Positions 1 to 64,000 of a stretch of 64,000 nt of DNA are shown here, in pieces. How positions within the stretch are numbered: position 1 is the first letter of the stretch; every line of letters begins with the position of its first letter. The translations under genes and the position numbers were made by a program. Source of the stretch: Atriophallophorus winterbourni (Eukaryota > Platyhelminthes > Trematoda > Plagiorchiida > Microphallidae); assembly GCA_013407085.1 (NCBI GenBank), contig JACCGJ010004943.1, forward strand, positions 62,001-126,000. Direction: 5' to 3'. The notes beneath the pieces were generated by a model. It made no database searches, was not told the DNA's origin, and worked only from the letters and a program-made list of their open reading frames with translations.

Positions 1-3000
1 AATGAAAAGTATTAAATATCCTTTAATTTTGGAATACCATTCGTATACTTATTGAAAATATTATTGCAAAACGTAATGCAAAACACACGAGTTTTAAATG
101 GTAAAACTCCAAATTATTTTCTCCTAATACTTCTTCGTTAGGAAAAGTTTTAAGAATTTATCCCTATGAAACCCGCTGTGATAATTTAAGGAATAAAGTG
201 CCAAAATTAAAAAATGAGATTATGGTAAAATGATTGTTTCCAATTGTTGTCGATATTTTTCAAACACTATAAGTAAAGGTGTAACACATGTTTCTTACAA
301 AGTCGCCAAACGCGATTTAATCTCCTCACCGCAATTAGTTTTGTAAAAACAATATGTTCTTCTCACTACTAGTTTCTATATTTTTATAAGTTAAAATGTA
401 AACATACTCCGTGTACGGGTGGGCAACCCAGTTTGTAACGTGTTTAAAAAAACAAAGTATCAGGCTCACCATATTGAAATCGCACGACCCGAAAGCAAAA
501 ATAAAAGGGATCAAATATCCTCGTTACTAAGATTAGAATTCCAGAATTTATAAAAATATTAGTGCAAAACGTACACAAAATACCGCGTTTTGAGAGTCAA
601 AACTCAAAATAATTTTCTCTAATACTCCTCCGTAAGCAGAAGTTTTTATGAGTTGAGCCCTATAAAAGCCACCTTGAAAATGTGCGAAATAAGAAGCCAC
701 AACCAAAAAACTCAAATTTTTGTAAAATGATTATTTTAATTTTTGTCGAAATTTATCAAACACCAGAATTATGTGCCTAACACGTTTTTCTCACAACACT
801 CACCATAGCCAATTTAATCTTCTCACCACAACTGGTTTTGTGAACACAATATACTCTTTCCACTATTAGTTTCTATATTGTAGTTAAGTTAAAATTTAAG
901 CATTTTTCTTGTACCATTCAGCACCCCAGTTTGTTCAGGGATTATATACTCAAAATTTCCAGGCTCATCACATCGAAAACATAGGAACAAAAAACACAAA
1001 TGAAAGGGATTAAATATTTTTGAAATTGGGATTGGAAACCTAATTTTAAGCAATTTTAGTGCAAAACGTACGCCAAAAATACCGCATTTGAAATCTCAAA
1101 TCTCACTTTTTTATTCTAAATCTCGTTCATAAGGAGAAATTTCTACGAGTTTATTTCCATGAAACCGATTTTGAAAATTCGCATAATAAGGTGCCAAAAT
1201 AAAAAAACAGATTTATGTAAAATGATTTTTTCTATGTTTGTCGAAATTTGTCACACACCAGAAATAATGGTGGAACACATTTTGCTCACAACGCTCGCTA
1301 GAGAAGATTTGATCCATTCGCCGCAACTAGTTTTGTGGACAAAATAATTGCTTCTCACTATTAGCGTCTGTATTATCCATAATTTGAAATTTGAATATAT
1401 ATTTTTGTGGAACATTAGGTACCCCAAAGTTTAAATGGTTTGAAAACACAAATAATCAGGCTGAAAACATCGTACCAAGAAGAACATAAAGGGAAATATG
1501 AAAAGGATTAAATATCCTTCAAAAAGGGATTAATAATGCTATATGTATTTAAAATATTAGTGCATAACTTACAAAAAAGTACCGCCTTTAAAGTGTCAAA
1601 ACTGACAATTATTTGCTCATGATTCTATTCCGTTGGGAGAATTTTTCACGAGTGTAGCCCTATGAAAGCCACCTTCAAATGTGCGGAATGAGTTGTGAAA
1701 AATTAGAAAAAACTCAAATTTTTTTAAAAAGATTTTTTCAGTCGTTGTCAAAATTTGTCAAGCACCAGAAGTCAGGGTCTAGCACATTTTTCTCACAGCG
1801 CTCGCCAGTGAAGATTTAATCTCCTCACAACAACTGGTTTTGTAAACACAAAATGTTTTTTCACTATTAGTTTCTATATTATTCATGAGTAGAAATTTGA
1901 ACATATTTTCGTGTACCATTTGGCACCATTGTTTGTAAAGGTTTTATTACTGAAAGTATCATGCTCAACACGGGAAAACGGATGACCAGAAAGCAAAGAT
2001 GAAAAAGATTGAATATCCCCGAAATTGTGATTTAAATTCATAAATTAATTGGAAATATAAGTGGAAAACGTACACTAAAAATACCGCCTATCAAGTGCCG
2101 AAACTTACAATTATTTCTTTCGTTAGAAGAATTTTTCACGAGTTTAGCCCTATAAGAGTCACTTTGAAAATGTGCTAAGTATGGTGCAAAAATTGAAAAA
2201 ATCAGATTTTTGTGAAATGGTATTTTCAATTCTTGTCGAAATTTGTCAAACACCAGAAGTTATATTTTACCACATTATGCTCACGGCACTCGTCAAAAAA
2301 GAATTAATCTTCTTACCACAACTAATGTTGTAATCACAAAATTACCATCTCACTATTATTTTCTATGTTATTTTTGAGTAAAAATGTAAACAAATTTGCG
2401 TTTACCGTTAGGCCCCTTTTTTGTGAAGGGATTACAAACTCAATGTTTCAGGCCAACATCATGGAAACTGGCGTACTATCAAAAAAATGAGAAGGATTAA
2501 ATATCCTTTAAATTAAGATTACCATTTCTAAATTTAATATGGATAATAATGTAAAACTGACACCAAAATACCGCGTTTTATGTGTCATAAGTCACCATTA
2601 TTTTCTCCTATTCACGAGTTGAGACGTATGGGACACACTTCAAATATGTGCGGAATAATGTGCACAAATAAAAAAGTACCGCATTTGAAGTGTCAAAACT
2701 TACAATTATTTTCTCCTAATGCTTTCCCGTTAGAGGAATTTTTTACGAGTTTAGCCCAATGAAACCCAATATGAAAATCTGCAGAATAATTGTCCAAAAT
2801 TAGAAAATTTAGATTTTTGTGAGATTATTTCGTCAATTTTTAAAAGCAGTAATATTCTAACACACTATGCTCACAAAGCTCGCCAGAGAAGATTTATTCT
2901 CCTCATCACAAATGGTTTTGGTGAACAGTATATATTTTCCTTTACCTATTAGTTTTTACATTATTTATAATTGAAAATTTTAACATATATTTGGGTACCA

Positions 3001-6000
3001 ATAGTCACCCTAATGAATAAAATTGAAATTACAATTAAAGTTTTAATTAGAAATCTTTGTGCCAAACTTATATCCAAAATAACGCGTTTTATGTGTAAAA
3101 ACTCCCAATTATTTTCTCATAATAATCCCTGGTAGGAGAATTATTTACGAGTTAATTTCTATGAAACCGACATTGACAATGTGTGTAATAAGGTGCTAAA
3201 ATTGAAAACATCAGATGTTTGTAAAATGATTTTTTAAATTTCTGTCGAAATTCGTGAAACATCAGAAGTCAGGATCTTACACATGATGCCTACAGATCTC
3301 GCCAGAGAAGATTTAATTTCCTCATCACATCTAGTTTTGTGAACACACTTCTTCTCACTAATAGTTTCTATATTATTTATAAGTGGAAAGTTCATCATGT
3401 TATCGTGTACTAGTAGGCAGCTCAGTGTGGAAGGTGTTTAAAAACACATATTATCTGGCACACAATCTGGAAACCAAGGGACCCGGAAACAAAAACGATA
3501 CATATTAAATATTATTGAATTTGTGGTTATTATTCCTAAATGTATCAACATTATCAGTGTTAAACTTACATCAAAAATACCTCATTTTCAGTGTCAATAC
3601 GCACAAATATTTTCTAATAATACTTCCCGCTTTGAGAAATTTTCACGAGTTCGTCCTTGTGAAACTCACTTCCAAAATGTGCGGAATATATATTCAAAAT
3701 TAAATAAAAATATAATTTCGGAAAATGATTTGTTCATCTTTGTCGAACTTCTTCAAACTTCAGCAGTGAGTGTCTTACACATTTTGCAAACAACGCTAGC
3801 TAGAGGTGATATAATCTGCTTAACACAACTGGTTTTGTGAACACAATATTTTCTTCTCACGATTAGTTTCTATATTATTCACAAGTGGAAATTTCAACAT
3901 CTTTTCGTGCACCATTAGGCACCTCAGTTTGTGAAGGGTTTGAAAACATATAGTATGTGTCTCACAACATCCAAACCGGCTGACAAAAAAGGAAAAATAA
4001 AATGGATCATATATCCTCGAAATTGCGATTAACATTCCTGGATTTATTACAAAATATTAGTGTAAAACGTACAACGAAAATTTCGCGTTTTGAGTGCTGA
4101 AAGTCAACCGTTAGCAGAATGTTTTACAAGATTAGCCCTATGAAACCTACTTCGATAATTTGCGAAATAACTTGCCATAATAAAGAACTCAGATTTTTGT
4201 GAAATAATTTTTTTGAAATTTTGTCGAAATTTGTCAAACAACATAAATAATTATCAAACACATTTTGCTAACATCGCTCGCCGGGTGAAATTTCATCTCC
4301 TCACCACAACTGTTCTCGTGAACATAATATTTTTTCTCACTATTAGTTTCTATTTTATTTATGAATTGAAATTTGAACATATCCTTGTGTATCTTCAGGC
4401 ACCGCATTATGTAAATTGTTTTAAAACACAAAGTATCAGTCTCACAACCTCAAAACCAGATGACCAGAAAGCAACATTAAAAGAGATTGAATATCCTTGA
4501 ATCTTAGATTAATATTCCTAAATTAATAATCAAATATTAGTGTAAAACCTGCACCAAATATTTTGCGTTTCAGGTGTTAAAGTCGCAATTTCTTTCTCCT
4601 GATACACACCCGTTAGTTATATGTTTTACGTATTTGGCCATAGGAAACCTACTTCAAAAATTTGCGGAATAAAGAGCCAAAATTAAAAAAATCAGATTTT
4701 TGTAAAATTGTTTTTTTAATTGTTGTCAAAGTTCGTCAAACACCAGAACTTATTTTCAAACATATTTTTCTTACAACGCTTGCCAGGAAAACTTAATCTC
4801 GTCACACAACTGATTTTGTAAACGAAATAATTTCTTATCACTATTAGTTTCTGTTTGTAATGTGTAAATGGTGTGAAAACACAAAGGTTCAGGCTCACTA
4901 CATGGGAACCGAAAAAGCAAAAATGAAAATGATTAGATATACTTCAATTAAGGATTAAAATTCCTATCCTTAATTACACCAAAAATACCGAGTTTCATGT
5001 GTTAAAACTCACAATTACATTCGTTTGATACTTTCTCGATAAGAGAATTTTTACAAGTTTATTTGTATGAAACCCACTTTAGAAGTTTGCTGAATAAGTT
5101 GCCAAAATAAAAAAACTCATTTTTTTGAATGATTTTTTTGTCGAAATTTGTCACACATTAAAAGTAATGTCTAACACATTTTGCTCCCAACATTCGCTTG
5201 ACTATATTTATTCTACTCACTACAACAGGTTTTGTGAAGACAATATTCTATTTACACTATTATTTTCTGTATTATTTATAAGTGAAATTTTAACATATTT
5301 TGGTGTAACATTAGGCACCTAGTGTGCCAAGAGTTTAAAAACACTAAGTATTAGGCTCACCCCATCAAAACTGAAGCACCAATAAGCAAAAATGATAAGA
5401 ATAAATTATCCTCAAAATTGTGATTGAAATTTCTGAATTTATTAACAATATTAGTGTAAATCTAACAGTAAATTACCGCCTTTCAAGTTTCAAAACTCCT
5501 AAAACTCTCTTTTTAGGAGAATGTTTTACGAGAGCAGCCCTATGAACTTTGAAAATAGGCGGAATAAATGTCAAACATGCTAAACTCAGATTTTTGAAAA
5601 AAGATTTTTTTTTACTTCAAAACATTTTGCTTACAACGCTCGTCAGAGAAGATTTAATCTCGTTACACATCTGGTTTTGTGAACGCAATATTTTTTCCTT
5701 GATATTTGATTTTATATTATGTATAAGAGGGAATTTTAGCATATTTTCGTCTACCCATGTGCACCTCAGTTTGTGACGGGTTTCACAACACATGGCATCA
5801 GACTCACAAAATCGAAACCAGAGGACCAGAAAGCTTAAACAAAGAGGATCAAATATCCTAGAATTAGAAACAAAATTTATTGAAACATATTTGAGTAAAA
5901 CGAACAACAAAAATACCGCGTTTAATGTGTAAAAACTTACAATCACTTTTTCCTAATAGTCCCCTGATTTGAGAATTTTTTACGAGTTTATCCCTATGAA

Positions 6001-7518
6001 ACCCAATTTAAAAATCTGCGGAATATGTTGCCAAAACTAAGAAACTCTGATTTTTGTAAAATGATTTTTTTCAATTTTTGTCGAAATTTTTTAATAACCA
6101 GAAGTAAGGGTCTAACACATTTTCCTTACAACGCTCGCAAGAAGAGATTTAGTGTTGTTTAGCAACTGGTTTTGTAAAGACAATATTATGTTCTCTCTCT
6201 TAGTTTCTATATTATTTATACGTAAAAATGTGAACATATTTTCCTGTAATATTAGGCACCGCATTTTGTAAATGGTTTGAAAACACAAGTTATCAGGTTT
6301 AAAACATGAACCAAAATTACCGGGTTTTAAGTGCTAAACTCACAGTTATTTTCTCTTGATGCTTTCCCGTTAGAAGAAGTTTTTACAAGTTTAGCCCAAT
6401 GAAACCGAATATGAAAATTTGCAGAATAATTGTCCAAAATTAGCAAACTCAGATTTTTTAAAAATGTTTTTTTCAATTTTTAAAAGCAGTAATATTCTGA
6501 GACTCTGCTCACAAAGCTCTCCAGACAAGATTTATTCTCCTCACCACAACTGGTTTTGGTACACACGATATTTTCTTCTAACTATTAGTTTCTGCATTAT
6601 TTATATTTGGAAATTTTAACATATATTCGAGCACCATTAATCAACCCAGTGATTAAAATTGAAATTAAAATTAAAATTTCAATTAAAAATCTTTGTGCAA
6701 AATTTATACCTAAAATAACGTGTTTTATGTTTTAAAACTCACAATTGTTTTCTCATATCAATCCCCGGTAGGAGAATTATTTACGAGTTAATTTCAATAA
6801 AACTGACTTTAACAATGTGCGGAATAAGGTGCTAATACTAAAAACCTCCGATTTTTGTAAAATGATTTTTTTCAATTTTTGTTGAAATTTCGTCAAAAAA
6901 AAGAAGTTAGGGTCTAACACATGATGCTCACAAATCTCGCCAGAGGAGACTTAATCTCGTCATAACATCTGGTTTTGTAAATACAATATTTTATTTTGAG
7001 TATCAGTTTCTATATTATATATAAGTGAAAAGTGTAACATATTTTCGTGTACCAGTACGCAGCTCAGTGTGTAAAGTGTATTGAAACATAGTTTCTGGCA
7101 CACAAATTGGAAACCGCTAGACATGAAAGGAAAAATGATAAGTATTAAATATTATCGACTTTAGGGTTTTCATTCCTAAATTAACATTATTAGTGTTCAA
7201 CTACCACCAAAAATACCGCATTTTGAGTGTCTATACTCACAATTATTTTACCCTAATACGTTTCGCTTAGAAAATTTTTTACGAGTTCAGCCCAATGATA
7301 CTTACTTTGAAAATGTGCGGAATATTTGAATTGAAATTGAAAAAAATTAAAATTTCAAAAAATATTTTATATACTTTCGTCGAAATTATTCGAACACCAT
7401 CAGTAACTGTTTAACACATTTTGCAAACAACGCCAGCCAGAGGTGATTTATTCTGCTTAACACAACTGATAATAAGAAGACAATATTTTGTTCTCATAAT
7501 AAGTCTCTATATTTCAAG
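1..7518 (+). repeat. Satellite A, block 1 (about 500-bp monomers)
   Basis: Roughly 15 diverged head-to-tail monomers with a spacing of about 490-505 bp, judged from the recurring landmark CACATTTTGCTCACAACGCT followed by an ACAACTGGTTTTGTGAACAC segment. Each monomer also carries a segment like AAAATACCGCGTTTTAAGTG and one like CCACATCGAAACCGGAGGAC. Two inverted repeats recur in most copies (see findings). A higher-order repeat is visible: the monomers at 2719-3875 match those at 6360-7518 better than their neighbours, an offset of about 3.64 kb. Short ORFs here fall at random frames and do not persist between monomers, so I call no gene. Confidence 0.9.
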
Positions 7519-7556
7519 GTAGAATACCATTCCGAAACGCCAAAATCTCACCAGGA

Positions 7557-7599
7557 GCACAGGACCGGTTTGGAGGTTTTTGCCTCTCATCAGCTATGC
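7557..7599 (-). ncRNA. Hammerhead ribozyme, array unit 1 (core mutated)
   Basis: Read on the minus strand: stem I strand GCAUAG, core CUGAUGA, stem II GAGG/CCUC with a CAAAAA loop, then CAAA where GAAA is required, then ACCGGU and the GUC cleavage triplet followed by CUGUGC, which re-pairs with GCAUAG (six pairs, one G-U). The predicted cut is between plus-strand positions 7562 and 7563. The G-to-C change in the invariant GAAA should abolish activity. Confidence 0.75.
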
Positions 7600-7813
7600 G
7601 TATCCGATGGACTTTTCGCGTTTCGAACTAGTATTTGTGTAGACGGATGGCGCAATGCGAATCGAAGTTCTCGTCTACTTGCTACTTAATAAGTAGCTGA
7701 AGGGACTAAACTAAGCCCCAACTGATCGAACGGCAGATTGCCGCGAGGTTTATTACAACCGCAAGATAGTGCGAAGTAGAATACCATTCCGAAACAATAA
7801 AATCTCACCGGAA

Positions 7814-7856
7814 GCACAGGACTGGTTTCGAGGTTTTTGCCTCTCATCAGCTATGT
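7814..7856 (-). ncRNA. Hammerhead ribozyme, array unit 2 (core intact)
   Basis: Minus strand: ACAUAG, CUGAUGA, stem II GAGG/CCUC, GAAA, stem III segment ACCAGU, GUC, CUGUGC. Both invariant core blocks are present. Stem I has five pairs with the outermost pair lost (A opposite C). The stem III segment has lost the perfect ACCGGU palindrome seen in unit 4. Predicted cleavage is between plus-strand 7819 and 7820. Confidence 0.8.
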
Positions 7857-8070
7857 GTAACCGCTGGACACTTCGCGTTTCGAACTATTATTTGTGCAGA
7901 TGGATGGCGCAATGTGAACTGAAGTTCTCGTCTACTCTCTACTTTATGAGTAGCTGAAGGGACTAAACTAAGCCCCAACTGATTCAACGGGTTATTGCTG
8001 CGAGGGTTATTACAACCGCTGGATAGTTCAAAGTAGAATACCATTCCGAAACGCTAAAATATCACCGGAA

Positions 8071-8113
8071 GCACAGGACCGATTCCGAGGTTTTTGCTTC
8101 TCATCAGCTATGC
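8071..8113 (-). ncRNA. Hammerhead ribozyme, array unit 3 (core mutated)
   Basis: Minus strand: GCAUAG, CUGAUGA, GAAG/CCUC (one mismatch in stem II), GGAA in place of GAAA, AUCGGU, GUC, CUGUGC. Position and spacing match the other units exactly, but a core base and a stem II pair are altered, so this copy is probably inactive. Predicted original cut is between plus-strand 8076 and 8077. Confidence 0.75.
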
Positions 8114-8327
8114 GTATCCGCTGGACTCTTCGCGTTTCGAACTAGTATTTGTGTAGATGGATGGCGCAATGCGAATCGGAGTTCACGTCTACTCGCTACT
8201 TTATTAGTAGCTGAAGGGACTAAACTAAGCCCCAACTAATCGAACGGCGTATTGCCGCGAGGTTTATTACAACCCTAGGATAGTTCGAAGTAGAATACCA
8301 TTCCGAAACGCTGAAATCTCACCGGAA

Positions 8328-8370
8328 GCACAGGACCGGTTTCGAGGATTTTGCCTCTCATCAGCTATGC
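8328..8370 (-). ncRNA. Hammerhead ribozyme, array unit 4 (core intact)
   Basis: Minus strand: stem I GCAUAG with CUGUGC (six pairs, one G-U), core CUGAUGA, stem II GAGG/CCUC with loop CAAAAU, core GAAA, stem III ACCGGU, cleavage triplet GUC. ACCGGU is its own reverse complement with no loop, so a monomer cannot close stem III, but two molecules, or two adjacent units, could pair over six bases as a double hammerhead. Predicted cleavage is between plus-strand 8333 and 8334. Confidence 0.85.
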
Positions 8371-8598
8371 GTATCCGCTGGACTCTTCGCGTTTCGAACT
8401 AGTATTTGTGTAGATGGATGGCGCAATGCGAAACGAAGTCCTCGTCTACTCGCTACTTTATAAGTAGCTGAAGGGAGGGACTATCGAACGGCGTATTGCC
8501 GCGAGCCGAAGTAGAATACCAACTGATCGAACGGCGTATTGCCGCGAGGGTTATCACAACCCCAGGATAGTTCGAAGTAGAATACCAATGCGAATCGC

Positions 8599-9300
8599 AT
8601 GCCGCCTGAAGGAAGTTATAAAAGAGCACGTAGCATTCTTGAGGAAATGTTTGGCCTACCTCATGTTGTTGCACGCTCGTTATTGAACGAGATGTTAAGT
8701 GAAGCAACACGGGTAATAAACACTTCCGATATTCTGTCAAACCTCGCCTTGAGGAAAACTGCCAAATTGCTTTGAAGCAAATGGGTTGTGAAGCAGATTG
8801 GAATCATGTAACCACCTCGGAAGGCTTTGTCAAGTGTCCACCTGTCGATTTACAGCATCAGTGAGTCACATTTGAGCACCTGACACAATTTGTGTCACGG
8901 CGTGCACGTATCGCAAGGAGCAGGTTTGGGCAGCTGCTTGAAACAACAAGGTCAAACACGCATCATTAATCACCTCGTGCATACCCAAATGCGAGGAGTA
9001 GTTTTCAAGCCACTGAGAAAAGAACTGTTTCTGTTACTACAAGTGATGTAAGGCCTAGCATGAAATGTTGCATTTGCCAGGCATCTCATGAGTGAGTTAC
9101 AAAATTGTCCGAAATTTATCGAATCGGATGTCAAGTCGCGCTAAGAAATCGCCAGGCGAACCTCTGTTTGATTCTTATGTCTGTGACCGTCACATGGCGC
9201 TGTGTCATGTAAATACAAGCCGTGGTGCACTGCCGAAAATTGCGGTAAACGACACCACACACTTCTACACTACAACCACGCTGCAGAGAAACCGTCCACG
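8599..9300 (+). pseudogene. Pao/BEL Gag relic with zinc-knuckle region
   Basis: From an ATG at 8599 there are 58 codons with the Pao/BEL Gag signature FGLPHVVARS before a TGA at 8773-8775. The reading continues in shifting frames to a Cys/His-rich segment. A CCICQASHE block lies at 9066-9092; a 2-nt shift near 9093 is followed by a stretch with NCPKFIES and DVKSR and then a CKYKPWC / CGKRHH cluster near 9208-9260. This resembles the C-terminal zinc-finger part of Pao-family Gag, which in intact elements packages RNA. Several stops lie inside, so no full Gag can be made. Confidence 0.8.
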
Positions 9301-9330
9301 AATATTCACTGCAGCCATGCGGCATTCAGT

Positions 9331-9486
9331 GCCAAAGTGTTCTTAGGTTCTGTACTCATCAAGATCGAGACTCCAAATGGGCGTATAAATGCAGTTGCCT
9401 TCTTGGATAAGGGCTCTGATACCACTGTGATTACTAATGACTTCGTTGAACAGAACAGGATGCCTATAAGTCCTGCGCAAGTTTAA
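9331..9486 (+). pseudogene. Pao/BEL aspartic protease relic
   Basis: The reading frame from 9202 to 9486 runs on from the Gag zinc-finger region and contains AFLDKGSDTT (near 9400-9430). This matches the Pao-family protease active site, where D-x-G-S is usual. In intact elements this domain cleaves the Gag-Pol polyprotein. A stop at 9484-9486 ends the frame where intact relatives continue toward reverse transcriptase; the same frame resumes at 9625. Confidence 0.75.
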
Positions 9487-9624
9487 TTGATCACTTTGGG
9501 TCATCAGCATGAACTTACTTGTTCTCGTTTGAAATTTGAAATACACTCGTTTGACGGCAGTCAAGTAATCCACGTCCCTGAGGCTTACACAGTGGAAACG
9601 TTGCCGCGTGTATCACAATGACCA

Positions 9625-10860
9625 ATGTTAGCCTTGAGTGAACGGCCCGTATACTTGAAAGACGTTGACTTCCTTGATGTTAGTGATCAGCTTGAGACTG
9701 TGCTCATAGGCTGTGATGTCCCTAAAGCACATTGGGCGTTGAAACAGCGCTTAGGAGGCAGGCGCCGTACATTTGCAACCAAAACGCTGTTAGGCTGGAT
9801 TTTGCAAAGGCCGGCATGCCAAACTTCAAAGGATATCTTGTGTTTGAATTCTTCTTTGGAGCAAGGGTCCATTGATGAATGTGTCAACCGTCTGTACAAG
9901 GCAGAATTCGCAGACATATCCGCTGAAAAAAATGAACGGTCGCGCGATGACGAAAATGCTTTGTCGCTCGTAAGAGGATCAAAAATTATCGACGGTCATT
10001 TTCGGGTACCGCTACATTGGAAGCCTGATAAAAGCAAACTCACAACAAATTATTCGTCAGCTGAAAGGCGCTTAAGCAACTTGCGGCGTCGATTTGAACG
10101 CGATAGTGTTTTGTTCGAGCGTGACAGCAAGGTTATGGCACATCATTTGGAGATTGGTTATATCGAACCCGTTCTGAATAATGCCACGGAGAATATTGTT
10201 TGGTATTCGCCTCACCATCCGGCTTTCAATCCTAAGAAACCGGAAAAGCTAAGAGTAGTTTTTGATTGTGCAGCTAAACACAATGGTGTGTCGTTGAATG
10301 ATGTACTATTTTAAGGACCAAATTTGACAACAAATTTGGTCGACGAATTGCTGCGCTTTCGATTACATGTATATGCTGTTGCTGCTGACATCGAATAGAT
10401 GTTCCTCCAAGTCAAAATGCCAAACTATGATAGAGGCGCACTTAGAATTCTCTGGTGGGAAGATAATGATATTCGGGGTTCCAATAAAAAAATTAGGATG
10501 ACAGTTTATCCCTTTGGGGTAACGTCGTCCCCATTTTGCGCTACGTTTGCACTGCGTAAAACGGTCGAGGATTTCAGTCATTCATTTGAAGAAGGAATTA
10601 GGAATTATGTCTCGAAAAATGTTTAAGTTGATGATTGTTTAGTATCATTGCCTACTCAGGAGGAAGCGTAGTCCTTGATGAGGCAGTTGTCATCCTTGTT
10701 ACGAATGGGAGGTTTTCGTTTGACAAAGTGGATTTCCAATTGACGTATCTCACTTGATGATGTGCCTGCGGATGACCGCGCACCCAACGTACGAGCCATG
10801 AGCCATGATAAGCTACCGATGGAAATAATGCTGGGTGTTAAATGGGATGCAGCCACAGAC
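9625..10860 (+). pseudogene. Pao/BEL reverse transcriptase relic, catalytic YVDD broken
   Basis: A long open stretch (9625-10314) covers the linker and the N-terminal part of the reverse transcriptase, with a segment typical of the family (HHPAFNP, LRVVFDCAAK). After stops at 10314 and 10398 the palm continues with the FLQVKM and YPFGVTSSPF blocks. The catalytic YVDD motif falls at 10624-10635, but the tyrosine codon has become TAA, giving stop-V-D-D, followed by CLVSLPT. Further stops follow near 10668 and 10741. The frame is the same throughout. The enzyme would copy element RNA into DNA in an active relative; here it is dead. Confidence 0.9.
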
Positions 10861-11500
10861 GAATTTGCGTTTGATCTGAAACTTGCAAAACGCTCAACAA
10901 CGAAACGAAGTTTATTGTCAGTAGTCAGTGGTTTGTATGATCCACTTGGCTTGATGAGTCATTGGATTTTCCCTGGAAAGGAATCGCTACAACGTTGTTG
11001 CAGAAAACCTTTGGGTTGGGACGAACCGATGTGTGATGATTTTCAGCTAGTGTACGACAAGTGGATCAACAGCATGCATTCGATCATTGAGTTACGTGTT
11101 CTACGACGCATTTGCGAAGTAAATGAAGGTTTGATGTCCTTAGATCTACACGTCCTCGGTGATGCCTCGGAAATTGGCCATGGTGCCGTTGCATACGGAA
11201 TTTCATGTATGATTCAGTCATGTCGCTGGTTCGTCTCCTATTTTCGAAATCTCGAGTGAATCCCCTGAGAACTGTATTCATTCCTAGGTTGGAATTGCCT
11301 GCAGCGGTTCTTGCGGTACGTATATATTTTATACTAAAATCCACTTTTGGTGGACTAGTTAAAGACATCAACTTTTGGGCTGACTTGATGAATGTTTTGT
11401 ATTTTATTATCAATCGAACTAGTGGCTTCTCAACGTTTGTAGCGAATCGCTTGGCGTTCATACACGAACACACGATACCATGCCAGTGATACCCGTTATA
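10861..11500 (+). pseudogene. Pao/BEL RNase H and connecting region, relic
   Basis: The open stretch 10762-11259 passes from the thumb (LSVVSGLYDPLGL, a well-conserved Pao block) into an RNase H-like segment with VLGDASEIGHGAVAYG near 11150-11200. The frame then shifts near 11205-11225 into an 11205-11489 stretch containing FIPRLELPAAVLAVR, also a conserved Pao block. Intact elements use this domain to remove RNA from the RNA:DNA hybrid. The frameshift and later stops rule out function. Confidence 0.8.
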
Positions 11501-11511
11501 ATCCAGCTGAT

Positions 11512-12444
11512 TTGACCTCACGGGGTGCCATGAAGTTGTCACAAGTTGAATATTGGTCAAACGACCCTGACTTTCTTAGACAATCCATCGATACGTGGCC
11601 TGGAATTGTTGATCCGCAGCGCACTGAGCAAGCTGAATTCAAGCGTGTTAATTGTAACATTACGTCAAAGAATTCAGAACGAGGGATAGACAACATTCTT
11701 CATCGATTTTCTAGTTGGAAAAGACTTTTACGCTCCATTGCGTGGCTGGTCCGTTTCAAACGTTACATTGTTGTTATGTTTGGTCATCATTCCGATGAAT
11801 CCTTATCGGTAGGCAAACTTGGTTTTGATGAATTACAAAATGCCGAATCCGACGTTATTCGATTGACGCAGCGGAATGCCTTTGAAGACATATTGCTAAC
11901 AGAACCCTGCAAAGTCAATTTTTCATCGTTGAGGAAATTACGCTCTTTCGTTGATTAGGGTATGTTGAAGGTTGGTGGAAGAATGCAGCATTCTGATCTT
12001 GCAGTTGAAAGCATTCATCTTGTAATTATTCCCAAGAAGCATAATTTTACTGATTTATTGATTCGTAGCGTTTATTTGTTCGAAGGACATTCAGGGCCAG
12101 CGCATACCCTTAGCGTCCTGCGCAGAAAATGTTGGCTCATCGGTGGAATGTCATCTATATAGCGAGTACTTGGAAAATGCCTCATCTACCAAAGGTTAGA
12201 TGTCAGACCCGCATCTTAACTAATGGCTGATTTTCCTCCAGTTCTCGTTGCCACAGGTTCGTATCCTTTTGCCAAGGTGGGATTGGATTATTTTGGACCG
12301 TTTGAAGTAAAGCAAGGTCGTTCTATAGATGGATGTTTGTATACTTGCTTGCAGTCACGCGCTGTTCATATAAGAGTAGCCCATTCTATGGATACTGATT
12401 CCTTTTTGATGGCGCTCTTCCGCTTCATTGGTCGTCGAGGTTAA
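11512..12444 (+). pseudogene. Pao/BEL integrase relic, truncated in the catalytic core
   Basis: An open stretch of 148 codons (11512-11958) holds NPADLTSRG just before its first methionine and the usual pre-integrase region. After a stop the segment 11962-12162 carries VGGRMQHSDL and an H2C2-type zinc-binding region (EGHSGPAHTLSVLRRKCW), whose distal CxxC has become C-x-x-Y near 12180. The core at 12223-12444 has the first catalytic aspartate in KVGLDYFGPF (codon 12286-12288) and the RAVHIRVAHSMDTD block. Homology ends at FIGRRG, just before the place where the second catalytic aspartate and the glutamate should lie. The 3' LTR is absent. Confidence 0.85.
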
Positions 12445-12957
12445 CCCCAAGTTGAGAACTGTAACGACTAAAGTCGCTGTTTAACGCGTGGTCCACCCGT
12501 TTCTTAGTTCGACAATTTGAAACAATGATTCGATTTTTCTAAGATTCTATTGACAATATTAATAGACAATAACAATAGACAAACCTCAACTGTACCGGGT
12601 TGTACAAATGATGTGAGCCAAAAATGCTCAAAGTTTCCAAATGACAACAATAAATTCAGCCAATGCTGACAAGATAGTCTGCCAAATGATAAATGCAAAG
12701 GAATAAAATTACCAATACAATGGTGAACAATCGTCTCTGTTTTCTCTAAATACCACGAGCAAAATATGTGGACTATATGGCAGCCAAGCAATATAAATTA
12801 CTTCAGTAAAACAAAACGGGGTATACAAGTGCATAATGAAAATGTGTACACAAAACAATGTAAGATAAAATTGTTGAGAATTAAGAAGAATACAATTGTT
12901 CCAACAGGAAATAACAAGGAATTTTACACACAAATGTCGTCCTTCACAGACTAACAC
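12445..12957. other. Unassigned segment between Pao relic and satellite A
   Basis: About 510 bp that match neither the Pao element nor satellite A. Part of it (12583-12780) may be a THAP-domain relic, listed separately. The rest is AT-rich, with no LTR, no terminal repeats that I could see and no other recognisable coding. Satellite A resumes at about 12958 inside a monomer. Confidence 0.6.
12583..12780 (+). pseudogene. Possible THAP zinc-finger domain relic
   Basis: Read in the plus-strand frame of ACT GTA CCG, the translation gives VPGCTND, then KFPND, and after two internal stops IVSVFSKYHEQNMW. The order and spacing recall the THAP DNA-binding domain: an N-terminal cysteine pair, a K-F-P block and a C-S-K-H-F-like zinc-ligand end. 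One end-ligand cysteine appears as phenylalanine. THAP domains occur in P-element-type transposases and in host regulators. There is no downstream transposase that I can recognise. This is a pattern match by eye over a short, broken stretch and could be chance. Confidence 0.35.
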
Positions 12958-14110
12958 ATTCTGCACACAATGCTCGCCGGAGGAGTTTGAATCTTCTTAA
13001 TACAACTGATTTTGTGAACACAATAATATCTTCTCGCTAATGCTTCCTATATTAAATGTAAGTGTAAATGTTAACATATTTTCGAGTACTATCAGGAAAC
13101 TTTAGGTGTAAAGGGCTTAACATCACAGATTATCAGGCGCACACACCGAAACATGAGTACTAAAAAGCAAAAATGATATGGATTAAATATCCCAGAACAT
13201 GAATTAAAATTCGTATATATGTTTAATATATTAGTGTAAAATTTACACCAAAAATACCGCGTTTCGAAATTCGAAACTCACAAATATTTTCACTTAATTC
13301 TCACCCGTTAGATTTTTTCACGAGTTGAGCCCTATGAAACCCACTTCGAAATTGTGCGGAATGAGGTGACAAAATAAAAAAAATCATATTTTCGGAAAAT
13401 GTTTTTTTTTAAATTTGTCAAACAACAGATGTAATGGCCGAACACATTTTGTTCACAACGCTCGCAGGAAAAGATTTATTCTCCTCACCACAACTGTATT
13501 GGTGAACACAAAATGTTCTTTCCAATATCATTTGCTATATTATTAAATAGTAAAAATTTGAAAATATTTCCGTGCACCATTAGACACCCCAATGTGTATA
13601 GGGTTAAACAACAGAAAGTATCAGCCTCACCACATCGAAACCAGAGGCTAACGAAGCAGAAATAAAAAGCATAAAATATCCTTGAAATCAGGATTTAAAT
13701 TCCTAAATTAATTGAAAATATTATTGTAGAACATACAAAGTAGTACAAAAAACACCGCGTTTAAAGTGTCTCAACTCACAACTAAATTCTTCAAATACTC
13801 CCCAGTTAGTATATTTTTTCACAAATGTAGCCCTATGAATCCCATTCAAAAAATGTGCGGAGTATGTTGCCGAAATTAAAAAATGCTGATTTTTGGAAAA
13901 TGATTTTTTTGTTTGTTGAAATTTGTCAAACACCAGAAGTAAGCGTCTAACGCAATTTGCTCACAACACTCGCCAGAGAAGATTCGATCTCCTGACTACA
14001 ACTGGTTTTGTGAACACATAAATTTTATCTCACTTTCATTTTCTATATTATTGATAAATGGAAATTTAAACACATTTTTCTGTATCATTAGGAACCGCAG
14101 TCTGTAAAGT
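12958..14110 (+). repeat. Satellite A, block 2
   Basis: About 2.3 monomers in the plus orientation between the unassigned segment and the hammerhead SINE. The segment 13690-14098 is most like 17470-17880 in the next block (both carry a run with ACAAAGTAGTACAAAAA), which shows higher-order repetition across the SINE insertion. Confidence 0.9.
14099..14110. repeat. Target-site duplication, left copy
   Basis: AGTCTGTAAAGT, repeated exactly at 14869-14880 on the other side of the SINE. Related satellite monomers without the insertion read GCAGTGTGTAATG (about 16357) and GCAGTGTGTGAAG (about 18362) at this spot, so they act as empty sites. Confidence 0.9.
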
Positions 14111-14243
14111 CTGTTCGGTTGGGCGACCACAATATTTATTGCTGGCTCCTTCTGAACTGGTCGGGCAAACAAAGCTACTCAAATGTGCCAGTCTGGAGAA
14201 CAGTTCATAAACGCTTAATTGCGATCGGTCAAACGGTGGACTG

Positions 14244-14299
14244 TAGCCCAAGTCGTTAAGGCATGGGACTACAATGGTGATGGTCGGGGGTTCGAATCC
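14244..14299 (+). promoter_or_regulatory. tRNA-like pol III promoter, SINE unit 1
   Basis: A box TAGCCCAAGTCGTTAAGG at 14244-14261 and B box GGTTCGAATCC at 14289-14299. The A box with TTAAGG and the following GGACT recall tRNA-Ser or tRNA-Leu genes. The spacing fits an internal type 2 promoter for RNA polymerase III. A tRNA cloverleaf cannot be closed because no acceptor stem pairs across it, so it is a derivative and not a tRNA gene. Confidence 0.8.
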
Positions 14300-14320
14300 C
14301 GCCCCCGAAGCGGTGGATAT

Positions 14321-14365
14321 GCACTGCTGATGAGCTCAAATGAGAGCGAAACGCGAGTCCAGTGC
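14321..14365 (+). ncRNA. Hammerhead ribozyme, SINE unit 1
   Basis: All parts are present: stem I GCACUG with CAGUGC (six perfect pairs), CUGAUGA, stem II GCUC/GAGC with a six-base loop, GAAA, stem III of two pairs (AC/GU) closed by the tetraloop GCGA (GNRA class), and the cleavage triplet GUC at 14357-14359. Predicted cleavage is after 14359. The short stem III with a tight loop is the same design as in Sm-alpha. The core has no visible defect. Confidence 0.92.
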
Positions 14366-14672
14366 TTCCATTATGGACCGTCGTGATCAACTTTGTGAAT
14401 AGTTCGATGGGCTTGGCACGGATGAGTAGTCACAAATATAAACAACTTATTCTCCAAATACCGCTTAAACAACAATGCCCGTCAGATCTAATCGGTGTAA
14501 GCTTACACTGTATCTGATGGGAAGACCTGACACGGAGATCTGTTCGGTTGGGCGACCACAATAGATATTGCTGGCTCCTTCTGAACTGGTCGGGCAAACA
14601 AAGCTACTCAAATGTGCCAGTCTGGAGAACAGTTCATAAACGCTTAATTGCGATCGGTCAAACGGTGGACGG

Positions 14673-14727
14673 TAGCCCAAGTCGTTAAGGCGTGGGACTA
14701 CAATGGCGATGGTCGGGGTTCGAATCC
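14673..14727 (+). promoter_or_regulatory. tRNA-like pol III promoter, SINE unit 2
   Basis: A box TAGCCCAAGTCGTTAAGG at 14673-14690 and B box GGTTCGAATCC at 14717-14727, both identical to unit 1. The region between differs by a few bases. Confidence 0.8.
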
Positions 14728-14748
14728 CGTCCCCGAAGCGGTGGATAT

Positions 14749-14793
14749 GCACTGCTGATGAGCTCAAATGAGAGCGAAACTCGAGTCCAGTGC
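14749..14793 (+). ncRNA. Hammerhead ribozyme, SINE unit 2
   Basis: Same architecture as unit 1, 428 bp downstream: GCACUG/CAGUGC, CUGAUGA, GCUC/GAGC, GAAA, GUC at 14785-14787. The stem III loop is UCGA instead of GCGA. Predicted cleavage is after 14787, so cutting at both sites would release one 428-nt unit (14360-14787). Confidence 0.92.
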
Positions 14794-14868
14794 TTCCATT
14801 ATGGACCGTCGTGATCAACTTTGTGAATAGTTCGATGGGCTTGGCACGGATGAGTAGTCACAAATATA

Positions 14869-17800
14869 AGTCTGTAAAGTATTTAACAACACAACGTATC
14901 GGGCTCACAACATTCAAACCATAGGATAAGAATGCAAAAACGAAATGGATGAAATATACACGAAATTTATATTAATATTCCTAAATTTAATCAAAATATT
15001 AGTGTACAACTTAGAACAAAAATACCGTGTTTTTAATGTCTGAAGTCACAATTAATTTCTCATAATAAATCATCGTAAGGATATTTTTTTACTAGTATAG
15101 CCCTATGATTTCCAATATGAAAATGTGGGGAGAAAGTTGCCGAAAATCAAAAAACGCAGATTCTTAGAAAATGATTTTTTTCAATTTTTGTCGAAATTAG
15201 TCACACACCAGATAGATGGGTCTAACCCATTTTGCGCAAAACGCTCACCAGAGGAGATTTAATCTTCCCACTACAACGGGTTTTGTGAACACTATATTTT
15301 CTCTTCACTACTAGTTACTATATTATTCTAAAAATTAAATGTAAACATATTTTCGTGTATATTTAGGAGCCACAGTGAGTAAAGTATTTAAAAACACAAC
15401 GTCTTAGGCTCACCACATCGAAACCATCGGAACGCAGAAATGAGAAGGATAAAATATGCTTGAAAAATGGATTAAAATTCCTACATTCATTGCAAATATT
15501 AGTGTAAATCTTAGACCAAAAATACCGCGTTTTGATTCTCTAAACTCACAATAATTTTCTTCTTATACCTTTCCCTAAGGTTTATTTTTTACGCGTTTAG
15601 CACTGAAAGAACCACATTTAAAATATGCGGAATAAGGTGTCAGAGTTAAAAAACTCGATTTTTAAAAAAAAAATTTTTAATTTTTGTCAAACATCAGACG
15701 TATGGGTCTAACACATTTTGCGCACAACGGCCACCAGAGGAGATTTTATCTCCTCACCCAAACTGGTTTTGTGAACAGCATATTTTTTTCTCACAATAAC
15801 TTTCTATATTATTACTTAGTGGAAATCTGGAAATAATTTCGTGTTTCTTTAGGCATCCCACTATGCAAAGGGTTTAACAACTCAAAATATCAGACTTACC
15901 ACATCAAAACTAGAGGACCACGAAGCGAAAAGAAAAAGGATAACATAAACTTGAAATTAAAATTTATATTCCTAAATTTAATTAAAATATCATTGTTAAA
16001 CTTAGACCAAAAACACCGCGTTTGAAGTGTCTAAACTCAAAATTGTTTACATCTGATACTCCCCCGTTAGGTGAATTTTTTTAAGTTTGACACTATAAAA
16101 ACTACTTTCAAAATGTGCGGAAACACGTGGCGAAATCGATGAACTCAGATTTTTTGGAAATGATTTTCGTCAATTTTTTTGAAATTTTTGTTAAACACCA
16201 GAAGTGAGCGTCAAACACATTTTGCTCACAACGCTCGCCATAGGAGATTCAATCTCCTGACCACAATTGGTTTGTAAACACAATAATTTTTTCTCATTAA
16301 TGTTTTCTATATTATTACTTAGTGGAAATTTAAACATATTTTCTTGTATCTCCAGGAAGCGCAGTGTGTAATGTAATTAAAAACACAACGTATCGGGCTC
16401 ACAACATTGAAATCAGATGATTATAAAGCAGAAATGAAATGAATGAACAATACACGAAATTGGCATTGAATTTCTTAAATTTCTTAAATATATTAGTGTA
16501 CAACTTTGACCAAATATACCGCGTTTTTAATGTCTGAACTCACAATTATTCTCTCATAATACTCTATCGTTAGGATAATTTGTTACGAGTTGAGCTCTTC
16601 GAATCCCACTTTAAAAATGTGCGGAGTAAGTTGCCGAAGTTAAAAAACATAGAGTTTTGGGAATGGATTTTTTTCATTTTTGTCGAAATTTGTCAAACTC
16701 CAGAAAATCAGGTCTATCACTCTTCGTTCGCAACGCTCGCCAGAGGAGATTTGAACTCCTCACCACAACTGGCTGTGTGAACACAATATTTGCTTCTCAA
16801 TTTTAGTATCTTTATTATTAATAAATGAAAATTTGAACAGATTTTCGTGTATTTTTAAGAACCACAGTGTGTAAATTAATTGAAAACGAAACGTATTAGG
16901 CTCACCACATCTGAATCAAAAAATCAGAAAGCTAAAATAACAAACAAGAAATTTATTCGAAATTTGGATCAAAATTCCTATATTTATTAAAAATATTGGT
17001 GTAAAACTTAAACCAAAAGTTCTGCGTTTTGGGTGTCTGAATTCACAATTTTTTTCTTCTAATACTCCCTCGTTTGGATAATGCTTTACCAGTTATGCAC
17101 TATGAAAACTCACTTTCGAAATATGCGGAAAAAGGTGCCGAAGTTAAAAAAACTCAGATTTTTTATAAAAGATATCTTCAAATTTTGTCGAAATTTGTCA
17201 AACACCGAAAAATAGGGTCTATTACTTTTTAGTCACAACGCTTGAGAGAGGAAAATTAATCTCCTTATCACAACTGCTTTTGTGAAAACAATATTGAGTT
17301 CTCACTATTAGTATCTATATTATTAAAAAAAATTAAATTTAATCATATTTTCGTGTACCATTATGCACCCTAGTGTGTGAAGGGTTTAACAACAAAAAGT
17401 ATTGCATCAAAACCGGAGGACCACGGAGCAATAACAAAAAGGATGAAATATCATCGAAATCAGGATTTAAATTCCTTAATTCATTGAAAATATTATTGTA
17501 GAACACACAAAGTAGTACAAAAACACCGCGTTTAAAGTGTCTTAACTCACAATTATTTTCTTCTAATACTCCCCAGTTAGTATATTTTTTACAAATGTAG
17601 CCCTATGAATCACACTTAAGAAAATGTGTGGAGTAAGTTGCCGAAATTTATAAGATGCTGATTTTTGGAAAATAAATTTTTCGAATTTTGTCGAAATTTG
17701 TCAAACATCAGAAGTATATGTTTCAAACATTTTGCTCACAACGCTCGCCAGAGGAGAAATAATCTCCTCATACAACTGGTTGTAAAACACAATAATTTCG

Positions 17801-18799
17801 TTTCACTATTAGTTTCCATATTATTATTTATTGGGAATTTGAACATATATTCTTTTAGCATTATTCACTCTAGTGTGTATGAGGTTTACTAACAGAATGT
17901 ATCAGGCTCACCACACGGAAACCGGAAGACCACGTAAAACGAATGAAAAGAATAAGATATCGTCGAAATTGGGATTAAAATTCCTACATTTATCAAAATA
18001 TTATTGTAAAACTCGACCACGTCGTTCAAGCTGTCTAAAATCAAAATTATTGTTTCCTAATACTCCCCCGTTAGAATAAATTTTCACGAGATTAACAATA
18101 TAAAACTCACTTTCAGAATGTGCAGAATAACGTAACGCAATTGAATAACTCAGATTTTAAAAAATGATTTTAATAATTTTCGTCGAAATTCGTTAAAGAC
18201 CAGAAGTAAGCGTCTAACACATTTTGCTCAGAACGCTTGCCAGAAAAGATTCAATCACCTCAATACAACTGGTTTTGTAAACAATAATTTTATCTTACTA
18301 TTAGTTTCTATATTATTGATAAATGAAAATTTAAACATAGATTTCTGTATTTTTACGAACCGCAGTGTGTGAAGTATTTAAAAACGCAACGTATCGGGCT
18401 TCAAACATTGAAACCACAAAGTTAAATAGCAAAGATTAAATGGATAAAATATACACGAAATCAAGATTAAAATTCCTGAATTTATTGAAAATATTAGTGT
18501 ACAAATTAGACCAAGAATATCGTGTTGTTTAATGTTCAAACTCACAAGTAATTTCTCATAATAAAACACCGTTAGAATAATTTTTAACTAGTTTAGCCCT
18601 ATGAATCCCAATTTAAAAATGTTGAGAGTAAGTTGCCGGAAATAAAGAACATGGATTCTCATAAAATAATGTTTCAATTTTTGTCGAAATTTGTCAAACA
18701 CCAGAAGTCTGGGTTCAACACATTTTGCTCGCAACACTCACCAGACGAGGTATAATCTCATTACCACAACTGGTTTTGTGAACTCAATATTTTCTTCGT
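14869..18799 (+). repeat. Satellite A, block 3
   Basis: About 7.8 monomers with a landmark spacing of 492-505 bp (CACATTTTG-type landmarks near 15712, 16216, 16719, 17221, 17726, 18218 and 18719). The first twelve bases are the right copy of the SINE target-site duplication. The monomer at about 14880-15160 matches that at about 18370-18660 best, an offset near 3.5 kb or seven monomers. The palindrome GAGGAGATT/AATCTCCTC is well preserved, for example at 15737-15755. Confidence 0.9.
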
Positions 18800-19142
18800 A
18801 CTGTTGTTAGCCTCCTTCGTTCGATGTCGACCATAAATGTACATCACAAACGCGCGAATGTTCAAGTTTTGCTGCTGTTTAGTGACTTAACAGTCCGTTT
18901 CGGGAGTACCAATCTCTCCCGCAGCGCTGGCAACGATAGTCAGAACTCGGTTGTATTGCATCAGTTGCACGTCGGCGGCGTGATGTGCGTTCAGCCGCCA
19001 AAAGACGTATCTGCTCCTCCTCAGCATGTAGACGACGCTTTACACAGTGTCTTCAATGTGAGCGGTCTAGAGCAAGTTCTTTTCAACTCGCCTGGTCAAT
19101 GCCAAGAGCTTTCATATCTCTTTTGCAAACATCTTTGTACCA

Positions 19143-19328
19143 CTAGTGCGGTCTTCCCAATGGTCGACATCCTAGTTTCAACTCACCATTGAGTAGATTT
19201 TTCGAAATACGACCATTTTCCATTCTATAGTCATGACCAGAGCAGCGCAGGCGGCGCTGTCGCAATAAAGTGAACATACACTGTAGACCAGCTTTTGGGA
19301 GCACTTCAGCATTAGTCACTCTGTCCAT
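19143..19328 (-). pseudogene. RTE-2 copy A, C-terminal fragment
   Basis: A 61-codon open stretch encoding the C-terminal tail downstream of the reverse transcriptase, with MDRVTNAEV near its start and RPLGRPH at its end. The same blocks occur in copies at 47.7 and 49.5 kb. The glycine-histidine-valine block is altered (reads GHDYRMENGR). It is a fragment of a dead element. Confidence 0.7.
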
Positions 19329-19527
19329 CCACGATATGTTTAATATACGACAAATGCTTCGTAGATGAAAAGCATTCAGCTTCTGTTCGTGTCTTGCGTG
19401 AGTGGTCTAGGTTTCACTGCCGTACAGTAAAGCATTTGGTACGCACGTGCTGTACACCATCATCTTCGTCTTTAGAGCCAGCTCGCGATTACCTCGAACA
19501 CGAGAGTTTGAACGAAACAGAATGACA

Positions 19528-20297
19528 GCTGCTATGCCAATCCGCTTATCAATTTCAGTGTCTCTTGCGATAGGTTATCCGCAACGGTTGAACCGAGGTA
19601 TGTGAACTGATGAACTGATTCAAGCTGACAGTTCACAAAAGTTATGATGAGGGGCGATACAATTCCTCGGCCGACGACTTTGGTTCTGCTCAAGCTGATT
19701 GTTAGACCAAATTCTTTGCATGCCGACGAAAACTAGTCAATTAGAGACTAAAGGTGCTCTTGGGAGTAAGCACAAAAGGCTGCATCGTCAGCAAACAGCA
19801 GGTCGCGGATTAGCACATTTCGTGCTTTGGTTTTGCTCTGAACCGGTTTAGGTTGAAAAACTGGTCATCCCTTGCATGTGTAGGTAAATAACTTTTGTTC
19901 TCGCATCCTAAAGCTGCTATGCCAATCCGCTTATCAATTTCAGTGTCTCTTGCGATAGGTTATCCGCAACGGTTGAACCGAGGTATGTGAACTGATGAAC
20001 TGATTCAAGCTGACAGTTCACAAAAGTTATGATGAGGGGCGATACAATTCCTCGGCCGACGACTTTGGTTCTGCTCAAGCTGATTGTTAGACCAAATTCT
20101 TTGCATGCCGACGAAAACTAGTCAATTAGAGACTGGAGGTGCTCTTGGGAGTAAGCACAAAAGGCTGCATCGTCAGCAAACAGCAGGTCGCGGATTAGCA
20201 CATTTCGTGCTTTGGTTTTGCTCTGAACCGGTTTAGGTTTGAATGCTGGTCATCCCCTTGCATGTGTAGGTAAATAACTTTTGTTCTCGTCCTAAAA
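19528..20297 (-). repeat. 385-bp tandem duplication inside RTE-2 copy A
   Basis: Two almost identical copies, 19528-19912 and 19913-20297. The shared starting words GCTGCTATGCCAATCCGC fall at 19528 and 19913. The two are far more alike than copy A is to copy B, so this duplication is recent compared with the LINE insertion. Only a few differences are visible (for example GACTAAAGG against GACTGGAGG, and TGAAAAACTGG against TGAATGCTGG). Confidence 0.9.
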
Positions 20298-20719
20298 GCG
20301 TGCTTCAGAAGAAAAGCAAAGAAAATGCCGAATAGCATGTTAGCAAGAACACACCCTTGTTTGACGCCTCGGCGAATTTTAAAGGCTTCTGAGCTGAAAC
20401 CGCTAAATGGACTGAACTCTTCATGCTTGATTGAATCGAAATAACGAGCTTTAGCAGTCTTGGGGGCAGCCTATCAAATTAGTCATTTTGAAAAGACCCT
20501 CCCTGCTGACTTGGTCGAATGCCTTCGTGAAATCAATAAAAAAAATCGTATAATAGCATAAGTTGTTCCCGACGTTATTTTTGAAGTTATCTCAGGGAGG
20601 AGATCATGTCAACGGTTGATCTTTCCTTTTGGAAGCCACATTGAGGTTCGAAGTTATTTCGATCAGAATAAACTTGCAGCTGAATCCGTAAGACTTTAGC
20701 AACAATTTGCTTCCAACAA

Positions 20720-20977
20720 TCAGAAGGAAGATTCCTCTGTGATTGTTGCAGTCGCCCCTATCTCCTTTATTTCCGAAGAGCGTGATAATCTTTGTTGCTC
20801 ATGCCAGCACTGAAAAAGCAAATGGTGAAGCGGTTGTAATAATGCTGCTCCATCGCATTTCATGAGCGCAGGTGGAATTCCTTCGTCTCCAGGTGCCTTT
20901 TCATTCGCTAAGCGGTAGATTGCTCTATTGAGCTTATCAAGAGTAGGGGGACTATCTAGATATTCAATGGTCAGCAA
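20720..20977 (-). pseudogene. RTE-2 copy A, reverse-transcriptase N-terminal fragment
   Basis: An open stretch with YLDSPPTLDKLNRAIYRL and KAPGDEGIPP, the conserved block before the LINE palm, then a region with WHEQQ. It is collinear with the better-preserved copy B frame at 22241-22942. The palm and catalytic motifs further toward the 3' end are scattered over stops in this copy. Confidence 0.75.
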
Positions 20978-21257
20978 CCGCTCGACATTTTCAAATACAT
21001 GTGGTGAAACTTTACTTTCCCTAGAGTAGAGAGAGAAGAAGTGCCCTACCCATTTTCGATCTGCTGAGTTTTGCCCACAAACGGGTAACCAGATACAGAC
21101 CTGAAGGAAGCCGTTTTAAGTGTGTTTGGAACAATGGCTCTCTTGATCCCATCATACATGCCGTGAAAATTTCCAGTTTCCGCAGCTTTTTGGATACTAA
21201 GGCTAATTTCTGTCCAGTAGACATTTGCAAATCGCCTTGCAATCTGTTGGACCTTAT

Positions 21258-21776
21258 TTATGGCACTTCAGCATTAGTCACTCTGTCCATCCACAATATG
21301 TTCAAGATACGACGGATGCTCCGTAGATGGAAAGCATTCAGCTTCCGTTCGTTTCTTGCGCGGGTGGTACAGGTTTCACTGCCGTACAGTGAAGCATTCA
21401 GTACGCACGCGCTGTACACCATCATCTTCGTCTTCACATTTAGCTTGCGGTCAACCCAAACACGAGAGTTTAAACAGGACAGAATGACAGCTGCTATGCC
21501 AATACGCTTATCGATCTCCGTGTCTAGCGATAGGTTATCCGTAATGAGTAAACCAAGGTATGTGAACTGATGTACTGATTTAAGCTGACAGTTTTCAACA
21601 GTTATGATGGGAGGCGATACAATTCCTTGGCCAAGGACTTTGATTTTGCTTAAGCTGATTGTTAGACCAAAATCTTTGCATGCCGACGAAGAACAGTCCA
21701 TCAGAGACTGGAGGTGCTCTTGGGAGTAAGCAATGGAGACAGCATCGTCAGCAAACAGCAGGTCACGGATTAGCAA
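21258..21776 (-). pseudogene. RTE-2 copy B, palm to C-terminal fragment of reverse transcriptase
   Basis: A 172-codon open stretch. The catalytic motif reads FADD (plus-strand 21744-21755) inside LLFADDAVSIAYS, the usual LINE motif C. Downstream are GLTISLSKIKVLGQG, a thumb-type block FTYLGLLITDN, and the C-terminal NASLYGSETC and WMDRVTNAEV blocks. The catalytic residues are intact, but upstream frames are broken and the 3' end is lost. The enzyme would nick-prime and copy RNA in an active relative. Confidence 0.85.
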
Positions 21777-21827
21777 ATTTCATGCTTGGGTGTCACTCTT
21801 AACCGGTTTATGCTGAAAAGCTGGCCA

Positions 21828-22181
21828 TCACCTTGCGTGCGTAGGTAAATACCTCATGTCTTCGTCCCAAAAGCGTGCTTTACAAGCAGAGCCAAAAAAG
21901 CCGAACAGCTTGGGAGCAAGAACACACCCTTGTTTGACGCCTCGGCGAATTTTGAAGGCTTTTGAGCTAAAACCGTTTAAATGGACTGAGCCTTTTGTGC
22001 CCGAGTAAAACGAAATTACGAGCTTTAGCATACCTGGGGGGCAGCCTATCAAATAAGGCATTTTGGAAAGACACCTCATGCTAACGTAGTCGAATGCCTT
22101 CGTGAAATCACTAAAAACAGCGTATAACGTTATAGGCTGTTCTCGACGTTTTGTTTGAAGTTGTCGCAGGAAGAAGATCAT
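21828..22181 (-). pseudogene. RTE-2 copy B, central reverse-transcriptase fragment
   Basis: A 117-codon open stretch with motif A as FSDFTKAFDYV (aspartates retained) and motif B as RRGVKQGCVLAP. Both fit LINE reverse transcriptases of the RTE type. It joins on to the FADD fragment after a frame break at about 21780-21828. Confidence 0.85.
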
Positions 22182-22240
22182 GTCAACGGTTGATCTTTTC
22201 TTGCGGAAGCTACATGGAGATTCGGAGTAAATGTGATCAG

Positions 22241-22942
22241 CTAAAACTTGCAGTTGGATCTGCTAGACTTAAGCAACAATTTGCCTACAACAATCAGAAG
22301 GGAGATTCCTGTATAATTGTTGCAGTCGCGTCTATCTCCTTTATTCTTGGATAGCGTGATAATCTTTGTGTCTCGTATCTTTTGTGGGACACACTTCTCC
22401 TGCCAGCACTGAAGAAGCAAATGGTGAAGCGGTTGTAATAATGCTGCTACACCGCATTTCATGAGCTCAGGTGGAATTCCTTCGTCTCCAGGTGCCTTTT
22501 TATTCGCTAAGCGGTAGATTGCTCTATTGAGCTTATCAAGAGTAGGGGGAGTATCTAGATATTTAATAGTCCTCAACCGCTCGACATTTTTAAATACATT
22601 TGATAAAACAGTACTGTCCCTAGATAAGAGAGAGGAGAAGTGCCCTACCCATCTTTCCATTTGTTGAGTTTTGCCCACAATCGGGTCACCAGATACAGAC
22701 TCAATAGGATCCGTTCTAAGTGTGTTTGGACCAATGGCTCTTTCGATGCCATCATGCATGCCGTGAAAATTTCCAGTATCCGCAGCTTTTTGGATACTAT
22801 AGCTAATTTCGGTCTTGTAGTCATTCGCACATCGCCTTGCAGTCTGTTGGACCTTATTTCCGGCTGCTCTTAAAATTCGTAATTTTTCTGCTGTTAACAT
22901 ACCTTCAAACCTCAAGAATGCTGACCGTTTCTCATCCAACAC
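22241..22942 (-). pseudogene. RTE-2 copy B, N-terminal reverse-transcriptase fragment
   Basis: A 233-codon open stretch, the longest coding relic of this family in the window. It holds the pre-RT region (WVGHFSSLLSR), KKAPGDEGIPPELMKCG, and IITLSKNKGDRRDCNNYTGISL, the last being the conserved S-N-Y-R-G-I-S-L block. A frame break at about 22240 separates it from the motif A fragment. Confidence 0.88.
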
Positions 22943-23081
22943 AGCAGCTATATCAGAAGCTTTTGCTTCGAACCAGTCGCTCGTTCGCGCTTTCTTCGGA
23001 CCAAAAGTGGAAAGTGCGACTCGGCCTATGCAGATTTTAATTGATTCTCAGTTTCTGAAGGCAATTCAAGTGGGGTTGTCT

Positions 23082-26000
23082 TGCTACTATTATTAAAATA
23101 TATAAATGTTAACATATTTTCGTTTAAATTGAGGAACCACAGTGTATGAAGTATTTACAAACACAACGTACCAGGCTCACCACATTGAAAGAGGAGCATC
23201 AGAACGCAAAAACAAAAAGGATAAAATATCCACGAAATTAGGATTAAAATCATTACATTTATTGAAAATATTAGTGTAAATCTTAGACCCAAAATATCGC
23301 GTTTCAAGTGTCTTAACTCACAATTATTTTCTCATAATACTCCCGGTTAGGATAATTTTCCACGAGTTTAGTCCTAAGAATCCCATAATGAAAATGTGCG
23401 GAGTAAGTTGTCAAAGTTAACAAAACGCAGATTTTTGGAAAAAGATTTTTTCACTTTTTATCGAAATTTCTATAACATCAGAAAATATTTTCTATCACAT
23501 AATGCTCACAACGCTTGCCAGGGGAGATTTATTCTCCTAAAATTAACTGGTTTTGTAAACACAATATTTTGTTCTCACTATTAGTTTCTACATCATTATT
23601 TCGTGGAAATTTAAACATATTTCCGTGTACCATTAGGCAGCTCCGTGTGTAAAGGTTGTAACAACACAAAGTATCAGTATTACAACATTGAAACCGTAGG
23701 ACCACGAAGCAGTAATGATAATTATAAAATAGATTCAAAATGATGATTTAAATTCCTAAATTTAATAAGAATATCAGTGTAACACTTAGATCAAAAATAC
23801 CGCGTTATGGGTGTCTCAACTCATGATGATTTTCTCCTTATACTCCCCGTTTGGATAATTTTTCTCGAATTTAGCCTAATGAATCCTACTTTGAAAATAT
23901 GCGGAGTTATTTGCCGAAATTAAAAAAACGCAGATTTTTGTAGAAATATTTTTCTAATTTTTTTCGAAATTTGTCAAACACCAGAAGTGAGGCGTTAACA
24001 TATTTGTCTCACGACGCTCGTTAGAGGAGATTTATTCTCCTTACCCCGACTGGTTTTGTGAACACAATATTTTTTCCCTCACTATCAGTTTCTATATAAT
24101 TATTTCGTTAAAATGTGAACAGAGTTTTCGTGTACCAGTAGGCACTCTATTGTGTAAAGGGTTCAACAACACAAAGTAACAGTCTCACCGCATCAAACTT
24201 GGAAGAATACAAATCAAAAATGAGAAGGATAAATTATTCTATAGATTTGTATCAAAATTCCAAAATTTATTAAAAATAATATTGTAAACCTTAGACCAAA
24301 AATACCGCGTTTCAATTGTCTAAATTCAAGATTATTTTCTCCTAATATTCCTTTGTTAGAATATCTTTCAAGAGTTAAGCAATATGAAACCTACTTTTGA
24401 AATATGCGGAATTAGGTGCCATATATTTGTGAACACAATATTTTCCTTCTACTATTAGTTTCTATATTATTATTAAGTGAAAATTTAATATGTTTTCGTG
24501 TACCTTTAGGCACCGAAGAGTGTAAAAGGTTTAAAAAAACAAAGTATCTTAATCACCTCATCCCAACCAGTGTACAAGAATGCAAAAATTGAATAGATTA
24601 AATATCCTCGAAATTAGAATTATTATTTTTAAATTTATTGAAAATATTAGTGTAAAACGTATCTCAAAAACCCGGCGTTTCGAATGTCAAAACTCACAAT
24701 TATTTTTCTTCTAAAACTCCTTCATTAAGAGAATTTTTTACAAGTTTATCTCTAATAAACCCAATTTGGAAATGTGCGCAATAAGTTGCCAAAATTAATA
24801 TGATCAGGTTTATGGAAAATGATTTTTCTATTTCTGTCGAATTTCTCAACTACAAAAATAAGGGTCCAACATATTTTGCTCACAACGTCTGCCAGGAAAG
24901 CGTTAATCTCCTTACCACAAATGGTTTTGGGAACGAAATATTACTGCTGTTCTTTTTCTTACTTTTATTTTTTCCATTATTTATGAGTGGAAATTTCAAC
25001 ATATTTTCGTGTACAATTAGGCACCCAAGTGTGTACAGCGTTCAAAATCACAAGGTATCAGGCTCACCACATCGAAGGTCGAAGACCAGAAAACGAAAAT
25101 AAAAAGAATTTGAGTTCCTTGGGATTAGAATTTCTAAGTTTGGTTAAGATATTAGTGTAAATCTCACACCAAAATACCGGATTTCAAATGTTAATACTCA
25201 CAATTATTTCCGCAATTTACTCCCCCGTAATAGGAACGTTTCACTTGTTTTGTTCTATGAAACATAATTTTCTAAATTTGTGTAATAAGATTCTATAATT
25301 TAAAATCTCAGGTTTTTAGAAAATGTTTTTTTGAAGTTTTTCAGACACCAAAATTAACGGTCTAACACAATTTGCTCACAACGCTTGTTATAGGAGATTT
25401 TATCCAACCACAACTCGTTTTGTTAATACAAAATTTACTTCTCACTATTAGTTTCTTTATTATTGATAAGTGAAAATTCTAACATATTTTTTGTGAAAAA
25501 TTAGGCACACAATTGTGTAATGCGTTTAAAAACACAAAGTATCAGGCTCACCATATCGGAATCGAAGAACCGGAAAGCAAAAATATTAGTGTAAAATTTA
25601 CAACAAAATTCACAATTATTATATCCTATTACATAACCGTAAGGGGGATTTTTCGAATTTAGCCCCTCAAAATCAAGTTTGAAAATTTGCGGATAAAGGT
25701 GCCAAAATACAAAATCTGCTTAGAGGAAAATAATGTTTTAATCTTAGTCGAAATTTGTCAAACGGCAAACGTAATGGTCTAACACATTTTTCTCAAAACG
25801 CTCGACGGGTGTGAATTTATCTCATCAGCACAACTGGTTTAGCGAGCACAATATTTTTTTCGCAATATTAGTTTCCATATTAGTTATAAGTCGAAATTTC
25901 AACATATTTTCGTGTACCATTAGGCACAATAATGTGTAAACCGTTAACAAACACAAAGTATCTGGCACACCACATCGAAACCGGTGTGAAAGGAAGCAAA

Positions 26001-28022
26001 AATGAAGAGGATTAAATTTTCTTGAAATTGTGATAAACATTCCTTAAATTATCAAAAATAATTTTGTGAAACGTAAACCAAAAAGACCACGTTTTGAGAG
26101 TCAAAACTCACAATTATTATCTCCTATTTCTCATCTATAAGTAAAATTATCAGGAATTAAGCCATTTAAAACCAAATTGAAAATGTTCGGAGTAAGGTGC
26201 CAAAATAAAAAATTAGTTTTCTCGAAAATGATTTTTTTATTTTAGTCGAAATTTATCAAACATAAGAAGAAATTTTCTAGCACATTTTGCTGACAACGCA
26301 CGCCTGAGGAGATTCAATCTCATCACCACATCTGGTTTAGCGAACACAATATTTTCTTCTCACTATTATTCTACATTTTATTTATTAGTCGAAGGTTTAA
26401 CATATTTTCGCGTACCATTATGCATCCAACAGTGTGAACCGTTTACGAACACAAAGTACCTGAAACACCACATCAAAACCGTAGTGAAAAAAAAATTGAA
26501 ACGGATAAATGTTTTGCGAAATTGTGAATAACATTCAAACATTTATTAAAAATATTAGTGTAAATATTATATCAAAAACACCACGTTTTAAAAGTCAAAA
26601 CTCACAATAAGTTTTACCTAAAATTCGCCGTTGAGAGAATTTTTTACGAATTTAGTACTATGAAACTTACTGTAAAAATGTGTGCAATGATGTACCAAAT
26701 TTAAGAAAAAACTCAGATTTTTGGAAAATGATTTTTTCAATTTTTGTCCAAATTTGTCAAACACCAGGATTATATGGCTTACACATTCTGCTCACTCTCG
26801 CCAGAGAAGATTTATTATTCTTACCCCAACTGGTTTTTCTAAACACAATATTCTTTTATGTATATTAGTTTCAATAATATTTGAAAGTTGAAATTTGAAC
26901 ATATTTGCGTGTATTATTAGGCACTTCAGTGTGTGAACGATTTAAAAATAAAGTGTCATGCTCACCACATCGAAACCGCAGGACCAGAGAGTACAAACGA
27001 AAAGTATTGTATATCCTCGAAATTTGCAATAAAATTTCCTATTTTGTTGAAAATATTAGTGTAAAACTTAGAACAAAAATACGGCGTTTATGAGTTAAAA
27101 CTCACAATTATTTTCTCATAATACTACTTGGATTGGAGATGTTTTCACGAGTTCAGCCCAATAAAACCTAAGGCAATGATTAAAAAAATGAAAATTTATT
27201 CGAAATTGTGAATAACATTCAAAAATGAATTAAAAATATTAGTGTAAAAGTTATACCAAAAAGACCGAATTTTAAGTGTCAAATCTCACAATTAATATCT
27301 CCTATTACTTATCCGTAAGGAGAATGTTTTAGGAATTTAGCCGTTCGAAACCAAGTTTAAAAAGAAACTGAAAATTGTGCCAAATTGAAAAAACCCACAT
27401 TTTTACGAAAATAATTTTCAAATGTTTGTCGAAATTTTTCAAAAATCAGAAGTTAGGTTCTGACACATTTTGTTCACAACGCTTGCCAAATGAGATTTAA
27501 TCTCCTTACCACAAGTGGTTTTGTTAACACAATAATGTTTTCTGTCTATTTATTACTTTTTTATTTGGAGGTTAAAATGTTATCATATTTTTGTGTACGA
27601 TTAGGCACCCTTGTGCGTGAAGGTTTTAGAAACACAAAGTATCATGCTTACCAAATTGAAACCGGAGGAACAGAAAGCAAACATGGAAGGGAATAAATAT
27701 ATTCAAAATTTGGATTAAAATTCATAAATTTGTCAAAACTATCAATGTAAAACTTACAACAAAACAACAGCGTTTTAAGTGTCCAAACTCACAATTTTTC
27801 TCCTAAAATACTTCCATGATAGGAGAATTTCTTACCAGTTCCGCCATATTAGGCCCACTCTAAAAATTAGCGGATTGAGGTGCCGAAATTGAAAAAAATC
27901 AGATTTTTGGATTATTATTTTTTTGGCATTTTTGTTGAAATTTGTCAAACACCAGGAATAATGTTGTAACACATTCAGCTCACAACGCTAGCGTGACGAG
28001 ATTGATCTCAACAACACAACTG
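23082..28022 (+). repeat. Satellite A, block 4
   Basis: About ten monomers, plus orientation. Some are shortened by internal deletions, for example near 24420 where TGCGGAATTAGGTGCC joins straight to the ATTTGTGAACACAAT segment, and near 27175 and 25575. No coding relic or other insertion was seen. Confidence 0.88.
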
Positions 28023-29700
28023 CCTTCGTTATCATTTTCCAAATATCTGAGTTTTTATAATTTTTCTACATTTTACCACTTTCTTAAATCAGGTTTCATA
28101 GGGCTTAACTCGTAAAAAATTCTCCTCAGGAGAGATTATTAGGTGAAAATAATTGTGAGTTTTTCACGCGGTACATTCGGTGTAGGTTTGACAGTAATAT
28201 TTGAAATAAATTTGGGAATTTTGATTTCAATTTCAACAAGATATAATCCTTTTCACTCTTGCTTTTTTAACCTCCGGTTCTGATGTGATGATCCGTAATC
28301 TTTGTGTTTTTATAATTTTTATACGCCATGGTGCTTCACGGTACATGAAAATATGTTAAAATGTCCATCTATAACTAATATAGAAACTAAAAGTGAGAAA
28401 AAATATTGTGTACAGAAAAACAGTTGTGTGCATAAGATTAAATCTTCCCTTGCGAGCGTATTGAGCAAAATGTGTCAGACCCTTACTTCTGGTGACAACA
28501 AAAACTTTAAAAATCCTTCTCCAAATATCTGATTTTGTTTATGTTTCGCAACTTATTTCGCAAGTTTCCCGTGTGGGTTTCATTTGGCTAAACACCTAAA
28601 CGTTCTCCTAACGGGAGAGTATTAAAATAAAATATGTATGAGAGATGACACTTGAAACGCAATAATTTGGAGTAAGTTTTGCTCTAATATTTTTAAAGAT
28701 TTAGGATTTTTAATCCAAATTTCGAGTATATTTAATCCCTCTCTATTTTTACTTCTTGCATTTCTGTTTCGATGTGGTGAACCTGATGCTTTGTGTTTTA
28801 AAACCATATACACAGAGGTTTGCCTAGTGATACACGAAAATACGTAACAACATCCATTTATAAATCCTATAGAAATTATTAGAAAAATAAAAATATTACG
28901 TTTACAAAACCAGTTGTGGTGAGTATATAATATGTTTTCTGGCGAGCGTTGTAAGCAAAATGTGTTAGACCCTTACTTCTGGTGTTTGAAATATTTCGAC
29001 AAAAATTAAAAAATCATTTTCGGAAACCATGATTTTTTTAATTTTGGAACTCATTGTGCACATATGCACATGGATTTCATGAGGCTTAACTCGTGCAAAA
29101 TTCTTCTAGAGGTGGAGAAATGAGAAAATGATTATGAGATTTGACCCTTGAAACGCAGTTATTTTGGTGTGAGTTTTTCAGTAATATGTTTAATAAATAT
29201 AGGAATTTCAATCCCAATTTTAGGTCTATTTAATCCTTTACATTTTCGCCCTCTGGATCTCCGGTTTTAATTTTTTCAGCCTGATACTTAGTGCTTTTGA
29301 ACCATTTTGTCACGGGGGTACCTATTTATACACAAATTAATGTTAGGATTTAAACTAATAACTAAAATAGAAACAAATCATAAGAAGAATATATTGTGTT
29401 TACAAAAGCAGTTGTTGTGGGGAGAGGAAATCTCCTCTGGAGAGCGTTCTAAGCTGAATGCATTAGATACTTGCTCCTGGTGTTTGACAAATTTCGACAA
29501 AATATGAAAAAAATATTTTTTTAAAAACTTGTTTTTTTCCAATTTTGGCGCCTTTTCTCGCACATTTTTGAATTTGGTTTCATAGGTCTTACCACCTAAA
29601 CGTTCTCCTAACGGGGGTGTATTTTAATGAAATATGAATAAGTGATGACACTTGAAACGCAGTAGTTTGGTATAAGTTTTACATTTTTATTTTTAAAAAA
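28023..29700 (-). repeat. Satellite A, inverted block
   Basis: About 3.4 monomers in reverse orientation. Landmarks appear as their complements: CGTAAAAAATTCTCC, CCAGTTGTGGTGAG, GTTGTAAGCAAAATGTG. The left switch is at about 28022, after CAACACAACTG, and the right switch at about 29700, before ACACATTTTGCTCAC. Confidence 0.88.
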
Positions 29701-30676
29701 AATTAGGAACACATTTTGCTCACAAAGCTTGCCAGATGAGATATTATCTCTGAGCCACAAATGGTTTTGTGACACAATATTTTCTTCTTATTATTAGTTT
29801 CTATTTTAGTTTAATGTGAAAATGTGAACATTTTTTAGTGTACCATTGAGGACTCCATTGTGCGGAGATTTTAGATCACAAATTAGCATGATTACCACAT
29901 CGAAACCGGAGAACCCAAAAGCCAAAATAAAAATATTAGTTATCCTCAAAATTGGGATTAAAATTCCTAAATTTATGAAATTTATTAGTGTAAAACAAAC
30001 ATCTAAATACCGCGTTCAAAGTGATAAAACTCACAATTATTATCCCTTTATTAATCGCCCATTAGGAGAATGTTTTACGTGTTTAGCCGTTTAAAACCCA
30101 TTTTGAAAATATGCGTAATTAATTGCCAAAATTAAAAAATACAGATTTTTGAAAAATGATTTTTTTAAATTTCTATTACAATGTAATTGTCTAACACATT
30201 TTGTTAACAACGCTCGCCAGATAAGATATAATCTGCTCACCACAACTGGTTTTGTGAATACTATATTTTGTTTTCACTATTAGTTTCCATTTATTAAAAA
30301 TATTATTGTCAAACTGACACCAAAAGTATCGCATATTGTGTTAAAACTCACATGTATTTTCTTATAATACAACCACGTTAAAAGAATTTTTCTACTAATT
30401 AAGCCCTATAAAACCTACTTTGAAAATTTGCGCAGTATGGGGCAAAAATTAAAATACTCAGATATCTGGAAAACAAATTTTCAATTTTTGTCAAAATTTG
30501 TCAAACACAAGAAATAAAGGTTCAACATATTTTGCTCAAAACGGATGCCAGAGAAGATTTATTCTCCTTCCCACAACTGCTCTTGTAAACACAATATTTT
30601 TATTCACTATTAGTTCCCATATTGTTAATAAGTGGACATTTTAACATATTTCAATGTACCGTAAGGCACTTCAGTT
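29701..30676 (+). repeat. Satellite A, block 5
   Basis: About two monomers back in plus orientation between the inverted block and the Gypsy LTR, with one internal deletion near 30290 where CCATTTATTAAAAATATT joins two distant monomer parts. Confidence 0.85.
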
Positions 30677-30932
30677 TGTTATGGTGTTTTCATCATTGTA
30701 TATTTTATCAACTAATTCTGCATATTTTGTGATTTGTTTTGTTATAATTATACATGTAAATTATGTACACGATTTGAATATACGATTCACGCTGCGCTCG
30801 TGTTTTTCTTTTAGACAAGTATATCGCGTGTGACTGCTTTTGATTTGTATGCTGTTATTCGTTGAGAAATTTGTTCAATAATCATAGACGTACATTGTTA
30901 GTGGTCGAATCTCAGTTGGATCAACCGCTACA
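30677..30932 (+). repeat. Candidate Gypsy 5' LTR
   Basis: A 256-bp segment starting TGTTATGG and ending GCTACA, so it has the TG...CA ends of LTRs, and it is followed after two bases by a primer-binding-site-like sequence. There is no second LTR in the window to compare with, so the limits rest on the ends and the downstream site. Confidence 0.6.
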
Positions 30933-30934
30933 AA

Positions 30935-30950
30935 TTGGTGAGCCCCAAAC
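30935..30950 (+). promoter_or_regulatory. Candidate primer-binding site
   Basis: TTGGTGAGCCCCAAAC sits two bases after the candidate LTR. It resembles the TGGTGACCCC-type primer-binding site that I recall for CsRn1-clade elements (tRNA-Trp). Several bases differ, in line with general decay. Confidence 0.5.
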
Positions 30951-31099
30951 ATTTTTCTTTTCGAAATTTTTGTTCGTCCTATATAATCCTATTCGTTTTG
31001 ATTTCGCTGACATATCTATTTCTCATTTACTTAATGGATGTTAAATCAGCATTTTTCTATACGCCATCTAAGGATATTTCTAGAGACGTTGTGACAAAC

Positions 31100-31866
31100 G
31101 TTAGTCTTTCATCTTTTGGTATGAACTATTCTCGCCTCTGTTTCGCGCATATTGAAGCATTATTCGAGTCTCACTAAGTAAAAACTCAACGTGCTCAGTA
31201 TAACCGTGTGGTTAGTATGTTGCCTTTTTCTGTCGCAAAAAAGGTTGCCGATTTAATTTACAATCGCCCTGCCGATAACCTGTACGATGCTATCAAACAT
31301 GCTATTATCTCACGTACATCTTCAACCGACGAGTAAAACCTCTGAAAACTTTTGCCAGGAATAGAAATGGGTGATTACACTCCTTAACAGCACTTCCGAC
31401 ATATGCTGCAGTTACAAGGAGACAAGTCTGTTTACGACAAAATCAACCGCGAATTGTGGCAACAAAGTTTATCAGCAGACATCCGTAAAGTGTAAGCCAT
31501 TATGGAATAGAATACTAGTTTGCAACACCTGGAACGGAAGAAGTACATGATATATCGCAGGGTAGTGAGTTATCTCATGTTCGACACACCACTGACGCGC
31601 ATACAAGCATCCCTGTTCAGAAAATTTTGAAGAGTTAAATTCAAAGTTTCATTCCTCGTCATTGCAAGTACAGAACATCGCACGATCTAGTAGTTCTAGA
31701 AATCGTCATTCGCAACAGCCCAAAAAGCGATCGTCGAGTCGTTCTAACGAATCATGTTTATGTTATTATCATCGTCCTTTCGGTGCAAAGGCCTTGTATT
31801 GCACGTCGCCTTGCACATATAATTCAAATGTGTCCAATCAGGGAAACCACGAAGCCAGAAGGTAGA
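31100..31866 (+). pseudogene. Gypsy gag relic
   Basis: Across several frames one can read YSRLCFAHIEALFESH, then QYNRVVSMLPFSVAKKV, then a region like LPGIEMGDYTP and INRELWQQSLSADIRKV. This order fits the capsid-like part of CsRn1-type Gag. Stops interrupt at about 31175, 31336, 31386 and 31493. The 31662-31865 stretch holds a basic, serine-rich segment and a CYYHRPFG-ALYC-type Cys/His region, where a nucleocapsid finger is expected. Confidence 0.7.
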
Positions 31867-31867
31867 C

Positions 31868-32056
31868 ATGACATCTCTGTATGGTTTGCCTCAAATCCGT
31901 CTATTCTTAGTTAACAAACAGACCACTAAAATGCGATTCCTCATCGACACTTGTGCTGACATCAGAGATTTCCCACCACCCACTAAGGAACACAACTGCT
32001 CTTCGTCAATGACTTTGTATGCGGCAAACGGCACAAAAACGTCCACGTTAGGTTAA
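31868..32056 (+). pseudogene. Gypsy aspartic protease relic
   Basis: A 62-codon open stretch with the flap-side IRLFLVN and the active site FLIDTCAD (DTCAD at 31946-31960), where DTGAD is expected; the glycine has become cysteine but the aspartate stays. YAANGTKT follows. A stop at 32056 breaks the frame before the LADVKVPILETDF block. Confidence 0.8.
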
Positions 32057-32319
32057 AGATCAGTTTCTGTCGCATTAGGTCCAGGACGCGACTTTCAATG
32101 GATTTTCACGCTGGCTGATGTCAAAGTACCGATTCTGGAAACAGATTTCATATCACATTTTGATCTTTCAGTCAATATAGCAAAAATTGAATTCTTTGGT
32201 AATTCTTGCGATTCTCTTATTCAAACCATTCGTATACTTACACCTAACATTCCATATGCGTTCAGTGACTTACTGAAAGGATTTTCGGAAGATTTTTAAA
32301 CCTTGTTAACAAGCTCCGG

Positions 32320-33255
32320 TCATCAAGCATAACGTTGAACACGACATTGTGACCCGTGGTACTTCCGTGTTCAGGAAGCCCCGTCGCTTAGCTCCAAACA
32401 AGTTCGATGTAGCGAAACGTATGTTTGAACATATGCTCGAACTGGAAATTATCGAGCTATCTAAATCGCCCTGGGCAAGCCCCGTTCACATGGTTGAGGA
32501 AAATAAATCTGATGCTTGGTGACTATGCGGTGATTACCGTTTCTTTAACAGAGTTACTGTTTTCCCATCGGTACCCCATTCCCCATATTCATGACTTTGC
32601 ACTTTTAATACACGTAAATACGGTGTTTTGTAAACTAGATTTGGTGCGTGCTTATCACCAGATACCAGTCGCCGACAAAGATATCCCTAAAACAGAAATT
32701 ACCACACTTTGGACTTCTACAATTTTTAAAAATGCCCTTTTGGCTCACGCAATGATGCTCAAACCTTTAGGAGATTCATGAACAAAGTTTTCAATTAATT
32801 ATCTTTTGTGTATGTCTACATTGATGACGTCCTAATCCGTCCTTCTCAACAACAACACGCAGAACATCTGCATGCTTTTTTGGCGTTGTGGTTAACCCAG
32901 ATAAATGCTTTTTTGCCGTCGCTTCCCTGGAAATCTTAGGACATCATGTCGATCATACGGAATTCGCCCTGTGCTTGATAAAATCTCGTCCATCAATGAC
33001 TACCCATGTCCCACCTCGCTCCGACAGTTACGTTGATCCTTTGGCTTAGTTAATTATTACAAATGATTTATTCCAAACTGTGCTAGCATCGCTCAACTGA
33101 TAACTGATTTGTTACGCGGAACGGAACGACAATTTCAAATGAATGCAGATGCTGGTGAATCGTTTCAGTAATTGAACTCTGCGCTGAAAGAAACATCAAC
33201 GTTACCCTACATGTCCAGAAATACATATACTATTACTACTAATCGTGAATCACAG
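32320..33255 (+). pseudogene. Gypsy reverse transcriptase relic
   Basis: The N-terminal part shows RGTSVFRKPRRLAPNK and SPWASPVHMV in one frame, then frame changes, then FCKLDLVRAYHQIPVA (motif A, in the 32425-32781 frame) with the catalytic aspartate kept. Motif C is YIDD at 32817-32828 within YVYIDDVLI, in another frame. Downstream are SINDYPCPTSLRQLR and IPNCASIAQLITDLL, the usual connection region. At least three frameshifts and several stops lie inside. Confidence 0.85.
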
Positions 33256-33260
33256 TTCAA

Positions 33261-35438
33261 AGGTACCGCGTTCTAAGTGTCAAAACCCACATTTATTTAC
33301 TACCAATACTTTTACGTTAGGAGAATTTTTTACAAGTTGAGCCCTACGAAACCCAATTTGCAATGTGCGCAAACACCAGAAAATATGGTCTTAAAATTTT
33401 GCTCACAACGCTGACCAGAAAAGATTTTATCTTCACACCACAATTGGTTTTGTGAACACAATATTTTCTTCTAACTTTAATAATAATAAATTGAAATTTA
33501 AAAATATTTTCGTGTATTTGTGGAACCGCAGTGTATGATATTTTTAAAAACACAGAGTATCAGGCTTAATTAATCTAAACCAGAGGATTAAAGAGAAAAA
33601 TAAAAGAGAATTAAATATCCTCAAACTGAGGATTATTATTCATGAAATTATTAAACACTTAGGGCAAAACTTACACCAAAACAGCGCATTTTATGTGGTA
33701 AAACTTAAAGTTATTTACAACTAATACTTTCTTGTTAGGAGAATGTTTTACAAGTTTAGCCCAATAAAAACCATTTCGCAAATGTGCGTAAAAATGTGCC
33801 GAAATTAAAAAACTCAGATTTTTAGAAAAAGAATTTTTAAATTTTTGTAGAAATTTGTCAAACTCCAGAACAAAGGCGCTGTTTCATTTTGCACTTAGCG
33901 CTCGCCATAGGAGATTCATTCGCCACACCATATCTGGTTTTGTGAACCCAATATATTCTTCTTTCATTTCAGTTTCTATTTTAATAATAAATGAAAATTT
34001 GTACACATTGTCGTGTATCTTTGGGAACGGTAATTTGTAAGTTGTTTGAAAACAGAACGCATCAGGCTCACACAATCAAAACCAGAGAATTAAAAAGCAA
34101 AAATGAAAAAGTAATAAATGTCCTGGAAATCGGGTTTATTATTCCTAAATTTATTTAATATATTGGTGTAAAACTTACACCAAAAATACCGCGTTTTATG
34201 TGTCAAATCTCACAATTATTTTCTTCCTATACTCCCTCGTTAGGAAACTTTGTTACGAATTTAGCCGTATGAAACCCAATAAAATGTACGGAATAAGTTG
34301 AAGAAATTAAAAAACGCAGATTTTTAGAAAATGATTTTTTACAATTTTTGTCGAAATTTTTCAAACACCAGAAATACGGGTCTAACACATTTTGCCCACA
34401 ACGCTCGCCAGAGAAGATTGAATCTCATCATCACAACTGGTTTTGTGAACACAGCATTTTCTTCTCACTGTTAGATTCTTTATTATTTATGAGTGGGAAT
34501 TTTACCATGTTTTCGTGTACCATTAGGCACTCCAGTGTATAATGGGTTCAAAAACACAATGCATCGGGCACATCACATGCAAACTGGAGTAGCAGAAAAC
34601 AGAAATAGAAAGCGTTTCTAATATCCTCTAAATAATGAATAAAATTTCCAAATGCAATAAAAAATTAGAGTGAAACTTACACCAAACCACCGCCTTGTCT
34701 GTGTCAAAACTCACAATTATTTTCTCCTATTACTCCTCGCTGAGGAGAACATTTTGCCAGTTCAGCACTATGAAACCCACTTTGAAAAATTTGTGAAATA
34801 TTGTGCCTGTATTGAAACACACAACTTGTTTTGCACAAAATATTTTCTTCTGACTATTAATTTCTATAAATAAAAATCTTAACACGTTTCGGTGTATCAA
34901 TATGCAGCCAAGTTTGTGAAGGTTATGAAAACACGAAGTATAAGGCTCACCACATCAAAACCGGAGGACCAGGAAGCAAAAATAAAAAGGATTAAATATC
35001 TTCAAAATTAAGATTATTTGTTTCAAGGGTTCAACACATTTTGATCACAAATGCTAAAACAGATTTAATCTTTTCACCACAACAGATTTTGTGAACACAC
35101 AAATTTTTCTTCTCACTATTAATTTCTATATTATTATTAAGAAACATTTTCAACAAATTCCCGTGTCACATTAGGCACCTCATTGGGTAAAGGGTGTGAA
35201 ATCACAAATTCTATTGCTCACCACATATAAACCGGAGGACCAGAAAGCAAAGATGTAAAAGAGAATAAATATCCTCGAAAATGGTATCAAAATTCCTGCT
35301 TTTATTTAAAATATTAGTGTAATACGTACAATACAAATACCGCGTTTTAAGTGTCAAATCTCACAATTAATTTATTCTGATACTCCCATGTTAGAAGACG
35401 TTTTTCATCAGTTTACTGATGAAGTTTACAGCTGAAGT
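33261..35438 (+). repeat. Satellite A, block 6
   Basis: About 4.4 monomers in plus orientation, some shortened (near 34800 and 35020). From about 34961 rightward the sequence is the start of the 3.77-kb tandem duplication. Confidence 0.88.
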
Positions 35439-36990
35439 GTATAATACGAATTCACTCGACAAGCTACGCTTGATTACCTCGAGGTATTATACCGGAATCT
35501 TGATTATGTGAGAATTTAATCTGCTAACTTGCTGAAGACTAACAAAATTTCTCACAACTCCACTGCTGCCAACTTCCAGCTGTTTGACCAAATTTCCTTC
35601 TATAATCACGGTGAAAGCCAGAAAATATACATAGGGAGAGACATGCCTCCAATACTCTATCCTTTCTCGACAACTGAAAAAGATTCCGTCGAAAACTTCA
35701 CATATGATTGTCTGCTAGGTTCAAGCGACTATTTGGTCTTGAATTCATTAGAAAAATAAGCCAATCCTAATTATCAAACTCCTTATGTTTTATTAACGAT
35801 TGACAAATTCAAGGCATAGAAGTGAAAGAGCAATGATGTAGCATTTTGACCAATCATATACGGGAAATCAACTCGGCCTAGCATTCGTACCAGAACAGTG
35901 TGGGAACGCATTCAAATTTAAAATCCGCAGTCGCACTCAAAAATGGATCAAGCTGCAAAATATGGCTTGAAGAAACCATCACCGGTTGACCACCCATACC
36001 ACATAGGAGACCTTTAGAAAACTAAGAAAACAAGTCATTAAACGTTTTGCTAAAGACAAAATACGAACTCGAGCTGTCATAATGTATAGAATGAAACGGA
36101 ATCCCGAGCTTCATTTACCAGATTGTGAAGAAGCAGTGTTCAGTAAAACCAGGAAACGCGGCCTTGCTGACGCCCTCTGGAATGATCACAAATGCAGCTG
36201 ACACCACGGATGTTTTATCAATTATTGTGCTACAGAATTTTGTCCAAGGAATGCGTGGAAATACAAATGGATCCGGAAACAACGCATTCTCTACCATTGC
36301 ACACAATAACCATCACCAAAGAAGAGGTGTTGGGAAATCTACTATCGTTGAATCTCAAAAAATCTCCCGGTTGTGATGAAATTGCTCCGAATATACTCAA
36401 GCATTGTGCAGAATTTCTAAGCGGACCTCTAACTTAGTTATTCTGCGAATCGGTGTCGCGAAGTGTCATACCGACTGAATGAAATTTGTTTTTATCTTCC
36501 CGATTTTCGAAGGCAAGGTGCCTAAGGAGCCCGTTACTTTGTTGTCCGTCGTATTCGAGGTACTCGAAAGAAGCGTGACAAACAAACTGAGCGAATACCT
36601 CGAGGAAAATATGAAATTTAATGAAGCGCAACACTTTTTTAGAAGGGGATATTTCTGCCTTACTAACCTTCTCCTTCACCCTTGGCAATTGGACTCGAGC
36701 AGTAGATGCTGGGAATACCATTCATGTATGTTACCTCGATATATCGAAACCATTTGACCGTTCAAACCACACTATCTTCTTCCACAAGCTGAAACGTTGT
36801 GGTATCACTGGCAGTCTGTTAGCATGGTCAGAAACTTACCAGACTGATCGTCTTGTTCAAGTCTCTGTGGACAGTGCTCTATCGAAGTCGGTAGCCCTGA
36901 CAAATGGAGTGCCTAAGGGATCCGTCCTTAGACCAATCCTACTCGCGCTTTATAATTATGACACACCGGCTCTCATCAAATGCAAGATTA
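35439..36990 (+). mobile_element. CR1/Jockey-group LINE fragment, copy 1
   Basis: An internal piece of a non-LTR retrotransposon. It starts with a 9-bp inverted repeat (GTATAATAC at 35439, GTATTATAC at 35484) and then covers the endonuclease C-terminus (a YDCLLGSSDYLVL block, where S-D-H is expected), a linker and the reverse transcriptase up to just after motif B. It ends at LYNYDTPALIKCKI before motif C (YADD), with satellite A directly following. Both the 5' part and the 3' part are missing, so the breaks arose by deletion or non-homologous joining. Stops and frame changes occur throughout. Confidence 0.82.
36192..36437 (+). pseudogene. LINE copy 1, pre-palm reverse-transcriptase fragment
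   Basis: The stretch has ITKEEVLGNLLSLNLKKSPG and then CDEIAPNILKHCAEFLSGPLT, the conserved start of reverse transcriptase in CR1/Jockey-type LINEs (K-S-P-G-x-D-x-I-x-P). A stop in the codon after the threonine ends it; the next frame continues FVFIFPIFEGK and TLLSVVFEVLER. Confidence 0.8.
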
Positions 36991-37109
36991 GACATTGTCC
37001 TCACAACGCTGTCCAGAGGCGATTCAATTTCTTCAACACAACCGGTTTTGTGAACAAAATATTTTTTCTAACTATTAGTTTTTATGATATTTATGAGTGT
37101 AACTTTTAA
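36621..37109 (+). pseudogene. LINE copy 1, palm fragment running into satellite
   Basis: A 162-codon open stretch. Its first 120 or so codons carry motif A as YLDISKPFDRSNHTIFFHKL (the second conserved alanine is proline) and motif B as TNGVPKGSVLRPILLALYN. At about 36990 the frame runs out of the LINE into satellite A by chance, so the last 40 codons are not LINE protein. Confidence 0.82.
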
Positions 37110-39169
37110 CATATTTTCAGTACTAATAGGCACTTCAATGTGTTAAGGCTTTATAAACACAAAGTATTAGGCTTTACACAGTGAAACCAGAGGACCAGAA
37201 ATTTGAAAAGAAAAGGATTAAATATGCTTGGAATTGAGAAAAATTCCTAGATTTATTAAAATTATCAATCTAAAACTAACACCAAAAATATCGCGTGTTA
37301 ATTGTGAAAAATCACAATTATTTATTCCTCACACATACACCGTTTCGAGATTTTTTTATACGTTTAGCCTAATGAAACCCACAATGAAAATGTTTGGGAT
37401 ATGGTGAAAAAATTTAAGAACTTAGATATTTGGAAAACATTTTTTTCCGATTTCTGTCGAAATCTGTCAAACACCATAAGTAAGGGTCTAACACATTTTG
37501 CTTATTACGCTCGCGAGAGAAGATTAAATCTCCTCACCGCAACTGGTTTTGTAAATGAAATATTTTTTGATACTATTAGTTTCTATATTATGTTTATGTG
37601 AAAACGTTTACATATTTTCGTGTATCATGAAACAACACAGTGGGTAAAGTTTTTGAAACACGAAGTATCAGGCTCACCACATCGAAATCATGAGGACCAA
37701 AATGCGGAAAACGAAAGAAATTGAATATCTTTGAAATTAACATTTAAATTGATAAATTTATGAAAAAAATATTATTTTGAAAATAACACGAAAAACAGCG
37801 CGTTTTAGTAGCCAAACTTACGTTTATTTCTCCTGATACTCCTTCGTGAGCAGAAAATTTTAGGAGTTCAGCCATGTATAACCTTATTTAAAATGTGCGG
37901 AATAAGGTGACAAAAATAAAGAAACTCAGAATTTAAAAAAAAATTAATCAATTTTTGTTGTAATATATATCAATCACTAGCAGTAAGCGTGTAACATATT
38001 TCGCTCACAACGCTCGTCAGAGTAGATTTTATCTGTTTACCACAACTGGTTTTGTAAACACAAAATATCGTTCTTACTATTAATTTCTAAGTTATATATA
38101 TGTGGAAATTCTAAAATATTCATGTGTACTAATATGCACTCCTTTGTGAAGTGGTTTAAAGACACAAAGTATCAGACTCACCACATCAGAACTGGAGGCA
38201 AAAAAAACAAAAATAAAAACGAATAATCATACTCGAAATTGGAAATAAAATTGGTAAGTTTATTAGAAATATTATTTTGAGACTAACATCTAAAATATCG
38301 TGTTTCAAGTGTCAAAACTCACAATTATTGTTTCTAATAGTCCTTCGTTAGGGGAATGTTTTTTGACTTTTGTTCATTAGAACCTACTTTGAAAATGAGC
38401 GAAACTAGGTGGCACAATTACCAAATATCAGTTTTTTGAAAATAATTATTTCCAATTTTTGTCGAAGTTTTCCAAACACCAGAACTAAAGGTCTAACACA
38501 TTTTGCTCACAAAGCTGGCAAGAGAAGATTTAATTTTCTTACTGCAACTGGTTTTATGAACACAGAAGGTTTTTCTCACTATTAGTTTCTATACTATGTA
38601 TATGTTGAAATGTTTACATATTTTTCTGTATCATAATTGACCACAGTGTGCCAGAGGTGTTAAAACACAAAGTATAGGGCTCAAAACATCGAAACCGGAG
38701 GACCAGAAAGCAAAAATAAAAAGGATTGAATATCTGTAAACTTGAGATAAGTATTCTTATGGGTCTAACACATTTTGCTCACGACTGCTAGAAAAGATTT
38801 AATCTTTTCACCACAGCAGATTTTGTGAACACAAAACATTATCTTCTCACTATTGATTTCTATATTATTAATAAGTGAAAGTCTTAACATATCCGTGTAC
38901 CATTATGCATCTCATCGGGTAAAGGGGGTGAAATCACAAATTCTATTGCTCACCACATCAAAACCGGAGGACTAGAAAGCAAAGATGTAAAAAATATCCT
39001 CGAAAATAATATTGAAATTTCTAAATTTATTCAAAATATTATGTAATACGTACAATACAAATACCTCGTTTCAAGTGTCAAATCTCACAATTATTTTCTC
39101 CTAATACTACCATGTGAGAAGACGTTTTTCACCAGTTCAACTTAGGAAGTTTACCCCTTAAGTGTTTAA
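36991..39169 (+). repeat. Satellite A, block 7 (between the LINE copies)
   Basis: About 4.4 monomers in plus orientation. The part up to about 38700 closes duplication copy 1; the rest opens copy 2. No other insertion was seen. Confidence 0.88.
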
Positions 39170-42100
39170 TACGAATTTACTCGACAAGCTACGCTTGATT
39201 ACCTCGAGATATCATACCAGAATCTTGATTATGGCAAAATTTAATCTGCCTAACTAGCTGAAGACTAACAAAAATTCTCACAACACAACTGCTGCCATCT
39301 TCCAGCTGCTTGAGCAAATTTCCTTTCATAATCACGTTGATAGCATAACAATATACAGAAAGAGAGATATGCCTTAAATACTCGATCTTATCTTGACAAC
39401 TGAAGAAGACTCCGTCAAAAAAAATACATATGATTGTCCGCTAGGTTCAAGCGAATATTTGGTCTTGAATTTTGACTACATATGTCGAGCAGCGTGATCA
39501 AGCGATACAACAAAAATCATTAGACAAATATGCCTATCCTAATTATCAAACGCCTTAAGTTTTATTAACGATTGACAAATTCAAGGCATAGGAGTAAAAA
39601 AGCAATGGTGTAGCATTTGACCAATCTCATACGGGAAATCAACTCAAATTGTGCATTCGTACCAGAACAGTGTGGGAACGCATTCAGATTTAAAATCCGC
39701 AGTCGCACTCGAAAATGGATTAAACTGTGAAATATGGCTCGGAGTAACCAACACCGGTTGAACACTCATGCCACATGATAGGCCTTTAAAAAACTAAGAA
39801 AACAAGTCATCAAACGTTTTTCTAAAGACGGAATACAAAATCAAGCTGTCATAATCTATAAAATAAAACGGAATCCCGAGCTTCATTCACCAGATTGTGA
39901 AGAAGCAGTGTTCAGTGAAACCAGGAGACGCGGCCTCGCGGACGCCCTCTGGAATGACCACAAATGCAGCTGACACCACGGATGTTTTATCAATTATTAT
40001 GCTACAGTATTTTGTCCAAGGAATGCGTGGATATACAAATGGATCCGGAAACAACGCATTCTCTACCATTGGACACAATAACCATCACCGAAAAAGAGGT
40101 GTTGGGAAATCTACTATCGTTGATTCTCAAAAAATATCCAGGTTGTGATGAAATTGCTCCGAATATACTCAAGCATTGTGCACAATCTTTAAGCGGACCT
40201 CTAACTTAGTTATTCTGCGAATCGGTGTCGCGAAGGGTCATATCGACTGAATGAAAATCTGTTATTATCTCCCCGATTCTCGAAGGCAAGGTGCCTAAGT
40301 ATCCCGCAAATTTTAGACCTGTTACTTTGTTGACCGTCGTATTTGAGGTACCCAAAAGGATCGTGACAAACAAACTGAGCAAATACCTTGAGAAAAATAT
40401 GCTATTTTTTGAAGAGCAGCACGGTTAAGAAGGGGATACTTGTGCCCTACAAACCGTCTTCTTCCCCGTGATGACTGGTCTCGAGCAGTAGATGCTGGGG
40501 ATGCCATCCATGTATGTTACCCCGATATATCGTGACCATTTGACCGTTTAAACCCTAATATTTTTTTTCCAGAAGCTAATACGTTGTTGTTTGACTGGCA
40601 GTCTTTTAGCATGGTCAGAAACTCACCAGATTGATCGGCTTGTTTAAGTCTCTGTGGACGGTGCTCTATCGAAGTCGGTAGCCGTGACAAGTAAAGTGCC
40701 CCGAGGATCCATCCTCAGAACAATCCTGTTCGCGCTTTATAATGATGACACACCGGCTCTCATCAAATGCAAGATTGGACATTTTCGTCACAACGCTGGC
40801 CAGTGGCGATTGAATCTCTTTTTTACCACAACCGGTTTTGTAAACACAATATTATTTCTAACAATTAGATTTTATGATATTTATAAGTGGAAATGTTAAC
40901 ATATTCTGTGTACTGATAGGCACTTCAATGTGTAAAGGTTCTATAAACACAAAGTATTATGCTCTCCACAATGAAACCGGAGGACCAGAAATTTGAAATG
41001 AAAAGGATTAAATATGCTTGGAATTGAGAAAAAATTCCTAGGTTTAATAAAATTATTAATCTAAAACTAACACCAAAAATACCGCGTTTTAAGTGTGAAA
41101 AATCGCAATCATTTTCTCCTCACACATACCCCGTTTCAAGATTTTTTAAAAGTTCAGCCCTATAAAACCCACTATGAAAATTTTCGGAATAAGGTGAGAA
41201 TATCAAATTTTTGTTTTCAATTTCTGTCGAAATATGTCAAACATCATAAGTAGGCGTCTAACACATTTTGCTCATAACGCTCGCAAGAGAAAATTGAATC
41301 CCCACACCGCAACTGGTTTTGTGAACAAAATATTGGTTCACACTATTAGTTTCTATATTATGTTTATGTGATAACGTTCACCTATTTAGATGTATCATAA
41401 TTCAACCCAGTGGGTAAGGGGTTTCAAAACACGAAGTATCAGGCTTACCACATCGACACCTTGAGGACCAGAAAGCCAACATGAAAAAAATTAAATACCT
41501 TTGAAATTTGAATTCAAATTAACAAATTTAAAAAAATATTGTTGTGAAAATACCACGAATAACAGCGCGTTTTAGTAGCCAAACTTACATTTATTTTCTC
41601 TCGATACTCCCCCGTGAAAGGAAAATTTCACGAATTTAGCTTTGTATAACCCTATTAAAATGTGCGGAATAGGGTGACAAAAATAAAGAAACTCAGAATT
41701 TCGGAAAGTTATTTTTTCAATATTTGTCGAAATATGTCAAACACTAGCAGTAAGCGTGTAACATATTTCGCTCACAACGCTCGTCAGAGTAGATTTAATC
41801 TGTTTACCACAACTGGTTTAGTGAACACAAAATGTTCTTCTCACTATTAGTTTCTAAGTTATTTATATGTGTAAATTCTAACATATTTTTGTGTACTCAT
41901 ATGCACTGCATTGTGTAATGGGTTTGAAAACACAAAGTATCAGGCTCACCACATCAGAACCGGAGGACATAAAGAACAAAAATGAAAAAGATTAATCATA
42001 CTCGAAATTGGAAATGAAATTCGTAAGTTTATCAAAAATATTAGTCTGCAATTGTCATCAACAATACCGCGTTTATTGTGTCAATACTCACAATTATTGT

Positions 42101-42260
42101 CTTATAATACTTCCCCGGTAGGGGTAAGATTAAGGACTTCTGTTCATTGAACCCTACTCTGAAAAAGATTCAATCAAATGATTCAATCTCCTCAATACAA
42201 CTAGTTTTGTGAACACAGAAGGTTTTTCACACTATAAGTTTCATTATTATGTTTATAGCC
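38701..42260 (+). repeat. 3.77-kb tandem duplication, copy 2
   Basis: Collinear with 34961-38700. It has a roughly 130-bp deletion near 42160, where AACCCTACTCTGAAAA joins AGATTCAATCAAATG. Copy 2 is slightly less decayed than copy 1 in some LINE motifs (FDYICRA is readable after the SSEYLVLN-like block) and more in others. Confidence 0.85.
39170..40777 (+). mobile_element. CR1/Jockey-group LINE fragment, copy 2
   Basis: Same internal LINE piece with the same ends as copy 1. The pre-palm block reads KKYPGCDEIAPNILKHCAQS (39964-40209). Motif B reads TSKVPRGSILRTILFALYND (40654-40740), followed by DTPALIKCKI and then satellite A. Motif A is damaged: the palm around 40520-40560 has a stop in place of the arginine-lysine position and a shortened run. 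Stops and frameshifts prevent any product. Confidence 0.82.
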
Positions 42261-44025
42261 CTACGAAACACACTATAAGAATGTGCGAAATAAGGTGCAA
42301 AAATAAAAAATTAAGATATTTGAAAAGTGATTTTATTAATATTTGTCGACGTTTGTCAAACACCAGAAGTAAGATGTAACAAATTATGCTCACAACGCTT
42401 GCAACAGAATACTTTATTTTTTCACCAAAACTGAATTTGTGAACACAATATGTTTTTCTATTAGTTTGTATTTTATGTATATGTGGAAATGTTTACATAT
42501 TTTCCTGTATCATAAATCACCCCAGTGTGTATAGAGTTCAAAATCAAACCGTATCAGGCTCATCACATGAAAACCGAAGCACTAGAACGCAAAAATACAA
42601 AGGATAACGTATCCTTAAAATTGTGATTGAAATTCATAAATTTACTTAAAATATTAGTATGAAACCAACACCAAAAGTACCGTCGTGTTATGTATTAAAA
42701 CTCACAATTATTTTCTTCTAAAACGCCCTCGTTGATAGGTTTTTTCATGAGTTTAGCCATAAGAAACTTAATTTAAAAAGGTTTGCAATAAGGTGCCAAA
42801 AAACAGGAGTTTAGCCCCACGAAACACACTTTAAAAATGTGCGGAATGTGGTGCGAAAATGAAAAAAATTAGAATATTTGAAAATTGATTTTAATAATAT
42901 TTGTCAAAGTTTGTCAAACACCACGAATTTTGCACACAACGCTTGCCAGATGAGATTTAATCTCTTCACCACAAATGGTTTTGTGTACACAATATTTTGT
43001 TCTCACTATTAGTTTCTAAATTTTAATAAGTGGAAAGTTAAGCATATTTTTGTGTAATATTAGGAACCACAGCGTGATTGAAATTACTAAATTTATAAAA
43101 AATATAACTGCAAAACCTACACCAAAAATATCACTTTTTAAGTGTCAAAACTCACAATGACTTTCTCCTAATACTCCCCTGTTAGAAAAATATTTTTTTT
43201 AATTTCAGCCCTATGAAAAACAATTTGAAAATGTGCGGAATTACGTGCCAAAATTAGAAAACTGAGATTCATGCAACTTGATTTTTTTATTTTTTGTTGA
43301 AATGTGTCAATCACCGGAATTAAGGGTCTAACACATTTTGATCACAACGATCGATAGAGGAGATTTAATCTCTTCACCACAAATGATTTTTCTGGACACA
43401 ATATTTCCTTCTCACTTAGTTTTTAAATTTTTCATAAGTGGAATGTTCACCATATTTTCGTGTATATTAGGCACCCTAGTGTGTATATTGTTCTAAATCA
43501 AGAAATATCAGGCTCACAACATTGATACCCTAGGACTAGAAAGCAAAGATGAAAGTGATTAGATATCCTCAAAATTGGGATTAAAATTCCCAAATTTATT
43601 AAAAATATAAGTGTTAAACTTACACCAAAAATACCGAGTTTTAATTTTCTGAACTCACAATTATTTTCTACTAAAACATCATCGTCAGTAGAATGTTTTA
43701 CTATCATAGCACTATGAAACCCACTAGTAAAATGAGCGGATAAATGTTGAAAAATTGAAAAACTTAAATTATTGGAAAATAGTTTTAGTAATTTTTGTCG
43801 AAATGTATCCAAGACCAATTTATCCAACACAATTTGCTCACAACGCTCGAAGTAGAAGATTTGACCTCCTCACCACAACTGTTTTGGTGAACACAAAATG
43901 TTTTTCCCACTCTCGGTTTTTATACTATTTATAATTCAAAAGTTTCACATATTTTGTGTACCTTTGGGCACATCAGTGTGCAAAGGGTTTGCAATAACAA
44001 ATTATCAGAGACACCACATCTAAAC
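40778..44025 (+). repeat. Satellite A, block 8
   Basis: About 6.5 monomers in plus orientation. Up to about 42260 this belongs to duplication copy 2. Several monomers beyond are shortened or fused, for example near 42260, 42800 and 43075. No gene was seen. Confidence 0.88.
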
Positions 44026-44157
44026 CTGGTTTTAAAGGCTGTCACAGCCGGGGATGTTAGTAGGAATGAGCCACCTACTATTTATAAAATGTAAGTAGGT
44101 GACTGGCGCCTTAAAACCAGTTTGCTCCGGGCATATGGAGCTCGGTGGCTACTGACA
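44026..44157 (+). other. Highly structured 5' end of RTE-1
   Basis: Several pairings overlap in this 132-bp stretch. CTGGTTTTAAAGGC (44026-44039) pairs with GCCTTAAAACCAG (44108-44120). GGCTG/CAGCC forms a small hairpin at 44037-44049. CACCTACT (44072) pairs with AGTAGGTG (44094). GCTCC/GGAGC forms a hairpin at 44124-44141. TGTTAGTA plus GCCACC (44055-44075) can pair with GGTGGC plus TACTGACA (44144-44157). Taken together the last and first pairings cross, as in an HDV-type double pseudoknot. I cannot place the catalytic cytosine, so function is open. Confidence 0.55.
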
Positions 44158-44578
44158 ATCCATCTAGCGGAAGAAAAACCCTGACTTCAAACCCCCACTG
44201 CCTTGTTGGTCACCCGATTGCGGAAAAGGCTTCTGGAGAAAACCTCGAGTAAAAATCCGAAGAGAAGCCGCGTAGATAGATAACTGGTGCACAGCGCGTT
44301 TATCTGCCATCTCCCCGCTGCCTTGTAGGTTGCACTTGGCTGTGCGAAGGCTAGAGAGGTGTATTTGAACAAACCCCAAGTGGTGCTGGGGACATCACTT
44401 TTACACTATTCCCAAAGAACATCATAATGATGTCTCAACTTATATCTCAGCTTTCTGCTACAGCGTCCTTAGGACGCGACGCGCCCTTAGCATTCCAAGG
44501 GGCTAGGGTGAAAAGTTAGCTAGCTTCGCCATTAATATCAGTAGGGAAATTTATCTAGGATGCTCGAACGTAAGGACA

Positions 44579-45283
44579 GTGCTTGATATTTGTAATCAAG
44601 CAATCACGATGCGCTTCCCATTAGACTACCAAGTAGATGTTGCTTGTCTTTCCGAGGTCCGCCGTTTCGAACACGGATCCAAATCACTCAAGGTTCTTGG
44701 AGTCGATCGTACTTATTGGCTTTTTTATAGTGGGCCCGAAGATGGATCTGCTCAGCATGGAGTAGCAATAGCGCTCAGCGACCATGCTAAAGAAGCACTC
44801 ATGTAATGGATGACTGTATTCCTGAGAATCGCGGTGGTCCGGCTGAGGGGTCACCGTTTGAATATAACAGTCGTATCAGCTCAGCGAACTACAAAAGACG
44901 ACTTTCATAAACAACTTCATCTTGTAGTCGATAGAGTTGCTAGAGTCGACGTACTGGTTGTGACTAGTAACTGAAACGCTCGTATAGGATCATCACATTC
45001 CGCAACAAACTGAATCCTGGGAAAAGTTGGCCTAGGGCAGCGCTGCGCAAATGGCGATCGACTGATCGAGTTTGTGGCCCACAATCAACTATTCGTCTGT
45101 AACACTAAATTTCAGCAACCTGAGAAACACTTAGTCACACGGTACTCGAATGATGGCAGAACGGCAAACCAGATCGATTATGGTATAAATCGCGCACGTT
45201 GGATATATTCGGGGATCGACTGTAGGTCCTTTCGTAGAGTCGAAACAGGGAACGCAGCAGGCTCCGATCACACACTTGTTTGA
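44579..45283 (+). pseudogene. RTE-1 endonuclease relic
   Basis: The first open stretch (44579-44806) has VDVACLSEVRRFEHGS, in which the glutamate is the metal-binding residue of apurinic-type LINE endonucleases. Stops follow at about 44806. The stretch 45074-45283 has HNQLFVCNTKFQQPE, SNDGRTANQIDYG and ends GSDHTLV, the C-terminal S-D-H block of this fold. The region between reads in other frames with stops (RFLNITV-like and a V-T-S-N-x-N block). In active elements this domain nicks the target DNA. Confidence 0.85.
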
Positions 45284-45549
45284 GCAAAGCTCCGACTTTG
45301 CTTGCTAAACCGCCAAAGAAAAAGTCCTAGGAAGCGCTTAAACTTGGAAGCCTTAAGAAACCCGACCCAACGTAAGCAGCTCATTAACGATATCGCTAAG
45401 CGGTTGGATGGGAGTGAGGCATCAGTCAAACAACAGTGGTCCATACCCAGACTGCAGCACTAAAAATCCTAGGCAACGCTTCTCGTCACCGACGAGATTG
45501 GATTTCTCAGAACACCATCGAGCTCTCTTCCCGAACAAGAGACGCCTGA

Positions 45550-45774
45550 ATGCATGGTGCATCTGATCATCGCCGCCTTAGGAGAGCTGCTACACAATCA
45601 GCCCGCAAGAATTGTCAGCTATATTGGGCAGAAACTGCATGCAAAATGGAAGCCGCAGCAAGTGAAGGAGACTTTGGACGACTGTTTCGCCTGATTTGCA
45701 GAGCATCAGGAAGCTGTGGTTCCTGTACGAATCTTCGAAATTCGTCAGGACAGATGATATTTGACCTTCATTAA
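45550..45774 (+). pseudogene. RTE-1 linker fragment
   Basis: A 74-codon open stretch with DHRRLRRAATQSARK, AETACKMEAAASEGDFGRLFRLI and SSGQMIFD, the linker between endonuclease and reverse transcriptase of this LINE family. It ends in a stop just before the W-V-E-H-F block, which is read as WVEHFSQLLNRP in the next frame at 45787. Downstream the sequence is damaged until motif A. Confidence 0.8.
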
Positions 45775-46089
45775 AAGATATATAGGTGGGTTGAGCACTT
45801 CAGTCAGCTACTGAACCGCCCGTCATCTATCAATGCAGTATTCACTTCCCAATAACTAGCTGTGAATACCCGTTCAACTGCAAGGCACCATTAGAATACG
45901 AGATATAAAGTGTTTTACGACGAATGCAGAATGGTTAATCGCAAGGTGATGACGGAATTTCCGTTTAATTTATTAAAGCCTGTGCCGACGTATTATTATC
46001 TCCGCTACATCGACTGGTTTGTTCGATCTAATATTAACTATACGCGGGATCCTAGAGCACCGTGCACGTTATAAACAGCAAACGATAGC

Positions 46090-46573
46090 TTGCTTTATTG
46101 ACTTCCGCGCCGCCTTGTAATCCGTAGACCATGTTTGTTTATGGGACATCATGCTATCGGATGGGGTTCCATTAAAGCTCGTCAACCTAATCAGAGCCTA
46201 CTACAGCTCTACAAGGGCACGGGTAGGTGTCTACGGTGAAGAATCGCGTGAATTTAACTTGCACATAGGAGTGAGGCAAGGTTGCCTGCTATCGCGGTTT
46301 ATGTTTAACTATGTCATAGACTGGATAATGAACCTGGCGTTAACAGATTATCAAAAGGTGCAAATTTCAACGCATCTATGGATTTCCGACCTTGACTACG
46401 CTGACGATATAGTCGTTCTGGGCGACAATAACGAAATGCTGCAAAGCGTTTCAGACCGCATTAGTGCCACTGCCGCGAAAGTTGGTCTTGAGATAAACGC
46501 GGCTAAAACCAAGGCATTTTTATACCGACACACCAGGCATCCAGCCACTTCGCGTCCAGGGTTGTCCGATTGA
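46090..46573 (+). pseudogene. RTE-1 reverse transcriptase palm
   Basis: Just upstream of the 140-codon open stretch (46151-46573) motif A is visible as CFIDFRAAL followed by a stop where F-D should be (near 46124). The stretch itself has ARVGVYGEESREFNLHIG, motif B as VRQGCLLSRFMFNYVIDW, motif C as LDYADDIVVLG with YADD at 46397-46408, and GLEINAAKTK. The two catalytic aspartates of motif C are intact, but motif A is broken by the stop. Confidence 0.9.
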
Positions 46574-46610
46574 ATACGTTCCAGTCTTCAAATACCTCGG
46601 CTCAAGTATA

Positions 46611-47204
46611 TTGCCCAATGGTCAGGCGAAAGATGAAGTGAAGTTAAGGGTCGATCGTGCTCGTAATGCGTTTTTGCAGTTGGAGGGCACCCTTTGGCGC
46701 AAGCCCGGGATCAGCCTAAAAACTAAGACGCGTGTTTATCAAGCAGCGATCCGCCCTGTACTGCTTTACGGATGCGAGACATGGCCTTTAAGGTCACAGG
46801 ATGTACGCACATTAGAAGTGTTCGACCATTGGTGCCTTAGGGTAATCTTGGGCATCCGATATACTGACCGAGTATCTAACGCAGCCGTACGAGAGCGTTG
46901 CAGCGGACTATCTCCACTTTCCGCTCACATACAACGGCGAAGTCTGCAATGGTTTGAGAACGTCTTCCAAAAGACAGACTCAGCACTTTCAAAACTCGTC
47001 CTTGACCACAAACCCGTTCGCACCTGTCGTCGGCAGCAAGGTGGTCAAGTGAAAACATGGCTATCAACTGTGAAACAGGATGTTCTGCCTACTGACTACA
47101 GAGTTTGCAGGTGGGAATTAGCCTGGATCACAATCCGCAACGATCTCGCCTCCAATCGCCGTGCGTGGGCTAGAGCGATCCGAGACATCAATAAAGCCGG
47201 CTAA
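46611..47204 (+). pseudogene. RTE-1 C-terminal domain
   Basis: A 197-codon open stretch, the longest intact part of this element. It begins just after a frame change following the palm (reads FKYLGSS in that frame) and has NAFLQLEGTLWRK, TKTRVYQAAIRPVLLYGCETW, and WCLRVILGIRYTDRVSNAAVR. The C-terminal portion has a partly altered R-x-L-x-W-F block (RRSLQWFENVFQ). It ends RAIRDINKAG at a TAA, near the natural C-terminus of the family. No enzymatic motif lies here; in relatives this region helps bind template RNA. Confidence 0.88.
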
Positions 47205-47245
47205 TCCACCCTTGGAGCCAGCCGCACAAAAGTAATGTGAAGTAA

Positions 47246-47469
47246 GTACATCGAAACCTGAGGACAAGAAAACTGAAAGAAAGAGGAATAAATATCTATG
47301 AAATTAGCATAAAAACTTCCGAATTTCTTAAAAACATTACTGTATAGCTTGCGAAAGCGTTTTACGTATCAAAACTGACAATTATTTTCTCCTAATTCTC
47401 CCCCGTCATGTGAATGTTTTACGAGTTGAGCCCTATGAAACCCACTTTGATAATTTGCAGAATGAGGTG
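47246..47469 (+). repeat. Satellite A remnant
   Basis: Less than half a monomer (ACATCGAAACCTGAGGAC through GCAGAATGAGGTG) separates RTE-1 from the next LINE fragment. Confidence 0.85.
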
Positions 47470-48508
47470 TGTCAACGATGGATGTACATCACAATCGCGT
47501 GATTGTTCAAGTTTTGCAGCTTTTAAAATGAATAAATTGTCCGATACGGTAGGATTAATCTTCCTCGCAGCGCTGGCAACGGAAGACAGAACTCGATTGT
47601 ATTGCGTCATTTGCACGGCAGCGGCGTGATCTGCGTTCAGCAGCCAAGAGCTGCATCTGCTCCTACGCAGCTTGCAGAAGAGGCTTTACTCAACGCCCCT
47701 AATGTGAGCGGTTAAGAGCAAGGTTTTCCCTAAATCGCCAAGTGATATCATATCTCTTTTGAAAACGCCTTTGTAGCGCAAGTGCGGTCTGCCTAATGGT
47801 TGACTTCCTAGTTGCCAATCACCATATAGTAGATGTTTAGGAATACGACCATTTTCTATTCTGTAGACATGACCAAGCCACTGCAGGCGGCGCTGTCGCA
47901 GTAGAGTGAACATGCCATGTAGACCAGCTATTGAAAGCACTCCAGCATTAGTCACTGTCCATCTACGATATGTTCAAGATACGGCGGATGTCTCAGTAGA
48001 TAAAAAGCATTCAGCTTACGTTCCTGTCTTGCGTGGCTGGTTCGGGATTTACTGCCGTACAGTGAAGCATTTGGTACGCACGCGCTGTATACCGTCATCT
48101 ATATCTTTACAGTCAGCTCGCGATTACCCAAAACACGAGAGTTCAAAACGCACAGAATGGCAGCTTCTCTGCCAATCCACTTATAAAGCTCCGTGTCTAG
48201 CGAGAGGTTATCCGTAATGGTTAAACCAAAGTATGTGAACTGATATACCGATTCAAGCTGACAGTTATGATTGAAGGCGATACAGTCTCTTGACCAAGGA
48301 ATTTAATCTTGTTCATGCTGATTGGTAGCCCAAATTCGTTGCATGCCGAAGAAATACTGTCTATTAGAGACTGAAGGTGCTCTATGGTGTAAGCAATAAA
48401 GGCTCATTGTTGTAAACAGCGAGTAACGGATTAGCACATTTCGAGTCTTGGTTTGTGCTCTCAACCGGTTTTGTCTGAAAAGCTTGCCATCACTTCGCGT
48501 GCGTATGA
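47470..48508 (-). mobile_element. RTE-2 LINE fragment, copy C
   Basis: A 5'-truncated minus-strand insertion with the family 3' end at left (GATGTACATCACAATCGCG, matching 18837). It runs to about 48508 (TTCGCGTGCGT, matching about 21840). The open stretch 47686-47955 has RRLQWLGHVYRIENGRIPKHLLYG and RPHLRYKGVFKRDM, the best-preserved copy of the C-terminal block in the window. Truncation of the 5' side is typical of LINE insertion. Confidence 0.88.
47686..47955 (-). pseudogene. RTE-2 copy C, C-terminal fragment
   Basis: An 89-codon open stretch starting MTNAG within the family block W-M-D-x-x-T-N-A, continuing through HGMFTLLRQRRLQWLGHVYR, then GRPHLRYKGVFKRDM. These residues are the C-terminal signature of this RTE-type family. 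It ends at a stop near the natural end. Confidence 0.82.
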
Positions 48509-49020
48509 ATGAAATGCCAAAATTAGAAAAAAAGTTTTTGAAAATATTTTCTTCAATTTTTATTGAAATTTGTCAATCACCAGACGTAAGGGCTAACACA
48601 TTTTATTTTTCACAACGCTCGAAAGAGAATATTCAATCTCCTCACCATGAATGGTTTTTTGACCACATTATTTCCCTCTCATTAATAGTTTCTATTTTAG
48701 ATATGAGTGGAAATGTTGAAATGTTTTCGTGTACTATGAGTCAACGCAGTGGGTAAAAAGTTCAAAATCACAAACCATAAGGCTTACCACATACAAACAA
48801 GCGGACCAGTAAGCACAAATAAAAAGGAATAAATATGTATGAAATTAGCATAAAAATTTCTAAATGTATTAGAAACATTAGTCTTAAACTTAAACAAAAA
48901 TTACGGTGTTTTAAGTATCAAAAATCACAATTATTTTCTCATAATTGTCCCCCGTTAGGAAAATGTTTTTTTCGAGTCAAGCACTATGAAACCCAATTCA
49001 ATAGAATGCAGAATAATGTG
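48509..49020 (+). repeat. Satellite A monomer between RTE-2 copies
   Basis: One monomer of about 510 bp in plus orientation, from GAATGAAATGCCAAAATTAG to TGCAGAATAATGTG. It is the rightmost satellite A in the window. Confidence 0.88.
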
Positions 49021-49787
49021 TTGTTGTTAACCTAAGTCGGTCGATGTCAACCATGGATGTTAATCACAATCGCGTCAATGTTTAAGTTTTGCAGCTTTTC
49101 GAATGACTAAACAGTCCGATTCGGGAGGAACAATCTCTCCCGCAGCGTTAGCAACGAAAGTCAGATCTCGGTTGTATTGCGTCAGTTGCACGCCGGTGGC
49201 GTGATCTGCGTTCACCAGTTAATAGCTGTATCTGCTCCTACACAGCTTGCAGACCACGCTTTACACAGTGCCTCCGAGAGCAACTTTTTCCATAATCAGC
49301 GGTGTAATGCCAAGAGCTTTCATATCTCTTTTGCGAACGTGTTTGTTCCGCAAGTGCGGTCTGACCAATGGTCGACTTCCTAGTTGCAACTCACTATAGA
49401 GTAGGTCTTTCAAAATACGATAATTTACTATTCTGTAGACATGGCCAAGTCACCGCAGGCGGTTCTGTGGCAACAGAGTGAACATGCTTTGTAGACCAGC
49501 ATTTGAAAGCAATTCAGCATCAGTCAATCTGTACATCCACGATATGTTCAAGAAACGACGAATGTTTCGTAGATGTAAAGCATTCAGCTTACGTTCGTGT
49601 TTTGCGTCGGTCGTGTAGGTTTTACTGCCATACAGTAAAGCATTTGGTACGCACGCGCTGTATGCCATCACCTTTGTCTTTATAGTCAGCTTGCGGTTAC
49701 CCTGAACACGAGAGTTCGAAAGGAACACAATGACAGTTGCTTCGCCCATCCACTTATTGAGCTCCTAGTCTAGCAGGAGGTTATCCG
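49021..49787 (-). mobile_element. RTE-2 LINE fragment, copy D
   Basis: A 5'-truncated minus-strand fragment. Its 3' end at left reads TTGTTGTTAACCTAAGTCG, like 18802. The open stretch 49450-49749 covers the C-terminal blocks (NALLYGSKTYT, HLRNIRRFLNISWM, and a LLPQNRLR end). It stops at about 49787 (GAGGTTATCCGTAG) and the 82-bp satellite B begins at once. Confidence 0.85.
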
Positions 49788-51199
49788 TAGTCCATCTCAG
49801 ATTGGTTTAAAACGTTTGGAGTATTTAGACTGAAATAATAGGCATTGTCAGATCTGATTGGTTCAAACCGTCGATCTCAGATTGGTTCAAGACATTTGTA
49901 GTTTCATGACTGAATTAATAGGCATTGTCAGCTCTCATTTATTCAAATATTATGGAATTTAGATTGGTTTGAAACGTTTGTAGATTTGGATTAAAATATT
50001 GAGCATTGTCAGCTCCGATTGGTTAAAACGTTGTGATCGGAGATTGATTTAGAACGTTTGTAGATTTGGACTGAAATATTGGGCATTGTCAGCTCTGATT
50101 GGTTCAAAAAATTGACGATCTCAGATTGATTCTACATGTTTGTGGTTTTCAGAGTAACATATTAGACATTGTCAGCTCTGATTGTTCCATACATCGTCGA
50201 TCTCAGATTGGTTTAAAACGTTTGTAGATTTTAGAATAAAATATAAATCATTATCAGCTTTGATTGGTTCAAACATTGTCGATCTCAGATAAGTTGAAAA
50301 CGTTTTTTGTGGACTGAAATATTGAGCATTGTAAGCTCTGATTTGTTCAAACTTTGTCGATCTCAGATTGGTACAAAACGTACGTAATTGTGGACTGAAA
50401 TATTGAGCATTGTCAGCTCTGATTAATTCAAACATCGTCTATCTCAGATTGGTTCAAAACATTGTTGATTTAGGAGTGAAATATCAAGCATTGTCTGCTC
50501 TGAATGGTTTGAGCATTGTCAATCTCAGTATAATTCCAAACGTTCGAAGTTTTTGAAGTTAAATATTGAGAATTGTCAGCTCTCATTGGTTCAAACATAG
50601 TCGATCTCAGATTGGTTCGAAACTTTCGTTTTTCTTTTTGAAATATTGAGCATTGTCAGCTCTGATTAGTTTACAAATTGTCGTTCTCAGATTGGCTTAA
50701 AAAGTTTGTTGTTCATAGACTGAAATGTTGAGCATTTTGAGATCTGATTGATTCCAAACATTGTTGATCTCAGATAAGTTCAAAACGTTTTTGATTTTGG
50801 GAGTGAAATATTGAGCATTGTCAGCTCTGATTGGTTCAAACGTCGTCGATCTCAGATTAGTTCAAAACGTTTGTAGTTTGGGGACTGAAATACTAAGCAT
50901 TCTCAGCTCTGATTGATTTAAACATCGTCGATCTTAGATTGATTCAATAAGTTTGTAAATTTTGGACTGAAATATTTGGCATTGTCAGATCTGATTAGTT
51001 CAAACATTGTCGATCTCAGAGTGGTTTAGAACGTTTGTAGTTTTTTATACTGAAATATTGAGCATTGTCAAATCTTACTGATTTAAATATTTTCGATCAC
51101 AGGTTGGTTCGAAATGTTATTAGATTTTGGACTGAAATACTTAGCATTGTCAGCTCTGATTGGTTCAAACATTGTCGACTTCAGATTGGTTTAAAACGT

Positions 51200-53050
51200 T
51201 TTTAGTTTTTAGACAGAAATATCAAGCCTTGTCTGCTCTGATTGGTTCGAACGTTGTCGATCTCAGATTGGTTTAAAACGTTTGTAGTTTTTAGACTGAA
51301 ATATGAGTCATTGTCAGCTCTGATTGGTTCAAATCGTTCGTATTTGTGGACTGAAATATTGAACATTGTCAGCTCCAATTGATTTAAACTTTGTCGATTT
51401 CAGATTTTGTCAAACCGTTTGCAGTTTTTAGACGAACAATCTGTCATTCTCAGCTGTGTTTGGTTCGCGCATTGTCGATTCAGGATTAATTCCAAACGTT
51501 CGACGTTTATAAAGTTCAATATTGTGAATTGTCGGCTCTGATAGGTTCAAACAATTTCGATCTCAGATTGGTTCAAAACGTTCGTTTTTCGTATTGAAAT
51601 ATTAAGCATTGTCAGCTCTGATTAGTTTACGAATTGTCGATCTCAGATTGGTTTAAAACGTTTGTAGTTTTCAGACTGAAATGTTGAGCATCTTGAGTTC
51701 TCATTGGATCCAAACATCGTCGATCTCAGATAAGTTCAAAACGTTTTTAGTTTTTGGACTGAAATATTGAGCATTGCCAGCTCTGATTGGTTCAAACTTC
51801 ATCGATCTCAGACTAGTTCAAAACGTTTGTAGTATCTGGAGTGAAATACTAAGCATTCTCAGCTCTGATTTGTTTAAACATCGTCGATCTCAGATAAGTT
51901 CTAAACTTCTTCAGTTTCTGGACTGAAATAATAAGCGTTGTCAGCTCTGATAGGTTCAAACATCGTCGATCTCAGATTGGTTCAAAACATTTGTTTTTTC
52001 TTTTAAAATATTAAGCATTGTCAGCTCTGATTGGTTTACAAATCGTTTCTCTAAGATTGGTTCAAAACGTTTGTATTTTTAGGAATAAAACATAAATCAT
52101 TGTCAGCTCTGATTGGTTCAAACATTGTCCATCTCAGATAAGTTCAAAACGTTTTTAGTCTTTGGACAGCAATATTGAGCATTGTCAGCTCTGATTGGTC
52201 CAAACTTCGTCCATCTCAGATAAGTTCAAAACGTTTGTAGTTTCTGGACTAAAATTCTGAACATTCTCAGCTCTGATTGGTTTAAACATCGTCGATCTTA
52301 GATTAGTTCGAAACCTTTTTAGTTTCTTTACTGAAATATTAGGCATTGTCACATCTGATTGGTTCAAACATTGTCGATCTGAGGTTGGTTCAAAACGTTT
52401 GTAGTTTTTAGACTGAAATATTGAGCATTGTCAAATCTTACTGGTTTAAACATTGTCGATTACAGATTGGTTCGAAACGTTTTTAGATTCTGGACTGAAA
52501 TACTTAGCACTGTCAGTTTTGATGGGTTCAAACATTGTCGATCTCAGATTGGTTCAAAACGTGTGTACTTTTTCGACTGATATATCAAGCCTTGTCTGCT
52601 CTGATTGGTTCAAACGTTGTCGATCTCAGATTGGTTTAAAACGTTTGTAGTTTTTAGACTGAAATATAAGTCATTGTCAGCTCTGATTGGTTCAAAACGT
52701 TCGTATTTGTGGACTGAAATATTGAACATTGTCAGCTCCGATTGGTTTAAACTTTGTCGATTTCAGATTTTGTCAAACCGTTTGCAGTTTTTAGACAAAC
52801 ATTCTGTCATTCTCAGCTCTGTTTGGTTCGCGCATTGTCGATCTAGGTTTAATTCCATACGTTCGACGTTTATGAAGTTCAATATTGTGAATTGTCGGCT
52901 CTGATAGGTTCAAACATTGTCGATCTCAGATTGGTTCAAAACGTTCGTTTTTCTTATTGAAATATTAAGCATTGTCAGCTCTGATTGGTTCACAAATTGT
53001 CGATCTCAGATTGGTTTAAAACGTTTGTAGTTTTTTTACTGAAATATTGA
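51200..53050 (+). repeat. Satellite B higher-order repeat, about 1.36 kb
   Basis: The run of unit variants around 51226-51640 recurs at 52589-53000, an offset of about 1363 bp. Private words are shared, such as GCCTTGTCTGCTCTG, CATTCTCAGCT with GGTTCGCGCATTG, and ATTCCAAACGTTCGACG-like words. Confidence 0.75.
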
Positions 53051-54139
53051 GCATGATCAGTTCTGATCTTCTAGAAAATTGTCGATCTCTTATTGGTTTG
53101 AAACGTATGCAGTTTTTGGACTTAATAATTAGGCATTGTCAGGTCTGATTCATTCAGACCTTGTCGATCTCAGATTGGTTGACAAACGTTTGTAGTTTTT
53201 GGACCCAAATATTCAGCATAATCAGCTCTGACACGTTTAAACCAACGATTTCAGATTGGTTCAGAACGTTTGTAGTTTCTGGACTGAAATACTAAGCATC
53301 TTCAGCTCTGAATGGTTTGACCATTTCGATTTCAAATTGTATCAAAACATTTGTAGTTTTTAATCTAAAATTACAAGCATTTTTAGCTTTGATTGGTTCA
53401 AACATCACCAATATCATATTAGTTCAAAACGTTTGTAGTTTTCAGGCAGAAATACTAAGCATTTTCAGCTCTGATTGGTTCAAGCATAGCCAATCTCAGA
53501 TTGGTTCGAATTGTATTTAGTATTTGCACTAAAATATTGAGCATTGTCAGCTCTGATTGGTTCAACTTCGTCGATCTCAGATTAGTTTGTAACGTTTGTA
53601 GTTTCTGGAATGAAATACTAAGTATTCTCAGCTATGATTGATTCAAACATCGTCGATTTCAGATGAGTTCAAAACTTTTGTAGATATTGTACTGAAATAT
53701 TAAGCATTCTCAGATCTGATTGGTTCAAACATAGCCAATCTCAGATTCGTTCAAAACGTTTGTAGTTTTTAGATTGAAATGGCAAGCCTCGTCTGCTCTG
53801 ATTGGTTCAAACTTTGTAGATCTCAGATTAGTTTGAAACGTTTGTAGTTTTCAGACTGAAATATCAGGCTTTGTCAGCTCTGATTGGTTTAAAGGTTGTC
53901 GATCTCAGCTTGGTTCAAATCGTTTGTAGTTTTAGGACTAAAATATAAGGCATTGTCAGCTCTGATTGATTCAAACATTGTCGATCTCAGATTTCTTCAA
54001 ACCGTTTGTGGATTGTAGACTAAAATATCAAGCCTTGTCTGCTCTGATTGGTTCAAACTTTGTCGATCTCCGATTGGTTTAAAACGATTGTTGTTTCTAG
54101 ACTGAAATATTAAGCATTCTCAGATCAGATTTGTTCAAA

Positions 54140-57100
54140 ACATTTGTAGTTTCCGCACTGAAATATTGAGCATTGTCAGCTCTGATCTTTTCAAACATTG
54201 TCGATCTCAGATTGGTTCTAAACTTTGGTTATTATTAGAGTAGTATATTAGGCATTGTCAGCTCTGATTGGTTCAAACAATGTCGGTATCGAATTGGTTC
54301 AAAACGTTTGTAGTTTTTAGAATGAAATATAAGTAATTTTCAGATCCGATTCGTACAAACATTGTCGATCTCAATTAGTTCAAAACGTTTTTTTTTTGGA
54401 CTGAACTACTAATCATTTTCAGCTCTGATTGGTTTAAGCATCGTCGATCTCAGATTAGTTCAAAACCGTTGTAGTTTCCGGACTGAAATATTGAGCATTG
54501 TCAGAGCTGATTGGTTTAAACATTTGGAGTTCAGATTGTTTCAAAACTGTTGTAGTTTTTAAACTGAAATATTGAGCATTTTTCGCTGTGATTGGTTCAA
54601 ACATCGCCAATTTCAGATTGGTTCGAAACGTTTGTAGTTTTTAGACTTAAATATTGAGCATTGTCAGCTCTAAATGGTTTATACATTTTCGATCTTAGAT
54701 TGATTTAAATCGTTTGTAGTTTTTGGACTGAATTATTGAACATTGTCAAATTTGATTCGTTCAAACTTCGTCGATCTCAGATTAGTTCAAAACGTTTGTA
54801 GTTTGTGGACTGACCTACTAAGCAATTTCAGCTCTGATTGTTTTGAACATCGTCGATCTCAGAATAGCTCAAAACCTTTGTAGTTTCCGGACTGGAATAT
54901 CAGGCATTGTCAGATGTGATTGGTTTAAACATTTCGAATTCAGATTGGTTCGAAACGTTTGTAGTTTTTAGACTGAAATACTGAGCATTTTCAGCTCTGA
55001 TTGGTTCAAAAATCGCCAATTTCAGATTGGTTTGAAACGTTTGTAATTTTTGGACTAAAATATTGAGCATTGTCAGCTCTTATTGAATAAAACATTGTCG
55101 ATTTTAGATTGATATGAATCGTTTGTAGTATTTAGACTGAAATATTAAACATTTTCAGATTTGATTGGTTTAAACATTGTTGATCTCAGATTAATCCCAA
55201 ACGTTTGAAGTTTTCAAAGTTAAATATTGTGAACTGTCAGCTCTGATAGGTTTAAACTTTGTCGATCTCAGATTGGTTCAAAACTTTAGTTTTTTATTGA
55301 AATATTAGGCATTGTCAGCTGTGATCGGTCTACACATTGTTGATCTCCGATTGGTTCAAAAGTTCGTAGTTTTAAGACCCAAATATTGAGCATTGTCAGA
55401 TCTGAATGGTTCAAAACATTTGTATTTCCCGGACTGAAATATCGAGCATTGTCAGCTCTGATCTTTCCAAACATTGTCGAACTCAAATTGGTTCGAAACC
55501 TTCGTAGTTTTCAGAATGAAATATCAGGCATTGTCAACTCTGATTAATTCAAACATTGTCGATTTCAGATTTGTTCAAAACATTTGCAGTTTTTAGACGA
55601 ACATTTTGTCATTCTTAGCTCTGATTGGTGTGAACATTGTCGATCTCAGAATAATTCTGAACGTTCGAAGTTTTTGAAGTTGAATATTGTGAATTGTCAG
55701 CTTTGATAGGTTCAAACATTGTCGATCTCAGATTGGTTCAAAACGATAGTTTTTTATTGAAATATCAGGCATTGTCAGCTCTGATTGGTCTACACATTGT
55801 CGATCTCCGATTGGTTCAAAAAGTTTGTAGTTTTTAGACTGAAATATTAGGCATTGTCAGATCTGATTGGTTCAAAACATTTGTAGTTTTCGCACTGAAA
55901 TATTGAGCATTGTCAGATCTGATCTTTTCAAACATTGTCGATCTCAGATTAGTTATATACTTTCGTTAATTTTAGAGTAGTATATTAGGCATTGTCAGCT
56001 CTGATTGGTTTAAACATTGTTGATCTCGGATTGGTTCAAAACGTTTGTAGTTTTTAAAGTGAAATATAAATAGTTTTCAGCTCCGATTGGTTCAAACATT
56101 GTCGATCTCAGATTAGTCCAACAAGTTCTTAGTTTTTGGACTCAACTACTAAGCATTCTCAGCTCTGATTGGTTTAAACATCGTCGATCTAAGATCAGTT
56201 CAAAACCGTTGTGGTTTCCGGACTGAAATATTAAGCATTGTCAGACCTGATTAGTTTAAACATTTGGAATTCAGATTGATTTGGAACGTTTGTAGTTTTT
56301 AGACTGGAATATTGAGCATTTTTTGCGGTGATTGGTTCAAACATCGCCAATTTCAGATTGGTTCGACACGTTTGTAGTTTTTGGACTTGAATATTGAGCA
56401 TTGTCAGCTCTAAATGGTTTATACATTGTCGATCTCAGATTGATTTAAATCGTTTGCAGTTTTTAGACTGAAATATTAAACATTGTCAGATTTGATTCGT
56501 TTATACTTCGTCGATCTCAGATTAGTTCAAAACGTTTGTAGTTTGTGGACTGAACTACTAAGCATTCTCAGCTCTGATTGGTTTAAACATCGTCGATCTC
56601 AGATCAGTTCAAAACCGTTGTAGTTTCCGGACTGAAATATTAGGCATTGTCAGAGCTGATTGGTTTAAACATTTAGAATTCAGATTGATTCGAACGTTTG
56701 TAGTTTTTAGACTGGAATATTGAGCATTCACCGCTGTGATTGGTTCGAACATCGCCAATTTCAGATTGGTTCGAAACGTTTGTAGTTTTTGGACTTGAAT
56801 ATTGAGAATTGTCCGCTCTAATTGGTTTATACATTGTCGATCTCAGATTGATTTAAATCGTTTGTAGTTTTTGGACTGAAATATTGAACATTGCCAGATT
56901 TGATTCGATCAAACTTCGTCGATCTCAGATTAGTTTAAAACGTTTGTAGTTTGTGGACTGAACTACTAAGCATTCTCAGCTCTGATTGGTTCAATCATCG
57001 TCGATCTCAGATTAGTTCAAAACCTTTGTAGTTCCCGGACTGAAATATCAGGCATTGCCAGATCTGATTGGTTTAATCATTTCGAATTCAGATTGGTTCA

Positions 57101-59600
57101 AAACGTTTGTAGTTTTTAGACTGCATTATTGAGCATTTTCAGCTCTGATTGGTTCAAACATCGCCAATTTCAGATTGTTTCGAAACGTTTGTAGTTTCTG
57201 GACTGAAATATTGAGCATTGTCAGCTCTAATCGGTTTAAACATTGTCGATTTTAGATTGATATGAATCGTTTGTAGTTTTTAGACTGAAATATTGAACAT
57301 TGTGAGCTCTGATAGGTTCAAACTTTTTCGATCTCCGATTGGTTCGAAACTTTAGTTTTTTATTGAAATATTAGGCATTGTCAGCTGTGATTGATCTACA
57401 TATTGTTGATCTCCGATTGGTTTGAAACGTTTGTAGTTTTTAGACTTAAATATTAAGCATTGTCAGATCTAACTGGTTCAAAACATTTGTATTTTTCGGA
57501 CTGAAATATCGAGCATAGTCAGCTCTGATCTTTTCAAACATTGTCGATCTCAAATTGGTTCGAAACGTTCGTAGTTTTCAGAATGAAATATCAGGCATTG
57601 TCAACTCTGATTAATTCAAACATTGTCGATTTCAGATTTGTTCAAAACATTTGCAGCTTTTGGACGAACCTTTTTGTCATTCTTAGCTCTGATTGGTTTG
57701 AACGTTGTCAATCTCAGATTAAAATCAAACGTTCGAAGTTTTTGAAGTTAAATATTGTGAATTGTCAGCTCTGATAGCTTCAAACATTGTCGATCTCAGA
57801 TTGATGCAAAACTTTAGTTTTTTTTATTGAAATATCGGGCATTGTCAGCTCTGATTGGTCTACCCATTGTCGATCTCCGATTGGTTTAAAACGTTTGTAG
57901 TTTTAAGACTGAAATATTAAGCATTGTCAGATCTGATTGGTTCAAAACATTTGTAGTTTTCGCACTGAAATATTGAGCATTATCAGCTCTCATATTTTCA
58001 AACATTGTCGATCTCAGATTGGTTATGAACGTTTGTAGTTTCCAGAATGAAATCTAAGGCATTGTCAGCTCTGATAAGTTTAGAAATTGACGATCTCAGA
58101 TTGGTTCTAAACATTAGTTATCTTTAGAGTAGAATATTAGGCATTGTCAGCTCTGATTGGGTCCCAACATTGTCGATCTCAGTTTGGTTCAAAACGTTTG
58201 TAGTTTTTAGAATGAAATATAAATCATTGTCAGCTCTGATTAGTTCAAACATTGACGATCTTAGAATATTTAAAAACGTTTTGAGTTTTTGGACTGACAT
58301 ATGTAGCATTATCAGCTCTGATTTGTTCAAACTTCATCGATCTCAGATTAGTTCAAAAAGTTTGTAGTTTGTGGACTGAACTACTAAGCATTCTCAGCTC
58401 TGATTGGTTTGAACATCGTCGATCTCAGATGAGTTCAAAATCTCAGTAGTTTCCGGACTGCAATACTAAGCATTTTTAGATCCGATTGGTTTCAACATTT
58501 CGAATTTAGATAGGTGCAAAACGTTTGTAGTTTTTAAACTGAAATATTGAGCATTTTCAGCGTTGATTGGTTCAAACATCGCCAATTTCAGATTGGTTCG
58601 AAACGTTTGTAGTTTTTGGACTGAAATATTGAGCATTGTCAGCTCTAATTGGTTTTAACATTGTCGATCTTAGATTGATATAAATCGTTTGTAGTTTTTA
58701 GACTGAAATACTAAACATTGTCAGATTTAATTGGTTTGAACATTGTCGATCTCAGATTAATCTCAAACGTTTAAAGTTTTCAAACTCAAATATTGTGAAT
58801 TGTCAGCTCTGATAGGTTCAAACATTGTCGATCTTATATTGGTTTAAAGCTTTAGTTTTTATTGAAATATTAGGCATTGTCAGCTGTGATTGGTCTACAC
58901 ATTTTTGATCTCCGATCGGTTTAAAACGTTTGTAGTTTTAAACTGAAATATTGAGCATTGTAAGATCTAATTGGTTCAAAACATTTGTATTTTTCGGACT
59001 GAAATATCGAGCATTGTCAGCTCTGATCTTTTCAAACATTGTCGTTCTCAAATTTGTTCGAAACGTTCGTAGTTTTCAGAATGAAATATAAGGCATTATC
59101 AGCTTTGATTGCTTCAAACAATGTCGATCTCAGATTGGTTCAAAACGTTTGTAGTTTTTAGAATGAAAAATAAATCACTGTCAGCACTGATTGGTTCGAA
59201 CAGTGACGATCTCAGATTAGTTGAAAACGTTTTTAGTTTTTAGACTGGAATATGTAGCATTATCAGCTCTGATTCGTTCAAACTTCGTCGATCTCAGATT
59301 ATTTCGAAACGTTTGTAGTTTGTGGACTGAACTACTAAGCATTCTCAGCTCTGATTGATTTAAACATCGTTGATCTCAGATAAGTTCAAAACCTTTGTAG
59401 ATTCCGGACTGAAATATTAGGCATTGTCAGATCTGATTGGTTTAAACATTTCGAATTCAGATTGATTCAAATCGTTTGTAGTTTTTAGACTGAAATATTG
59501 ACCATATTTAGCTCTGATTGGTTCAAACATCGCCAATTTCAGATTGGTTCGAAACGTTCGTAATTTGTGAACCGAAATATCAATCATTGTCTGCTCTGAT
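54140..59600 (+). repeat. Satellite B higher-order repeats of about 410 bp and 1.74 kb
   Basis: The variant CGCCAATTTCAGATTGGTT occurs at about 54605, 55014, 56347, 56755, 57163, 58577 and 59530; several intervals are near 410 bp (five units). A larger block with TTTTCAAACATTGTCGATC at about 54186 recurs at about 55925, an offset of about 1.74 kb. Confidence 0.7.
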
Positions 59601-60699
59601 GGCTTCAAACATTGTCGATCTGAAATTGGTTTAAATCGTTTGTAGTTTTTCGAATGAAATATTAGGCATTGTCAGCTCTGATTAATTCAAATTTTGTCGA
59701 TCTCAGATTCCTCCAAAACGTTTGGAGTTCTGAGAGTAAAATATAAGACATTGTCATCTCTGATTTGTTCGAACATTGTCGATCTCAGATTAGTTCAGAA
59801 CATTTTAATTTCTGGACTGAAATATTGAGCATTGTCAGCTCTGATTAGATCAAATATTGCCGATCTCAGATTTGTTCAAAACTGTTGCAGTTTTTGGACT
59901 AATATATCAAGCATTGTCAGCTCTGATTTGTTTAAACATCGTCGCTCTCAGATTGCTTCAAAACCTTTGTAGTTTTTGAACCGAAATAATAAGCATTTGC
60001 AGATCTGATTGGTTTTGAACATTGTGGATCTCAGATTTGTTCAAAACGTTTGTAGTTTTTAGATCGCGATATTGAGCATTGTCAGCTCTGATTGGTTTGA
60101 ACATCGTCCATCTCAGATTCGTTCGAAACGTTTGTAATTTGTGAACTGAAATATTGATCCTTGTCAGTGCTGATTGCTCCAAACATTGTCGATTTCAAAT
60201 TGGTTCAAATCGATTGTAGTTTTTAAAATAAAATATTAGGCATTGTCAGCTCTGATTAATTCAAATTTCGTCGATCTCAGATTCCTCCAAAACTTTTGGA
60301 GTTCCGAGAGTAAAATATAAGGCATTGTCAGCTCTGATTTGTTCGAACATTGTCGATCCTAGATTGGTTCAAAACGTGATAGTTTTCAGATTGAAATATT
60401 AAGCATTGTCAGCGCTGATTGCTTCAAACATTGTCGATCTCAAATTGGTTCAAATCGTTTGTAGTTTTTGGATTAAAATATTAGGCGTTGTCAGCGCTGA
60501 TTAATTCAATGTTTGTCGATCTCAGATTTGTCCAAAACGTTCGGAGTTCTGAGAGTAAAATATAAGGCATTGTCAGCTCTGATGTGTTCGAACATTGTCG
60601 ATCTCGGATTCATTTAAAACGTGATAGTTTTAAGATTAAAAAATAAATCATTGTCAGCTCTGATTGGTTCAAACATTGTCGATCTCAGATTTGTTCAAA

Positions 60700-63000
60700 T
60701 CGTTTGTAGTTTTTAGATCGCGATATTGAGCATTGTCAGCTCTGATTGGTTCAAACATCGTTCATCTCAGATTCGTTCAAAACGTTTGTAATTCGTGAAC
60801 TGAAATATTAATCATTGTCAGCTCTGATTAGATCAAATATTGTCGATTACAGATTTGTTCAAAACGGTTGTAGTTTTTGGACTAAAATATCAAGCATTGT
60901 CAGCTCTGATTGGTTTAAACATCGTCGCTCTCAGATTGGTTCAAAACCTTTGTAGTTTTTAAACTGAAATAATAAGCATTGTCAGATCTGATTGGTTTTG
61001 AACATTGTGGATCTCAGATTCGTTCAAAACGTTGGTGAATTTTGGATCGCGATATTGAGCATTGTGAACTCTGATTGGTTCAAACATCGTCCATTTCAGA
61101 TTCGTCCAAATCGTTTGTAGTCTTTGGAATAAAATATTAGGCGTTGTCAGCTCTGATTAATTCAAATTTTGTCGGTCTCAAATTCCTCCAATACGGTTGG
61201 AGTTCTGAGAGTAAAATATGAGGCATTATCAGCTCTGAATTGTTCGAACATTGTCGATTTCGGATTGGTTCAAAACGTGATAGTTTTAAGATTGAAATAT
61301 TAAGCATTGTCAGCGCTGATTGCTTCAAACATTGTCGATCTCACATTGGTTCAAATCGTTTGTAGTTTTTGGAATAAAATATTAGGCGTTGTCAGCTCTG
61401 ATTAATTCAAAGTTTGTCGATCTCAGATTCCTCCAAAACGTTTGGAGTTCTGAGAGTAAAATATAAGGCAATGTCAGCTCTGATTTGTTCGAACATTGTC
61501 GATCTCGGATTGATTTAAAACGTGATAGTTTTAAGATTGAAAAATAAATCATTGTCAGCTCTGATTGGTTCAAACATTGTCGATCTCAGATTAGTTCAAA
61601 ACGTTTCTAATTTCTGGACTGAAATATAATAAGCATTGTCAGCTCTGATTAGGTCAAATATTGTCGATCTCAGATTTGTTCAAAACGTTTATAGTTTTTG
61701 GACTAAAATATTAGGCATTGTTAGCTCTGATTGGTTTAAACATCGTCGCTCTCAGATTGGTTCAAAACCTTTGTACTTTTCCGACTGAAATATTGAGCAT
61801 TGTCTGATCTGATAAGTTTATACATTGTCGATCTCAGATTTGTTCAAATCGTTTGTAGTTTTTAGATCGCGATATTGAGCATTGTCAGCTCTGATTGGTT
61901 CAAACATCGTCCATCTCAGATTCGTTCAAAACGTTTGTAATTCGTGAACTGAAATATTAATCATTGTCAGCTCTGATTAAATCAAATATAGTCGATTACA
62001 GATTTGGTCAAAAAGGTTGTATTTTTTGAACTAAAATATCAAGCATTGTCAGCTCTGATTGGTTTAAACATCGTCGCTCTCAGATTAGTTTCAAAACCTT
62101 CGTTGTTTTTAAACTGAAATAATAAGCATTGTCAGATCTGATTGGTTTTGAACATTGTGGATCTCAGATTCGTTCAAAACGTTGGTGAATTTTGGATCGC
62201 GATATTGAGCATTGTCAGATCTGATTGGTTCAAACATCGTCCATCTCAGATTCGTCCAAATCGTTTATAAACTTTGGAGTAAAATATTAGGCGTTGTCAG
62301 CTCTGATTGATTCAAATTTTGTCGGTCTCAGATTCCTCCAATACGTTTGGAGTTCTGAGAGTAAAATATAAGGCATTATCAGCTCTGATTTGTTCGAACA
62401 TTGTCGATTTCGGATTAGTTCGAAACGTTTCTGATTTCTGGACTGAAATATAATAAGCATTGTCAGCTCTGATTAGGTCAAATATTGTCAGATCTGATTG
62501 GTTTTGAACATTGTGGATCTCAAATTTGTTCAAAACGTTGGTAGTTTTTAGATCGCGATATTCAGCATTGTCAGCTCTGATTGGTTCAAACATCGTTATC
62601 TCAAATTCGTTCAAAACGTTTGTAATTTGTGAACTGAAATATTAAGCATAGTCAGCTCTAATTTGTTCGAACATTGTCGATTTCGTATTAATTCAAAACG
62701 TGAAAGTTTTTAGATTGAAATATTAGGCATTGTCAGCGCTGATTGCTTCAAACATTGTTGATCTCAAATTGGTTCAAATCGTTTGTTGTTTTTCGAATGA
62801 AATATAAGCCATTGTCAGCTCTGATTAATTCAAATATTGTCGATCTCAGATTCCTCTAAAACGTTCAAATCGTTTATAGTTTTTAGATCGCGATATTGAG
62901 CATTGTCAGCTCTGATTGGTTCAAACATCGTCCATCTCAGATTCGTTCAAAACGTCTGTAATTTCTGAACTGAAATAATAATCATTGTCAGCTCTGATTA
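60700..63000 (+). repeat. Satellite B 14-unit higher-order repeat, about 1148 bp
   Basis: The variant TAGATCGCGATATTGAGC occurs at about 60713 and again at about 61863, and the related TGGATCGCGATATTGAGC at about 61044 and 62190. ATTAGGCGTTGTCAGCTC occurs at 61138 and 62287. Offsets of 1146-1150 bp equal 14 units of 82 bp. Confidence 0.75.
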
Positions 63001-64000
63001 ATTCAAATTTTGTCGATTTCAGATTCCTCCAAAACTTTTGGAGTTCTGAGAGTAAAATATGGGGCATTATCAGCTCTGATTTGTTCGAACATTGTCGATT
63101 TCGGATTGGTTCGAAACGTGATAGTTTTTGATTGAAATATAAGGCATTGTCAGCGCTGATTGCTTCAAACATTGTTGATCTCAAATTGGTTCAAATCGTT
63201 TGTGGTTTTTGGAATGAAATATAAGCGATTGTCAGCTCTGATTAATTTAAATTTTGTCGATTTCAGATTCCTCCAAAACGTTTGGAGTTCTGAGAGTAAA
63301 ATATAAGGCATTGTCAGCTCCGATTTGTTCGAACATCGTCGATTTTGGGTTGATTCAAAACGTATTAGTTTTTAGATTGAAATATTAGGCATTGTCAGCT
63401 CTGATTGGTTCAAACATTGTCGATCTCAGATTAGTTCAAAACGTTTTTAATTTCTGGTCTGAAATATTGAGCATTGTCAGCTCTGATTGGTTTAAACATC
63501 GTCGATCTCAGATTAGTTCAAAACCTTTGTAGTTTTTGGACTAAAATATTAAGCATTGTCAGCTCTGATTGGTTTAAACATCGTCGCTCTCAGATTGGTT
63601 CAAAACCTTCGTACTTTTTGGACTGAAATATTGAGCATTGTCTGATCTGATTAGTTTAAACATTGTCGATCCCAGATTTGTTCAAATCGTTTGTAGCTTT
63701 TAGATCGCGATATTGACCATTATCAGCTCTGATTGGTTCAAACATCGTCCATCTCAGATTCGTTCAAAACGTTTGTAATTTGTAAACTGAAATATTATTC
63801 ATTGTCAGCTCTGATTAGATCAAATATTGTCGATTACAGATTTTTCGAAACGGTTGTAGTTTTTGGACTAAAATATAAAGCATTGTCAGCTCTGATTGGT
63901 TTAAACATCGTCGCTCTCAGATTGGTTCAAAACCTCCGTACTTTTTGGAACGAAATATTGAGCATTGTCTGATCTGATTAGTTTAAACATTGTCGATTTC

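Follow-up and report, generated by a model that had tools for sequence, protein, structure and literature searches.

A decayed tandem array of a probable retrozyme-type hammerhead repeat in the trematode Atriophallophorus winterbourni

A 257-bp tandem repeat adjoining a Pao/BEL remnant

The window considered here, i.e., the whole 64-kb stretch of A. winterbourni DNA that was analysed, carries at 7519-8476 a tandem array that TRF describes with a period of 257 and 3.7 copies. The array and the retroelement sequences of the window are arranged as follows:

7519..7775, minus strand: unit 1, 257 bp (TRF and alignment)
7776..8032, minus strand: unit 2, 257 bp (TRF and alignment)
8033..8289, minus strand: unit 3, 257 bp (TRF and alignment)
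8290..8476, minus strand: unit 4, partial, 187 bp (TRF and alignment)
8477..8597, minus strand: rearranged tail, made of scrambled pieces of the 257-bp unit and reaching up to the Pao/BEL remnant (alignment and letters; border placed to within about 12 bases on either side)
8597-12950, genes opposite to the hammerheads: Pao/BEL remnant without its 5' part, adjoining the array, with Peptidase_A17 in the ORF at 10744-11259
46121-47204: LINE-type reverse transcriptase ORFs, of which that at 46497-47204 matches Spirometra, Fasciola and Dracunculus (a nematode)

The three full units are 87-91% identical to one another. The stretch at 8477-8586 is no additional unit: both the alignment and the letters show pieces of the 257-bp unit in scrambled order there. 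Within the 64-kb window, alignment found no second place for the unit above chance, the weakest rows (14-22 bases, E 0.7) being disregarded. Circular coding was considered and dropped: no frame is endless around the 257-nt circle, the longest open stretches reaching 43, 68, and 54 codons (minus strand) or 70, 80, and 58 codons (plus strand).

The array and the Pao/BEL remnant interrupt an AT-rich, degenerate host repeat of roughly 490 bp, which among the matches listed (60 of 82) covers 1-7513 and, with interruptions, 12951 to at least about 35000; among these same matches, some copies are inverted, around 28035-29545, and other elements are inserted into the repeat. To the left of the array and the Pao/BEL remnant, the host repeat stops at the phase of 7513, and to their right it restarts at the phase of 7412; the resulting 102-bp overlap is no recent target duplication, since its two copies are only about 75% alike. 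TRF additionally reports a long array of an 82-bp unit at 49790-63997, whose higher-order periods are about 165, 247, and 327 bp, and a 385-bp unit present in two head-to-tail copies (97% alike) at 19527-20296. A Pfam scan covered 8 of the 17 ORFs of at least 120 aa in the window. The ORF neighbouring that with Peptidase_A17 has its best match in a Gag-Pol protein of Schistosoma japonicum (45% identity, 54% of the query) and also matches Daktulosphaira, an insect. For this ORF and the LINE-type ORF together, three of the five matches that name an organism are from flatworms (Spirometra, Fasciola, and S. japonicum) and two are not.

Hammerhead motifs on the minus strand

When the window is searched with cmscan, RF02275 (Hammerhead_HH9), the model of an amniote intronic hammerhead, matches the minus strand in all four units; the E values run from 6e-8 to 2.6e-5 for a 2-kb search and from 1.9e-6 to 8.4e-4 if all 64 kb are searched:

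7540..7612, minus strand: hammerhead of unit 1, 39.2 bits; CAAA in place of GAAA; predicted inactive
7797..7868, minus strand: hammerhead of unit 2, 38.4 bits; intact core; stem III ACCAGU; stem I ACAUAG/CUGUGC with its outer pair broken
8054..8125, minus strand: hammerhead of unit 3, 31.0 bits; GGAA for GAAA; stem III AUCGGU; mismatch in stem II (GAAG/CCUC); predicted inactive
8311..8382, minus strand: hammerhead of unit 4, 38.8 bits; no change in core or stems; ACCGGU as stem III; predicted to be cut 3' of C 8334

The Infernal check of the original prediction thus recovers every hammerhead, though all four scores (31.0-39.2 bits) lie under the gathering score of 52, and cmscan run at gathering scores does not list the hammerheads of the 257-bp units. 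The predicted cleavage-site residue, C17, lies at 8334, 8077, 7820, and 7563, i.e., three spacings of 257 each. Together with the TRF period and the cmscan matches, this spacing confirms that four units lie 257 bp apart, each with a minus-strand hammerhead. That all the hammerhead elements line up in every unit, as had also been claimed, holds for unit 4 but not for unit 1 (CAAA), unit 2 (ACCAGU and the stem I pair), or unit 3 (GGAA, AUCGGU, and stem II); a complete type I motif, comprising CUGANGA, GAAA, NUH, three stems, and an open stem I, is therefore found in one unit of four.

A strict type I descriptor applied to both strands of the 64 kb returned two perfect hammerheads, namely that of unit 4 and one at 14755 (see below), and missed units 1-3 as well as the first copy of the 14755 element. 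The same descriptor matched twice altogether in 60 dinucleotide shuffles of the window; a perfect hammerhead arising by chance in such a window is rare. No plus-strand hammerhead was found within the array, either by cmscan up to an E value of 5 or by the descriptor. A viroid-like plan as in Avsunviroidae, with ribozymes on both strands, was rejected, the array hammerheads being detected on the minus strand only.

HH9 is the best covariance match, and the likeness extends to the loops. In the cmscan alignments, the UAC beside stem I agrees with the HH9 consensus in all four units, while loop 2 reads CAAAAA in three of them and CAAAAU in unit 4, letters that would fit retained loop-loop contacts. 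In contrast, stem III of HH9 consists of three pairs and a five-nucleotide loop, whereas the 257-bp unit lacks this loop, is arranged in tandem, and scores below gathering.

With regard to conservation, 7 of 43 columns are variable in the hammerhead, as compared with 24 of 144 in the remainder spanned by four units and 14 of 70 where three units cover. Over all 958 positions, 48 deviate from the majority sequence; within the core the figure is 2 of 48, where 2.4 would be expected. The hammerhead is as variable as the remainder of the unit, and in this comparison, a weak one as it rests on four units, nothing shows ribozyme selection after array formation. The copy at 7519-8476 therefore looks dead. 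PMC8490949, which includes mutational work, states that cleavage can be slowed or lost altogether when CUGANGA or GAAA is altered.

A palindromic stem III and possible dimer action

Stem III of the complete motif, ACCGGU, is palindromic. Within one unit it can form a single A-U pair closing a CCGG loop, as opposed to six pairs between two units. Forced on one unit, the hammerhead has an energy of -15.5 kcal/mol if stem III is left out and of -9.6 kcal/mol if the one pair is included; left free, the stretch reaches -23.1 kcal/mol in a different fold. For two unit-4 hammerheads in tandem, the forced double hammerhead reaches -36.9 kcal/mol, versus -31.0 for a pair of single ones lacking stem III or -19.2 with one-pair stems, in an energy model that ignores tertiary contacts; the unconstrained minimum of this tandem, -49.8 kcal/mol, is again another fold. 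The earlier statement that a monomer cannot fold stem III while a dimer can was thus judged fair, the forced double hammerhead being ahead by about 6 kcal/mol even though the free minimum differs. These modelled energies are compatible with dimer action of the hammerhead of the 257-bp unit.

Dimer action has been published for newt hammerheads. A close parallel in description is HHR_Amex1 of the axolotl, a repeat of about 330 bp whose stem III has one pair under a palindromic tetraloop and whose monomer was 6% cleaved after one hour, the dimer doing much better (PMC7229834). The newt satellite and axolotl repeats differ in unit length from the 257 bp seen here, and the likeness is drawn from their description. 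For the Aedes and Nematostella hammerheads, dimers are put forward as a suggestion only in the same source, which states that most invertebrate retrozyme hammerheads cleave efficiently as single motifs (PMC7229834). The requirement for a dimer is so far best shown in amphibian repeats.

Folding of the monomer RNA

Three natural monomers of 257 nt, each running from one cleavage site to the next, were folded as circles and compared with dinucleotide shuffles (100 per monomer). Minus-strand z values are -4.0, -3.1, and -6.2, with 61-65% of bases paired, while the plus strand gives -1.3, -1.0, and -0.8; with full units 87-91% identical, the three values of a strand come nearer to one observation than to three. 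The predicted structure is a rod that prolongs stem I, in which the stretch following the cleavage site pairs with that preceding the hammerhead. A reading of GTTCGAAAC, upstream of the hammerhead, as a pol III promoter was set aside, this stretch falling within the predicted stem I rod. RNAalifold on the three monomers gave 75 pairs, of which none has both sides changed, so covariation lends no support. The core of the consensus circle is predicted to be out of the hammerhead form, a GCUG helix with part of the stem III palindrome competing with it; folded without constraint, neither the single hammerhead nor the tandem nor the circles take up the hammerhead.

A second hammerhead element, probably inserted in the host repeat

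About 5.5 kb from the array lies another element with hammerheads, this time on the plus strand:

about 14111-14868, plus strand: partial dimer with two hammerheads
14309-14381 and 14737-14809, plus strand: the two hammerheads of the dimer (cmscan), 428 bp apart, the second at the Hammerhead_1 gathering score

The partial dimer is flanked by a 12-bp direct repeat, AGTCTGTAAAGT, at 14099-14110 and 14869-14880; the phase of the host repeat continues from one side to the other, with 12 bases of overlap. Random pairs of windows have a common 12-mer in 87 of 20,000 cases, which puts the chance for the direct repeat alone at about 0.4%. At the fixed offset of 428, the two copies of the dimer agree at 195 of 318 positions, the agreement beginning only at 14287 owing to an indel. 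As a linear RNA, the 428-nt stretch between the hammerheads has a z value of -4.4 versus shuffles, and ARAGORN found no tRNA in the element. These data suggest that the stretch at 14111-14868 arrived in one piece, as a hammerhead multimer of some 1.8 units. A multimer copied from circular or tandem RNA would be expected to leave such a footprint as that at 14099-14880, and this dimer with its 12-bp duplication is better evidence than the array for movement of such elements here.

By its layout, the element is presumably Sm-alpha-like. Aligned to it, the 257-bp unit scores 34, as compared with 27 and 29 for the best of 200 base shuffles and with 23 and 18 when the hammerhead of the unit is masked. 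The proposed distinctness of the 257-bp unit from Sm-alpha is supported to the extent that the two align only at the hammerhead and the edges of stem I, the comparator being the Sm-alpha-like copy of the window. W25.2 of Schistosoma mansoni measures 415-428 bp, so that its longest form has the length of the 428-bp spacing, a match in length only.

A retrozyme-type repeat as the best explanation

Most likely, the sequence at 7519-8476 is a short, decayed tandem array of a repeat of the animal non-LTR retrozyme type. Animal retrozymes are described as tandem repeats with a type I hammerhead, of about 170-400 nt (range 150-450 bp), expressed as circles (Cervera and de la Pena 2020, PMC7229834). 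The array resembles them in its tandem type I units within the range of about 150-450 bp and in its highly self-paired monomer (circular MFE z of -3.1 to -6.2). Its GC content, 47%, falls between the two limits of the source, which gives below 50% in its text and 45% in its figure 1C. It differs from them in being decayed and in a stem III that looks too short for efficient cleavage by a single motif. The original reading as a retrozyme is supported in part: the size of the units, their layout in tandem, the type I topology, the short palindrome of stem III, and the folding specific to one strand fit the published description, while the array is decayed, has no detected target-site duplication, and abuts a truncated Pao/BEL element.

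As regards a target-site duplication of more than 4 bp, no repeat of at least 6 bases was found at the flanks of the array, except the GTAGAA of the unit itself, and no 6-mer is common to the flanks of the array and Pao/BEL remnant taken together. Such a duplication could have been lost, since the neighbour is a retrotransposon remnant. Also counted against the retrozyme reading are the lack of a relative, of a selection signal, and of covariation, the free folds other than a hammerhead, and the GC content.

The absence of a relative refers to scans for exact matches in viral and prokaryote collections, without animal genomes. The exact 26-base hammerhead pattern of unit 2 and the gapped pattern with ACCGGU both gave 0 matches in viral contigs. 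In genome contigs, the gapped pattern gave seven matches, about the chance level (roughly 9, estimated from pattern length, collection size, and equal base frequencies), in records with bacterial names. Literature searches, whose coverage leaves most subscription journals outside, returned nothing joining retrozymes with flatworms, nor hammerhead, BEL, and retrozyme. The 257-bp sequence family may be undescribed, the collections scanned being viral and prokaryote. The kind of element, a hammerhead retrozyme repeat, is already known, in flatworms too as regards a short stem III; of the proposal of an undescribed RNA element, what is plausible is novelty at the level of the family.

The flatworm precedents are Sm-alpha and the W-elements of S. 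mansoni, which are likewise satellite-like, with type I hammerheads whose stem III is extremely short. PMC8490949 describes four W-element families with hammerhead-like sequences of this kind and reports that three of five tested candidates were active in vitro, the other two having damaging changes. Their units of 332-428 bp (PMC8490949) contrast with the 257 bp found here, again in a comparison by description.

A rather improbable alternative is that the array is plain satellite DNA that once acquired a hammerhead and grew via unequal crossing-over or slippage, the ribozyme now being irrelevant. Such a satellite would agree with a hammerhead no better conserved than the remaining unit, with the scrambled tail at 8477-8597, with the undetected target-site duplication, and with a position amid other tandem repeats, but not with a fold advantage confined to the ribozyme strand or with a small array at one place in 64 kb. 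Moreover, PMC7229834 found expression as RNA circles for the hammerhead repeats that it tested, from coral, mussel, and axolotl.

It is far less probable that the array is a pseudo-LTR or leader of a larger retroelement, either Penelope-like or the adjoining Pao/BEL, whose RNA its hammerheads would process. The array does touch the truncated Pao/BEL remnant, and the matches listed place no host satellite in between, but the hammerheads and the Pao/BEL genes are on opposite strands. The usual arrangement of pseudo-LTRs is a pair, which the four units exceed. Penelope-like elements bear tandem hammerheads that may cleave as dimers, as reported via PMC7761336; compared by description, these are minimal motifs in pseudo-LTRs, without helix III or loop-loop contacts (PMC7761336), whereas the 257-bp unit has HH9-like loops. 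With 8 of the 17 longer ORFs covered by the Pfam scan, a Penelope element may still lie elsewhere in the window. A chance likeness to a hammerhead within a tandem repeat, to which the scores under the Rfam gathering value might point, is hardly credible given E values of 6e-8 to 2.6e-5 across four related copies and only two perfect descriptor matches in 60 shuffled windows.

Proposed processing of intact relatives

Under the retrozyme reading, an intact relative transcribed from the minus strand would yield multimeric RNA that cuts itself at every GUC^CUGUGC site. Cutting would occur mainly by double hammerheads between two units, which should be favoured because ACCGGU forms one pair and a palindromic tetraloop within a unit as against six pairs between two. 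A host RNA ligase might then close the 257-nt monomers into rod-like circles, and occasional reverse transcription by the enzyme of another element could turn these RNAs into tandem DNA.

More tentatively, the repeat could represent an undescribed flatworm retrozyme family with a dimer-bound hammerhead, in which multimers process themselves and the monomer circle is not easily re-cut, so that processing would act as a one-way switch. In animal circles generally, the ribozyme is probably blocked by a mechanism that is unknown according to PMC7229834. Should intact copies exist, dimer-gated hammerhead processing, best studied in amphibian retrozymes, would be extended to a flatworm, and one could ask whether the palindromic stem III prevents the RNA circle from being re-opened.
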